Part shown: positions 1-45,532 of the stretch, piece after piece
Numbering within the stretch: position 1 is the stretch's first letter
Layout of the letters: each line of letters opens with the position of its first letter
Source of the DNA: a virus
DNA length: 45,532 nucleotides
Reading direction: 5' to 3' (one strand)
IMG/VR virus record: IMGVR_UViG_3300047089_000330
Span: 1 to 45,532 of that record
The notes under the pieces: generated by a model
Told to the model about the DNA's origin: nothing
What the model saw: the letters and a program-made list of their open reading frames with translations, nothing else
Database searches by the model: none
Translations under genes and position numbers: made by a program

Positions 1-74
1 GCCTCCTCGGCGGTCGCCGCTTTCACGACGACCTTGACGTCGTAGACGAGCGAGACGACGAACTTAGTCTTCAT
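1..74 (-). CDS. N-terminal fragment of an unknown protein (cut by window edge)
   Basis: Leftward reading frame opening with ATG at 74 and running off the window start. The visible 24 codons begin MKTKFVVSLVYD and are rich in Val and Lys, with no recognisable motif. The start overlaps the TAA stop of the upstream gene by 11 bases, the tight coupling seen throughout this operon. Codon use is GC3-rich like its neighbours. No function can be assigned from so little. Confidence 0.6.
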   Translation of the reverse strand, partial: MKTKFVVSLVYDVKVVVKAATAEE

Positions 75-381
75 AGGTGATCGAGACCTCGTCGTCCCTC
101 CTGGCCTTGCGCTGCGCCGCCCGCACGGCGACGAGGAGCTTCGCCCGTTCGCCAGGCGCCGGCTCGATCTGTCCTTTCAGGATCTGGTTCATCCGGCGGA
201 CACGCTCGCGCTGGCCCTGATGCCGGGCCCAGCCGAGCACACGTGTCTCGCCACAGCGGGTGCAGCGGATCGTGAGGCGTCGGGCGCCGTGCTCGCCGAG
301 TGATTGGAAGTCGTGCTCCCGAACCTTGCACACGAGGCGACGGCCCGCAAGAGCGAGCAGCCTATAGGAGAGGGGAATCAT
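64..381 (-). CDS. Small basic protein with a CxxC motif, unknown function
   Basis: 105 residues, strongly basic. It carries C18 and a CTRC pair in a short beta-type context (IRCTRCGET), which looks like one half of a zinc ribbon. The rest is Arg/Lys/Gln-rich helix. It starts with ATG at 381 overlapping the stop of the preceding gene (AAATGA), and its own stop overlaps the next start, so it belongs to the leftward operon. It may bind nucleic acid; the family is not recognised. Confidence 0.7.
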   Translation of the reverse strand: MIPLSYRLLALAGRRLVCKVREHDFQSLGEHGARRLTIRCTRCGETRVLGWARHQGQRERVRRMNQILKGQIEPAPGERAKLLVAVRAAQRKARRDDEVSITYED

Positions 382-605
382 TTAACCTTCCGTGGCTTTG
401 CCGTGTTGCGGCGAATGGATCGCAGGACCGTAGGAATCTGCGTGAAGTTCGGGCAGTGCAGCAGGCGATTGAGCGTTTGCAGCTCGTCGCGAATGTCCAT
501 GAGGACGGCGAGCGCCGTGTAGCCATACTGCCCCGGGGACCAGCACTCGCCCGTCTCCGTGTTGAAGATCCTCCATTGCACGTTCTTCCGGCGGCTGTCC
601 TTCAT
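378..605 (-). CDS. Small hypothetical protein
   Basis: 75 residues, ATG at 605, ATGA overlaps on both sides (602-605 and 378-381). The N-terminal half looks beta-rich (VQWRIFNTETGE) and the C-terminal half helical (ALAVLMDIRDELQTLNRLL), ending in a basic tail. No known family recognised. Placement in the overlapping chain and typical GC3 codon use argue that it is a real gene. Confidence 0.7.
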   Translation of the reverse strand: MKDSRRKNVQWRIFNTETGECWSPGQYGYTALAVLMDIRDELQTLNRLLHCPNFTQIPTVLRSIRRNTAKPRKVK

Positions 606-775
606 TCGACCCCCTGGAGCGCCGTGCGTAGCCGTTCGGCCGGCGACTTCGCCGGCGGATGCCGCTCGAGGGCCTCCTGCCGGGTAATCACGACCACGCC
701 GCCACAGGTGCAGCAGCCGGGCACCACGAGCGCGCCCTGCAGCGCCGAACAGCCTTCGGTGTGGAGCGTCTTCAC
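602..775 (-). CDS. 57-residue Cys-rich protein, GTG start
   Basis: Short leftward gene. It starts with GTG at 775 (VKTLHTEGC), which overlaps the TGA of the upstream gene as GTGA, and its own TGA overlaps the next ATG at 602-605. The centre holds a CCTC cluster (PGCCTCGGVV) plus an earlier Cys, suggesting a tiny metal-binding fold. Double overlap with neighbours is the main evidence that it is translated. Function unknown. Confidence 0.6.
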   Translation of the reverse strand: MKTLHTEGCSALQGALVVPGCCTCGGVVVITRQEALERHPPAKSPAERLRTALQGVE

Positions 776-921
776 AGGTGGTGCGCCACAGCCTTGACGA
801 CCTTCACGACGGCCGTGTCGACCTTGTGTTTGAGGACCTCGACCTTGTGGACGACCTTCCCGACGCCCCAGATAGCGCCGTAGATCGCGAGGAGGACGAG
901 GGCGATACGGGGATCAATCAT
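772..921 (-). CDS. 49-residue single-pass membrane protein
   Basis: ATG at 921, stop TGA at 772-774 overlapping the next GTG. Residues 5-20 form one hydrophobic helix (IALVLLAIYGAIWGV), followed by an amphipathic Lys/Val/His-rich tail (KVVHKVEVLKHK). The topology is that of many small phage inner-membrane proteins. It could be holin- or superinfection-related, but position in an early-type replication operon gives no lysis context. The gene after the nuclease at 924 is separated by only two bases. Confidence 0.6.
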   Translation of the reverse strand: MIDPRIALVLLAIYGAIWGVGKVVHKVEVLKHKVDTAVVKVVKAVAHHL

Positions 922-923
922 GG

Positions 924-1580
924 CTAAAACTCCTGGACCTCGGTCTGCGGCTGCATGTCCTCGTCGACACGATCGGCGCAGTCCGCTTTCGACAGTTTAC
1001 AGAACCGACACTCGGCGAACGACGGCGCTTTCGGTGGCTCGGGGCCCACGATGCGCGCCATGGCATCGAACAGCCGGACATACGCGGGCGGCGGCGGGAC
1101 GATCGGCTTCGTCTGCGTGCGATACTGGACCTCACCCGTCACGATCAGGCCCGGCGTGCAGCGTATCGCGGGATGGAACTTCGGCGCCGCGTAGCAGTAG
1201 ATCACGACCTGCTCGAGGTCGGCGTCCTTCTCGGACCCCGTCTTACAGTCGATGACCAGCGCCCGACTCCGGTCGGGCGCGATGGCAAGAATGTCGATCT
1301 TCCCCGAGAGGATCGCCTGCTTGCCTTTCAGCTTGAAGCTGTTCTGATCCTCGAGGTAGACCTCCCAGCCCTCAGCCCGGAGCTGGTCGGCGCGCTGCTG
1401 CACCATCAGGCCGTGCTCGGCGGTCCACTGCGAGAGGTCCGTCGAACGAGGCCGCGGATCTTGAATGTGCGAGTGGCGCGCTTGGAACCAGGGGGCGTAC
1501 CAGCAGTGCCGCTCGCCGGCCATGAACGCTGTCAGCCAGCTCGACCAGCAATACGGGAGGCCGTTACGCGGAGTTGCCAT
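924..1580 (-). CDS. Cas4/RecB-like PD-(D/E)XK nuclease with Fe-S-type cysteines
   Basis: 218 residues. Family features seen: H56 in a helix before the core, D96 (GKIDIL), the D111-x-K113 catalytic pair (VIDCKTG) and a Q124-x-x-x-Y type motif IV (QVVIYCY). Cysteines sit at C11 near the N-terminus and at C191, C194 and C201 near the C-terminus (CRFCKLSKADC). This is the arrangement that holds a 4Fe-4S cluster in Cas4 and AddB-type nucleases. It probably acts as a DNA exonuclease in phage replication or recombination with the family A polymerase of the same operon. It overlaps the KGG-protein gene by 17 bases. No CRISPR array is present, so a CRISPR role is not suggested. Confidence 0.85.
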   Translation of the reverse strand: MATPRNGLPYCWSSWLTAFMAGERHCWYAPWFQARHSHIQDPRPRSTDLSQWTAEHGLMVQQRADQLRAEGWEVYLEDQNSFKLKGKQAILSGKIDILAIAPDRSRALVIDCKTGSEKDADLEQVVIYCYAAPKFHPAIRCTPGLIVTGEVQYRTQTKPIVPPPPAYVRLFDAMARIVGPEPPKAPSFAECRFCKLSKADCADRVDEDMQPQTEVQEF

Positions 1581-1779
1581 CGGCGAGGCGTCCCTGCTTC
1601 CGCGCGCGGGCGATTCCGCCGAGCCGGCCGGCCGCGCTCGCCTCGGCGCTCGTCCACTGATGCGCGACGCCGCGTGCGTGCGCGGCCTTGCCGCCGCGGA
1701 TCGCGATCTCGCGCCGGCGCTCAGGCGTCAGCGTTTGGAAGCCCCGGGGTTTCTTGTTCAACAGAAGGTCGTCCGTCAT
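1564..1779 (-). CDS. KGG-repeat small basic protein
   Basis: 71 residues, ATG at 1779 inside an ATGA overlap with the methyltransferase-like gene. It contains two copies of the stress-induced KGG-type repeat: LTPERRREIAIRGGKAAH and the degenerate WTSAEASAAGRLGGIARAR. In bacteria this motif is found in small stress-induced proteins, and phages often carry short versions of unknown role. Strongly basic and Ala/Gly-rich, it could contact nucleic acid. Placement between two enzyme genes and the overlaps support translation. Confidence 0.75.
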   Translation of the reverse strand: MTDDLLLNKKPRGFQTLTPERRREIAIRGGKAAHARGVAHQWTSAEASAAGRLGGIARARKQGRLADGNSA

Positions 1780-2324
1780 AACACCTCGGCAATGAGTAAG
1801 TCGTGCGGCGCGTTCACGGTGTCCGCGTAGCGGTAGCGATAGGCCGGATTGATCCGGCGCAGGCGACCGAAGATGTCGTCTGCGGAAATGTGCAGCCAGT
1901 CGGGCGTGCCGATCATCCGCACGTCGTCGATCAGGATTGTGTGCGTCTTGCATGCCGACGTCGCAATGGCGTCCAGCTCCTCGAGGAGCGGGTTGTAGCC
2001 GACCGCGTGCGCGTCGAGATAGATCGTCGCCGGCGTCGACAGCCAGCGGGCGATCTGCGCGAGGCGCAGCGCCGAATCGCCGCGGGCGAGCGAGACTGTG
2101 CGCTCGGTCGCGAACCGTCTGACGACCGCCGCGTAGCGTCGCTCGTCGGCCTCGATCGAGAGGATGCCCTTGTAGATCCCCGCGTCGAGCGCCGCCTGGA
2201 CCCCTGAACCCACGTTCGTCCCCGTCTCGATGAACCACGTCGTCGGCGGGAGCGACCGGAGGAGCGCCGGCGTCACGGAACTGACCGGATGTTCGATCGG
2301 ATAGCTGACGGACCACTCAGTCAC
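1776..2324 (-). CDS. SAM-dependent methyltransferase-like protein
   Basis: 182 residues, GTG start at 2324 overlapping the sigma-factor stop as GTGA. A Rossmann-type signature appears at residues 31-37 (FIETGTNVGSG), followed by an acidic strand end (ILSIEADERRY), as in FkbM-like or class I methyltransferases. A later strand-Asp (TIYLDAHAVGYNP) resembles motif IV, and ILIDDVRMIG a further strand. The substrate is not evident; a small molecule, sugar or nucleotide target is as likely as DNA. The assignment is by pattern only. Confidence 0.6.
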   Translation of the reverse strand: MTEWSVSYPIEHPVSSVTPALLRSLPPTTWFIETGTNVGSGVQAALDAGIYKGILSIEADERRYAAVVRRFATERTVSLARGDSALRLAQIARWLSTPATIYLDAHAVGYNPLLEELDAIATSACKTHTILIDDVRMIGTPDWLHISADDIFGRLRRINPAYRYRYADTVNAPHDLLIAEVL

Positions 2325-2764
2325 GCCATCTCCTCGCGCAGCGCGTGTCGCGCGCGATGCAGGCGCGACTTGAACGTCCCCTCGAGAATCCCGAGGGAGG
2401 CCGGCGCGTCGGTATGTCCGTGCACCACGACCGCGTCGAGTGCCGCCGAGAACTTCGGCACGAGCGCGTCGGCCGCCTCGAGGACCTCCCGCACGTAGAT
2501 CAGATCCTCCTGGGTGGCGGGGATCGGGGCGTCCTGCGCCTCCGCGACCTCGAGCCGCGCCTTGCGCAGCGCGCTGATCGCCGTGTTCCGGCAGACCGTG
2601 AACAGCCAGCTTTCCTCGGCGCAGCCGTTCCGCCCCTCGAACCCGTGCGTGGTCGTCAACATTTTCACGTAGGCGTCCTGCACGAGGTCCTCGGCGTCCT
2701 GCCGTGGGACGAACCGCGCGACGTAGTGCACGAGCCGTCGATGCTGCAGCGGCGTAATCGTCAT
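2321..2764 (-). CDS. ECF-type sigma-70 family factor
   Basis: 147 residues, using the ATG at 2764 that overlaps the upstream stop (ATGA). Region 2 is recognisable: VPRQDAEDLVQDAYVKML, then a helix ending WLFTVCRNTAISALRK, the usual -10-binding signature. After a short linker, region 4 reads ALVPKFSAALDAVVVHG...LGILEGTFKSRLHRARHAL, a clear helix-turn-helix of the ECF kind. It lacks region 1 and most of region 3, typical of this class. In the cell it would redirect host RNA polymerase to phage promoters. The preceding 68-residue zinc-binding protein is translationally coupled and could modulate it. Confidence 0.85.
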   Translation of the reverse strand: MTITPLQHRRLVHYVARFVPRQDAEDLVQDAYVKMLTTTHGFEGRNGCAEESWLFTVCRNTAISALRKARLEVAEAQDAPIPATQEDLIYVREVLEAADALVPKFSAALDAVVVHGHTDAPASLGILEGTFKSRLHRARHALREEMA

Positions 2765-2967
2765 CGGGGCAACCACTCGGCCGGCGGGAGGATGGCCGCT
2801 TCCTTCAGCATGATCAGATCGGGCACGGTCAGCCGCATCCGCGTCGGATTCACCAGGCGCGCTGTGTGCAGGCTGAGATGATGATTCAGCCACGCGTCCA
2901 CATCCGTCGTCGACGCCCCACGATACTCACGTCCGCAGTGCGGACAGCCCACCCGGAAGTCGCCCAT
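2761..2967 (-). CDS. Small zinc-finger protein coupled to the sigma factor
   Basis: 68 residues, ATG at 2967. The N-terminus has C8-P-H-C11 and a downstream H-H-x3-H cluster (LNHHLSLHT), a CCHH-like zinc site. The rest is a short helical segment (VPDLIMLKEAAIL). The stop overlaps the sigma-factor start by four bases. Zinc-binding anti-sigma factors are often encoded next to ECF sigma genes, but the classic HxxxCxxC order is not seen here, so that role is only a possibility. Confidence 0.65.
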   Translation of the reverse strand: MGDFRVGCPHCGREYRGASTTDVDAWLNHHLSLHTARLVNPTRMRLTVPDLIMLKEAAILPPAEWLPR

Positions 2968-2973
2968 GTCTCA

Positions 2974-3357
2974 TTATCTCGTGACCCCACGTCGTAACGT
3001 GAGCAGCAAGACGGATGCCGTCGTGGACTGCGCCGCCCAAAAGTCCGGGTCCGGCGTGCCTGGCTCGTAGGCCAGGTCCACCCACGCGCGGTTTTGGAGG
3101 ATTTCACGCAGCGTCACATGCGCGACCGGATAGATCGTCCGGAGCCGCGTGATCTGATCGCAGAGCGGGAGCCCGAAGCCCTCGCACCGCGTCCAGCGTC
3201 GAATCTCGTGCACCTGGGCCCATGTCAGCTTGGCGTGCGTCTGCTGGCGCGAGGGGCCGGTCGTGCGGCGGCGCTGCGGACCCTGCAGCTTGAACTTCAG
3301 GCCGGCGCGTCGCGAGGCGCGCTGGACGGCGACGACGGGATCGAAGTCGCCGCTCAT
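2974..3357 (-). CDS. Helix-turn-helix-containing basic protein, unknown function
   Basis: 127 residues from ATG at 3357 (MSGDFDPVV), chosen because it overlaps the upstream nuclease stop as ATGA. The N-terminal third is very basic. Residues 45-95 (KLTWAQVHEIRRW ... VAHVTLREILQNRAWVD) match the pattern of the DNA-reading HTH often attached to phage HNH endonucleases, where AKLT..qV.eIR precedes an HTH and ends near a conserved Trp. No HNH catalytic residues are present, so it is more likely a DNA-binding protein than a nuclease. Confidence 0.65.
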   Translation of the reverse strand: MSGDFDPVVAVQRASRRAGLKFKLQGPQRRRTTGPSRQQTHAKLTWAQVHEIRRWTRCEGFGLPLCDQITRLRTIYPVAHVTLREILQNRAWVDLAYEPGTPDPDFWAAQSTTASVLLLTLRRGVTR

Positions 3358-3722
3358 TGCGAGGGATCGCGCTCGAGGATCTGATCGATCCGCGTGAAGA
3401 GCGTCTGGCCGAGGGGGATCTCGCCGGCGCGTGTGATCCGTGACAGCATGTGTGCCGTCGCGGGACCCTCGCCGGTGAAACGGAGCACGTAGGCGCGTCC
3501 GCCGGCCGCGTCGATGTCGCGGAGCGTCTTCGCCTGCAGCTCCGTGATCGGCGTCGCGGGACCCTTGCACTCGATCGCCATCGGGACCCCACGGACGATG
3601 AGATGCACGTCGGGCAGGCCGGCGCCGACAAGCTGCGCGATCTTCCGCACGAAGATGGGCTTGCCCGCATAGCGCTCGCGGATCTGACGGAGCAGGGCGG
3701 CGGTCGCCTTCGACTCGGTCAT
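3354..3722 (-). CDS. VRR-NUC-type PD-(D/E)XK endonuclease
   Basis: 122 residues from ATG at 3722 (MTESKATAA), which overlaps the upstream stop. The core motif GLPDVHLIVRG...MAIECKGP has the D and E-x-K of the PD-(D/E)XK fold. It is followed by TELQAKTLRDIDAAGGRAYVLR, the Q and trailing strand typical of stand-alone VRR-NUC domains common in phages. It probably cuts branched or Holliday-type DNA during replication and packaging. It sits between the polymerase and the putative DNA-binding HTH gene, in line with a DNA-processing role. Confidence 0.85.
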   Translation of the reverse strand: MTESKATAALLRQIRERYAGKPIFVRKIAQLVGAGLPDVHLIVRGVPMAIECKGPATPITELQAKTLRDIDAAGGRAYVLRFTGEGPATAHMLSRITRAGEIPLGQTLFTRIDQILERDPSQ

Positions 3723-3817
3723 CGCGTCCCGCCGATCCAGATCGTCACGACCCCCGCGAGGCACGCCAGGCAGACGAGCCCCACGAACACCCAGCGTATG
3801 TCGGGTAAATAGGTCAT
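3719..3817 (-). CDS. 32-residue membrane peptide
   Basis: ATG at 3817 overlaps the stop of the upstream gene (GTATGA) and its stop overlaps the nuclease start. Residues 9-28 form one hydrophobic segment (WVFVGLVCLACLAGVVTIWI) with a short charged N-terminus and an Arg C-terminus. The coupling on both sides is the evidence that it is translated. Function unknown; small membrane peptides of this kind occur widely in phage early operons. Confidence 0.55.
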   Translation of the reverse strand: MTYLPDIRWVFVGLVCLACLAGVVTIWIGGTR

Positions 3818-4005
3818 ACGTCCTGCTTGAAGTTGTCGAGCAAGGATTGGATGAAGCGGGCGCGCTGCTCGACGCGCGCGGCGGCTTCGCGTTGGTAGGC
3901 CCGCTGCAGGACGTCTGCAGCCCGCGTCCGGAAGTACTCCCATTGGGAGGGCGTGACGTGCGTCATCTCATCGAGGATGATCGGCGCGTCGACGTGGTCG
4001 GTCAT
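3814..4005 (-). CDS. Small helical protein
   Basis: 63 residues, ATG at 4005 overlapping the polymerase stop. The C-terminal two-thirds is one long predicted helix rich in Ala, Arg, Gln and Glu (FRTRAADVLQRAYQREAAARVEQRARF), probably a coiled coil. No family recognised. Translational coupling directly downstream of the DNA polymerase suggests an accessory role in replication, though nothing in the sequence proves this. Confidence 0.65.
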   Translation of the reverse strand: MTDHVDAPIILDEMTHVTPSQWEYFRTRAADVLQRAYQREAAARVEQRARFIQSLLDNFKQDV

Positions 4006-5855
4006 TTCGCCTCGTGCCAGGTGGCTGCGGTGTGCGCGTCCCAGAGCACCGGAACGCGGAGCGGCAGCAGTTGGGAACTCAGCAATTCTTGCACAGCCGT
4101 GAGGGGTCCGTCAAGGTCGCCGTCGACCTCGTCGTGGACGGTCGCGCGGAGCGTCAGGCCGAGGCGCTGGCGTTCCTTGTATAGCTCGAGGAGGTAGAGC
4201 TTGTTCAGGTCCGCAGCCGTCCCCTGAATCACGGCGTTGAGCGCCTTGTGCGTGCGCTCGCGCTGCCCGGGGCGCCCTGGGAACCGCGTGCGCCGGCCCA
4301 GCCGCGTCCTCACGTAGCCGCGCGTCTCGGCGACGCGCTGCGCGCGGTGCAGCAGCGTCTTCGCCTCGGGGAACGCCTCGTGATACGCCTCGTAGGGCTC
4401 CAGCGCCTCCTCATTCGGGACCTTGAGGATGCGCGCGGCGGCGCCCACGCCGCCTCCGTAGATCCCGGTGAAGTTGAAGACCTTCACCTCGGTGTGCGTC
4501 AGGTTCGGCTTGACCGGATCGATGATGTGCGTCTTCACGTACTTGTGAAAGTTCGTCGTCGGATCGTCGCGATACGCCTGCAGCAGACGCTCGGACCCCG
4601 AGTAGTCGACGAACAGGCGGAACTCGATCTGCGCCATGTCGGCGCAGAGCCAGGACCCCGTCTTCGGCCGAAACAGCTTCCGCGTGTAGAGCGGCTCGGG
4701 CAGATACTCCGCCAGCCAGCCGTACTCGCGGTCGTATTTGTCCGCCCCGAGGATGTTCTGCCCGTTCGGATTGCTCGAGGAGAACCGGCCGCTGCGCGTG
4801 CCTTTGAGGCCCGTCCCGTCCGTCTCGACCGGAAGCTGGTTGAAGCTCGGGTACAGATGCCCGTTCACCGCGTCCCCGAGATACTTCACGAATGACTTGC
4901 TGCGCAGGTCCTGCAGCTTCCCCACGCGGTAGGCGAGGCGGATCGCGGTATGCTGGTCGGCCTGGGCCTTGACGATCTCCGCGGTGAAGCTCGGGGCGCC
5001 GGTCTCGGTGCGACTGATCGGCGCGCCCACGCTGTGGAACAGGCGCGTCATGTCTTTCGCACTGTCGGGATTGCACGCGAACCCGCACTCGCGATAGAGC
5101 GCCCACTGCAGCCGCTCGAGGAGCTGCCGCGTCTGCGCCTCCCACGCCGTGAGGAGGTCCATGTCGAGGGGGAGGCCGTGTTTTTCCATCTCGACGACGA
5201 CCGGGATGATCGCCTGCTCGAGAGCGAGGACCCGGCCGAGGTCCTCGGCGCTGAGGCGCGGCGAGAACAGCTTCGCGAGCCGGTCGACCTGCTCGACGTT
5301 GCGGATCGCGTAGGGCGCGACGACCGACGCGGGCGCGTGCTGGAACTCGCCTTCGTCCCGCATACCGGCCGGCAACTTACCAAGGGGCGACTGCGTCACG
5401 TCCCACTCGAGGAGGTCCCGCGAGAGGTCGTCCAGTTTCAGCGTGCGGCGCTGGTCGTCGAGGAGCGCCGCCTGATGCTGGACGTCGCCGAAGATGTTGC
5501 CCTGCGTCGTGAGGTCCACCCCCTCGGAGGTGCGGAGCATGTGGAGGTCGAACCGCGTGTTCGCGTTGACGACGAGCATGCCGCGGACGTCGCGCAGCCA
5601 GGCGCCGAGCGCGCCCGCGTCGACGTTCGGGCTCCCCGGGTGCCGGACGGACAGATAGCCGTGCCGCCCGCTCGCCGGGTACCAGTACGAGATCCCGATC
5701 ACGCGATCGGTCCGCCAGTCGACGCCCGTCGTCTCAGCGTTCAGGATGATGCTCGATTCCCCGCAGTGCGCCGGAATCTCGGGCCAATAGTCCGTATCCG
5801 GTGTCGTAAATTGCAGTGGAGGCTGCATGGAAATGATGCGGAACGAACTGCACAT
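4002..5855 (-). CDS. Family A DNA polymerase with substituted exonuclease site
   Basis: About 617 residues from ATG at 5855; GTG at 5858 and ATG at 5828 are alternatives and no clear RBS decides. Polymerase motifs are complete: SGRFSSSNPNGQNI (355-368), motif A DMAQIEFR (D406), O-helix EVKVFNFTGIYGGG (K458, F462) and motif C VHDE (574-576). The residue equivalent to E. coli R754 is His (H454). The N-terminal DnaQ-like 3'-5' exonuclease domain is present but altered. ExoI reads LNAETTG, with Asn for the first catalytic Asp (N39), and ExoIII reads YAIRNVEQ, with Asn for Asp (N186); ExoII D103 is kept. Proofreading is therefore probably weak or absent. It is the first gene of the leftward operon and the main replicative enzyme visible. 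Confidence 0.95.
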   Translation of the reverse strand: MCSSFRIISMQPPLQFTTPDTDYWPEIPAHCGESSIILNAETTGVDWRTDRVIGISYWYPASGRHGYLSVRHPGSPNVDAGALGAWLRDVRGMLVVNANTRFDLHMLRTSEGVDLTTQGNIFGDVQHQAALLDDQRRTLKLDDLSRDLLEWDVTQSPLGKLPAGMRDEGEFQHAPASVVAPYAIRNVEQVDRLAKLFSPRLSAEDLGRVLALEQAIIPVVVEMEKHGLPLDMDLLTAWEAQTRQLLERLQWALYRECGFACNPDSAKDMTRLFHSVGAPISRTETGAPSFTAEIVKAQADQHTAIRLAYRVGKLQDLRSKSFVKYLGDAVNGHLYPSFNQLPVETDGTGLKGTRSGRFSSSNPNGQNILGADKYDREYGWLAEYLPEPLYTRKLFRPKTGSWLCADMAQIEFRLFVDYSGSERLLQAYRDDPTTNFHKYVKTHIIDPVKPNLTHTEVKVFNFTGIYGGGVGAAARILKVPNEEALEPYEAYHEAFPEAKTLLHRAQRVAETRGYVRTRLGRRTRFPGRPGQRERTHKALNAVIQGTAADLNKLYLLELYKERQRLGLTLRATVHDEVDGDLDGPLTAVQELLSSQLLPLRVPVLWDAHTAATWHEAK

Positions 5856-5942
5856 CACATGCCGTCCAGCTCAAAAGGCCTGCAATTGTGAGGGGTCCGA
5901 GGGGCAACGTCTTCGGCACCGATCTTGGATCTCTGCCGTGCC

Positions 5943-6365
5943 ATGAAGCACGCCCTCCCCGCCATGTCCAGTCGCACCGTCGTGACCGCCCGGAAGACGA
6001 GTGACGCCTCGCTCACGGGCCGCCTTGCTACCCTCTACGCGTGGATCGCTAGCGTGCCGCGGATCGACATCACGACGATCCAAGCGCGCGCCCTGGCGAC
6101 CGGGATCGTCTCCGGCCGCCGGCCCCACAATCACATCCAGTGGCAGATCCGCCTGCTCGCCAAGCAGGGGCTCGTCCGGATCACGCGCGAGCGGCGTCGT
6201 CAGCGGACCCACACCGCCTCGCCGAGGTTCGAGCGGCGCGTGGCGACGTTCCAACCGCGGCGCGTGGGCCGGAGAGGCGCGAAGGGAAGCCAGGTCGCGC
6301 CGATCTGCTCGCACACGATCACCGTGCCGCGCCGCGCGCGGCACCACTCGGCGAGCGCGGCATAG
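5943..6365 (+). CDS. Putative winged-helix DNA-binding protein
   Basis: 140 residues from ATG at 5943; TTG 5925 and ATG 5964 are other possible starts. Residues 25-88 have the helix-helix-wing pattern of a small transcription regulator: LYAWIASVPRID, then IQARALATGIV, then IQWQIRLLAKQGLVRITRERR. GC3-rich codon use supports coding up to about 6230. Beyond that the frame runs 166 bases antisense into the 3' end of the leftward methylase and becomes Arg-rich, so the last 40-50 residues may be a read-through tail. It is divergent from the polymerase operon, a position suited to a regulator. Confidence 0.6.
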   Translation: MKHALPAMSSRTVVTARKTSDASLTGRLATLYAWIASVPRIDITTIQARALATGIVSGRRPHNHIQWQIRLLAKQGLVRITRERRRQRTHTASPRFERRVATFQPRRVGRRGAKGSQVAPICSHTITVPRRARHHSASAA

Positions 6366-6968
6366 TCGAGGCCGCCGTGCGCATAGACGCGCCCGGCGGC
6401 GTTCGCGTAGGGCGGGTCGACATACACGGTATCCTCGGGTTCCGTCTGCGGCAGATCCCGATAGTCCTGCTCGGTGATGCGCCAGTGCGCAATGCGGGGG
6501 ATCACGTAACAGAGCCGGCGGTAGAACCGATAGGGCGGCGTGTAGCGATCGGCCTTCCCGTAGACCTCGTGACCCCCATTCCAGGTGATCGCCCCAAAAG
6601 GCGTCACGACGTCGGCGAGCGAGCGCCGGCCGCCGGTCCCGGGGTGCGCCTCGAGGCGACAGAGCAGCCGAAACCCCTCGGGCACATCCGAGGGGAGGAT
6701 CGCCGAGATGCGCTGCCCGGCGTCGACGGTCTTCGGGAGCGACTGTTCGACGACCGCGAGGGCCTCGGGGCTCGTGAGGAAGCGCCAGACCTCCGCCGTC
6801 ACCGGATTGATGTCATTCAGCCAGACGGGATGATCGTGGTACCGCCAGGCGTAGGCGGCGCCGCCGGCGAAGGGCTCGACGATTCGGGACCCCGCCGCGG
6901 GCGGCGGGTAGTGTTGGGCGATGTGCGCCTTGGACCCGTAGTACCGGATGACGCAGCGATAGGGACAT
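6200..6968 (-). CDS. D12-class adenine-specific DNA methyltransferase (frameshift at start)
   Basis: Two family landmarks are clear: the SAM-binding motif VEPFAGG near the N-terminus and the catalytic DPPY (TVYVDPPYANA). Also typical are the IRYYGSKAHIA opening, NDINP, and the VCEQIGATW region near the C-terminus. The methylase frame has no ATG, GTG, TTG or CTG upstream of the SAM motif. If one base is removed from the GGG run at 6962-6964, ATG at 6968 opens the frame as MSYRCVIRYYGSK. The interval is 769 bases, one more than a multiple of three. So the gene is about 255 aa with a single-base insertion just after the start, either a sequencing error or a natural inactivation. It would protect phage DNA from restriction. 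Confidence 0.8.
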
Positions 6969-7070
6969 GACGGGGGTCCGGTACAAGAGCTATGCCGTCG
7001 TCAGGCCTTCAGCGCGGCTGCGAGTAGCGCAAGGGCGCCGGAAGTAGCGCACCACCTTCCCCTATGCTTC

Positions 7071-7706
7071 ATGTGTGAGATGATCGCACGTGAGGTTCGA
7101 AAGGACGTCGCCAAGCGCGAACGGAAAGAAAAGAAGCGCCGAGCCAAACAACAGAAGATGATGGAACAGTTGCTCTCACCGGACGGAAAGGAACTGATCA
7201 ACGATGCGAAGTTGAAGGAGCTCGTGTCGATCTTGCGCGAAGACCTGCCGAAGACCGCGCAGGTGGTCGTGTGGGCACGGTTCAAGTCAGAGATCAACGC
7301 TATCGAACAGTATCTGAACAAACGAAAGATCCCAACTGCCCAGATGACGGGTGCGACCGACCGTGTGAAGCGGCGCACATTGATTAAAGGTTTCCGGAAG
7401 GGGAAGTACCGGGTACTGGTGATCCAACAGAAGATCGGCATGATGGGGTTGAACCTGTCCACCGCGGATACGGACATTTACTATTCGAACATGTGGGAGA
7501 ACGAAGTTCGGAGTCAGTGTGAGAAGCGCACCGAGCTGATGACGAAGAAGGTTCCCATTTTGCATATCGATTTGATGACACGTGACAGTGTCGATGAGGA
7601 GATCGTACCGGCACTCAAGGAAAAGAAATTGCGAGCCAAGTCGTTCCACTGGGTTTTGAAAGGTATGCAAGCACGGTGGCAACGGATCTACCCACACGCA
7701 GCATAA
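7071..7706 (+). pseudogene. C-terminal helicase domain of a SNF2-type protein, N-terminus missing
   Basis: 211 residues from ATG at 7071; the frame stays open upstream to 6963 without another start. A basic helix-rich lead (KKRRAKQQKMMEQLL) is followed by the helicase C domain: QVVVWARFKSEINAIEQYL, a GATDRVKRRTLIKGF loop, VLVIQQKIGMMGLNL and a motif VI-like region (SQCEKRTELM) with fewer Arg than usual, then DEEIVPALKEKK. SNF2 enzymes need an N-terminal domain with Walker A and DEAH boxes, and neither exists in this window. It is therefore a fragment cut by the left joint of the foreign segment. A two-gene helicase is possible but the missing half is not adjacent. Confidence 0.75.
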
Positions 7707-7720
7707 GAAGGAGATGGAGC

Positions 7721-8026
7721 ATGGCTATGACACAACGTGAGGAGTACTCCTGTGACAAGTGCGGAAAGAAACTTAGGACCCACGGCAACCAAGTTGCAAT
7801 TCAAACCGATCTTACTAAAGAGTGGGACAACCCATGGAGTCGGTTGCGTGTTGTCATTGAGCATCATCATGGATATCACAACGATGGTGAAGTTAACCCA
7901 GCCGATCTCTGTCAGAAATGCGCGATAGAGATTTTGACCGACGCACTGAAACAAGTGAAGAGTGGCGTGCGGATGACCAAGGGTGTTCAGTCAGTCAACG
8001 TTTTGAAGTTCAACGAAGTGGCGTAG
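7721..8026 (+). CDS. Zinc-ribbon-like small protein
   Basis: 101 residues, ATG at 7721 preceded by AAGGAG. Two Cys pairs, CDKC near residue 10 and CQKC near residue 66, flank a beta-rich stretch with a His cluster (VIEHHHGYHND). This is a treble-clef or rubredoxin-like zinc-binding layout. Such proteins are common and uncharacterised in Mycobacterium- and Rhodococcus-type and other phages. Codon use is lower in GC than the flanking phage genes, as in the rest of the foreign segment. Confidence 0.7.
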   Translation: MAMTQREEYSCDKCGKKLRTHGNQVAIQTDLTKEWDNPWSRLRVVIEHHHGYHNDGEVNPADLCQKCAIEILTDALKQVKSGVRMTKGVQSVNVLKFNEVA

Positions 8027-8034
8027 GAGACGAG

Positions 8035-8202
8035 ATGGACAAAGGACCGGAGAACGCGTTGTACAATCTGAAGGATGCGGCGAAGGCGCTGCTCAACTGG
8101 GACCGTATTGGGAAGGTGCGACTGACACCGGCCCGACGAGAACAGTTCAAGGAGCTCATGGAGCTCACACCATCCAAGTTGGAGAAGGAGACGCAGCAGT
8201 GA
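8035..8202 (+). CDS. Small helical protein, unknown
   Basis: 55 residues, ATG at 8035 with TAGGAGA eight bases upstream (overlapping the previous stop codon). It is predicted to be fully helical with alternating charges (LYNLKDAAKALLNWDRIG, REQFKELMELT). No family recognised. It is followed by a GTGA overlap with the next frame, so the foreign segment keeps an operon-like layout. Confidence 0.6.
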   Translation: MDKGPENALYNLKDAAKALLNWDRIGKVRLTPARREQFKELMELTPSKLEKETQQ

Positions 8203-8384
8203 CACCGGGCGAGGGTGGGGTCGGTGCGTTGGTTCGGTTGCAACTGTCGCCGAACAAGGACCGATACGGTATCATCCAGCGAATGGATAGATACCATGTG
8301 ATGGTGCGGTGGCGGCGCGGAGCAGCTCGGCTGAGAAGAAGCCGAGCGCCTGATGCACGTCGCCCACGTGCTGAATCGAACTAG
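8199..8384 (+). pseudogene. Truncated rightward gene at the right joint
   Basis: GTG at 8199 overlaps the preceding stop as GTGA. The first 38 codons look like a small beta-barrel start (GALVRLQLSPNKDRYGIIQ, DRYHVMVRW), similar in style to KOW/SH3-like domains. After about 8312 the frame enters antisense sequence of a native gene and becomes an Arg-rich meaningless run. The natural C-terminus is therefore missing, marking the right edge of the foreign block. Confidence 0.6.
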
Positions 8385-8463
8385 CGAGCAATGTCGCGCG
8401 GTCCACCTTCGTAAAATCACAGGTGCGCGTGTCAGCGGTTTCGCTCTTGCGGATCTCAATCAT
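8311..8463 (-). pseudogene. DUF5662-like gene, C-terminus lost at the joint
   Basis: ATG at 8463, coupled as ATGA to the upstream small gene. The first 50 residues (RATLLASSIQHVGDVHQALGF, FSAELLRAAT) fit the start of the phage DUF5662 family. That family continues with an HD-x-x-K segment and about 100 more residues. Here the frame instead runs into TAPSHGIYPFAG, the reverse of the foreign segment, and stops at 8272. Native GC-rich codon use ends near 8311. The family has no assigned function. Confidence 0.65.
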
Positions 8464-8579
8464 TGTCGGAAGCCTTTCGGTTGTGGTTTACGCGGAGATC
8501 CTGTCGTCCTGATAGGGCACGGAGATGACTGGCGCGTATCGGTTTCGTCTTTCTCTTTTTGGTGGCGGATCTCGCTCAT
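8460..8579 (-). CDS. 39-residue polar peptide
   Basis: ATG at 8579 overlapping the upstream stop, and TGA at 8460-8462 overlapping the next ATG. The sequence is highly charged at the N-terminus (MSEIRHQKEKDETD) then Pro/Arg/Lys-rich. No fold or family recognised. Overlaps on both sides are the only support for translation. Confidence 0.5.
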   Translation of the reverse strand: MSEIRHQKEKDETDTRQSSPCPIRTTGSPRKPQPKGFRQ

Positions 8580-8839
8580 GCGGGGGACGCCTCCGATCCC
8601 CGTGGATCAGCTTTGCCCTGCTTCACGGCTCGTCTCTCGAAATAGGCGCGAAACGTCGGCGGGACCGCGTCCGGCCGCCGGAGCTGCCGCTGGATCGCCA
8701 GCAAGGTGCGCCGTTCGCGGACGCAGGCCTGACAGGCGTAGCGCCGGTCGCTCACGGAGCCCCCGCACCCGAGGCGACACGTCGGCGGCGGTTTCGGGGG
8801 CAGCACATCGGTCCAGGGGTTGCGAGGCCAGCCGGGCAT
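8576..8839 (-). CDS. Small Cys-containing basic protein
   Basis: 87 residues, ATG at 8839. A four-Cys pattern (CRLGC then CQAC, residues 21-39) makes a compact zinc-ribbon-like element, followed by an Arg-rich helix (VRERRTLLAIQRQLRR). The likely role is nucleic-acid binding. It directly abuts the upstream stop at 8840 and is coupled downstream by ATGA. Confidence 0.65.
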   Translation of the reverse strand: MPGWPRNPWTDVLPPKPPPTCRLGCGGSVSDRRYACQACVRERRTLLAIQRQLRRPDAVPPTFRAYFERRAVKQGKADPRGSEASPA

Positions 8840-9121
8840 TTACGGCGCCTCCGCGAGACCGGGCGTTGCAAGGGTCAGACCGTCCGCGGGCGGGGCAGCG
8901 TAGGTCATCACGAACTGCTCCTCGCGGACGCTCCACACGTGGACCGCGCGCACGGCGTCACGCGGATCGGCGAGGAGGGCCCGCGCCTCGTGCTCCACGT
9001 CGTCCGCGTCGACCTGACCCCTGAGCCACTCGCCGCGCCACGGCGCCTTGCCGCTCGAGGGGCGGATCACGAGATAGCGGTACGGCCCGCGGTGGCGGGT
9101 GCGGAAGTCGTCAGCCTTCAC
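8840..9121 (-). CDS. Hypothetical protein
   Basis: 93 residues, ATG at 9121, overlapping the upstream HTH gene by 11 bases. Mixed alpha/beta: YRYLVIRPSSG, then a helix (DDVEHEARALLADPRDA), then a strand (AVHVWSVREEQFVMTY). The pattern resembles small phage proteins of unknown function; no motif is assigned. Confidence 0.65.
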   Translation of the reverse strand: MKADDFRTRHRGPYRYLVIRPSSGKAPWRGEWLRGQVDADDVEHEARALLADPRDAVRAVHVWSVREEQFVMTYAAPPADGLTLATPGLAEAP

Positions 9122-9434
9122 GGCGCACCTCCGCTTGCTGCTCCACGTCGGCGATGTCGCCCTCGCGGAAGCGCAGCGCGCCGGCGATGCGCAGGCAGGG
9201 AATCGTCCCGTCCTTCACACGCCGGAAGATCGTCCGTTGCGAGAGGCGGAGCCGCCGCTCCACGTCGACGATCGTAAGCAGGCGCGCCGCGCGCGGGGGC
9301 TGCTCCACGTCGACGGCGTCGACCAGGGCCGCGCAGCGCGCGCAGCGTCGATCGCCGGGTATCGCCTCATGGGTGCCGTACGTCGTACAGAGGGTGATCG
9401 GCATGGTGTTGTCCTTCAGTCTCGCAGGGTGCAT
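9111..9434 (-). CDS. Excisionase-like HTH DNA-binding protein
   Basis: 107 residues. ATG at 9434 is preferred because GGGAGG lies seven bases upstream; ATG at 9404 (MPITLCTTYG), with AAGGA upstream, is an alternative. It has a CARC pair (residues 31-34), then a MerR/excisionase-type winged HTH: LLTIVDVERRLRLSQRTIFRRVKDGTIP...RFREGDI, ending in a wing. Such proteins bind operator DNA. There is no integrase in the window, so a regulatory role is more likely than excision. Confidence 0.75.
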   Translation of the reverse strand: MHPARLKDNTMPITLCTTYGTHEAIPGDRRCARCAALVDAVDVEQPPRAARLLTIVDVERRLRLSQRTIFRRVKDGTIPCLRIAGALRFREGDIADVEQQAEVRREG

Positions 9435-9455
9435 GTGTACCTCCCGAGGGTTGAT

Positions 9456-9509
9456 CTATCGGTGAATGAGCTGACGACGATCGCGCGCGTCGTTGAGCAG
9501 AAATCGCAT
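9456..9509 (-). CDS. Possible 17-residue leader peptide
   Basis: ATG at 9509 follows GAAAGGA with good spacing and encodes a very basic 17-mer starting MRFLLNDARDRR, ending at TAG 9456-9458. It lies between the hairpin at 9566-9595 and the HTH gene. It may be a leader peptide or a chance frame; only the ribosome site supports it. Confidence 0.3.
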   Translation of the reverse strand: MRFLLNDARDRRQLIHR

Positions 9510-9565
9510 CGATCTGATTCCTTTCGTCTAGCGCTTCACGTCTTGCGTCACGCGAGTGTCCGATC

Positions 9566-9595
9566 GGCGCCTCGAACGCGCATGCTCGAGGCGCC
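9566..9595 (-). terminator. Perfect 10-bp hairpin after the 170-aa gene
   Basis: GGCGCCTCGA (9566-9575) and TCGAGGCGCC (9586-9595) form a perfect 10-bp stem with a 10-nt loop. It lies 10 bases past the stop of the leftward gene ending at 9606. There is no U-run, so it is either an attenuating hairpin, an RNA stabiliser or a weak terminator. Confidence 0.5.
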
Positions 9596-9605
9596 TGTCC
9601 GACGT

Positions 9606-10118
9606 TCACGCCGATCGCTGGGCCCGTTCCGGGTTCACGGCCGCGGCGTAGTCCAGTTTCGCGAGGTCCTCGAGCAGGCCAGGGGACGCGCGCAACGCGT
9701 CGCGCGCGCACCAACCCACGACGATCGCTTCCGCGGCCGTGTCGCGCAGGATCAAGGCACTCGAGGCACTCGGTGCGGCCGGCAGGCGCGCGCCGTCGCC
9801 GATGTTGTCGAGCAGGATAATCAACGCGGCGTGTTCAACACTGAGCTGATGCTGATATCCGGCCGGCGCGAACTTGCGGTGCTTGCGTTCGTGGATCTTT
9901 TCGCGCGTCACGAGGTCCTCGAACTTATCGAGCCAAGACTGATTCCGGACATAGTCTCGAATGGCGCGCGCCTCGTCCGTGTCGCGCGTCACTTGCGAGC
10001 CATTCGGCCGACGCTCACCCGTCAAGTAAGTAGCATCGATCGCGTCGCGCGTCCGTTTGTACAGATCGTTGATCGTCTGGCGTCGATGGCCGTTCGTTTT
10101 CGGATCAATGTTGTTCAT
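9606..10118 (-). CDS. Hypothetical protein, 170 aa
   Basis: ATG at 10118 overlaps the preceding stop (GCATGA). The N-terminal half is charged and helical (INDLYKRTRDAIDATYL, ARAIRDYVRNQSWLDKFEDLV). A basic patch (HERKHRKFAPAGYQHQ) leads into a hydrophobic helix (VEHAALIILLDNI) and an Ala-rich C-terminus. No family recognised. Followed by the 9566-9595 hairpin. Confidence 0.65.
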   Translation of the reverse strand: MNNIDPKTNGHRRQTINDLYKRTRDAIDATYLTGERRPNGSQVTRDTDEARAIRDYVRNQSWLDKFEDLVTREKIHERKHRKFAPAGYQHQLSVEHAALIILLDNIGDGARLPAAPSASSALILRDTAAEAIVVGWCARDALRASPGLLEDLAKLDYAAAVNPERAQRSA

Positions 10119-10360
10119 GCTGTCCTCGTTTCAATGACAAACGCGGCGCCACCTCCGAGGGCGGCCGGCCGCAGTGTTGCGCGTTCGCTCGCGCGCGCGG
10201 TGTTGTGTCCCGGGAGTACCACGCAATTCCGCGACGCGCGCACGGCCGGGTATTCGTCCAGTAGTCGCTGTGCCTCGTCAGAGGTTAACGGGTACGTATG
10301 GCCGGACGCGTGAAACGTCAACAGAAACGGGCGCGGCGCGGCCGTGATTTTCGGACTCAT
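10115..10360 (-). CDS. Hypothetical protein, 81 aa
   Basis: ATG at 10360, with an AAAGGAAAGGG ribosome site that is the coding sequence of the upstream protein's C-terminus. Residues 13-50 (LLTFHASGHTYPLTSDEAQRLL then VRASRNCVVLPG) suggest a small alpha/beta fold. No motif. Coupled downstream by a stop-start overlap. Confidence 0.6.
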   Translation of the reverse strand: MSPKITAAPRPFLLTFHASGHTYPLTSDEAQRLLDEYPAVRASRNCVVLPGHNTARASERATLRPAALGGGAAFVIETRTA

Positions 10361-10366
10361 GGATGA

Positions 10367-10591
10367 TTAACCCTTTCCTTTCGGCGCGAGAATGTAACAC
10401 TGCCGCGATTCGCCCGGCCGGAATCCTTCACAGCGATCGACATAGGCTTGTGCATCCTCGCGTGAGGCAAACCCGGTCATACTGGATCGGCAACCATTCG
10501 GCGGATCGGTCACGACGGTCCACCCGGTTTCCCCACGGAGATCGATCGGCCCGTTGCGCTGTTCGGCCTTAAGTTGATGCCAGGTCGCCAT
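10367..10591 (-). CDS. Hypothetical protein, 74 aa
   Basis: ATG at 10591 with AAGGG ten bases upstream. It contains GWTVVTDPPNG, a helix (SREDAQAYVDRCEG) and C-terminal APKGKG, whose codons double as the ribosome site for the next gene. The N-terminal DPP is not a methylase motif in context. Unknown function. Confidence 0.6.
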   Translation of the reverse strand: MATWHQLKAEQRNGPIDLRGETGWTVVTDPPNGCRSSMTGFASREDAQAYVDRCEGFRPGESRQCYILAPKGKG

Positions 10592-10595
10592 TGAT

Positions 10596-11024
10596 CTATC
10601 CCTTGCCCTTTCGCAGCATCACGCACGATCCATGGTCATAGCTCGCGCGGCCGTAATAGGTGGCGCCGTTCGTGCCTCGAACCGTGAGACTCACGAACCG
10701 ACCGCCGAAATTGTGGGGATAGACCCGTGCAGCCGTGATCCGCCCGATGATCGTCCCCGGCCATGTCGTGACCACCGCCACATTGGCCGTACCGACTACG
10801 CCACAGTTGCTGTGGAGGTGCGGCAGGAACGACCGCCGATACAGCCCGCCACCTGTCTCCGCAGGAAATTGAAAGTAGGCCAGCATGCGATCGGGCCGCG
10901 CGGCCCAGCGTTCTAGCTCCGCGCGTTCGATCTGCGCGTTGCGCGTGTCGTTGCTCGAGGGATCGATCGCGGGCGTCCCGTTCGGCGTGAACGTTCGGCC
11001 CTCGTGAACAAACCCGTAATCCAT
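10596..11024 (-). CDS. Hypothetical beta-rich protein, 142 aa
   Basis: ATG at 11024 with GAAAGG upstream. The first 45 residues are polar. The rest is beta-rich and Gly/Tyr-rich (NVAVVTTWPGTIIGRI, GRFVSLTVRGTNGATYYGRASYDHG), suggesting a small beta-barrel. It ends LRKGKG, again encoding the ribosome site of the following gene. No family recognised. Confidence 0.6.
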   Translation of the reverse strand: MDYGFVHEGRTFTPNGTPAIDPSSNDTRNAQIERAELERWAARPDRMLAYFQFPAETGGGLYRRSFLPHLHSNCGVVGTANVAVVTTWPGTIIGRITAARVYPHNFGGRFVSLTVRGTNGATYYGRASYDHGSCVMLRKGKG

Positions 11025-11031
11025 GACGTGC

Positions 11032-11247
11032 CTACCTTTCGATCCGTGAGGAGCTGATCAGTAATCCGCCGTCCGCAACGACCACGCGTCGACGCTCGCG
11101 CGCAGCGTAGTCGAAGACGATCGCCGACAGGCTGAGCCCGGACGTGAGCGGCTCCGTGTAGAGCACATCGAACGATCCGCGACCCTCGAGTGCACGCGCG
11201 ACCAGCGCGCGACGCTGGGCCGGAGTGCTGTGGAAGAGATCAGGCAT
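11032..11247 (-). CDS. Hypothetical protein, 71 aa
   Basis: ATG at 11247; GGAGG lies 11 bases upstream, inside the end of the 28-residue gene. Helical start (STPAQRRALVARAL), then strands (FDVLYTE, LSAIVFDYAARERRRVVVADGG). Unknown family. Confidence 0.6.
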   Translation of the reverse strand: MPDLFHSTPAQRRALVARALEGRGSFDVLYTEPLTSGLSLSAIVFDYAARERRRVVVADGGLLISSSRIER

Positions 11248-11253
11248 GGTTCG

Positions 11254-11340
11254 TTAACCTCCAATCAACGCGCAGATGGCGAACGTTGCCAGCCACCAGA
11301 ACACCAACGACACGATCAAGAGTTTCGTAACTGGCCTCAT
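11254..11340 (-). CDS. 28-residue membrane peptide, first gene of the leftward early operon
   Basis: ATG at 11340 preceded by AAAGGA, ending GGAGGTTAA at 11254-11256. One transmembrane segment (LIVSLVFWWLATFAICALIGG) after a short basic N-terminus. It is the first gene after the leftward promoter at 11366-11395. The opposite-strand frame here has no ribosome site and A/T-rich codons, so this strand is preferred. Confidence 0.6.
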   Translation of the reverse strand: MRPVTKLLIVSLVFWWLATFAICALIGG

Positions 11341-11365
11341 TGTGGTTGAGATCCTTTCTAGCGGT

Positions 11366-11395
11366 AGAGTAGATCTAGCTGACATGCGCTGTCAA
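11366..11395 (-). promoter_or_regulatory. Sigma70-like leftward promoter
   Basis: On the minus strand TTGACA (11390-11395) is a perfect -35 box, followed after 18 bases by TACTCT (11366-11371). The downstream distance to the first ribosome site is short. It would drive the 11340-to-8311 gene run. Confidence 0.6.
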
Positions 11396-11664
11396 CAACT
11401 GAATTGTGACAAAAGTATGGCAAAAAGCGATACAGTTGTCGGCAGTCCCTGTCAGTCTGTAACATTCGCTGTAGTAGGCTAATTGGCTGAGAGGTCGGTA
11501 CTTAGATCTCAGCTATTACAGTAGTACAGAGGAATTGATATTCCGTAGGGAAAGTGGCGGGTGTCGATGCTCGAGGGGTGTATGGCGTGGATCGCGCGCG
11601 CGAATGATCACAACATCACTGTAACTACTGTGTCTAAAGAAGTATAAGTAGTAGTAGAATCAGA

Positions 11665-11674
11665 GGGTTAACCC
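11665..11674. repeat. 10-bp perfect palindrome
   Basis: GGGTTAACCC, a perfect palindrome in the control region. GTTAAC also occurs at 11899-11904 (AAGTTAACATA) and just before the 11247 start. Possible protein-binding site, but short enough to arise by chance. Confidence 0.35.
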
Positions 11675-11786
11675 GCTACAGAGCGCTGCAGAGCTAGTCT
11701 GTGACAGGCAGAGCCAGGATCGGCCGTAGGTCTTTACCCTCGAGCAGGTTAGACCGGTACACACAGTATGTTTTTGCTGCTGAGCC

Positions 11787-11802
11787 GTGGTAAATTTACC
11801 AC
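11787..11802. promoter_or_regulatory. 16-bp perfect palindrome, putative operator
   Basis: GTGGTAAATTTACCAC is identical on both strands. Perfect 16-mers with an AT core are typical operators for dimeric HTH repressors. It lies about 330 bases upstream of the rightward promoter at 12135 and 390 bases from the leftward one. The HTH proteins encoded at 9111-9434 and 5943-6365 are candidate ligands. Confidence 0.55.
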
Positions 11803-11875
11803 ACTGAAAACTAGCACACCTCAGCATGTGTCCGCCTCGTGCCGGGAACCGCCATAATCGACCGTCCGTCTAACC

Positions 11876-11952
11876 CGTTTAGAATCAACTATTTCCAAGT
11901 TAACATAATCTCCCTTATCAGAACCAGGTCGCTAAGTCATTGATTCTAAACG
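11876..11952. repeat. 13-bp perfect inverted repeat, 51-nt spacer
   Basis: CGTTTAGAATCAA (11876-11888) and its exact reverse complement TTGATTCTAAACG (11940-11952) flank an AT-rich 51-nt stretch. The size and spacing suit a paired protein-binding site, a cruciform, or an origin element. It is too widely spaced for a simple terminator. Confidence 0.6.
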
Positions 11953-12134
11953 ATATACGCAGAGCGCAGCGCGAGCCTCGAGCGGAGACAGGCGCTAAAT
12001 GATGCAAACGATCGGCGGATCGCCTCGTCTGCGTCCGCCAGTTCGGCGGCCGAGGCCTTTCGAGGGGTCCCGCCCCCGGTCGCGCGCGCAGCACAACCCG
12101 CCGTGCGCCTGACGCCATTCGAACGGCAACACCC

Positions 12135-12164
12135 TTGACACCCGGACCCACGGTCGAGTATAGT
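12135..12164 (+). promoter_or_regulatory. Strong sigma70-like rightward promoter
   Basis: TTGACA at 12135-12140 and TATAGT at 12159-12164 with an 18-bp spacer. The first ribosome site (AGGAGG, 12184-12189) is about 20 bases downstream. This is the best promoter match in the window. Confidence 0.75.
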
Positions 12165-12197
12165 CCGGCCTTCCCAACCCCACAGGAGGCTCCCTTT

Positions 12198-12410
12198 ATG
12201 CCGGCATCATCCGCCCTCGACGTGCTCAACAACATGCTCGAGGATCTGCAAGACGCCATCAACCACGCGACGAGTCCGGCGGAGCGCACCGCGCTCGTCG
12301 CCGGGCGCACCGCGCTCGACGAAGCGAAGTTCCGTATCCGCGACACGTCGGCCGATCCGCGCTGGCTGCGCCAGCTCGCGCGTCCGCTCGCCCGTCCGAT
12401 CGCCCGCTAA
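12198..12410 (+). CDS. 70-residue helical protein in its own promoter-terminator cassette
   Basis: ATG at 12198 with a full AGGAGG eight bases upstream. It is predicted to be all-helical: ALDVLNNMLEDLQDAINHA, then SPAERTALVAGRTALDEAKFRI, ending in a basic Ala/Pro/Arg tail (RQLARPLARPIAR). No family recognised. It is flanked by a near-consensus promoter (12135-12164) and a UUCG hairpin (12417-12434), so it is probably made as a separate, abundant transcript. A regulator, a host-takeover protein or a virion accessory protein are all possible. Confidence 0.7.
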   Translation: MPASSALDVLNNMLEDLQDAINHATSPAERTALVAGRTALDEAKFRIRDTSADPRWLRQLARPLARPIAR

Positions 12411-12416
12411 TCGACC

Positions 12417-12434
12417 AGGGGCCTTCGGGCCCCT
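12417..12434 (+). terminator. UUCG-loop hairpin terminator
   Basis: AGGGGCC (12417-12423), loop TTCG, GGCCCCT (12428-12434): a 7-bp GC stem closed by a stable UUCG tetraloop, six bases after the stop of the 70-residue gene. A pyrimidine-rich tail (CGCTTGCCTTCCCT) follows rather than a pure T run. Confidence 0.65.
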
Positions 12435-12437
12435 CGC

Positions 12438-12466
12438 TTGCCTTCCCTCGCCCGCTGCGCGATACT
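12438..12466 (+). promoter_or_regulatory. Possible promoter for the structural block
   Basis: TTGCCT (12438-12443), 17-bp spacer, GATACT (12461-12466), immediately after the terminator and about 50 bases upstream of the 12515 start. Four of six matches in each box, so only suggestive. Confidence 0.35.
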
Positions 12467-12514
12467 GGACCCTGACCCCGCCCTGGATCGTCAGAAGACA
12501 GAGGAGCGTGTGCG

Positions 12515-12940
12515 ATGAGCAAGTTGGACGCGGCCGAGCGCAGCGCGCTCCCGAAGCGAGACTTCGCCCTGCCGAGCAAGAACGGCGGCAAGGGCGGCTA
12601 TCCGATCGAAGACAAAGGCCACGCCGTCGCGGCCGAGGGTCGCGTCAAGCAGTTTGGCTCGCCCGCCGAGCAGGCGCAGGTCCTCGCCGCCGTCAAGGCG
12701 AAGTTCCCCGGCCTGGTCCATGGGACCCATCCGCACATCGTCCACGCCAACGCGCAGCACCTGATGCACAAGCACGGTCTGCCGGAAGCCACCGCCATCA
12801 GTCACGCGCATCACTTCGCGCTCCTGCAGCACGCGGGTCCGAGTGCGGCCGCGCATCAGGGTCCGGGCTTCGGCGTCCCGCAACAGCACGACGGCACGGG
12901 CGACAGCGGCTCGACGGGCAGCGGCGCGTACGGCGGCTGA
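12515..12940 (+). CDS. Phage protein of the 'YPI-D-HA' type (DUF6582-like)
   Basis: 141 residues, ATG at 12515 with GAGGAG upstream. Residues 12-60 read KRDFALPSKNGGKGGYPIED, then KGHAVAAEGRVKQF and QAQVLAAVKAKFPGL. This is the FALP...YPI.D..HA...RV...V..AV..KFP pattern of a phage-associated family of unknown function, often near head genes. The middle has a His-rich stretch (HGTHPHIVHANAQHLMHKHGL) and the C-terminus is Gly/Ser-rich. It starts the packaging and structural run. Confidence 0.7.
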   Translation: MSKLDAAERSALPKRDFALPSKNGGKGGYPIEDKGHAVAAEGRVKQFGSPAEQAQVLAAVKAKFPGLVHGTHPHIVHANAQHLMHKHGLPEATAISHAHHFALLQHAGPSAAAHQGPGFGVPQQHDGTGDSGSTGSGAYGG

Positions 12941-12942
12941 CC

Positions 12943-13104
12943 ATGCCCCTCCTCAAGGGATCGTCGCGCGAGGTGATCAGCCAGAACATCCGCGAGATGG
13001 TGCAGGCCGGCCATCCCCAGAAACAAGCCATTGCCGCGGCGTACCGCCAGGCAGGCGAGTCGAAGAAACGGCGCCCCGCGCCGCAGAAAGGTCCGAAGCG
13101 ATGA
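12943..13104 (+). CDS. Small conserved phage protein (SSREVISQNIREM type)
   Basis: 53 residues, ATG at 12943, two bases after the previous stop. SSREVISQNIREMVQAGHPQ followed by KQAIAAAYRQA is a widely shared short phage-protein signature with two helices and a basic tail (KKRRPAPQKGPKR). Its role is unknown; it is frequently encoded near packaging genes. Its stop overlaps the next ATG (GATGA). Confidence 0.75.
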   Translation: MPLLKGSSREVISQNIREMVQAGHPQKQAIAAAYRQAGESKKRRPAPQKGPKR

Positions 13105-13748
13105 AGCGTCTCCTCTCCGGCCTGGCCCTGGCCCTCGGACTGTCCGCGGTGCTGTTCGCGACCGACACCTCGTACTACGCGTCGCGCGTGCCCGTCACGC
13201 TCGACACCAACGGCGGCATCGTCGTGACCGAACGCCTGATGTCGACCCCAGCGTCGACGAACACGTTCGCTCGAACGATCGTGAAGCTCGATGCGAACGG
13301 CTCGCTCGTCGTCGCGGTGAATAACGTCCAGGCGCTCACGCACGCCACGCCGGCGAACCAGACGGGCAACGCCACCGCGACGTTCAAGATGAATGGGCTG
13401 GGCGCCGCGGCGGCGCCCTGCACGATCACCCCGACGCAGACGGGCCGCGTAGAGTTCACCATCACCGGGCAGCTCGTGCAGAACACGACCGGCGATGGCG
13501 TGACCTACAAGCTCGCCTTCGGTACCGGCACGGCCCCGGCGAACGCCGCGGCGGCCAGTGGGACCGTCATCAGTGCGACGCCGGTCTGGACGGCGCTCAC
13601 CGGCCAGCTCACTTCGCAGTTCGCCGTCACGAGCATCGCCACCGGCCTGACGCTCAACACCGCCGTGTGGTACGACCTGCAGGTCGCCGACGTCACCGGC
13701 GGCACGGCCGCGATCACGAACGTCGATTGCACCGCGGCGGAGCGGTAA
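13101..13748 (+). CDS. Exported beta-rich protein with signal peptide
   Basis: 215 residues from ATG at 13101 (ATGA overlap). Residues 1-20 are a classic signal sequence: MKRLL, a Leu/Ala/Gly hydrophobic core, then a small-residue end near A20. The rest is Thr/Ala/Val-rich and looks all-beta (GRVEFTITGQLVQNTTGDGVTYKLAFGTG, WYDLQVADV), like a head or tail decoration or trimeric spike domain. Two Cys occur late. An N-terminal export signal on a protein next to terminase is odd. It may instead be a membrane-anchored or virion-surface protein. Confidence 0.7.
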   Translation: MKRLLSGLALALGLSAVLFATDTSYYASRVPVTLDTNGGIVVTERLMSTPASTNTFARTIVKLDANGSLVVAVNNVQALTHATPANQTGNATATFKMNGLGAAAAPCTITPTQTGRVEFTITGQLVQNTTGDGVTYKLAFGTGTAPANAAAASGTVISATPVWTALTGQLTSQFAVTSIATGLTLNTAVWYDLQVADVTGGTAAITNVDCTAAER

Positions 13749-13753
13749 CGCGC

Positions 13754-15262
13754 GTGCCCGCCTCGCTCCCCCTCGGGCTCGTCGTCGAGCGCAACGGGGA
13801 AGAGGTGTGCGTCTACGAGCCGCTCCCGCATCAGCAGCGGTTCCACGCCTCGACGGTCCCGAACGTCCTCATGGAGGGCGGCGCGGGGTCCGGCAAGTCG
13901 AAGGCGATCCGCTCGGACGCCGAAATGCGGTGCTTTGCGATCCCGCGTTTCCGGGCGCTTATCCTTCGCCGCTCGATGCCCGAGCTGCGCATGTCGCACC
14001 TCGACGAGGTGCCCTACGACGCGGAGCGGCTCGGACTCCCGCCCAACGCCTGGCACTCGACGAACTTCACGCTGCGCTTCCCCCACAACGGGAGCATCCT
14101 CGTCTTCAGTCACGCCGAGGATGAGGCCACGATCGCGCGGTTCCTTTCGTCGGAATGGGACGCGATCTACTTCGACGAGTTGACGACGTTCACGCTGCGC
14201 CAGTTCCTGATGATCAGCTCGCGCGCGCGCACGACGAAGCCGGGGCTGAAGGCGATCGTCCGAGCGGGGACGAACCCGGTCGGGCCCGGCGCGACGTGGG
14301 TGCGCCGCTACTTCATCGCGAAGGACATTACGCCCGACGAGAATCCCGGCTACAATCCCGCCGACTACGAGGCGCAGCATTCGACGGTCGACGATTGCGC
14401 GAAGTACGTCAACGTCGCCGACTACGAGGTGCGCCTGAAGTCGCTCGGGAACGCCGCGCTCGTGCGCGCGATGCGCTACGGCGAGTGGGTGATCGAAGGG
14501 CAGTTCTTCGACTGGCGCGAGACGGACCCGGAGACGGGCCGCGGCTGGCACGTGATCGAGGAGCTGCCGAAGTACGGCGGCCTCTCGGCAGACGCGTGCG
14601 ATTGGGTGGACGTCGTCGAGGTCGTCGATTGGGGCTACGCCGTCGAGGGGAACCCCGGCATGGTGCAGTGGTGGCTGTGTCTCCCGAACAACCGCGCGAT
14701 CTGCGCGCGCGAGTGGGTGTTCAAGCAGACGCTCCCGGCCGACGTGGCCCGGGGCATCAAGGAACGACGCGCGGCCTTCGCCGGCAAGGTGCGCTACACC
14801 GTGATGGACACACAGATGTGGGCCGAGCACGAGGGCCCGAGCGTCGCCGAACTGATGTCGCGAGCCGGGGTCAGCGGCATCGAGGCGGACAAGCAGCGCG
14901 AGGCGGGGTGGGTGAACGTGCACACCTGGCTGCGCGAGACCGTCGAGGTCGCGCCGGGCGTCGTCCTGCCCCGCCTGCAGTATCTGAAGCCGCGGTTCAT
15001 CGGCGACACCCTCGGGTGCCCGGTGACGATCCGGACCATGCCGCAGATGGTCGTGAACCCGAAGAACCCCGCCGACATGGTGACGACCGGCGTCGAGGAT
15101 GAGGGCGCGGACGACACGCGCTACTTCGTGATGAGCCGTCCGTCGCCGTCCTCGATCCCACAGCCAGATCCGCGCTTCCGCTGGATCTTCGAGGAGATTC
15201 GGAAGCGGAAGCACGCCGGGCATCGTTCGATTGGGAGCGAGGCCACTCGGAGGAACGCATGA
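13754..15262 (+). CDS. terL: Terminase large subunit
   Basis: 502 residues, GTG start at 13754, five bases after the previous stop. ATPase domain: Walker A GGAGSGKS (42-49), Walker B IYFDE (D141, E142), preceded by the LRRSMPELRMS adaptor region. Nuclease domain: VVDWGYA and a later VMDTQMW supply the acidic residues of the RNase H-like fold. It packages DNA into proheads. Its stop overlaps the portal start (ATGA), the usual packaging-gene order. The small subunit is not obvious next to it. Confidence 0.95.
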   Translation: MPASLPLGLVVERNGEEVCVYEPLPHQQRFHASTVPNVLMEGGAGSGKSKAIRSDAEMRCFAIPRFRALILRRSMPELRMSHLDEVPYDAERLGLPPNAWHSTNFTLRFPHNGSILVFSHAEDEATIARFLSSEWDAIYFDELTTFTLRQFLMISSRARTTKPGLKAIVRAGTNPVGPGATWVRRYFIAKDITPDENPGYNPADYEAQHSTVDDCAKYVNVADYEVRLKSLGNAALVRAMRYGEWVIEGQFFDWRETDPETGRGWHVIEELPKYGGLSADACDWVDVVEVVDWGYAVEGNPGMVQWWLCLPNNRAICAREWVFKQTLPADVARGIKERRAAFAGKVRYTVMDTQMWAEHEGPSVAELMSRAGVSGIEADKQREAGWVNVHTWLRETVEVAPGVVLPRLQYLKPRFIGDTLGCPVTIRTMPQMVVNPKNPADMVTTGVEDEGADDTRYFVMSRPSPSSIPQPDPRFRWIFEEIRKRKHAGHRSIGSEATRRNA

Positions 15263-17616
15263 ATAGCAACCTCTCCCCCTCGGACTCGGCGGCCGTGACT
15301 CCGCAGCCCGACTCGACGACGAGCCCCGCGCCCCAGACGCCCTACGACGCGAAGTACTGGTCGGAGTGCATTTCGGCGGCCGAGCGGAATCGCGACGAGT
15401 ATTTCAAGGTCTGGAAAGAGAGTGTCGCGTACCGCGTGCAGAAGCCGTTCGGCGGCACGGGCGACAACGAGTCCACGCAGGACCGCGTCGCGGTGCCCGA
15501 GGACTGGTCGCGCACGAAGCAGAAGCAAGCGCAGCTCATGTTCAAGCTGCCGAAGATCGTCGCGCGCGCGACTGACCCGGCATTCGAGGTGAGCGAGGAT
15601 CTCGTCACGGCCGCGGTCAATCAGAAGCTCACGAACGAGATGCGGGCCTACTACGCGATGGACGAGGCGCTGGCCGACGTCATCAATGCGGCCGGCATCA
15701 TGGCCGTGATGGTCGGCATCGACATTCGCACCGAGACCGTGACGCTCCCGCCCGAGGCCGCTGCGCCAGGGTCCCTCGCCGCGGTGCCCGCCGCGCCGGC
15801 GGCGCCCCCTGACGGCGGCATGCCCGCGCCCGTCGCGAGCCCGGACACGCCTGAGCCGAACGTCGGGGGCGGCGCGCCACCGTCTGACGCGCAGCCGAGC
15901 GCGCCGCCGTTCGAGGGCGCCGCCCCGCCCCTCGCCGGACCTCAGCCCCGGTCGATCACGCGCATCGTCTCGAAGCGGCTCTACGCCGATCGCGTGAGCC
16001 CCGCGCAGCTCCTGTGGCCCGCAGAGTTCGTGCTCTCCGATTGGGACAAGTCGCCGTGGGTGGGCTATGACACCTTCATGCCGGCGACGCTCGCGAAGAA
16101 AACCTTCAAGGTGCTCGTCGAGGAGGGCTGGGACGGCGCCCCGACGCAGAAGCCGAAGCTCCTCTCGGAAGATATCCTGACGCCCCCGAGCAAGGGCGTG
16201 TTTGAAGAGTACGCGCGCGTGCGGACGATCTTCTACCGCACCGCGAACTACGATCCGACCGTCACGCATCCCGATGCGATCCGGAAGATCGTCTTCGTCG
16301 ACGGCTGCACGCCGCCGGTCATCCACGAGGATCTCGACTGGCAGAAATACGTGCCGCCGACACTCGACAAGCCGGCGGTCCCGCCGACGACCGATCCGAC
16401 GACGGGGCAGACGACTGATCCGGGCATGCCGGCTGCGCCAGCGCAGCCGGGGAAATACATCGGCGTCCGGAACTTCCCGCTCCGCATTGGCACGCTGACC
16501 TACATCAGCGACGTCGCGATCCCGCCCTCGGATTCCGAGGCCGGCCGCTCGCAGGTGCGCGAGATGATCCGGTCGCGGTCACAGATGCTGCGGCAGCGCG
16601 ACACGTCGATCCCGATCCGCTGGTATGACGTGAACCGGCTCGACGAGACGATCGCCGACAAGATGCGCGCCGGCGAGTGGAACGACATGATCCCGGTCAA
16701 CGGGCCGGGCGAGCGGATCATCGGCGAGGTCGCACGCGCGAACTACCCGCGCGAGAACTTCCAGTTCCAGGGCGTCATCAGCAACGACCTCGATCGGTCG
16801 TGGGCCCTCTCGAACAATCAGATCAACGCTCCGAACGACACGACGCGCTCGGCGACGGAAGTCAACGTCATGGCGAGCGCCGGCGGCATCCGCGCCGACT
16901 ACGAGAAGGACCGCGTCAACAAGTTCGTGATGGGGATCGCTGAGGTCACGTTCGGCCTCATGCAGATGTTCATTGACGGGCAGGAATATGCCTCGCTCGT
17001 TGGCCCGCAGGGGCAGAACGTCCTGACGCCGTTCACGCGCGCAGACCTAACGGGCGACTACACGTTCGAGTTCGTGCCGGACTCGAGCGACCGCATCGAC
17101 ACGGCGACCAAGCAGGGGAACGTCCTGAAGATGTTCAACCTCCTCGGGAACAGCCCGACGACGAACCGTCCGAACCTCGAGCGGGAGATCTGGCAGTTGC
17201 ATGGCTTCGATCCCGCGAAGCTCACGCAGGCGCCGCCTCCGCCGAACCCCGACAAGCCGAACATCTCGTACCGCTTCAGCGGGGACGATCTACTGAACCC
17301 GATGGCGGTCGCGCTCCTGACGAAGTCGGGCATTCAGATCGGCCCCGACGATATCAAGGCCGCGGCCACGATGATTGCCGACGCCGTCCAGAAGCTGCAG
17401 GAGGCGAAGCTCACGATCGCCGCGGGTTATACGGGCGGCCCAATTGTGTCCGGACCCGGCCTCGGCGGCCCAGCCGTACCCGGCGCCCCGCCACACGCGG
17501 TGCCCCCGCAGAATGTGCCGGTGCCGGACCCCGCGCACGGCGCGGTGCAGCCGCCCGCGGAGCACGGCGTGAACCCGATCCTGAAGCGGACGGATAACGG
17601 AGACCGACTCGTATGA
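15259..17616 (+). CDS. Portal protein
   Basis: 785 residues. Placed directly after terL and of the size seen in short-tailed phages. N-terminal region: YDAKYWSECISAAERNRDEY, then a conserved segment (QKQAQLMFKLPKIVARATDP). The core has NYPRENFQFQGVISNDLD, NAPNDTTRSATEVNVMASA and a long helix. An 80-residue Pro/Ala/Gly-rich insertion (about 155-230) and a similar PAAPAQPG loop (about 385-400) interrupt the fold. The C-terminus is again Pro-rich. These low-complexity inserts are unusual for a portal. The protein forms the dodecameric DNA channel. Confidence 0.85.
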   Translation: MNSNLSPSDSAAVTPQPDSTTSPAPQTPYDAKYWSECISAAERNRDEYFKVWKESVAYRVQKPFGGTGDNESTQDRVAVPEDWSRTKQKQAQLMFKLPKIVARATDPAFEVSEDLVTAAVNQKLTNEMRAYYAMDEALADVINAAGIMAVMVGIDIRTETVTLPPEAAAPGSLAAVPAAPAAPPDGGMPAPVASPDTPEPNVGGGAPPSDAQPSAPPFEGAAPPLAGPQPRSITRIVSKRLYADRVSPAQLLWPAEFVLSDWDKSPWVGYDTFMPATLAKKTFKVLVEEGWDGAPTQKPKLLSEDILTPPSKGVFEEYARVRTIFYRTANYDPTVTHPDAIRKIVFVDGCTPPVIHEDLDWQKYVPPTLDKPAVPPTTDPTTGQTTDPGMPAAPAQPGKYIGVRNFPLRIGTLTYISDVAIPPSDSEAGRSQVREMIRSRSQMLRQRDTSIPIRWYDVNRLDETIADKMRAGEWNDMIPVNGPGERIIGEVARANYPRENFQFQGVISNDLDRSWALSNNQINAPNDTTRSATEVNVMASAGGIRADYEKDRVNKFVMGIAEVTFGLMQMFIDGQEYASLVGPQGQNVLTPFTRADLTGDYTFEFVPDSSDRIDTATKQGNVLKMFNLLGNSPTTNRPNLEREIWQLHGFDPAKLTQAPPPPNPDKPNISYRFSGDDLLNPMAVALLTKSGIQIGPDDIKAAATMIADAVQKLQEAKLTIAAGYTGGPIVSGPGLGGPAVPGAPPHAVPPQNVPVPDPAHGAVQPPAEHGVNPILKRTDNGDRLV

Positions 17617-18236
17617 TCCGCTCCGCTCTCGCGGTGACGCTCCTCGCCGGCGCGCTGTCGTTTTCGTCGACGACGACGCCCGTGCGCGTGCTGCCCTCAG
17701 TTGGGCACCTTCTCGGCGAGGCCGGTGGGCAGTGCACCGTCGCGTCGATCGGGGCCTCGCTGTGGCTAGGCGCCGCGCACTGCGCCGGCTTGAACAAACT
17801 CGGTGGCGCCGTACTTCGTGAGGTCAAGGTGGACGACGACGCGGACCTGCGGCTCCTCGCGGGACCCCCCGCGCCGGCCCTTCGGATCGCCTCTGAAGAC
17901 GCCACGCCTGGCGAGCCGGTCACGCTCTACGGGTGGACGGATGGTTATGTGGAGACGACGAGCCCGCACAACCCGTCGCCCCTCATCATGTTCGGGCACA
18001 CCTCGACGCGCCGAGTGCTTATGACCATCGAGGACGACAGTACCCCGAAGATCCGCAACCTATTCGACGCCGGTGCCGGCCCAGGGATGAGCGGCGGTCC
18101 GATCGTGAATGCTCGTGGGGAGATCGTCGGGGTGGTCGAGGCCATTCTCATCAACCCGTCGATCGTCGTCGTCAGTCCTACGGTGCAACAGATCCGGCAG
18201 TTCCTCGGCCTGAAAGTGAAGGAAAGTCGTGACTGA
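17613..18236 (+). CDS. Signal-peptide-bearing trypsin-like serine protease
   Basis: 207 residues, ATG at 17613 overlapping the portal stop. Residues 1-19 form a signal sequence (MIRSALAVTLLAGALSFSS). The chymotrypsin-fold triad is complete: H56 in WLGAAHC, D78 in DDDADLRLL, S160 in GPGMSGGPIVN. C41 and C57 could form the disulphide next to the catalytic His. Phage head proteases normally belong to ClpP-like or herpes-assemblin-like folds, so this is an unusual protease to find between portal and scaffold. It could mature the prohead, act on the envelope during entry or lysis, or process other virion proteins. Confidence 0.85.
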   Translation: MIRSALAVTLLAGALSFSSTTTPVRVLPSVGHLLGEAGGQCTVASIGASLWLGAAHCAGLNKLGGAVLREVKVDDDADLRLLAGPPAPALRIASEDATPGEPVTLYGWTDGYVETTSPHNPSPLIMFGHTSTRRVLMTIEDDSTPKIRNLFDAGAGPGMSGGPIVNARGEIVGVVEAILINPSIVVVSPTVQQIRQFLGLKVKESRD

Positions 18237-18531
18237 TCCGATCATCGACATGCCAGATTTTCGGCTGACCCCGTCGAAGGATACCAGCGATCCGTCGCCC
18301 CTCGAGAACGCGACGCTGAAGGCGGCGATCGACAAGGCGAGCCAGCTTCCCGCGAACCAGGTCACGATCGAAGCCGTCGACGAGAACGGGCATGCGGGCG
18401 CGGAGGCCGGCATCGAGAAAAACTTCACCGTGGGGAAGGGCGAAGGATCGATCGGCGCGGAAGGCTCGTGGCTGCAGGGCGTTGGCTACCGCGCCGCCGC
18501 GATCTTCGGCTTCAAGTGGGGCGCGAAGTAA
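18229..18531 (+). CDS. Hypothetical protein, 100 aa
   Basis: GTG at 18229, overlapping the protease stop by eight bases. The N-terminus is acidic and Pro-rich (MTDPIIDMPDFRLTPSKDTS), followed by a helix (ATLKAAIDKASQL) and Gly-rich strands ending AAAIFGFKWGAK. No family recognised. Its coupling to the protease gene and place in the head block suggest a structural or chaperone role. Confidence 0.6.
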   Translation: MTDPIIDMPDFRLTPSKDTSDPSPLENATLKAAIDKASQLPANQVTIEAVDENGHAGAEAGIEKNFTVGKGEGSIGAEGSWLQGVGYRAAAIFGFKWGAK

Positions 18532-19025
18532 TGGGCCGTCCGCGAAAAAACCGGGCACCCGGAGCGACCTGCCATCCGGGCCGCGAGGAATTTGTCGACG
18601 GCCTATGCGGCGTGTGTTACTACGACATGAAGCGGCTCGCCGAGAACGAACGCCCGCCGGCGAACGCCCTCGAGTTATATCAGAAACACAAGCTGACGAA
18701 GCTGCATGAGGACGTCAAGCGCATCGAAGCCCTGCTCCTCTCGGCGAAGGCGATCGTGCGAGAGAACATGCCGCGCTACGCCGAGCTGCACATGATCGCG
18801 ACGGAGGTTGCCGCGAGCAAAGGCGACGCGCGCCCCGCGGAGTGGGCCCTCTCGAGCGTCAAGGGCGAGAAGGGCGAACGTGCGGTCGAGCCACCGAAGG
18901 CGGAGGCCTCGGCCGGCGCCGGCGTGAAGGTGATCATCGGGGTCCAAATGGGCTGTTTGCCGACGACGGGCGGCACTGCGGAAGTGATTGACGCGTCTAA
19001 TCAAGAGGACGAACATGGCCGTTGA
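18531..19025 (+). CDS. Zinc-finger plus helical protein, possible packaging accessory
   Basis: 164 residues, ATG at 18531 (TAATG overlap). It begins MGRPRKNRAPG with a C-x13-C-x2-C set (CHPG...LCGVC), followed by long helices (LYQKHKLTKLHEDVKRIEALLLSAKAIV). A segment typical of DNA-bound phage proteins follows (ASKGDARPAEWALSSVKG), then a C-terminal KVIIGVQMG strand. The N-terminal finger and helical body could make it the terminase small subunit, but this is a weak inference. Confidence 0.6.
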   Translation: MGRPRKNRAPGATCHPGREEFVDGLCGVCYYDMKRLAENERPPANALELYQKHKLTKLHEDVKRIEALLLSAKAIVRENMPRYAELHMIATEVAASKGDARPAEWALSSVKGEKGERAVEPPKAEASAGAGVKVIIGVQMGCLPTTGGTAEVIDASNQEDEHGR

Positions 19026-19368
19026 ACGGCATATTTTTACGACCCGCCCCTTCGCGTGCGCGTCTTGTGACCATCGCGAGAAAGTCCTCGGCTGGGACTA
19101 CGATGCCCCGCGTCAGTGTCCGAACGGGCACGGCCCCCTCGAGGGGGACCTCGGGCAATTCGACAAAGCCCCCTGCGTGATTCCGGACGGCATCCCGGGC
19201 GGGATGCTCGTCAAGCACGCGATCTGCAACCCGGACGGCTCGCCGCGCCGCTTCGACTCACAGTCGGAGTTGCGCGAGTACGCGCGCGCCCGAGGCTGGA
19301 CGAACGTCGTCGAGCATAAGCCGCTCCCCGGCACCGACAAGTCTCCTCATACGACAAGGTGGATCTAG
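19015..19368 (+). CDS. Zinc-ribbon protein, 117 aa
   Basis: ATG at 19015 with GAGGAC upstream, overlapping the previous gene by 11 bases. It has C14-A-S-C17, a later CPNGHG pair member, and further Cys at APC and AIC, enough for a zinc ribbon. The C-terminal helix reads SQSELREYARARGWTNVVEHKP, a phrase common in small phage head-block proteins. Exact function unknown. Confidence 0.65.
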   Translation: MAVERHIFTTRPFACASCDHREKVLGWDYDAPRQCPNGHGPLEGDLGQFDKAPCVIPDGIPGGMLVKHAICNPDGSPRRFDSQSELREYARARGWTNVVEHKPLPGTDKSPHTTRWI

Positions 19369-20496
19369 ATGCCTGATCTCGAATCCGTGATTGCGAGTGC
19401 CGCCTCAGAGGCCGGCATCTTCTCCGCGTCCAGCGAATCGTCGAGCGAGCCTGTCGCCACGGAGACGACGGCCGCGCAGCCTGACGCCACGACCAGCACG
19501 CCTGCGGCCACTGAAACCGCCGCGACCTCGCCCACGACGACGGCACAGACCGCGGCAGCGGAAGCGAGCGCGACGGCGGACGAGACGGAACTCGCGACGA
19601 TCGAGAAAGAGATCGTTGACAAGACGCCGAACCTCGCCGATCCGAACGCGCGCATTCAGGTGTCGCGGCATCAGGCAGTCCTCACGCGCCAACGCCGCCA
19701 GGCGGAGGCCGAGCAAGCGAAGCTGCACGCGGAGATCGCACAGTACAAGACGAAATACGATCAGCACGCCGACGAACGGATCGCCGCCGCGCAGCTCGCG
19801 GAGCGCAACCCCGAGGTGTTCGTCAAGCATGTGCTCTTGAACGATCCGCGCTACGTCGGCGTCATCGAGGGCCTCGTCAACGAGGCGATCTCGAAGCGGG
19901 GGGCCTCGGCCGCCGTGCCGGCGCCCGGGGCGTATCCCACGGAAAAGCCGAAGCCGGACACGGTCATGCCGGACGGTTCACTCGGCTACTCAGCCGAGGC
20001 CGCCGAGAAGCTGTCCCTCTACGTGGCGGGTCAGGTCAAGGCAGAGGTTGACAAGGCGCTCGCGGAGCGCGATAAAGGATTGAAGCCCGTTCTGGATCGC
20101 GAAAAGGCGATCGAGAACTACAACGCGGCGTACGAGCGTCAGGGGAAGATCCTGAAGAACGCCCGCGAGTCGTGGCCTGATTTTGTCGAGCACGAGAAGG
20201 ACATTCGCGCCGAACTCGGAAAACCCGGGAACGAGCGCATGGATCTCTTCACCGCGTACACACGCGTCGTGCCAGCGAAGCTGAAAGAGCGGGCGACGCT
20301 GACCGACACGGAGCGCGCGAAGATCGCGCGCGCGGAGCGCGAGAAGCTCGAGAAGGAAATCAACGCTGCGTCGAGGACATCGACGGCGCAGCGTCCGGGG
20401 CAAATGCCCGCGGCGAAGGCCGCCGGCGAGGGAGAGCCCCGGTCCCTCGACGATGTCGTCCGCGATGCGGGCCGCAAGGCCGGCATCTTGCGGTAG
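19369..20496 (+). CDS. Scaffold-type protein
   Basis: 375 residues, ATG at 19369 immediately after the previous stop. Residues 1-90 are low-complexity Ala/Thr/Ser/Glu. From 95 on it is a long charged helix (LTRQRRQAEAEQAKLHAEIAQYKTKYDQH). A second helical part with many Lys/Glu ends in a basic tail. Size, acidic disordered N-terminus, coiled coil and position just upstream of the capsid gene all fit a scaffolding protein that guides procapsid assembly. Confidence 0.75.
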   Translation: MPDLESVIASAASEAGIFSASSESSSEPVATETTAAQPDATTSTPAATETAATSPTTTAQTAAAEASATADETELATIEKEIVDKTPNLADPNARIQVSRHQAVLTRQRRQAEAEQAKLHAEIAQYKTKYDQHADERIAAAQLAERNPEVFVKHVLLNDPRYVGVIEGLVNEAISKRGASAAVPAPGAYPTEKPKPDTVMPDGSLGYSAEAAEKLSLYVAGQVKAEVDKALAERDKGLKPVLDREKAIENYNAAYERQGKILKNARESWPDFVEHEKDIRAELGKPGNERMDLFTAYTRVVPAKLKERATLTDTERAKIARAEREKLEKEINAASRTSTAQRPGQMPAAKAAGEGEPRSLDDVVRDAGRKAGILR

Positions 20497-20547
20497 ACGG
20501 CCTGAACGCGATCCCCCGGCCAGGGGTCCCATCGGATTTTCGTCGTT

Positions 20548-20623
20548 ACGCCCTCCGTGAGTCTGCGATAAAGACGGGCGCTGTAGACAGCAGCTCGTAA
20601 CTCGTTCACCTGACGGAGGGTGT
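20548..20623 (+). promoter_or_regulatory. RNA stem sequestering the capsid ribosome site
   Basis: ACGCCCTCCGT (20548-20558) pairs over 11 positions (10 Watson-Crick, one G-U) with ACGGAGGGTGT (20613-20623). The second arm contains the GGAGGG ribosome site of the capsid gene starting at 20625. The 54-nt loop holds a smaller GCTG/CAGC hairpin. This could delay or tune translation of the most abundant virion protein. The rest of the 20497-20624 gap has only a weak CCCC/GGGG hairpin followed by ATTTT. Confidence 0.5.
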
Positions 20624-20624
20624 C

Positions 20625-21572
20625 ATGTCTGTTATTGCACAGCTCGCCGCGGTCTCGTACCCGGCGGTCGTCACGGAAATGCGCAAGGCCGCGAATCAGT
20701 GGGCGGAGTCCGCCCTGATGCGCGAACTCGAACGGCAGAAAGCCGTGGAGCGCGTGAGCCTCGGCGCCATCATCGAGAAGCCGGTCGACTACCAGCGCAA
20801 TCCTGGTACGACCTTCCTCGCCTCGGATCTCTCGCTGACCTCGATGTCGAAGGTCGAAGTGCTGACCACGACGCAGGTCGACGCGGGCCAGATTTCTGTC
20901 CCCGTCGTCTGGTCGAAGGCCGACGAAGCGAAGAACCCGACTGAGAACCAGAAGATCAACTTCACGAAGGGTCTCCTCGAGAACGCGATCAATTCGCACG
21001 ACGATATCCTCGAGCAGGCGCTATTCGGCACGAACAACAGCGGGTTCTTCGGTCTGCAGACGCTCGTCCCGACCTCCGGTCAGGCCGTTGTGCAGGGCGT
21101 CGACGCCAGCGTGGAGGCGTGGTGGCGCAACTATGCCGGCCAGTATCTGAACGCCGGCACGGACATCGAAGCGCAGATGACGACCGCGTGGAACACCGCG
21201 GCGAAGGGCAGCGGCTCGCAGCTCGCGCCGACGCTCATCGTCAGCTCCGCAGCGGCGCAGGCGCTCTTCGAGGCGTCCCAGCAGCCCCTGCAGCGCTGGA
21301 TCGACACGGACGAACTGAAGGCCGGGTTCAAGATCCTGGGCTTCAAGACGGCTCGTTACGTGTTCAGCCAGTACGGCGCCACGCTCAACACGAACCCGAT
21401 CTACTTCCTGAACCCGAAGTCGTTCACCCTGACCTGCTCGAAGGAAGCCTTCCGGCAGAAGGGCGACACGATGGAGATCCCGAACATGGAAGGCTACGTG
21501 TTCAAGATCTACTCCCTCGTGCAGGCGACGACGAACAACAAGTCGCGTCTCGCAGTGATCACGGGTCACTAA
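20625..21572 (+). CDS. Major capsid protein (HK97-fold type)
   Basis: 315 residues, ATG at 20625 with GGAGGG four bases upstream. It follows the scaffold gene and precedes a small decoration-type gene. Recognisable features: a helical N-terminal arm (VTEMRKAANQWAESALMRELERQKAVERV), an E-loop-like beta segment (NPGTTFLASDLSLTSMSKVEVL), a spine helix and a C-terminal beta strand (GYVFKIYSLVQATT). It lacks a long N-terminal delta domain, consistent with a separate scaffold. Flanked by an 11-bp hairpin after the stop. Confidence 0.85.
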   Translation: MSVIAQLAAVSYPAVVTEMRKAANQWAESALMRELERQKAVERVSLGAIIEKPVDYQRNPGTTFLASDLSLTSMSKVEVLTTTQVDAGQISVPVVWSKADEAKNPTENQKINFTKGLLENAINSHDDILEQALFGTNNSGFFGLQTLVPTSGQAVVQGVDASVEAWWRNYAGQYLNAGTDIEAQMTTAWNTAAKGSGSQLAPTLIVSSAAAQALFEASQQPLQRWIDTDELKAGFKILGFKTARYVFSQYGATLNTNPIYFLNPKSFTLTCSKEAFRQKGDTMEIPNMEGYVFKIYSLVQATTNNKSRLAVITGH

Positions 21573-21580
21573 TGACTAGC

Positions 21581-21606
21581 GGCCGGGCGCCTGCGGGCGC
21601 CTGGCC
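21581..21606 (+). terminator. 11-bp hairpin after the capsid gene
   Basis: GGCCGGGCGCC (21581-21591), loop TGCG, GGCGCCTGGCC (21596-21606), 11 pairs with one G-U, nine bases after the capsid stop. A T-run (CTTTTTTAC) follows 30 bases later. It would protect or partly terminate the capsid transcript. Confidence 0.65.
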
Positions 21607-21657
21607 GGTCCTCATTCACCTTCGGCAGTTCAGTCTTTTTTACGGGAGAACATAGTC

Positions 21658-22119
21658 ATGGCGAAACTCACAGGTCCGGCGAGCGCAGCGGCTCCCGGCG
21701 ATTCCCTCAAGCGGTCCCCCGCGACGGTTGGCGCGAGGGCGCCGATCGGCCAGGTGGCCTATTCCGAAGACGGTCGGTTCGTTTACGTCACCGCATCAGG
21801 CGCGATCACCGCGTCGGGCGATGCGGTGTCCATGACGACCGACCTCCTGTCGGTCGTGCGCGGCTCGACCTCGGCGGGCGCGTTTATCGGCTGCTCGGAG
21901 GCCCCGATGGCGTCCGGCGACAGTGGTTACATCCGGACGCAGGGCCCCTGCTCCATGGTCGTCGACTCAGGCGCCGTCGCGGGCGACGTCCTCGAGCTGT
22001 CGAGCAACACCGGCAAACTCTCGAAGTACGTCGCGGCCTCGGTAAAGCGCCCGGTGGGCGTCGCGCTGGCTGCGTCGGACAACGCGGGCGTGGCGGCGAT
22101 CAACGTCTACCTCTTCTAA
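21658..22119 (+). CDS. Head decoration-type protein
   Basis: 153 residues, ATG at 21658 with GGGAGAA upstream. It is Gly/Ser/Ala/Val-rich with short beta repeats (FVYVTASGAITASGDAVSM, SGYIRTQGPCSMVVDSGAVAGDVLEL) and ends in the strand GVAAINVYLF. The layout resembles phage capsid decoration or DUF2190-like proteins, which bind the outer shell. It has its own downstream hairpin and probably high expression. Confidence 0.65.
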   Translation: MAKLTGPASAAAPGDSLKRSPATVGARAPIGQVAYSEDGRFVYVTASGAITASGDAVSMTTDLLSVVRGSTSAGAFIGCSEAPMASGDSGYIRTQGPCSMVVDSGAVAGDVLELSSNTGKLSKYVAASVKRPVGVALAASDNAGVAAINVYLF

Positions 22120-22127
22120 CGTGTCGG

Positions 22128-22157
22128 CAGACGATCGGGAATCCTCCCGGTCGTCTG
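22128..22157 (+). terminator. 13-bp hairpin after the decoration gene
   Basis: CAGACGATCGGGA (22128-22140), loop ATCC, TCCCGGTCGTCTG (22145-22157): 13 pairs including one U-G, eight bases after the stop. No U-run follows. With the hairpin after the capsid gene it brackets the decoration gene. Confidence 0.65.
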
Positions 22158-22212
22158 TCACAACCGCCAACGAGGAACAGGCGGAGATCGGGGTTCCTCA
22201 CGGAGAGGCCAC

Positions 22213-22830
22213 ATGGCCGACAAGAAAGTCGTGAAAGGCGAGCAGGCCGAGGAAAAGAACTTCAACGCAGAGATCTTCGGATCAGACGAGCCGGAGGTCG
22301 AAACCCCCTCGACCAGCGCAGCGCCCGCTGCGGGAGCGCCAGCGACGCTGACGCAAGAACAGCTCGTACAGTTGCTCCAATCGAATCAAGCGATGGTGCA
22401 GGCGTTCAGCAAGTTCCTCGAGGGACAGGCTGACAGCGGCCCGATTCGTCAGATTCACATTTCGAAGGCGAAGATCAAAACCCCCTGGAACCCGACCGGG
22501 CGTCCGTATCGGGTGCGGCTCGATCGCAACACCTACATGAACGGTCATCAGATGCGCGAGGCCATGATGACCGAGGAAGAGATCTCGCTCTTCAATCAGT
22601 TGAAGGGCGGCCTGTACCACAACAAGCGGTGGATGGTGCAGGTCAGGGAAATGGGCGAGGAAGGCAGCAGCTCGGAAGTGCTGCTGTGGATTCCGAACAA
22701 GACGCAAGACGATCGAGTCCGTCTGGCGAAGGATTGTATGCACCCGTCAGATCCGAAGCGCAACGGGCTGCTGGCGATCCTCGACCGCATCCTCGACGAG
22801 CAGAACGCACTCGTCGTCGCGACCCGGTAA
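22213..22830 (+). CDS. Hypothetical structural-block protein, 205 aa
   Basis: ATG at 22213 with GGAGAGG upstream. The N-terminal 65 residues are acidic and Ala/Pro-rich; a helix follows (LTQEQLVQLLQSNQAMVQAFSKFLEGQ). The C-terminal half is a compact mixed region (PYRVRLDRNTYMNGHQMREAMMTEEEISLFNQL, RWMVQVREMG) of unknown fold. Position between decoration and adaptor genes suggests a connector or internal head protein. Confidence 0.6.
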   Translation: MADKKVVKGEQAEEKNFNAEIFGSDEPEVETPSTSAAPAAGAPATLTQEQLVQLLQSNQAMVQAFSKFLEGQADSGPIRQIHISKAKIKTPWNPTGRPYRVRLDRNTYMNGHQMREAMMTEEEISLFNQLKGGLYHNKRWMVQVREMGEEGSSSEVLLWIPNKTQDDRVRLAKDCMHPSDPKRNGLLAILDRILDEQNALVVATR

Positions 22831-22848
22831 TGGAGAGGGAGACGGTTC

Positions 22849-23529
22849 ATGCAGCTATCCGACATTCGTACGCGGGTGATGAACCGTCTCAATCTCACGT
22901 CTCCCGAAGCCGCGACGCGCATCAACGCTGAGATCAACGATCGCTACCGCGAGGTTGTGACCTCGGTCAATCTCACGCGGACACGCCGCAGCCTCATCGC
23001 CATGAACACGGCAAGCGGGCAAAGCACGATTACGACCGCCGGCGTGGCGAAGCTCCTCGACGTGTTCGATCCGGTCATCCTGCGGCGACCCCTCAACGAG
23101 GTGAGCCAGAACCAGATCCGCCTCATGGACGCATCCTCGCAGGTCGTCGGCACGCCCTACATGTACGCGATCGAGAAGCATCAGAACGACACCGTCACGA
23201 TCCGCCTGTTCCCGCAGCCGACCGGCGTCTCGCAGCTACAGGCAGACTGTGTGGTGTCCGGCACCGACCTCGTGAATGACACAGATATCCCGACGTTCCC
23301 GAACGACTACCACGACGTGCTCGTGCATGGCGTGCTCGCGGACGAGTACGCAAAGCTCGAGAAGACGCAGCCCCTTGCCGAGCGCGAAGAGGCGAAGTTC
23401 GAAAAGCGTCTGAGTGAGCTGCGCTATTTCCTCATCAAGTCGGCGTACCTCTCGACGGTCCAGAAGGACCACGCCCTCCGGTTCGGCCTCTCCTCGAGGG
23501 TCTGGCCCTACGCGAACATCGGATCGTAA
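22849..23529 (+). CDS. Head-tail adaptor protein
   Basis: 226 residues, ATG at 22849 with GAGGGAG upstream. Starts MQLSDIRTRVMNRLNL, then a helix (AATRINAEINDRYREVVTSVN), a beta core and a C-terminal helix (REEAKFEKRLSELRYFLIKSAYL). This matches adaptor (gp11-like or P22 gp4-like) proteins of short-tailed phages, which bind the portal and start the tail. It directly abuts the next tail gene. Confidence 0.7.
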   Translation: MQLSDIRTRVMNRLNLTSPEAATRINAEINDRYREVVTSVNLTRTRRSLIAMNTASGQSTITTAGVAKLLDVFDPVILRRPLNEVSQNQIRLMDASSQVVGTPYMYAIEKHQNDTVTIRLFPQPTGVSQLQADCVVSGTDLVNDTDIPTFPNDYHDVLVHGVLADEYAKLEKTQPLAEREEAKFEKRLSELRYFLIKSAYLSTVQKDHALRFGLSSRVWPYANIGS

Positions 23530-25521
23530 ATGATCCCCGGCACGCTCCCCATCTCGGATCTGCGCGGCGGCATCAACAATTCCGACTCGCCGCAGACGCT
23601 GCCCGACAATCAGGTCGTCGACGCGCGGAACGTCGACTTCCGCGAAGGTGTGCTCGGGAGCAAGCGGCGCGGCACGGCCGGCATCGACATGACGGGTTCG
23701 ATTATCAACTCGCCGGTCGTCGCGACCATCCGCCATACGCCGAGCAACAGTCTGAGCAACGACGAGCTGTGGGCGATCGATCAGAACGGCAACCTTGATC
23801 GCCGCGTGGGCGGCTCCTGGCAGGGCGGCGTCCCCCGCGTCAATACGAACGTCACGATCAACGCGGGCAACTTCGACGCGAACGGCGCCAGTCTGCACGG
23901 CAAGCTGTTCCTGGCCGCGCAGGGCGCGCAGGATCGCCTGATGGTCTGGGATGGCACGACGCTCCGCTGGGCGGGGTTCTGGCAGACGCCCGTCCCGACG
24001 ATCGCCAACTCCGCCGTCGCGGGGTCCTACGCGAACACGCGCTACTGCCGCATCCGATTCGTCACGATCGCCGGCGGGATCGTTACCCGGCGCTCGGAGC
24101 CGTCGAATACGATTTCGATTGCGCCGGACGGGGCCCACAACGGGATTGTGATCACGAAGCCTGCCGGGACGGAGGTCAACACCTCGATCTACTGTGAAGG
24201 GCAGACCCATTGGGAGGTCGAGCTGTCGCTCGACAACATCTTGTTCTACCGCGTCGCGCAGGTCGCCATCGGCACGGCGACCTACACCGACACCACCGCC
24301 TATGCGACGGGCTATTCGTCGAACCCGCTCTCAGACCCGATTGGGAACTACGTGGCGCCCTCGTCCTGCCGACACGTGGCGATCGACGAGGACCGGGTGC
24401 TGATGGCCGGATCATTCTTTACGCCCGGCAACGACGCGACGGTCTTCTGGACGCCGGTCGGATCGGACCCCACGGGCGTGGCGAACGACGAGCGCATTCC
24501 CACGGCGACGAGTAACTTCCTGACGTTCGACGGGCTCGACGGCGGCTCGGTGCAGGCAATGGTCTCTGGCGTCGCCGGAAACGTCTACGTGTTCAAGGCG
24601 TCGCGTCTCTACAAGATGATCCGCACGGGGATTGTCACGGGCGCCTACGATCCGACCGCGGAATCCTACGCGCGCGGCTCGACGTTCCGCGGGGCCTGCG
24701 CGGGCACGGATAAGGACGGCATCCCCTGCGTCTACTTCCTCGATCCGTCTGTGGGCTTGTGCCGCATCGGGCACAACGGCGTGGAGCGGCTCGCCTGGTC
24801 GATCCGCTCGACGTGGCAGGGCCGCAACCCGATGCCCGCGCTCAACCCCCGCATCATCTACTACCCGACCCTCGAGCAGGTGTGGTTCACGCTCCCCGTG
24901 AACCCCTCGAGCGAGATCCACACGGTCGTGGACTCGCAGATCCTGACGGCGAGCGGCTCGATTCTCGCCGCCTCACAGGCCTCTCCGGGGTTGCTGGGGA
25001 TCTACGAATCTCGGTACGGAAGTCTGATGTTTCACGACGGCGTGCCCGCGTCGGCGCAAGCCCTTGGGCTGATCACGGGCACAACGGGGATCGTCCCCGT
25101 CATCGGCACGCAGTTGACGGCCATTGGCGGGGGTAACAACTCGTACCTGCACACCGGTGACACCGGGACGACGGACAGCAGCACGAACTTCCTCGCCTAC
25201 GTCCTGACGAAGCCCTACACCCTCGGGACGCTGTGGCAGAAGTTCGGCATCACGGCGGGTCTCGTGCTCGCGAAGGCTGCGGCCGGCACGTTGTTCCTGC
25301 TGCGGTTTATCCGGAACTACGGCATCGAGCAGTCGGTGGACAAGCTCGTGAGCTTGACACCACCCGGGGCCCAGACGCGGGTGATCGGCCAGGTCGACAA
25401 CGCGTATCTCTCCGAGCTGAATAGCGTGCAGATCCAATACGGCGATCAGGCCGCCTCCCCGCAGGCGTGGACGATCGACGCGCTCGTGTTCAAGGTCCGC
25501 TCCGAGGACGGGAGTATCTAA
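23530..25521 (+). CDS. Tail nozzle / hub-type beta-propeller protein
   Basis: 663 residues, ATG immediately after the adaptor stop. It starts LPISDLRGGINNSDSPQTL, DNQVVDARNVDFREGVLGSKR, the usual opening of podovirus tail tube/stopper proteins (GG.N....P..L...Q....N.). A long series of beta segments follows (WAIDQNGNLDRRVGG, GKLFLAAQGAQDRLMVWDG, MAGSFFTPGNDATVFWTPVG), consistent with a propeller. It forms the lower tail tube. The stop shares a base with the next ATG (TAATG). Confidence 0.75.
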   Translation: MIPGTLPISDLRGGINNSDSPQTLPDNQVVDARNVDFREGVLGSKRRGTAGIDMTGSIINSPVVATIRHTPSNSLSNDELWAIDQNGNLDRRVGGSWQGGVPRVNTNVTINAGNFDANGASLHGKLFLAAQGAQDRLMVWDGTTLRWAGFWQTPVPTIANSAVAGSYANTRYCRIRFVTIAGGIVTRRSEPSNTISIAPDGAHNGIVITKPAGTEVNTSIYCEGQTHWEVELSLDNILFYRVAQVAIGTATYTDTTAYATGYSSNPLSDPIGNYVAPSSCRHVAIDEDRVLMAGSFFTPGNDATVFWTPVGSDPTGVANDERIPTATSNFLTFDGLDGGSVQAMVSGVAGNVYVFKASRLYKMIRTGIVTGAYDPTAESYARGSTFRGACAGTDKDGIPCVYFLDPSVGLCRIGHNGVERLAWSIRSTWQGRNPMPALNPRIIYYPTLEQVWFTLPVNPSSEIHTVVDSQILTASGSILAASQASPGLLGIYESRYGSLMFHDGVPASAQALGLITGTTGIVPVIGTQLTAIGGGNNSYLHTGDTGTTDSSTNFLAYVLTKPYTLGTLWQKFGITAGLVLAKAAAGTLFLLRFIRNYGIEQSVDKLVSLTPPGAQTRVIGQVDNAYLSELNSVQIQYGDQAASPQAWTIDALVFKVRSEDGSI

Positions 25522-26318
25522 TGAGCATTTCTGTTCTGAATACCGACGCTAACCTCTCCGGCAAGACGCTGCTCGCCGCCGAGAACGCCGACACCATTAC
25601 CGGGCTGAAGACCTTCAGTCGTGGCGCCGCGCCGCCATTCGCTTGTGCGGTCGGCTCGACGAACGTCGCGAACCTCGACGCGGACAAAGTCGACGGGGCC
25701 CACCTCGCGGCCCTCGCGCAGCTCGGGCTTCCGAACGCGTTCACCGACGCGACAGATTCCACGACCGCCGGGACGGGCGCGATTACGACCGCCGGCGGCA
25801 TTGGTGTCGCAAAGGGGTTGAGCGTCGGAACCATCATCAATCTGATCGGCGGCCAGATTGGGTTCCCTGCCGTGCAGGTGCCTTCGGTGGGCGTGAATGT
25901 GCTTGACGACTACGAGGAGGGCACGTGGACGCCAGTAGTTACGGGCACCGCGGGATCTGGCATCACGTGCTCGCAGCAGGCCGGAACCTACGTCAAGATC
26001 GGCAAGCTCGTTTATTGTTCCGCGACGATAACGCTCTCCTCTCTCGGAACAGCTTCTGGCACTGTGAGCATCACTGGCCTGCCCTTTACTGCCGGGGCGG
26101 GACTCGGAGAGCACGTGTCAGGAAGCATCGGGTACTATGCGTCTCTCACGACGGCTGTCATCTGGATTCCGTGGTTGCTAACGGCTGGGACCGCGGTGCT
26201 GAGTCTCAACAAGGTGACAGCCGCCGCGGTAACGTCAGCGAGCCCGCAGCTCACCATTGCCGATCTATCCGCTGTGACGCAGATGATCTTCGCGTTTTGT
26301 TACCGAGCCAACGGATAG
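25521..26318 (+). CDS. Tail fibre or tail-surface protein, 265 aa
   Basis: ATG at 25521 (TAATG). The N-terminus resembles the repeating trimeric-fibre style (ENADTITGLKTFSRG..., NLDADKVDGAHLAAL), with the NLDADKVDG phrase common in phage fibres. A Thr/Gly/Ser/Ala-rich body contains EEGTWTPVVTGTAGSG, a segment typical of fibre receptor-tip domains. It ends in hydrophobic strands. It is probably a fibre attached to the tail hub. Confidence 0.7.
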   Translation: MSISVLNTDANLSGKTLLAAENADTITGLKTFSRGAAPPFACAVGSTNVANLDADKVDGAHLAALAQLGLPNAFTDATDSTTAGTGAITTAGGIGVAKGLSVGTIINLIGGQIGFPAVQVPSVGVNVLDDYEEGTWTPVVTGTAGSGITCSQQAGTYVKIGKLVYCSATITLSSLGTASGTVSITGLPFTAGAGLGEHVSGSIGYYASLTTAVIWIPWLLTAGTAVLSLNKVTAAAVTSASPQLTIADLSAVTQMIFAFCYRANG

Positions 26319-26321
26319 ACT

Positions 26322-28253
26322 GTGAAGCTCGTCCTGATCAACCGGGAGCGGCTCCAGTCCCTCGGGAGCTTTCTCGTCAGCGAGTTCGACTCCCTGATTT
26401 CGCGCATTCGCGGGTCGTGGGGGGTTGAACACAACGACGACGACTCGCACGGAAACGTCCATGCGGACTCCGTCGCGACCGGCCGGCTGACGTTCAGCGA
26501 TATTGTGACGTCGGCCGTCACGACGGCGCAGATCGACAATCACAACCCCGGAGGGCTCTCGACGGCGGCGCTCCTGCGGATCAGTAGCCCGACGCCGCAG
26601 GGCCACGTGACGTGGACGGGGCTGCAGGTCCCGCAGGACGACGGCGGGACCGTCCTCGACGGCCGTGCCTTGGTCATTGAGAACACGTCGGTCAGCACGG
26701 TCTTTCGCCTCGTGAACGAGAGCACGTCGTCGCTCCCCCGCAATCGGTTCAACCTTCCCTGGTCGCCGATCAATCCCGCTGGTGACGAGTGGTTTCTGCT
26801 CTACCCCGGCATGCTCGCGGTTGTGGTGTATAACGCGAGCAAGGCGCGCTGGCAGGTCGCCTCGCAGAACAACGACACGATCCGCACCGCGGCCTCGTTC
26901 AGCACGAGTCAGAATGACTATGCGCCGGCGGGACTCCGCACCTCGCGCTACGTCAGTCTGCTGCCGGCAGTCGCCGGACTGTCGATCAGCGGTTTCGACG
27001 CGCGCGTGTCGACGGACTCAACGGCTGTGCCTGCGCCGACAACGAAAATCCTGACGAACGACGGCCTGTTCACCGTCGACCTGCTGCATATGAACGCCAG
27101 CTCGCTCCTGACGAGCCGCATTCAGTGCCCGGGCGGCGTGCGCTATCGGCTCTATCCGCGTGAGAGCGTGACGATCTATCGGAGCGATGAGAACACGTGG
27201 AAGATCGTCGAGAAGGCCGATCAGTGGTACGACAGCGTCTATGCGGCCGGAAGTTTCACGACGGACGCCGGGACGTGGACGGTCGACGCCGGGGACGTCA
27301 CGACGCTCACGTGGCAGCTCGACGGCAACAAGATGACCTGCACGTTCCACCTGACCGCGACGACCGTCGCCACGAACCCCACGGAGCTGCGGATCGCCAT
27401 CCCCGGCCTCGACGGCGTGTTCTTGACGCGCACGATCGCTCGGACGACGGCCAACCCGATCCTGGCGAAGGACAACGGCACGGTCGTGAGCACCGCCTAT
27501 GTCGAGGCGCTGGTGGGAAAGTCATACTTGCGCGTGCGCAAGGACCAGGCAGGCACCGCGTGGGTCGCCGCGACCAACGCGACGGAGATCCGCGGCCAGA
27601 TCACGTTCATGGTGCAGGACAGCAACATCGCGGAGAATCACAACGACGTCGCGCACGGCGACGTGACGCACGCCGACGTCGAGCACTCGGACGTGGCCCA
27701 CGTCGACGTCGCGCACGGCGACAGTCACACGGATGCCAGCCACTCGGACGTGGCCCACTCGGACGTGGCCCACTCGGACGTGGCCCACACCGACACGCAT
27801 GGGGACGTGGCGCACAGCGATTCGCACGACGATACGGCCCACAGCGACGTCGCGCACGGCGACACGGCGCATGACGACTCACACGGAGACGTGCTGCACG
27901 GCGACAACCACGCCGATCACACCTCTGGCACGCACGCGGACTCCCATTCGGATACGCCGCACGATGACTCCCACGGCGACACGGCCCACGACGACGTGGC
28001 GCATAGCGATGGCTCTCACACCGACGCGCACGGTGACACGGCGCACACCGACACGCACAGCGATGTCGCCCACGTCGACGCGGCCCACAGCGATGTCGCC
28101 CACGTCGACGCGGGGCACACGGATAGCCACTCCGACACGGCGCCGCATTCCGACACTGCGCACGTCGACGTGGCCCACGCGGACACGCCCCACTCAGATA
28201 GCCTGCATCAGGACCTGGGCTACCACGTGGACGGCAATCACGTTGACATCTAG
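26322..28253 (+). CDS. Tail-fibre-type protein ending in a long His-x-Asp repeat domain
   Basis: 643 residues, GTG start at 26322, three bases after the previous stop. Residues 1-30 form a helical attachment (LINRERLQSLGSFLVSEFDSLISRI), followed by a small His/Asp motif (EHNDDDSHGNVHAD, about 36-49). Residues 50-435 are beta-rich, fibre-like. From H440 to the end lie 43 units beginning with His; 42 of them are H-x-D, followed by none to three spacer residues (often VA, TA, TP or S), e.g. HSDVAHSDVAHSDVAHTDT. The repeat makes the C-terminus extremely acidic and His-rich, suited to binding metals or being enzymatically modified. The next genes encode a peptidase, a radical SAM enzyme with the same repeat, and a methyltransferase. 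Confidence 0.85.
   Translation: MKLVLINRERLQSLGSFLVSEFDSLISRIRGSWGVEHNDDDSHGNVHADSVATGRLTFSDIVTSAVTTAQIDNHNPGGLSTAALLRISSPTPQGHVTWTGLQVPQDDGGTVLDGRALVIENTSVSTVFRLVNESTSSLPRNRFNLPWSPINPAGDEWFLLYPGMLAVVVYNASKARWQVASQNNDTIRTAASFSTSQNDYAPAGLRTSRYVSLLPAVAGLSISGFDARVSTDSTAVPAPTTKILTNDGLFTVDLLHMNASSLLTSRIQCPGGVRYRLYPRESVTIYRSDENTWKIVEKADQWYDSVYAAGSFTTDAGTWTVDAGDVTTLTWQLDGNKMTCTFHLTATTVATNPTELRIAIPGLDGVFLTRTIARTTANPILAKDNGTVVSTAYVEALVGKSYLRVRKDQAGTAWVAATNATEIRGQITFMVQDSNIAENHNDVAHGDVTHADVEHSDVAHVDVAHGDSHTDASHSDVAHSDVAHSDVAHTDTHGDVAHSDSHDDTAHSDVAHGDTAHDDSHGDVLHGDNHADHTSGTHADSHSDTPHDDSHGDTAHDDVAHSDGSHTDAHGDTAHTDTHSDVAHVDAAHSDVAHVDAGHTDSHSDTAPHSDTAHVDVAHADTPHSDSLHQDLGYHVDGNHVDI
27639..28250 (+). repeat. 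Degenerate 12-15 bp coding repeats for H-x-D units
   Basis: The DNA repeats CAC-NNN-GAC-NN(G/C)-GCC-type units. The clearest stretch is three identical 15-mers CACTCGGACGTGGCC at 27739-27783. Elsewhere codons vary while H-x-D is kept, so selection acts on the protein and not on the DNA. Unit lengths of 3 to 6 codons show that length is flexible. Confidence 0.9.
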
Positions 28254-28281
28254 ACCTCGGCTGTAATAGAGTGACGCCGCC

Positions 28282-28785
28282 ATGCCTGATCCCACCGCGC
28301 TTGCCGTCGCCGCGCTCCTGAACAGCGGGATCGGGCAGTACCCTGATCCGAAGATCTACCAGGCGGCGAGCCTCCTGCAACCCGCAGAGCGGCCGACCGT
28401 GCCCGTTCGCCCCGAGCATACGAAGTTCAGCCAAGGCGACCAGCGGATTGCGTGGGTGGACCAGATCCGCGATCCGGGCGTGATTCACATGTCGCAGGAC
28501 TCTCCCGCGTATAAAAAACAGAACTTCCCGGCGCTGGCCGCCGCACTGGCACACGAACAAGTGCATGTCGCGGGGCAGGCCGGACAAGGCGGGCGTCCGG
28601 ACCTGCGAGAAATTCCGGCCTTCGAGCGGGAGCGGTCTGTCTTGCAACGGCTCGCGCCGAAACAGAACCAACAACGTCTAAAAGATATCGACCATCTCAT
28701 CGACTACTATCGTCCGTACGATCAGAAGAACGCGCCCGATCCGGAGGTAGACCGGCAGGCCCTTCTCGCACAGATGCAAAAATGA
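28282..28785 (+). CDS. HExxH zinc peptidase-like protein
   Basis: 167 residues, ATG at 28282, 28 bases after the repeat-protein stop. A metallopeptidase-type helix AALAHEQVHVAGQ gives H91-E92-x2-H95; E110 or E115 (LREIPAFERER) is a candidate third ligand or glutamate as in gluzincins. A strand upstream (GVIHMSQDS) precedes the active helix. It may be a protease of the virion, or a cell-wall or repeat-processing enzyme. The last residues RQALLAQMQK match the end of the protein at 31253-31900, hinting at a shared virion-targeting tail. Confidence 0.7.
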   Translation: MPDPTALAVAALLNSGIGQYPDPKIYQAASLLQPAERPTVPVRPEHTKFSQGDQRIAWVDQIRDPGVIHMSQDSPAYKKQNFPALAAALAHEQVHVAGQAGQGGRPDLREIPAFERERSVLQRLAPKQNQQRLKDIDHLIDYYRPYDQKNAPDPEVDRQALLAQMQK

Positions 28786-28826
28786 GTTCGTGGCACTTGC
28801 CGGCCTAGCCGTGCGTCGTACTGTGA

Positions 28827-30035
28827 GTGAGCATTGAACTGACGCCGATCGGCAAGGCCTGTAACATCGCCTGCACGTACTGCTACCAGCAAGAGGAACG
28901 TGCCGTGACGCAGAACACCGCGGAGCCTTACGACCTCAAAGCAATGAAGGCGGCGCTCCTCGCGGAGGGCGTCGGGAAAGGCGTCGGCTGGACCCTCTTC
29001 GGCGGTGAGAGCCTCCTCTTCCCCATCAACGATCTCGCGCACCTCCTCGACTGGTCGGCGTCCATCGGGGCGCCCGTGGGTGTGCAGACCAACGGCTCGT
29101 TGATCACCGATCGACACGTCGACCTGTTTCGTCGATACCGCGTACATGTCGGCTTCAGCATCGACGGCCCTGGCGCGCTGAACGACGCGCGCCAGGCGAA
29201 AGACCCCACCGCGACGCGCGCGACGACCAGCCTCAGCCTGCGGAACCTCGATCGACTCCTCGCAGAGGGCGTCAGCGTGAGTCTGATCGTCACGCTGCAT
29301 GCGCTCAACGCGCGGCTCACGTCGCTGCAGACGCTCGTCGACTGGCTGCTCGCGCTGCGTGACAAGGGCCTGAAATACGTCAATCTCCACACCCTCGAGC
29401 CGCACGGCGATTCCGCGCTCGCCCTTTCCCCAGCGTCGCAGACGTTCGCGCTGCGGACGCTGCGCCAGAAGCTCGTCGGGTTCGCGAGTGTGAGCCCGTT
29501 TGATGACATGCGGAAGTCGTTGCTCCAAGAGAGCGGCGCTAACTGCATCTGGAACTTCTGCGATCCGTATACGACGGCCGCCGTCCACGGCGTCGACGGC
29601 CAGGGGCAGCGCTCGAACTGCGGTCGGACGAACGTCGACGGTGTCGCGTACCAGAAGGGCGACGTCGCAGGGAAGGAACGCTACCTCGCGCTCTACCTCA
29701 CGCCGCAGGAACACGGGGGCTGCGCCGAGTGTCGGTTTTTCGTTCCGTGCGGCGGCGGGAATTGTCCGGGCGAGGCGATCGATGGCGACTGGCGCAATCG
29801 CACGGTACACTGTGCGACGCTGAAGGCGCTGTTCATCGACATCGAGCAGGAACTCCGCGCCGAGGGACGAGAGCCGATCTCGTGCTCCCTCCGCCGTCCG
29901 GCGCTTGAGGCGCAGCTCCTCGGGCAATGGAGCGGCGTCCGCGCAACGGGTAATGTTGCGCACGGGGATTCCCCACACGGGGACGCCCCACACGGGGACT
30001 CGCATGGAGATCACACCGATGCGCCTGCCGTTTAA
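28827..30035 (+). CDS. Radical SAM enzyme with SPASM-like region and its own H-x-D tail
   Basis: 402 residues, GTG at 28827. The radical SAM cluster motif is C12-x3-C16-x2-C19 (CNIACTYCYQ), then a GGES motif (59-62), QTNGSLIT, SIDGP and later barrel strands (VSLIVTLHALN, YVNLHTLEPHGDS). The C-terminal region has Cys at 240, 245, 265, 299, 302, 308, 313 and 329 (CAECRFFVPCGGGNC), the pattern of SPASM/twitch domains that hold auxiliary Fe-S clusters in peptide-modifying enzymes. It closely resembles anaerobic sulfatase-maturase-like and RiPP maturases. Residues 379-398 are five H-x-D units (HGDSPHGDAPHGDSHGDHTD). It probably modifies the H-x-D repeats of the neighbouring tail protein. Confidence 0.9.
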   Translation: MSIELTPIGKACNIACTYCYQQEERAVTQNTAEPYDLKAMKAALLAEGVGKGVGWTLFGGESLLFPINDLAHLLDWSASIGAPVGVQTNGSLITDRHVDLFRRYRVHVGFSIDGPGALNDARQAKDPTATRATTSLSLRNLDRLLAEGVSVSLIVTLHALNARLTSLQTLVDWLLALRDKGLKYVNLHTLEPHGDSALALSPASQTFALRTLRQKLVGFASVSPFDDMRKSLLQESGANCIWNFCDPYTTAAVHGVDGQGQRSNCGRTNVDGVAYQKGDVAGKERYLALYLTPQEHGGCAECRFFVPCGGGNCPGEAIDGDWRNRTVHCATLKALFIDIEQELRAEGREPISCSLRRPALEAQLLGQWSGVRATGNVAHGDSPHGDAPHGDSHGDHTDAPAV

Positions 30036-31317
30036 GATTCCCGAGTTTGCGCCGCGCACGACGTGGGTGTCCGCGGTCGCCCGAGAGGTCTGGGAGCCGC
30101 GCCTGCACGCCATCGCGCAGCGCCAGGACGAGGCGGAGCGCGCGGCGGTCGCGGAGGGCCTGCGTCCGAGCGCCCTGCAATACGTAATGCCCGAGGCGCT
30201 GCCGGACCTGATGCACGCGTGCGCGAAGGATCGGCTCACAGTCCTCCCCCTCGGACGAGAACCGCTGCCCGGCACGTATCGCTCGCAGGGCCACGACCTC
30301 CGACCCGGCGAACCGTTCGCCTATCGCTGCGCGATCACGTCGCCCACCCTCGCGGCGGAATGGGCGTCGGCGTGGACGCCCCGCAACGACGCCCGCATCG
30401 GCACGCTGCTCGGCTATCCGGGGTGCTGCCGCGACTTTTTCACGCGCGTCTGGTCGGTCGAGCGCTGGTTCGACACGACGTGGCCGATGGCCGATCCGGG
30501 TGGCGACGTCCGCGGCGCGGTCAACGTCCTGTGGCGATGGCACGGGGTCCGGGCGGTCTCGCACCTCCCGTGCTCGTTTGCCTGCGAGGCGTCTCTTGCC
30601 TTGCAGACGCAAATGCTGGCCCTGTGGCACCGCCGGTGGCCGGACGAGGGGCGCTGGCTGGCTGAGATCCTGTCCTGGCCGGTCGAGTGGACGGCCCTGC
30701 ACGGTCTGGCAGAGCTACGTACGCCGATCACCCGAACGGTTGTGCCAACCGATGCGACGGCGACGCGCCTGGTTGTCAATTTCCGGGGTCCAGGTTATCC
30801 TGTGGAAGGTGCGGCGGGGGCACGGTTTCCCCACCGAACCACGCGACAGGCGACGCCGCTGCGTGTCGTCGCCCGGTCTAACCCTCACCATAACGGGTTC
30901 GCCAGCTTGGCAGCGATGCAGGCGGCCCACGCCCCTCTTCTCTCTCGTGCTGGCGGTCCCTACGAGACGATTGTCGATCTCGGATGTGGGGACGGGACAC
31001 TCGCGTCGAAGATTCCCGCGAAGCGTCGTGTCGGCATCGAAGCCGATCCGGCGCGCGCGGCGGCGGCCCGGACTCGACTCGATCATGTCGAGGAGGTCGA
31101 CTGCACCTCGGACGCAGCACGCATGTTGCTGGCCCGAGAGCAGCCCGACCTCGTGATTGCGCAAGTCGTGCGGAATCCACCGGAGACGCTGCGAGACTAT
31201 CGCGTGTTGTCCTACTCGTACGACGAACCGTTTGTTCGACTCGAGGAGCCGCATGGATCAGACCTTCACGCCCAACGATCAGCCCGGCCAGACCGCGGTC
31301 AAATACTTCCTCGATAA
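30004..31317 (+). CDS. Fusion of a Cys-motif (DUF483-like) domain and a SAM methyltransferase
   Basis: 437 residues from ATG at 30004 (ATG 30019 possible), overlapping the radical SAM gene by 32 bases. The N-terminal part (to about 250) contains GYPGCCRDFF (C141, C142) and HLPCSFACEAS (C190, C194). These are the paired motifs of the DUF483-like family, probably a metal or Fe-S site. Residues 320-400 form a class I methyltransferase: TIVDLGCGDGTL, IEADPARAAAARTRL, DLVIAQVV. The last 22 codons overlap the next gene. With the radical SAM enzyme, it could methylate or otherwise alter the H-x-D repeats. Confidence 0.75.
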   Translation: MEITPMRLPFKIPEFAPRTTWVSAVAREVWEPRLHAIAQRQDEAERAAVAEGLRPSALQYVMPEALPDLMHACAKDRLTVLPLGREPLPGTYRSQGHDLRPGEPFAYRCAITSPTLAAEWASAWTPRNDARIGTLLGYPGCCRDFFTRVWSVERWFDTTWPMADPGGDVRGAVNVLWRWHGVRAVSHLPCSFACEASLALQTQMLALWHRRWPDEGRWLAEILSWPVEWTALHGLAELRTPITRTVVPTDATATRLVVNFRGPGYPVEGAAGARFPHRTTRQATPLRVVARSNPHHNGFASLAAMQAAHAPLLSRAGGPYETIVDLGCGDGTLASKIPAKRRVGIEADPARAAAARTRLDHVEEVDCTSDAARMLLAREQPDLVIAQVVRNPPETLRDYRVLSYSYDEPFVRLEEPHGSDLHAQRSARPDRGQILPR

Positions 31318-31900
31318 CGGTATCTCGCCCGGCGCGGCCGGCGGCGCTCAACCGACGCAGCAGGCCGGCGACGCGGGTAAGACCGCAGGCACCGATCCGC
31401 AGGGGGCGCTCACCGATCTCGTCGCCGGCGTTGCGAAAGACGCCCCGGCCGCAGCGAGCGCCGCATCAGGACCCGACCCTTACGCCGGTCTGCCGGACTG
31501 GCTCGCGAGCGTCTATCGCAAAGACAACTACAAGCTCGGGGGCCAGGGCTCCGGTTTCGGCGACTCGGCCTATTGGGCGAACGACGCCGTGAAAAACTCG
31601 AACGGCGACACGGTGTACCTCGCTGATCGCCTCGACAAAGATATTCGTGGCGTCGGACAGGACAAGGCTGGCCCCGGCGACTACGGCGACGCGCTGAAGT
31701 CTGGCGCGAGTGGCGGAGGCGGCCCGCAGGCGCCGTCAGCGCCGCAAACGTCCTCGCTCGCAGGCAGTCTCCCGGGGTCCCTCGTGCCGATGACCAGCGA
31801 CACGACGAGCGCGCTGCAGGCGGCCGTGCAGAAGCTCCTCGGACAGTCGCCGAACGGCGACTTCGATCAGCAGGCGCTCCTCGCGCAGATGCGCGGGTAA
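31253..31900 (+). CDS. Virion-associated protein, 215 aa
   Basis: ATG at 31253 with GAGGAG upstream, inside the end of the methyltransferase gene. N-terminal helix (GQTAVKYFLDNG), Gly/Ala/Pro-rich linkers, a central segment (LPDWLASVYRKDNYKLGG) and a C-terminal helix (TSALQAAVQKLLG) ending QQALLAQMRG. That ending repeats the RQALLAQMQK tail of the 28282-28785 peptidase. It starts the block of internal virion proteins. Confidence 0.65.
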   Translation: MDQTFTPNDQPGQTAVKYFLDNGISPGAAGGAQPTQQAGDAGKTAGTDPQGALTDLVAGVAKDAPAAASAASGPDPYAGLPDWLASVYRKDNYKLGGQGSGFGDSAYWANDAVKNSNGDTVYLADRLDKDIRGVGQDKAGPGDYGDALKSGASGGGGPQAPSAPQTSSLAGSLPGSLVPMTSDTTSALQAAVQKLLGQSPNGDFDQQALLAQMRG

Positions 31901-31909
31901 GAGGCATCC

Positions 31910-32767
31910 ATGGCGAATCAAAACTTCTCATGGGGCGTGAACGGCGTCGGCAAGGAAGGCGTCGATTACGGGAACACGAACAACTGGACCGATCAGCAGT
32001 GGGCTGACTACAACGCGAAGAACGGGATTCCGAACCCGGCCCAGCCGGCGGCCCCGGCGGCCCCGGCCTCTCCCGCCGCCCCGCCGCCTCCCGCCGCGAC
32101 GAACGTGCAGCAACAGGCGAGCAACGCCTCGACCTACTCGCAGACGCCCGGCGGAGCGCCCACGGGTCCCACAGCGAACCAGGGCACGCAGGACGTCGTC
32201 CGGAACACGTACCTCGCGCAGGCGACGCAGGACCCGACCGCGGTCACGACGAACGATCCGGCGATCAAGGCGCAGACCGATCCGTACAACGCCGCTATCG
32301 AGCGTCAGAAGAACAGCTATCTCTCCGGGCAAGCGGAGCAGCTCGCGGCGAAAGGCCTGGGGTCCTCGGGCCAGATGAACAACGAGCAGCGCTACGCGGG
32401 CGAGCAGGCGGGCCAGCAAGAGGGCGGCTTCGCGGCGCAGCTCGTGGGCAACGAGATCAACGCCCGCCGCCAGCAGGTGCAGGATGCCCTGAGCGGCCTC
32501 TCCGGAGCCATCACGCAGGATCAGAAGCAAGCCCTCGAAGAGGAACTCGCAAAGCTGACGCAGCAGACGCAGATGTACGGGATCAACACCGAGGCGGGCA
32601 CGGCCGCTAACCAGCAGGCGATCAACAAGCAGCTCGGCACGGGCCAGTTGAACCTCGGCTACCTGTCGACGCTGTTGAACAATCAGCAGCAGGCGAACGC
32701 GCTCGGCCTGAATTACGCGAACGACGAGGCGTACTGGAACAACCAGGCGCTGCAGAACAGCTTCTAA
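31910..32767 (+). CDS. Internal virion protein, Gln/Ala-rich
   Basis: 285 residues, ATG at 31910. Starts ANQNFSWGVNGVGKEGVDYGN; an Ala/Pro-rich linker follows (PAQPAAPAAPASPAAPPPPAA). The remainder is Gln/Asn/Ala-rich helix (ARRQQVQDALSGLSGAITQDQKQALEEELAKLTQQ). Composition and position match the first of the ejected internal core proteins of short-tailed phages. Confidence 0.6.
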   Translation: MANQNFSWGVNGVGKEGVDYGNTNNWTDQQWADYNAKNGIPNPAQPAAPAAPASPAAPPPPAATNVQQQASNASTYSQTPGGAPTGPTANQGTQDVVRNTYLAQATQDPTAVTTNDPAIKAQTDPYNAAIERQKNSYLSGQAEQLAAKGLGSSGQMNNEQRYAGEQAGQQEGGFAAQLVGNEINARRQQVQDALSGLSGAITQDQKQALEEELAKLTQQTQMYGINTEAGTAANQQAINKQLGTGQLNLGYLSTLLNNQQQANALGLNYANDEAYWNNQALQNSF

Positions 32768-32779
32768 CGGAGAGACGTC

Positions 32780-33544
32780 ATGGGCTTTTGGGGATCACTG
32801 CTGAACGGCATCGCGGACGTCGGCGCCTCACTCATTCCCGGCGGATCGCTGGCGAAGGACGCGGTCAAGGCCGGCCTCGAGGCGAGCGGCGCGATTGCCG
32901 GCGGCATGTCGAAGGCCGGCGCGCAGAACACCTCGGCGCAAAACGCCAACAACTTCTCAGCGGATCAACTCCGTCTGGCCGGCCAGGGGCAGAACGAGAA
33001 TGCGCAGGAAGCCCGCGCGCAACTCGAGCTGCAACAGCAGGCCGCCGATCGCACGGCGCAAAGCGACGCGTACACGAAAGCCCTGAGATCCGCCCTCGCC
33101 CTCCATCAGGGGGATGTGTCGCTGAATCGTCCACAGGGCGTCTCCAACGTGTCGTTCTCGGGCAGTCCGCGGCCGTCGATGCTCGGCCCCGAGGGTCACG
33201 AGGCGGCGGCCCTCTTGAACAACCAGGCGCTGCAGTCCCTGATGAACGGGCCGAAACACACGGCGCTGGCGCCGCTCGCGCCGGCGTTCCAGCCGACGCC
33301 GATCAAGGGCGTCGGCCTCGGCACGAACATTCTCGGTGCGACAGGTCTCGGCTTGTCGGCCATTGGCGCGGCGATGCCCGGAGGACCCCGAGGGAGTGGC
33401 GATCCGAATGCGTCGGGCATCGTCTCGAACGCGATCGACATGACAGGCATCGGGGCACTCCCCTCGCGGCCCTTGTCCCTCGCGATGGTCCCGAACTACA
33501 TGAACCCCTATACACCGGCCGATGACGAAGGGGACGGCCAGTGA
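32780..33544 (+). CDS. Internal virion protein with amphipathic N-terminus
   Basis: 254 residues, ATG at 32780. The N-terminus GFWGSLLNGIADVGASLIPGGS followed by AVKAGLEASGAIAGGMS is Gly/Ala-rich and could insert into membranes. A helix of Gln/Ala/Glu follows (NAQEARAQLELQQQAADRTAQ). Probable ejection protein. Its last codons overlap the next GTG start (GTGA). Confidence 0.6.
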   Translation: MGFWGSLLNGIADVGASLIPGGSLAKDAVKAGLEASGAIAGGMSKAGAQNTSAQNANNFSADQLRLAGQGQNENAQEARAQLELQQQAADRTAQSDAYTKALRSALALHQGDVSLNRPQGVSNVSFSGSPRPSMLGPEGHEAAALLNNQALQSLMNGPKHTALAPLAPAFQPTPIKGVGLGTNILGATGLGLSAIGAAMPGGPRGSGDPNASGIVSNAIDMTGIGALPSRPLSLAMVPNYMNPYTPADDEGDGQ

Positions 33545-34518
33545 ACCCCCTCGTCAGTCCGTTCGCCGCGGGGCAGGACGAGCTGCATCAGTTCCTCGCC
33601 GACCGCGAGGCGAAACAGATCCGCGATCAGCAGCTCGCGCGACAGGCCCAGCTCGATCAGCAGAACGAAGCCTATCGCCAGTCGGAGCTGGGGCTGCGCG
33701 GGCAGGACATGGATCTGCGCCGCCAGGAGTTCGGCGAGCGCGAACAGGATCGCCAGGCCGGCGTCGCGATTCGTCAGGATACGCAGCGCCGAGCGGATGC
33801 TGCCGAGAAGGAAGTGCACGACGCGCTGAACACGTTCACGGACCCGAACGCGAGCCCGCAGGACCGGCAGAAGGCCGCGTTTACCCTCGATCAGCATCAC
33901 GTCAGTCCGACGCTGCTGAATCCGAAGCCGACGACCAAACCGACGTTGTTCGTCGGTGCGGACGGCACGACACGGCAAGGACCGACTGTCGACGCGAATA
34001 CGGAAGTGATCCATCTGCCGAAGCCCGAAGCGGCTCCGAAGCCGCCGAAGGACAACCCGAACCTGCCGCAGGGCGTCGTGAACTACCTCGACGACTTCCT
34101 GACAAAGACGAAGGGCGTCGACGCGAAGGGCAACCCCGCGCCGTACTCACTCAATGACGCGTATCAGGAAGTCTCGCAGAATTGGGGCAAGCTGAAGGCC
34201 GTGCATCCTGGCCTCGACGCTGGCGCGGTCAAAGCCTACATGATGAAGTCATTCCCGCAGGACCCCTTGACGGGCCAGCGGCAGGGCTTCGCTATGGGCG
34301 GCGGCGCGCCGGGGATCACGCCGAAGCCCCAGGCGAACGCGACCCCCAGCGGCGTCGGTGTTCCAGGCGCGAACCCGCCCCCGCCCGGCTCGCCCGGCGA
34401 GCGCGCCGATCAGGTCTCGAAGCTCCTCGCCAACGTGCCCGGCGGGAAGGTCACGACCCTCAGCGACGGGACGAAGTGGCTGAAGCTCCCCAACGGTAGC
34501 GTCTCGCAGGTGCAGTAA
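33541..34518 (+). CDS. Internal virion protein, coiled coil, 325 aa
   Basis: GTG at 33541. Residues 15-95 are one long polar helix rich in Gln, Arg, Asp and Glu (QDELHQFLADREAKQIRDQQLARQ...), followed by Pro-rich and mixed segments (PQGVVNYLDDFLTKTKG). Gly/Thr-rich C-terminus. The stop shares a base with the next ATG (TAATG). A likely partner of the 1257-aa protein in the ejected core. Confidence 0.6.
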   Translation: MNPLVSPFAAGQDELHQFLADREAKQIRDQQLARQAQLDQQNEAYRQSELGLRGQDMDLRRQEFGEREQDRQAGVAIRQDTQRRADAAEKEVHDALNTFTDPNASPQDRQKAAFTLDQHHVSPTLLNPKPTTKPTLFVGADGTTRQGPTVDANTEVIHLPKPEAAPKPPKDNPNLPQGVVNYLDDFLTKTKGVDAKGNPAPYSLNDAYQEVSQNWGKLKAVHPGLDAGAVKAYMMKSFPQDPLTGQRQGFAMGGGAPGITPKPQANATPSGVGVPGANPPPPGSPGERADQVSKLLANVPGGKVTTLSDGTKWLKLPNGSVSQVQ

Positions 34519-37500
34519 TGGGCGAGCGCCCCCTGTCGATCGTCAGCGTCGAGGACGCGTCTCCGCTTGCGATCAAAAGCGTGGAGGACGCGACGCCTCA
34601 ACCCTCGTGGTTTTCGCGCGCCTGGGAAGCCGCCAAGGCGATTCCGGACGTCGCGAAGCTCCTCGTCTCTGAACCCTCCGCGACGCTCAAGGGCTTCGGC
34701 CAGGGCGCGGAGGAGGGCGCCGTCAACGTGGCCGACACGGCCATCCCTGCCGCCCTGCGCATCGGCGGCGCGGCCGGAGGCGCCACCCTCGGCGCCGCGG
34801 CCGGCCTCCCCACAGGCCCGGGCGCCGTGCTCACCGGTGCCGCCGGCGGCGCGGCCGGAGGCGCGGCGGGCGAGACGGCCGCCGAGGGCTACGAGAAGTG
34901 GCGCGGCCTGCGGAAGGCGATCAGCCCGAAGCAGATCGTGCTGGGCGGCGCGCTGAGTGCCGTCCCCGGCTTCGGTCCCGAGGCGGGCCCGCTTGCGCAC
35001 GCCGCCATGGGCGCGGGCCTCGGCGCGGTCGGATCGGCCGCCACGGACCTGTCGGAAGACCGGATGCCCACGGTCGCCGGAACCCTCGGTGCGGGCGTGC
35101 TGGGTGGCGTGCTCGGCGCCGGTGCGCACGAACTCCAAACGCGCGGGCCGGCCGCCGAGGGCCCCATCAGTGAAGCGGCTGCGGTCGAACCTCTCCACAT
35201 CGCGAAGGTCGAGGACGCATCGAACCTGCAGCCGGTCAACGATCCGGCCCTCGGGCCTGACGCCATGACGCCCATCGAATACGCGGGCCCGGAGCGTCGC
35301 GTCGCCGCCGGTGAGAGTCCGACTGGCGTCGATCGGCGGAATCAGCCGATCAACACGATGACGCAAGCCCCGGCGGACACCATCAAACAGATGGTCGCCG
35401 AGGACCCACAGATTCTGAAAAAGGCCGCGGAGCTGGACCCCGTTCGCGTCGCGGCCCGCCAGATTCAGGAGGAGCAGGCGTCGGTGCCGCAGCAGACTGG
35501 CCCTGAAGCGGCAGCTCCTCCTGAACCCTCTCCCGCTGACCGCATCGACGAATTGCCGGATGGCGGCACGCCCGGCTACAAAAAAGTGCCGTTCCCGGTC
35601 GCGGACAAGGCGAACGAGGATGCGGTCGTCGGGGGTGTCGACTACAACACGCCCACCCTCGAGCGCGTGCCGCTCAATAAGATCACGGCGACGCAGGACA
35701 CGATCACCGCGCGGACGGCGAAAGACTACGCGTCGCAGTCGACGCCCGAGGATCGGACGGAGCTACCGGCCGGCGTCTACGGCAAGATGCCGAGTTCGGA
35801 ACGGGCCGGGATGCCGATCGCGATCAAAGATCCGAACGGCAATTACCTGCTCGGTGATGGCACGCATCGCGTGGTGGCGGCCGGTGCGCGCGGCGAGGAC
35901 AGCGTGCAAGCGATTGTCTATCCGTCGTCGGAGACGATCGGGCCGAAGGTCGAGCCCTCGCCGGTGGCCGACGTGCCTCCTGTCGCGAACAGCGAGACGA
36001 AGCCGACGCAGCCCTCGATCCGATCGATCGAGGCGGCGGCGCAGGTCTCCGGCCAGAAGATCCCCGAGCAGCAGCCCCTGACCGCCGAGCGCATCGCCGG
36101 GCAGGGCACGATGATCTCGAAGATGCCGGAGCCGGTGCAGGAGCCGCTCGCGAAGGTCATTGCCGATAACAACAACTTCGAAGCGCAGCGCCGCGGCGTG
36201 CAGCCGAACGCCCGCACGCAGGCGCTCGCCGACTATATTCAGACGCAGTCGACACAGGCCCTCCCGAAGGGCACCGCTTTGAACGCCGAGGAGACGGTCG
36301 CGTACGCGCGCGCGGTCGCGACCGTGCAGGACAAGATCAATGACCTCGCCGCGAAGGTCGCAGACGGCTCGGCGTCGGACGCCGATCGCCTGGCGCTCGT
36401 CGCCGCCCATCAGGAGCAGATCGCCCAGACCGCGAGTTTCCTCGGCGCACGCGCCGAGACCGGCCGCGCGCTGAACGCGCACAAGCAGGCCGTGCAGCTC
36501 CTGAACAGCCAGGACACGATCGCCATTCAGCAGGCGATGAAAGATCCGGCGTTCCGGAACGACCTCGACGCGTTCGCGAAACAGTGGGCGCAGCTCCCGA
36601 CCGATCAGGCGAAGCTCGACTTTCTCCGAAAGAACCAGACGCAGACGATCGGGAGTCTCGCGCGGTCGGTGTACTACGCCAATATCCTCAGCGGCGTGAA
36701 GACCCACCTCCGGAAGACGATCGGCGACCTCGCGAACCTGACGTTCGAGAACCTCTCGCAGCCGGCGGCCGTCGCCTACGACGCCGTGAGGCACCCCGGC
36801 AACCGCACGATGTTCGCCAGCGAGATCGCGCCGCGCGCGTACGGGACGCTCACGGGCCTGAAGCAGGGGTTCGACGACTATCTGTTCACGCTGCAAAACG
36901 GCTACACCCCGCATCAACTGCAGGTGTTCGACGTGCCGCGGCCGGAGATCCCGGGAGGCGGCGCCAACCCCCTGAACTGGCCCTCGCGGAACCTGCAGGC
37001 CGTCACGCAGTTCTTCCAGACGATCGCCTACCATCAGGAGCTGAACGCGCGGCTCTTCGCGCGCGCTAAGGGCCTGGCCCTGAAGGAAGGCCTGACGGGC
37101 GCGAAGCTCGGCGACTTTGTCACGACGAAGCTCGCGGAGTGGAAGATCCAGCCGCCGGACGACGCCGTGCAGGGCGCCACCGCGCTGGCCGATCGCGTCG
37201 TGCACATGGAGGACCCGGGGAAGATCGTCGCGGCCGTGATGAACCTGAAGAAAGCCGCGCCATTCCTCGACTTCATTGTCCCGTTCGTGAAGATCCCCGC
37301 CAGCATCCTCCGGCAGGGCATCGAAGCGTCTCCGTTTGCCCCGGCCACGGCGCAGTTCCGGGCCCTCATCAAGGCCGGGGGCCGCGAGGAGTCGCAGGCC
37401 ATGGGGCGCGTCCTGACGGGCACCGCGGCCCTCTCAGCGCTCGCCTATTGGGCCGCCCAGGGCCACGTGAGCGGCAACGGGCCCCAGGACCCGGCGAAGC

Positions 37501-38291
37501 GTGCCGCGCTCATGGAGAGCGGCTGGCGGCCCACGAGCGTCAAGCTGGGGAAGGACTGGATCGACTACGCGAACGCCGCGCAGCCCCTCTCACAGGTCCT
37601 CTTCACCGTGGCGAACGCGGCAGAGTCCTACCTCGAGAACAAGACGCCCCCGAACCCGGCGGTCCTCCTCGCGCAGGCCGGCGGCGCGCTCCTCGAGCAG
37701 TCGTTCCTGTCGGGCCTCGCGGACCTCAACAGCGCGCTCTCAGACCCTGGCCGGTACGGGGAGAAGTGGGCCACGCGCCTGGCGCAGGGCGCCGTGCCGG
37801 CGTCGGGGATGATGCGGAACGTCGCGCAGGCTGTCGATCCGACCGTTCGTGATCCGAAGGGCGTCGTCGACAGCGTGAAGTCGATCATCCCGGGCGTCTC
37901 GCAGCAGGTCCCGGCGCGGCTGGACCGCTTTGGGGAACCCGTGACGCGCCCCGGAGGTCCTTTCAATCGAGGGTTCAGCTCGGTGCCCTACAGCCCCGAG
38001 ACGGACGAGGCGCTCGGGAAAGAACTCACGCGGGTGGGCTACGACAAGCTCGGGCTCCCGCCAAAAGATCTCCCGAAGACGAAGCACCTGCCGAAGATCG
38101 ACTTGACGGAAGACGAACGGCAGACCATCGGGCGCGCGACGCGGGTCGCGCTCGAGGACCTGTTCAATCGCCCACAGTGGGGCTCATTGGACGAGGATGT
38201 GGCCCGCGATTACATCGCTCGCACGATCCAACGCGCGCGGTTCACGGCTGAACAAGGGATACGGCGCCGTCGTGCGCTCGGCGGAGGGTAA
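34518..38291 (+). CDS. Large internal virion (ejection) protein with ParB-like domain
   Basis: 1257 residues. Repeated VEDA[ST] phrases occur at residues 10-14 (SVEDAS) and 21-25 (SVEDAT), and again near 232 (KVEDAS). A Gly/Ala membrane-like stretch follows the first two (about 75-120: RIGGAAGGATLGAAAG, VLTGAAGGAAGGAAG). Around 380-475 lies a ParB/sulfiredoxin-like domain: VPLNKITATQDTI..., PIAIKDPNGNYLLGDGTHRVVAAGARGE, with the GxHR box. The rest is mostly helical with long Gln/Ala/Glu segments. Size and place match the largest core protein of short-tailed phages, which enters the host with DNA. The ParB-like part may bind or cut nucleic acid or nucleotides. Confidence 0.7.
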   Translation: MGERPLSIVSVEDASPLAIKSVEDATPQPSWFSRAWEAAKAIPDVAKLLVSEPSATLKGFGQGAEEGAVNVADTAIPAALRIGGAAGGATLGAAAGLPTGPGAVLTGAAGGAAGGAAGETAAEGYEKWRGLRKAISPKQIVLGGALSAVPGFGPEAGPLAHAAMGAGLGAVGSAATDLSEDRMPTVAGTLGAGVLGGVLGAGAHELQTRGPAAEGPISEAAAVEPLHIAKVEDASNLQPVNDPALGPDAMTPIEYAGPERRVAAGESPTGVDRRNQPINTMTQAPADTIKQMVAEDPQILKKAAELDPVRVAARQIQEEQASVPQQTGPEAAAPPEPSPADRIDELPDGGTPGYKKVPFPVADKANEDAVVGGVDYNTPTLERVPLNKITATQDTITARTAKDYASQSTPEDRTELPAGVYGKMPSSERAGMPIAIKDPNGNYLLGDGTHRVVAAGARGEDSVQAIVYPSSETIGPKVEPSPVADVPPVANSETKPTQPSIRSIEAAAQVSGQKIPEQQPLTAERIAGQGTMISKMPEPVQEPLAKVIADNNNFEAQRRGVQPNARTQALADYIQTQSTQALPKGTALNAEETVAYARAVATVQDKINDLAAKVADGSASDADRLALVAAHQEQIAQTASFLGARAETGRALNAHKQAVQLLNSQDTIAIQQAMKDPAFRNDLDAFAKQWAQLPTDQAKLDFLRKNQTQTIGSLARSVYYANILSGVKTHLRKTIGDLANLTFENLSQPAAVAYDAVRHPGNRTMFASEIAPRAYGTLTGLKQGFDDYLFTLQNGYTPHQLQVFDVPRPEIPGGGANPLNWPSRNLQAVTQFFQTIAYHQELNARLFARAKGLALKEGLTGAKLGDFVTTKLAEWKIQPPDDAVQGATALADRVVHMEDPGKIVAAVMNLKKAAPFLDFIVPFVKIPASILRQGIEASPFAPATAQFRALIKAGGREESQAMGRVLTGTAALSALAYWAAQGHVSGNGPQDPAKRAALMESGWRPTSVKLGKDWIDYANAAQPLSQVLFTVANAAESYLENKTPPNPAVLLAQAGGALLEQSFLSGLADLNSALSDPGRYGEKWATRLAQGAVPASGMMRNVAQAVDPTVRDPKGVVDSVKSIIPGVSQQVPARLDRFGEPVTRPGGPFNRGFSSVPYSPETDEALGKELTRVGYDKLGLPPKDLPKTKHLPKIDLTEDERQTIGRATRVALEDLFNRPQWGSLDEDVARDYIARTIQRARFTAEQGIRRRRALGGG

Positions 38292-38293
38292 TC

Positions 38294-38506
38294 ATGAGCG
38301 TCCTCGGAAATGTGCTCGTGCAGGGAGGCGTGATGGCTGTACTGATGGGATGGGTGGCCGGCACCCTGCTGTGGGCGGGCCGCACGTCGACACGCATTGC
38401 GGTCCTCGAGAGTGAGCAGAAGACGACGACGGAGTCGATCAACGAGGTCAAGACACTCTTGCGCTCGGTCGACCGGAAGATCGACCGCGTCATCGAACGG
38501 GGCTAG
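38294..38506 (+). CDS. Single-pass membrane protein with coiled coil (holin-like candidate)
   Basis: 70 residues, ATG at 38294, two bases after the big internal gene. Residues 7-29 are one hydrophobic helix (VLVQGGVMAVLMGWVAGTLLWAG), followed by a charged helix (RIAVLESEQKTTTESINEVKTLLRSVDRKI). Phage holins and related small lysis proteins have this form, but no endolysin is adjacent. The stop overlaps the stop of the convergent leftward gene. Confidence 0.6.
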   Translation: MSVLGNVLVQGGVMAVLMGWVAGTLLWAGRTSTRIAVLESEQKTTTESINEVKTLLRSVDRKIDRVIERG

Positions 38507-38814
38507 TCGACCGGCGCCGGATTCGCTTCCTCTTCCACCCACAGATAGACGGGCCGGATCGTGATGGTCTTGAAGCGGCCCGTGGCGACGAGCGTCTGGA
38601 CCTGCTTTTTGTCGACCCCGGTCTTCAGCGTCGTCTTGTAGATCTGCTTGACGATCCGGTAGGTCCCATCGCTGAGGGCCTCCACCGAGTCGCCCTTCCG
38701 TTCGTCGACCTCGAACCCCTCGCCGACAAACGCCGCGCCTTGGTCCGGCCGCGTCTCGGGAAAGCCGAACATGAGGCGGCGTATCATCGGCACGACGATA
38801 GGCTCTTCGATCAT
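38503..38814 (-). CDS. Hypothetical protein, 103 aa
   Basis: ATG at 38814 (MIEEPIVVPM) overlapping the glycosyltransferase stop. Beta-type content: MIRRLMFGFPETRPDQGAAFV, DGTYRIVKQIYKTTL, TITIRPVYLWVEEE. No family recognised. It is the last gene of the leftward carbohydrate cluster. Confidence 0.6.
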   Translation of the reverse strand: MIEEPIVVPMIRRLMFGFPETRPDQGAAFVGEGFEVDERKGDSVEALSDGTYRIVKQIYKTTLKTGVDKKQVQTLVATGRFKTITIRPVYLWVEEEANPAPVD

Positions 38815-39983
38815 CACAATTCCCTCCGGAGGAGTGCGTCCCACTGGTTCGCGATCCCGTCCCAGGCGAACCGGGGATCGGTCGCCCTCGAGAACGCCAG
38901 GTTCCCAAAGGTCCGCCGCGTGGTGCGGCTGCGGTAGAACATGTCGAGACCCTTCAGCGCGGCGTCCGGATCGAGGAGGCCGCCCATCGTCGCGTTCATG
39001 CCCTCGCCCGCGGTCGCGAGCCGTCGTGTGATCGGAATCAGCACGGCGGCCTCGTGCCACAGTTCCCCATACGCCGACCAGCGCGGGAGCTGCTGCGCCA
39101 CGCCGCACGCCGCACTCTCGAGGGCGGTCAGCCCGAACCCCTCGCCGAGTGTCGTCGAGAAGTGCAGATCCCAGCTATTGTAGACCCGGCGCAGCACGAC
39201 CTCGGGCATCAGGAGACTCGGGTGCAGGTCGGCGCGCGTCGTCAGGACGCGTTTCGAGAGGCCGAAGTAGCGCGCGATCTGCATCAGGTCCCATCCGATG
39301 TCGTGGAGCGCGCAGTGGTAATAGAGGAACGCGTCGTCAGGCTTGCCGGCGCCCTTCCACCATTCCGCGAAAATCTCCGTCGACAGATCGTAGCGCTTGC
39401 GCGGGGCGTTGCGATCGGCGCGGCCGACCACGAACGCGTCGAGCTGGCGCTCGTCGAAGCCGAGGGAGAGCCGCGCCTCGCGCCGGTCCATCGGCGCGTA
39501 CAGTTCGAGGTCGATGCCGTAGGGGATGATCGCGGTCTCCCCGTAGTAGCCGCCCGCGCGCAGCTCGTCGATCCCGAACTGTGTTGGCGACACGAGACAG
39601 GCGAGGTCGTTGATCTGCTCCCCGGCGGGCTGGTTCGGCGCGTCGGGCGGGCAGAACGCGATCACGGGGCCTCGATAGAGTGCGACCTGGCGAATCTCGC
39701 GGAGGTAGAACGGCACGTTCCACGCGTCGTTTTGGATCAGCACGACGTCCGGTTTCAGCGCCGTGACGAGCGTCGCCGTGCGATGGATGCCGAACTTATC
39801 CCCGCCGAGAGAGGCGGGGTAGATCGGATAGTCGTAGGGGTGCGGATCGCCGTAGGCGTTGATCCCCAGCACCGAGAGGTCCCACCCGCGGGCGATGAGT
39901 CGCTTGGCGATGTTGTGGGTCCAGCGCGCGAACCCGGTCGGGGCGACGGCGTCGCCGATGATCAAGATTTTTGGTTGGGTCAT
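38814..39983 (-). CDS. GT4-like glycosyltransferase
   Basis: 389 residues from ATG at 39983 (MTQPKILIIGDAVAPTGFARWT), overlapping the upstream stop. GT-B fold signs: N-terminal glycine-loop GDAVAPTGFARW, FGIDELRAGGYYGETAIIPYGIDLELY, and the C-terminal VVGRADRNAPRKR...LYYHCALHDIG followed by DLHFSTTLGEGFGLTALESAACGVAQ, the donor-binding EGFGL.xxE motif of family GT4. It transfers a sugar to a phage, host or nucleic-acid acceptor. It lies in a cluster with another glycosyltransferase and sugar-modifying enzymes. Confidence 0.85.
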   Translation of the reverse strand: MTQPKILIIGDAVAPTGFARWTHNIAKRLIARGWDLSVLGINAYGDPHPYDYPIYPASLGGDKFGIHRTATLVTALKPDVVLIQNDAWNVPFYLREIRQVALYRGPVIAFCPPDAPNQPAGEQINDLACLVSPTQFGIDELRAGGYYGETAIIPYGIDLELYAPMDRREARLSLGFDERQLDAFVVGRADRNAPRKRYDLSTEIFAEWWKGAGKPDDAFLYYHCALHDIGWDLMQIARYFGLSKRVLTTRADLHPSLLMPEVVLRRVYNSWDLHFSTTLGEGFGLTALESAACGVAQQLPRWSAYGELWHEAAVLIPITRRLATAGEGMNATMGGLLDPDAALKGLDMFYRSRTTRRTFGNLAFSRATDPRFAWDGIANQWDALLRREL

Positions 39984-40663
39984 GGATGGTGAATCTTCAG
40001 CCGCCAGTCGACGGCAATGTGGAAGCCGAATGCGCGGGCCTGGCGGCAGAACCCCAGCACGGCGTCGACGGGCGAGACGCGACACCATCGTGCGACGTCG
40101 CCTATCATCACGAGACACGATCCGACCGAGTCCATGGGCGTCAGGCCTCTCGGGTTCAGGTCCCGGTGATAGGGCGGGTACCGGCGGAACGCGAGGTTAT
40201 TCTTGCGGAAGGCCCACGTGTCGTAGAACCGATCACCGAGGAAGACGGCTGGGGCCACGACGTCGACCGTCTGCAGATCGTCGATCAACTTGAGCATCGT
40301 TGCAGCGTCCCACCGGAGATCGCTCTCGACGTTGATCACGACGTCGTCGGTCGGGCACACCGCGTGGTACGCCTGGTTCGCCGCGTGGGCGAACTGCGTC
40401 ATGCGCTCGGGCGCCGTCGTCGCGCCGTAGTCCGGGCCCCCGTGCGAACCATCGACGATCTCGATCGGCACGCGGCCGAGGTCTCGAAGGCCCTGCAACT
40501 GGCCGAGCGTGTTATCGGTCGAATCCCCCTCGGAGGCGATGAGGCGGAGGACGTCGCCACGATCGGCCAAGGCCTGTTGTAGCTCGAGGCACTGCGTGTG
40601 CCAGTGAACGAGGTGCCCGCGCGCGTTCGAGTTCCGGAAACAGGAGAGCAGCGCGACGGTCAC
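39980..40663 (-). CDS. GT-A glycosyltransferase-like protein
   Basis: 227 residues from GTG at 40663 (VTVALLSCFRNSN), overlapping the acetyltransferase stop as GTGA. The N-terminus is a GT2-like entry (VALLSCFRNSN...LIASEGDSTDNT) and the metal site is probably the ESD of VVINVESDLRWD. Later CLVMIGD and WRLKIHH are consistent with anglosyl-like or GT2-like glycosyltransferases. Coupled at both ends. Confidence 0.75.
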   Translation of the reverse strand: MTVALLSCFRNSNARGHLVHWHTQCLELQQALADRGDVLRLIASEGDSTDNTLGQLQGLRDLGRVPIEIVDGSHGGPDYGATTAPERMTQFAHAANQAYHAVCPTDDVVINVESDLRWDAATMLKLIDDLQTVDVVAPAVFLGDRFYDTWAFRKNNLAFRRYPPYHRDLNPRGLTPMDSVGSCLVMIGDVARWCRVSPVDAVLGFCRQARAFGFHIAVDWRLKIHHP

Positions 40664-41241
40664 TTCACGCGCCTCGCCGGCACACCCGCCCAGATCTCCC
40701 CGGCGCCGATGACCGTCCCTGCTTTGACGACGGCGCCGGCGGCCACGCGCGCGCCCTTCCCGATGCAGCAGTTGGGCAGGACGATCGCGCCGGCGAGAAT
40801 GGCGGCATCGTGCTCGATGTAGATCGCCCCGCGTTCGGCCCACTGGCGCGTGGGGGTTTCGCACGCGGACATGCTCGGCGCCTCGGGGACGTTCGAGCCG
40901 GTGATCAGCTTGACGCCCGACGCGCAGCACGAGCCGCGCTGCATGCTAAGTTTGCCACCCCCGATGTTCAGATGGCAGAAGCTCGCGATATGCACGTGCG
41001 AGCCGATCCACACCCCCTCGCCGACCTCGATCTTGCAGAAGCTGTCGATGCGGGAATGATGATCGATGCGGAGCCGGCTCCGGTCGCCCGTGATGATCGT
41101 CGGCTCGTGAATCACGAAGGGGTCCGGCGGAGCCTCTCGGACCCTCTCTTGCTCTTTCAGCAGCCGAATGTCATTGGCGTGGAACCTCTCCTGCTCTTCA
41201 AGCATCCGGACGAGATTCGCGTGCTGGTCGCTGTAGTCCAT
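40660..41241 (-). CDS. Left-handed beta-helix acyltransferase
   Basis: 193 residues, ATG at 41241 overlapping the aminotransferase stop. N-terminal coiled coil (MLEEQERFHANDIRLLKEQERV), then hexapeptide repeats (IDHHSRIDSFCKIEVGEGVWIGSHVHIA...CIGKGARVAAGAVVKAGTVIGAGEIWAGVPARRV). The ending AGVPARRV is the hallmark of this sugar O/N-acetyltransferase family. With DegT next door it may acetylate an amino sugar. Confidence 0.85.
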   Translation of the reverse strand: MDYSDQHANLVRMLEEQERFHANDIRLLKEQERVREAPPDPFVIHEPTIITGDRSRLRIDHHSRIDSFCKIEVGEGVWIGSHVHIASFCHLNIGGGKLSMQRGSCCASGVKLITGSNVPEAPSMSACETPTRQWAERGAIYIEHDAAILAGAIVLPNCCIGKGARVAAGAVVKAGTVIGAGEIWAGVPARRVK

Positions 41242-42275
41242 TAGGGGATCACCTCACACACGCGATCGACGTCTGCAAAGGACAAACCAGCGTGCAGCGG
41301 GAGGAGCAGGCCCTCGCGCGACAGGCGTTCGGCGACGGGGCAGGGGTCCGGCCGGCCGCCGGCGAAGACCGGCTGCTCGTTTAGGGGGACGAACACGGGC
41401 CGCGTCTCGATACCGGCCGCCTCCATCCCGGCGACGACCCGGTCCCGATCCTCGACAAGGACCGGGAACACCCACGGGGCGGCGTCGGGCGGGGCGATCT
41501 GCGAGGGGCCGAGGGCCGCGAGATACCGGGCGTAGAGCGCGCGGCGCAGCTCGAGGTGCTCGGCCCAGGTCTCGACTTGCGCGAGGCCGAGGGCCCCCTG
41601 CAGGTTCGTCATCCGGAGGTTGTAGCCGACGTCGGGGTGGTAGTAGCGCCGCGTGAGGCTCATGCCCTGGCGACGGAGGACGCGGACGCGGTCAGCGATC
41701 CGGTCGTCGTTCGTCGTGACCACGCCGCCCTCGCCGGTCGTGAGGATCTTGTTGCCGTAGAAGCTGAACGCCCCGGCCGTCCCCAGCGATCCCACCGGAA
41801 ACCCTCGGACCATCGCGCCGTGGGCTTCAGCCGCGTCCTCGAGAACGGGGATGTCGAGAAAGGACCGTTGCGGTCCAATCGCCGGCACACCGTAGAGATG
41901 CACGGGGATGATCGCGACGGTGCGCGGCGTGATGGCGTTCGCGACCGCTCTCCAATTGATCGTCCACGTCTCCGGGTAGACGTCGACGATGACCGGCGTC
42001 GCGCCGCACATCGTCACGGCGAACGCGGTCGCCGCGTAGGTCAGCGCGGGGACGATCACTTCATCCCCGGGCCGCACGTCGAGCGCGAGGAGCGCGGCGA
42101 AGAGCGCCGAGGTCCCGTGATCGACGGCAATCGCATGGCGCACGTCGCACGCCTCCGCAAACGCGCGCTCGAAGCGCTCGACGTAGTCCCCATGGCTCAG
42201 GGCCCGGCGCGACAGCGCATCGGTGACGTACTCGATTTCTCGACCGAGGAACGCCGGCTCGCTGAGGTGGATCAT
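41241..42275 (-). CDS. DegT/DnrJ/EryC1/StrS-type sugar aminotransferase
   Basis: 344 residues from ATG at 42275 (ATGA overlap). Family landmarks: GTSALFAALLAL, GDEVIVPALTYAATAFAV, VLEDAAEAHGA (D147), the PLP lysine in SFYGNKILTTGEGG (K176), and VGYNLRMTNLQGALGLAQ. It transfers an amino group to a keto-sugar nucleotide. Phage copies usually belong to glycan or modified-base pathways. It precedes the acetyltransferase and two glycosyltransferases in one operon, so amino-sugar synthesis and transfer are likely. Confidence 0.9.
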   Translation of the reverse strand: MIHLSEPAFLGREIEYVTDALSRRALSHGDYVERFERAFAEACDVRHAIAVDHGTSALFAALLALDVRPGDEVIVPALTYAATAFAVTMCGATPVIVDVYPETWTINWRAVANAITPRTVAIIPVHLYGVPAIGPQRSFLDIPVLEDAAEAHGAMVRGFPVGSLGTAGAFSFYGNKILTTGEGGVVTTNDDRIADRVRVLRRQGMSLTRRYYHPDVGYNLRMTNLQGALGLAQVETWAEHLELRRALYARYLAALGPSQIAPPDAAPWVFPVLVEDRDRVVAGMEAAGIETRPVFVPLNEQPVFAGGRPDPCPVAERLSREGLLLPLHAGLSFADVDRVCEVIP

Positions 42276-42586
42276 GTGCGCTCTTTGAAGAGGGCGGCCT
42301 CGGCTTCGATTTCCTTCTGGAGCAGGGCGAGCGCGCGCCAGGCGAGTTTCGCCGAGTGTCGCACGCCGTCCGAGTCGATCATCCCGCGCTCGAGGAAGTG
42401 GCGGATCAGTGCATCGGCCTCGTCGGTCGACTTCTCCCGGGCCCAATGGAGCGGTTCGCCGGGGTTGTGCTGTTCGTTCCCCTTGAAGCTGCAGTACGCG
42501 ACCGCGGCGAGCGCGTCAGGGAAGTAGTCGAGCACGCCCGTGCCGATGGGGCGCTGCTTACGGTCGGCGGGATTCGTGGGGAGCAT
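42272..42586 (-). CDS. dATP/dGTP diphosphohydrolase-like (DUF5664-type) protein
   Basis: 104 residues, ATG at 42586. The characteristic family block is visible: RPIGTGVLDYFPDALAAVAYCS, then KGNEQHNPGEPLHWAREKSTDE and ADALIRHFLERG. Members are annotated as dATP/dGTP diphosphohydrolases, MazG-like enzymes that remove particular dNTPs. The next gene is a 5'-nucleotidase-like HAD protein, together suggesting control of the nucleotide pool. Confidence 0.75.
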   Translation of the reverse strand: MLPTNPADRKQRPIGTGVLDYFPDALAAVAYCSFKGNEQHNPGEPLHWAREKSTDEADALIRHFLERGMIDSDGVRHSAKLAWRALALLQKEIEAEAALFKERT

Positions 42587-43176
42587 CAGAGGGTGTCCAG
42601 AAACTGCAGCGGCGAATGCACAATACGGACCCCGAGGGCCGCGGCCTCCTCGTGGAACGGCTGGTTATAGAGGGCGGAGAGCAGCGCGACGTCGCAGTCG
42701 GGCCGCGCCGCCTTGATCGCGAAACAGTTCTCGGGCTTGTCGTCGATCGCGTGTGTCGCCTTCAGCGCCTTTGCGACCTCGCCTTTGTAGTCGCCCTTCG
42801 TGACGATGACGGTCGGGTTCGGATAGCCCTGCTCGCCGAGCCATTGCTCGGACTGATGCTTCGCAGTCATGCCGACGCGCGTCGTGACGAAGTAGATCTC
42901 CTCCACCCGCCGGCTGCGCTGCTGGAGCCGCGAGAGAAACGCCGGGGCTTCGGGCAGGGGACGCAGGCCATACCAAAACAGCCCGTCTTCGCGAATGGAC
43001 TTCCACGTCGCGCGATCCTCGTCTGTCGTGTAGCCGAGGGTGCCCGCGTAGTTCCAGCAGGTGGGCTCAACGTAGGACGGCATCGGCATGCGTGCGGCGA
43101 TCTGCGCGAGGCGCCGCTGGTAGCCGCGGTTGAAGTCACACAGCACGCCGTCGAGATCGATTAGGATGACTTTCAT
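42586..43176 (-). CDS. HAD-type 5'(3')-deoxyribonucleotidase-like protein
   Basis: 196 residues from ATG at 43176, overlapping the SPFH-gene stop. The HAD nucleophile motif is ILIDLDGVLCDFNRGY (DxDGV). Further motifs: FVTTRVGM (motif II Thr), KGDYKGEV (Lys) and HAIDDKPENC (DD motif IV). The family dephosphorylates deoxynucleoside monophosphates. Adjacent to the dNTP diphosphohydrolase-like gene. Confidence 0.85.
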   Translation of the reverse strand: MKVILIDLDGVLCDFNRGYQRRLAQIAARMPMPSYVEPTCWNYAGTLGYTTDEDRATWKSIREDGLFWYGLRPLPEAPAFLSRLQQRSRRVEEIYFVTTRVGMTAKHQSEQWLGEQGYPNPTVIVTKGDYKGEVAKALKATHAIDDKPENCFAIKAARPDCDVALLSALYNQPFHEEAAALGVRIVHSPLQFLDTL

Positions 43177-43712
43177 TCGGGTTCCTTTTGCGTCTGCAGC
43201 AGGTGCTTGAGCACCCGCACGCGCGCGAGATCGGTCAGCATGCACTTGATTACCCGGACGCCGTATTCCTCGAGGGGCTTGCGCACCGCGTTTTTCAACT
43301 TTGTGTCGAGCGTGCCCTTCTCCTGCTCGCGCTTCAGCTCCGACCACGTGAACTGACAGAGCACGGCATGCACCTCGGTCGCCGAAATATCCTGCACGAG
43401 CTTGATCGCGTGCTGGCAGAGCGTCAAGAGTTTCAGGACGTCGGGGACGTCGTAGACCACGATGCCCTGTGCGACGAACGTAACGCCGTCCTTCGACTCG
43501 ATGGTCTGCGCGAGGAGCTGGTCGGTCTGCCGCACCACGGGATACGAGTCGACGGCCGTCGTGATCGGCCAGTACCAGTGCAGGCCGGGCTTCAGCTCGA
43601 CGGCCCGCGCGCCACGGACGTACTTCACGAACCCCTCGCGCACCTCGACGATCAGGAGGCGCGGGAAGAGTCGACCGAGGTACTGCGCGAGCTGGTTCAG
43701 CCACTCGAGCAT
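43173..43712 (-). CDS. SPFH / band 7 domain protein
   Basis: 179 residues from ATG at 43712 (MLEWLNQLAQYLG). Typical SPFH sequence: IVEVREGFVKYVRGARAVELKPGLHWYWPITTAVDSYPVVRQTDQLL, SKDGVTFVAQGIVVYDV, then a coiled-coil-like tail (LKREQEKGTLDTKLKNAVRKPLEEYGVRV). Stomatin/prohibitin relatives scaffold membranes or regulate proteases. A phage copy is uncommon. No transmembrane helix is seen, so it may be cytoplasmic or attach by its short hydrophobic N-terminal helix. Confidence 0.8.
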   Translation of the reverse strand: MLEWLNQLAQYLGRLFPRLLIVEVREGFVKYVRGARAVELKPGLHWYWPITTAVDSYPVVRQTDQLLAQTIESKDGVTFVAQGIVVYDVPDVLKLLTLCQHAIKLVQDISATEVHAVLCQFTWSELKREQEKGTLDTKLKNAVRKPLEEYGVRVIKCMLTDLARVRVLKHLLQTQKEPE

Positions 43713-43713
43713 G

Positions 43714-44220
43714 TCAACCCCGCCAGCTCCACACCTCATAACCCGGCGGCACGCTCTGCCCGTAGACGAGGAGCGCACAGTCCTTCGGGTACCACGCTTT
43801 CGGCTGCTCGGGGATAAACGCCAGTCGCCCGTTGAGGAGCAGCACGCGCGCCTTCCCGTCCACCCAATCGCGCCAGTAGTTCGCGCCGACCGAGGCGGGG
43901 ATCAGGACGAGCGTCTGCGCGTTGCACCGTACGCTCTCCTGAAAGGCCCGACGCACCCAGGGCTCGATGTCGGCGTAGGGCGGATTCAGCCAATTCCAGT
44001 CGCCCGTCACCCACATCGACTCGCCGTCGTCGCGGCCCCACGGCTGCACGAGAGCATTGTCCTCGGCCGTGTAGAAGCGATCGGCCTTCGCGGTGAGGGG
44101 CTCCGCAGCCAGGTCGCGATAGAACGCGGAGATCCGGAACCGGCGGCCGACCGCCGCGATGAAGGTCGCCGGCGTCGCGTAGTTCTGCTTCGAGCGTCCG
44201 GGCTTCTGTGTGGGCGCCAC
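43714..44220 (-). CDS. Phage N6-adenine methyltransferase (DNA)
   Basis: 168 residues, GTG start at 44220. The motif NPPYADIEPWV (79-89) is the phage Dam-type catalytic motif, preceded by a SAM-region-like opening (NYATPATFIAAVGRRF) and followed by TLVLIPASVGANYW. It is different from the D12 enzyme at 6200. Likely protects DNA from host restriction. Confidence 0.85.
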   Translation of the reverse strand: MAPTQKPGRSKQNYATPATFIAAVGRRFRISAFYRDLAAEPLTAKADRFYTAEDNALVQPWGRDDGESMWVTGDWNWLNPPYADIEPWVRRAFQESVRCNAQTLVLIPASVGANYWRDWVDGKARVLLLNGRLAFIPEQPKAWYPKDCALLVYGQSVPPGYEVWSWRG

Positions 44221-44221
44221 G

Positions 44222-45343
44222 CTACTTGTCCTCCACGAGGATCTTCCACGTGCAGGTCCGGCCGCGCTTTTTGTCGATGAGTAAGAGCGTCTGCTGCGGG
44301 CGCTCGAGCGCCGCCTTGATCGAGAGCGCGAAGGCGTTATAGCCGATGAGGGACCCGTTGCACACGAACGAGCCGCCGTCGACCTGCTGATGGAAATGCC
44401 CGAAGAGGTCGAGGTCCGCGCGCTGACCGCGGTTCCAGCCGGCGAGCGCCTTGTGGACCGGGATGTAGATCCCGCCCACGCCCCCCGCGTATTTGATCGC
44501 GTGCCCGTGATGGAATCGCAGCGTCTGTCCGTAGACGTTCACGTAAGAGTGGTAGCCCTCGGGAATCAGGAACGTGAGCCGCGGCTCATGCCGGAAGTAG
44601 CTCGCGAGATCGTGATACATCAGGAACTCGAGGGAGTGATCGTTCTCCGAGGAGAACCGCGTGCGCTTCGTCGTGCGCGCGTGATTGCCCGAGTGGCACG
44701 GGAGGACGAACGTCAGCTTGGAATGGTCCAGCAGGAACTGGAGCCCGGAGATGATCAGGCGCTTCGCGAAGAGGATCGCCGCGTTCGGTTTCAGCGCGTT
44801 CGTCTCGGCGCTCTCCGCCTCGTGCAGCTCGTTCGTGATAAAGTCCCAGAGCAGCGCGAGGATCACGTGGTTGATCGTGACGTCCTGCTGCAGGAGGCGA
44901 ATCAGCCGCAGCGCCGACTGGAAAAACTTCGTCGCCCGGCGCTCGGCGATCCCGAGGTTGTAGCGGTTCAGGGACCCCACCTCGGGCCCGACCGTCTCCT
45001 CGACGTGCCAGTCGGAGGCGAGGATGACGGCGGTCGCTTCCGACGTGCCGGACCCCTCGTGGGGCTTGATGGTGAAGGTGTCGACGCCGGCGGCGAGCAC
45101 TTTCGCCGCCTCGATCGCTTTCTCGTGGCCCTCGATGGTCTTCAGGGCCTCAGCGTATTTGGCTTTCAGGCTGTCGACGGCGGTCTTCGCGAGAATCGCC
45201 GAGCGATCCTCGGCCACCGTACGATGCCCGGGCTGCGTCGCCCGGGACGCGTTGAGGCAGTTCCGGCAGAGACCGGAGCGGTTGTCGCGATAGATCGGAG
45301 CTTCACAGCCCTTCCCGGTGCAGCGCCGATCCTTAGCGGACAC
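44222..45343 (-). CDS. Metallophosphoesterase with N-terminal zinc finger
   Basis: 373 residues from GTG at 45343. The frame extends upstream in an Arg/Ser-rich shadow of the next gene, so the GTG is chosen. Zinc finger with C8, C13, C26 and C29 and a coiled coil (51-82). Calcineurin-like motifs: SDWHVEE, LPCHSGNHAR, FHHGHA and LFGHFHQ. The metal-binding Asp/His set is complete. Phage members are of unknown substrate, either nucleic acid or nucleotide. Confidence 0.8.
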   Translation of the reverse strand: MSAKDRRCTGKGCEAPIYRDNRSGLCRNCLNASRATQPGHRTVAEDRSAILAKTAVDSLKAKYAEALKTIEGHEKAIEAAKVLAAGVDTFTIKPHEGSGTSEATAVILASDWHVEETVGPEVGSLNRYNLGIAERRATKFFQSALRLIRLLQQDVTINHVILALLWDFITNELHEAESAETNALKPNAAILFAKRLIISGLQFLLDHSKLTFVLPCHSGNHARTTKRTRFSSENDHSLEFLMYHDLASYFRHEPRLTFLIPEGYHSYVNVYGQTLRFHHGHAIKYAGGVGGIYIPVHKALAGWNRGQRADLDLFGHFHQQVDGGSFVCNGSLIGYNAFALSIKAALERPQQTLLLIDKKRGRTCTWKILVEDK

Positions 45344-45532
45344 CGAAGACCCCCGGGATGATGACGCGCGGCGCCGGCGCGGCGGGCGTCTCGAGCGCCT
45401 TGAGGCGCGTGTCGAGGTCGTCGGCGTGCTTAGCGAGGGCCCGGATCGCAGCGAAGAGCGCCTCGAGCTGGGTGTCATGCGTCGCGAGGGTCGCGTCGAG
45501 CGCCTGGCCGAGCGTGCCAATCGGCGGGGGTG
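45333..45532 (-). CDS. C-terminal part of a coiled-coil protein (cut by window edge)
   Basis: The leftward frame enters from the right edge and ends at TAA 45333-45335, overlapping the metallophosphoesterase GTG start by 11 bases. The visible residues form a heptad-like helix (TLGQALDATLATHDTQLEAL, then DDLDTRLKALE) with a Pro/Ala linker and end IIPGVFGVR. Function unknown; the start is outside the window. Confidence 0.65.
   Translation of the reverse strand, partial: PPPIGTLGQALDATLATHDTQLEALFAAIRALAKHADDLDTRLKALETPAAPAPRVIIPGVFGVR

Follow-up and report, generated by a model that had tools for sequence, protein, structure and literature searches.

A radical SAM/SPASM enzyme beside a viral H-x-D array protein: a candidate system for cyclophane cross-linking of tail-type proteins

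The window analyzed here is a stretch of viral DNA of 45,532 nucleotides (IMG/VR record IMGVR_UViG_3300047089_000330), and the genes under study lie on its plus strand. The first of them, which has a GTG start, encodes a 643-aa virion-type protein (26322..28253), the putative substrate. It is followed by a metallopeptidase-like HExxH ORF of 167 aa (28282..28785), a radical SAM/SPASM enzyme of 402 aa (28827..30035), and a DUF483-like domain fused to a methyltransferase (30019..31317, alternative start 30004), whose start codon sits within the 3' end of the radical SAM gene. All coordinates in the first-pass annotation, and the same-strand order downstream of the array gene, were right. Its count of 43 C-terminal His units, 42 of them H-x-D, was borne out as well. 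These units occupy residues 439-643 (27636..28250, plus strand) and are separated by spacers mainly of 1-2 residues; in 10,000 composition-preserving shuffles of the segment, the mean number of H-x-D motifs was 9.6 and the maximum 19. Over the whole ORF there are 44 H-x-D, including two N-terminal ones at residues 37 and 47, and both His codons (37 CAC, 7 CAT) and both Asp codons (34 GAC, 10 GAT) are used. The N-terminal 443 aa match solely proteins of the same kind on related contigs (L110, L142, L091, L077). No match to this domain was obtained in Pfam, in PHROGs, or by tblastn against phages, and megablast of window positions 1-25000 against phages likewise gave none.

The radical SAM protein, a candidate three-residue cyclophane synthase, scores 49.2 bits against Pfam Radical_SAM PF04055 (cut-off 29.5). 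Its core carries the CxxxCxxC motif (C12, C16, C19), followed by a complete set of SPASM cysteines (C240, C245, C265, C299, C302, C308, C313, C329) with the spacing C245-x14-G-x4-C265, C299-x2-C302-x5-C308-x4-C313, and C329. All of these cysteines are invariant in 24 homologues. The AlphaFold2 model (pLDDT 83) resembles anSMEcpe and ChlB. ChlB is the top PDB match by sequence and also gives the highest TM-score to the model, with approximately 18% identity in the structure alignment. The named models nearest to the family are mostly those of cyclophane-forming enzymes (AmcB, YhhB, DynA, GrrM), with the window enzyme below every curated cut-off of the named cyclophane families (72/425 bits for AmcB, 69/445 for YhhB, 53/310 for GrrM); sulfatase maturases are almost as close to the family in both structure and sequence. 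The enzyme also ends in an H-x-D tail of its own, which the earlier annotation had overlooked: residues 379-398 (HGDSPHGDAPHGDSHGDHTD; 29961..30020, plus strand), predicted to be disordered. Among the best 80 of 235 viral matches, at least two HxD motifs are present in the tail of 64 of 76 distinct, uncut, and unfused enzymes.

The third component is an almost constant companion of the enzyme. DUF483 partners the radical SAM protein in 127 of 136 distinct loci (79 viral, from the best 80 of 235 viral matches, and 57 genomic). Residues C136, C137, D152, R173, G176, and C189 are invariant in this domain, and C185 is nearly so. Fold searches gave matches for the methyltransferase part only, the best being a weak one to protein isoaspartyl methyltransferase; the methyltransferase domain is found on most phage DUF483 proteins. 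Some cassettes of the same family contain a further enzyme, a true aKG-HExxH peptide beta-hydroxylase (TIGR04267), which scores above cut-off in five cassettes other than that of the window. Hydroxylases of this type occur in 5 of 79 viral cassettes (best 80 of 235 matches) and 19 of 57 genomic ones, and in Nannocystis a single protein fuses the radical SAM enzyme, DUF483, and TIGR04267. For a characterised aKG-HExxH relative, the reaction is hydroxylation of Asp and His in a cyclophane that has already formed (PMC12636437).

The association between enzyme and array is directly established, and it was approached from both sides. A scan of viral contigs with the window enzyme as a single sequence returned nothing, and alignments were needed to find relatives; the best 80 of 235 viral matches were examined. 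Found by core motifs among these, 61 of 63 distinct viral enzymes, a few of which have no independent habitat or host assignment, adjoin an aromatic-x-[DN] array, and the two array-less ones lie on short fragments. The scan motifs are located in the core of the enzyme and not in its tail. Because set A2 includes members recovered through the H-x-D pattern, branches of the family that act on other substrates may be underrepresented. In the opposite direction, the first-pass annotation had asked whether many such repeat proteins lack a radical SAM neighbour. Most have one: a DNA-pattern search gave 40 genuine arrays, and for 35 of them the enzyme is encoded in the same locus or contig; the remaining five are on contigs of unproved completeness. 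Low-complexity matches of the DNA pattern (L025, L026, L069, L072, L086, L112, and others), with a fixed unit, few spacers, and no such enzyme, were set aside; none of 18 look-alikes has a local radical SAM gene. Among control radical SAM loci, one of 27 has an array (L285, GGWNNWNNG repeats), and it looks like a GrrM/OscB-type system.

The arrangement of the cassette is also regular. The array gene lies upstream of the radical SAM gene on the same strand in 99 of 108 cases, and in 71 the two are within 100 nt or overlap. Array proteins are virion- or lectin-type and range from 200 to more than 2000 aa; the array is C-terminal, ending no more than 15 aa from the C-terminus in 102 of 105 arrays. 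Its median size is 37 units, and the largest count, in one relative, is 106 motifs. The trio of array protein, radical SAM enzyme, and DUF483 is found in the cultured Thermus phages Cumys and phiMa, non-adjacently in phiLo, in the chromosomes of bacteria, and on a plasmid from a haloarchaeon. In Cumys, the array protein is Cumys_13 (XKB90002.1), which has 54 H-x-D; Cumys_12 is the radical SAM enzyme and Cumys_11 the DUF483 protein. No array was found near the Halorussus plasmid member, and none was recognised for about a dozen bacterial members of the enzyme family.

A motif rule can be read directly from the 105 arrays. Asp follows His at +2 in 2917 instances, against 582 expected, and is depleted at +1 and +3. 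The same position is enriched in Asn after Phe (130 vs 18 expected) and in Asp after Tyr (166 vs 91) and Trp (43 vs 25). Glu is avoided at +2 (15 vs 49), as is Ser (8 vs 305), and Pro is avoided at the middle position (2 vs 273). The H-x-D unit of the first reading holds for the window but not as a general rule: within one enzyme family the unit is H/F/Y/W-x-D/N, rarely H-x-K, with a constant i,i+2 spacing. Individual loci illustrate the variants, with F-x-N at L177, H-x-N at L204, H/W/Y-x-D at L266, and H-x-K at L241, L258, and L267. Selection on the two positions was observed in seven pairs of related arrays, where nonsynonymous and synonymous changes number 22 and 81 in H and D codons, against 142 and 145 elsewhere.

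The closest known systems are those that produce triceptides (XncB, OscB/GrrM, YxdB, HaaB, YhhB), in which a radical SAM/SPASM enzyme also adjoins an aromatic-x-acceptor substrate with i,i+2 spacing. Precedents include bonds from C2 of His to a beta carbon (HaaB, YhhB), from C3 of Tyr to the beta carbon of Asp (YxdB), between Phe and Asn (XncB, OscB), and between Trp and Asn or Asp (OscB), so that His, Tyr, Phe, and Trp donors and Asp and Asn acceptors are all represented (PMC11002830). In contrast to the large proteins with C-terminal arrays described here, the triceptide substrates are short RiPP precursors with a leader and a core. H-x-D is absent from the motifs of that review (PMC11002830), and the present family differs further in its obligate DUF483 partner and the substrate-like tail of the enzyme. 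ChlB and ChlH, a multiple cyclophane synthase with an aKG-HExxH beta-hydroxylase, resemble those cassettes here that include such a hydroxylase; unlike that pair, the window has none. To our knowledge, no DUF483 protein belongs to the ChlB/ChlH system. In the His-Xaa-Ser (Hxs) system, a repeat protein with a His every few residues lies beside radical SAM genes. However, its unit is H-x-S and its enzymes are the paired HxsB and HxsC, whereas here Ser at +2 is avoided and there is usually one radical SAM protein; the HxsB model TIGR03978 gives 29.5 bits with the window enzyme (cut-off 370). In phages, the first-pass annotation knew of no described system of this kind. The module had in fact been noted in Cumys and phiMa, as a radical SAM protein, DUF483, and an unknown protein, with possible DNA modification suggested (Kolesnik et al. 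2024, PMC11437467). The gene family and order are the same, but that paper makes no mention of histidine or H-x-D and lists two of the genes as of unknown function.

The reading we favour, at a probability of roughly 0.7 and on comparative sequence evidence, is that the cassette modifies protein: it would install cyclophane cross-links in the arrays at the C-termini of tail- or lectin-type proteins. An aromatic-x-Asp/Asn unit with i,i+2 spacing, in which Glu is avoided at +2 and Pro at x, follows the substrate rule of three-residue cyclophane synthases. The enzyme would link the side chain of the aromatic first residue to the beta carbon of the third, removing two hydrogens and closing one three-residue cyclophane per unit. 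On a large virion protein such as the one here, with 42 units, it would repeat the reaction many times over the length of the array. The modified array would probably give a tail fibre or baseplate protein a stiff rod or tip that resists proteases. We take the DUF483 protein, in which four cysteines are conserved, as an obligate partner that may be concerned with substrate handling, a cofactor, or a second modification; its methyltransferase domain may alkylate the product. The core of the earlier proposal, that the enzyme modifies the H-x-D units and that their three-residue spacing points to cross-linking, receives strong comparative support. Gene association, the motif rule, selection on H and D, the SPASM cysteines, and the predicted fold are what the analysis shows directly; the reaction, the ring, processivity, virion location, and mechanical role are what we infer.

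Among the alternatives, a different chemistry on the same arrays is unlikely but deserves the most attention; it would comprise beta-oxidation, epimerisation, methylation with the methyltransferase domain, or a dynobactin-like imidazole N-C bond. In favour of this option, anSME, which oxidises side chains, is one of the nearest structural neighbours, DynA ranks with the closest NCBIfam models, and most phage DUF483 proteins carry the methyltransferase domain with its weak match to protein isoaspartyl methyltransferase. However, modification of single residues would not call for an aromatic partner at a constant distance of two positions whose identity changes between His, Phe, Tyr, and Trp, and an imidazole N-C bond is impossible with the carbon rings of the last three, which are present in members. 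It is highly improbable that the arrays are unmodified metal-binding rods and that the enzyme acts elsewhere. His and Asp are common ligands, and HxH-metal tips occur on phage fibres, but array and enzyme are linked nearly one-to-one in both directions, F-x-N arrays are unfit as such metal sites, and Glu, a comparable ligand, is avoided. We attach still less weight to DNA modification by the radical SAM-DUF483 module, as suggested for Cumys and phiMa on the strength of cyanobacterial homologues that adjoin deazapurine genes (Kolesnik et al. 2024, PMC11437467): the third gene is nearly always an aromatic-x-D/N array protein, including beside cyanobacterial member L217, some cassettes contain the peptide beta-hydroxylase, and no QueC or PTPS homologues were found in the window, a record that may be incomplete. 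Finally, simple DNA repeats on other contigs do yield H-x-D strings (L025, L072, L112), but genuine arrays vary x and spacers, draw on two codons each for His and Asp, and show selection on H and D, so that a tandem-repeat artefact has a negligible probability.

Cyclophane cross-linking would have wider consequences. We would give even odds to a broader picture in which viruses of bacteria, and perhaps of archaea, use an enzyme of their own to staple a single virion protein with tens to approximately 100 strained rings of three residues each. In this picture, lectin-type proteins of bacteria would have their C-terminal tails hardened by the same machinery, in some cases with beta-hydroxylation as well, and the enzyme would also act on the H-x-D tail that it carries. 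Archaeal viruses are considered possible carriers because of the haloarchaeal plasmid example. No covalently stapled polymer of this kind is known in any virus. If this is correct, radical SAM cyclophane chemistry would reach beyond short peptide natural products into large structural proteins, and viruses would encode the irreversible cross-linking, on a mass scale, of tail proteins of their own. The proposal supplies a functional hypothesis for DUF483, for a large unnamed radical SAM family, and for a published phage module read as DNA modification. A processive stapler of any aromatic-x-Asp/Asn array would also be of practical use for making rigid protein rods. The module is present in three cultured Thermus phages, so that mass spectrometry of their virions could decide the matter.

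The HExxH ORF between the array gene and the radical SAM gene had been counted as part of the system, a role that is not upheld. It was rejected as an aKG-HExxH peptide beta-hydroxylase on failing TIGR04267, it has no significant match in Pfam, PHROG, or NCBIfam, and its homologues are found only in L148 and L110/L116/L143/L144. Because it fails this model and has relatives in few loci only, it is probably a separate virion protein outside the modification cassette. Its C-terminal tag, D[RQ]QALLAQM, is shared with the ORF at 31157-31900.

The putative substrate of the radical SAM (rSAM) enzyme is encoded by the window at 26322-28253 on the plus strand. Within this 643-residue protein, residues 439-643 form an array of aromatic-x-[DN] units: 42 of its 43 histidines begin an H-x-D, compared with a mean of 9.6 and a maximum of 19 in 10,000 shuffles of this region. 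It is followed in the 3' direction, on the same strand, by an HExxH ORF (28282-28785), the rSAM gene (28827-30035) and a DUF483-methyltransferase ORF (30019-31317), the start codon of which falls within the 3' end of the rSAM coding sequence. Re-reading these ORFs confirmed the coordinates and unit count of the first-pass annotation, from which two features were absent: the end of the rSAM, HGDSPHGDAPHGDSHGDHTD, and the DUF483-like domain in the third of the downstream proteins. In the window, a virus record of 45,532 bases, the cassette (array protein, rSAM and DUF483) shares its strand with the genes for TerL (13667-15262), a protease (17613-18236) and the major head protein (20625-21572), as well as with those for tail (22849-23529) and internal virion (34518-38291) proteins, which places it inside the structural gene block.

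Members of the rSAM family, comprising the best 80 of 235 viral matches and about 60 from bacterial or archaeal genomes (genomic members), were collected in profile searches built on rSAM core motifs. An array was defined as an ORF within 7 kb of the rSAM with at least 7 aromatic-x-[DN] per 60 residues, and viral members were de-replicated at 90% identity. Arrays were found near the rSAM in 61 of the 63 distinct viral members identified by core motifs; the other two are short contigs, namely a phiLo-like piece (L124) and one cut just upstream of DUF483 (L175). The threshold was passed by 31 of 57 genomic members. In many of those below it, the immediately upstream protein carries 4-6 units at its extreme C-terminus (for example, IPHVDIPLPHVDHVDVPVIGHIDDY in Nannocystis), and in about a dozen of the 57 no array was recognized. 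Among 27 unrelated rSAM loci serving as a control, only one passed, and the GGWNNWNNG repeats beside its enzyme resemble a GrrM/OscB-type cyclophane system. DUF483 is present near the rSAM in 127 of 136 distinct members, and for all of the remaining nine, no more than 1.4 kb separates the member from the downstream end of the sequence examined. In the reverse direction, a DNA pattern of four H-x-D units retrieved 119 viral stretches, 40 of which encode genuine arrays with varied x and spacers. The proposed link between such repeat proteins and an rSAM neighbor held for 35 of these 40 (32 in the local stretch, 3 more elsewhere on the contig). Of the five exceptions, L085 has an array cut by the contig end, L019 has just 8 units, and a collagen-like protein of 12-13 units is encoded in L024, L053 and L075; a protein in L081 with equal length and unit count lies on a contig with an rSAM. 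No rSAM was found near low-complexity H-x-D look-alikes, either locally (0/18) or where the full record was searched (0/15).

In a tblastn search of 50,697 phage records, close full-length rSAM homologues (46-48%) were restricted to the cultured Thermus phages Cumys, phiLo and phiMa, as were DUF483 matches. In Cumys and phiMa, a protein with 53-54 H-x-D is encoded directly upstream of the rSAM, right behind tail collar and baseplate genes, and a DUF483 protein directly downstream. phiLo has an rSAM-DUF483 pair and, a few kb away, three giant array proteins (101, 72 and 47 H-x-D), in which the H-x-D are retained and the spacers are highly varied. All three phages carry an H-x-D tail at the end of the rSAM. 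A plasmid of the haloarchaeon Halomicrococcus gelatinilyticus also carries the trio, with a baseplate J gene upstream of it, and the system therefore crosses domains.

Across 105 arrays totaling 19,989 residues, 2917 His have Asp at +2, compared with 582 expected; at +1 and +3 Asp is under-represented. Enrichment at +2 also applies to Phe-Asn (130 versus 18), Tyr-Asp (166 versus 91) and Trp-Asp (43 versus 25). At this position Glu is under-represented (15 versus 49) and Ser and Thr are nearly absent; Pro occurs twice at x (273 expected) and is common in spacers. Some arrays consist mainly of F-x-N (L177) or H-x-N (L204), and others mix H/W/Y-x-D (Desulfonema L266) or H/F/Y-x-N/D (L005). A few bacterial members (L241, L258, L267) have H-x-K clusters (PHIKHIKAPHIKHIK) instead of H-x-D, which suggests an altered acceptor. 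Consequently, donor and acceptor vary while the spacing is fixed. In seven pairs of related arrays, His and Asp codons show 22 nonsynonymous and 81 synonymous changes, versus 142 and 145 for other codons.

The same four donors are used by known three-residue cyclophane synthases: HaaB and YhhB bond His C2 to a beta carbon, YxdB joins Tyr C3 to Asp, XncB and OscB join Phe to Asn, and OscB joins Trp to Asn or Asp (PMC11002830). The H/F/Y/W-x-D/N/K pattern at fixed spacing fits this chemistry, in which the rSAM would form three-residue cyclophanes on the aromatic-x-D/N/K units of the arrays. The first-pass annotation had proposed alteration of the units by the rSAM; the comparison favors cyclophane cross-linking, while metal binding by the arrays and epimerization of their residues both fit poorly with variable residues at constant spacing. 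The rSAM-DUF483 module was flagged by Kolesnik et al. 2024 (PMC11437467) in Cumys/phiMa, related prophage loci and DUF483-methyltransferase fusions; an unknown DNA modification was proposed and the arrays were not mentioned, and such a role likewise matches these substrates poorly. The module was thus not wholly new to the literature. In the open-access titles and passages covered on radical SAM with cyclophane/phage, tail fiber or HxD, there was no description of phage protein cross-linking.

The SPASM and SAM-cluster cysteines of the rSAM are all invariant. The closest structures to its AlphaFold model (pLDDT 83, tail disordered) are anSMEcpe and ChlB, a multiple cyclophane synthase that is also the top PDB sequence match. 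None of the named NCBIfam families reached its cut-off, and the nearest are mostly cyclophane-forming. The tail of the window enzyme (29961-30020) resembles its own candidate substrate. At least two H-x-D follow the SPASM domain in 64 of 76 distinct, uncut, unfused viral rSAMs versus 6 of 39 genomic ones; the motif is usually HGDxxHGDHTD or HGDHWD in viral relatives and mostly missing in bacterial chromosomal members. The family is represented twice in some viruses (L050:10391-13315, L207:7992-11448, L204), and the second rSAM of L207 has 25 H-x-D within its own ORF.

In DUF483, residues C136, C137, D152, R173, G176 and C189 are invariant and C185 nearly so, suggesting a metal site; a fold search against the PDB gave matches only for the fused methyltransferase part. 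Many bacterial members are rSAM-DUF483 fusions. Some cassettes, 5 of 79 viral and 19 of 57 genomic, additionally encode the aKG-HExxH peptide beta-hydroxylase (TIGR04267); in Nannocystis L231, the rSAM, DUF483 and hydroxylase domains form a single polypeptide. The characterized member of this hydroxylase family acts on a peptide whose cyclophane is already in place, adding hydroxyl groups to Asp and His (PMC12636437). The HExxH ORF of the window, previously listed with the cassette, falls outside this family, which rules it out as such a hydroxylase. Its C-terminal peptide VDRQALLAQMQK (28747-28782) is nearly identical to FDQQALLAQMRG (31862-31897) of ORF 31157-31900 (DRQALLAQM versus DQQALLAQM), the rest being unlike. 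The HExxH ORF more likely encodes a virion protein, and the common peptide might serve as a tag for sorting or packaging.

In 102 of 105 cases the array stops no more than 15 residues before the C-terminus. Arrays are joined to unlike N-terminal parts, including collagen-type tail fibers (L201), LamG (L166, L266), tectonin/tachylectin (L221), beta-gamma crystallin (L231) and GSxWIE repeats (L002:8961-9300, L298:5338-5600, L094, L204 and others). From gene position and these domains, we infer that the arrays are located in the virion. The repeat GSxWIEgxxLxYxDxxGxxR occurs in 2-3 copies at the start of many array proteins, in phages and the haloarchaeal plasmid alike; it had no Pfam or PHROGs match in the proteins tested and is possibly a leader-like recognition or virion-attachment part. 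In Nannocystis, Desulfonema and Plesiocystis (L226, L231, L266, L244), large proteins adjoin rSAM-DUF483(-hydroxylase) fusions or neighbors; they share a nearly identical terminal cluster, WIP[HF]VD..., and those tested have lectin-like or crystallin domains. Some large phages encode several array proteins, including collagen-like fibers of 12-13 units far from the rSAM gene (L202/L081, one viral contig).
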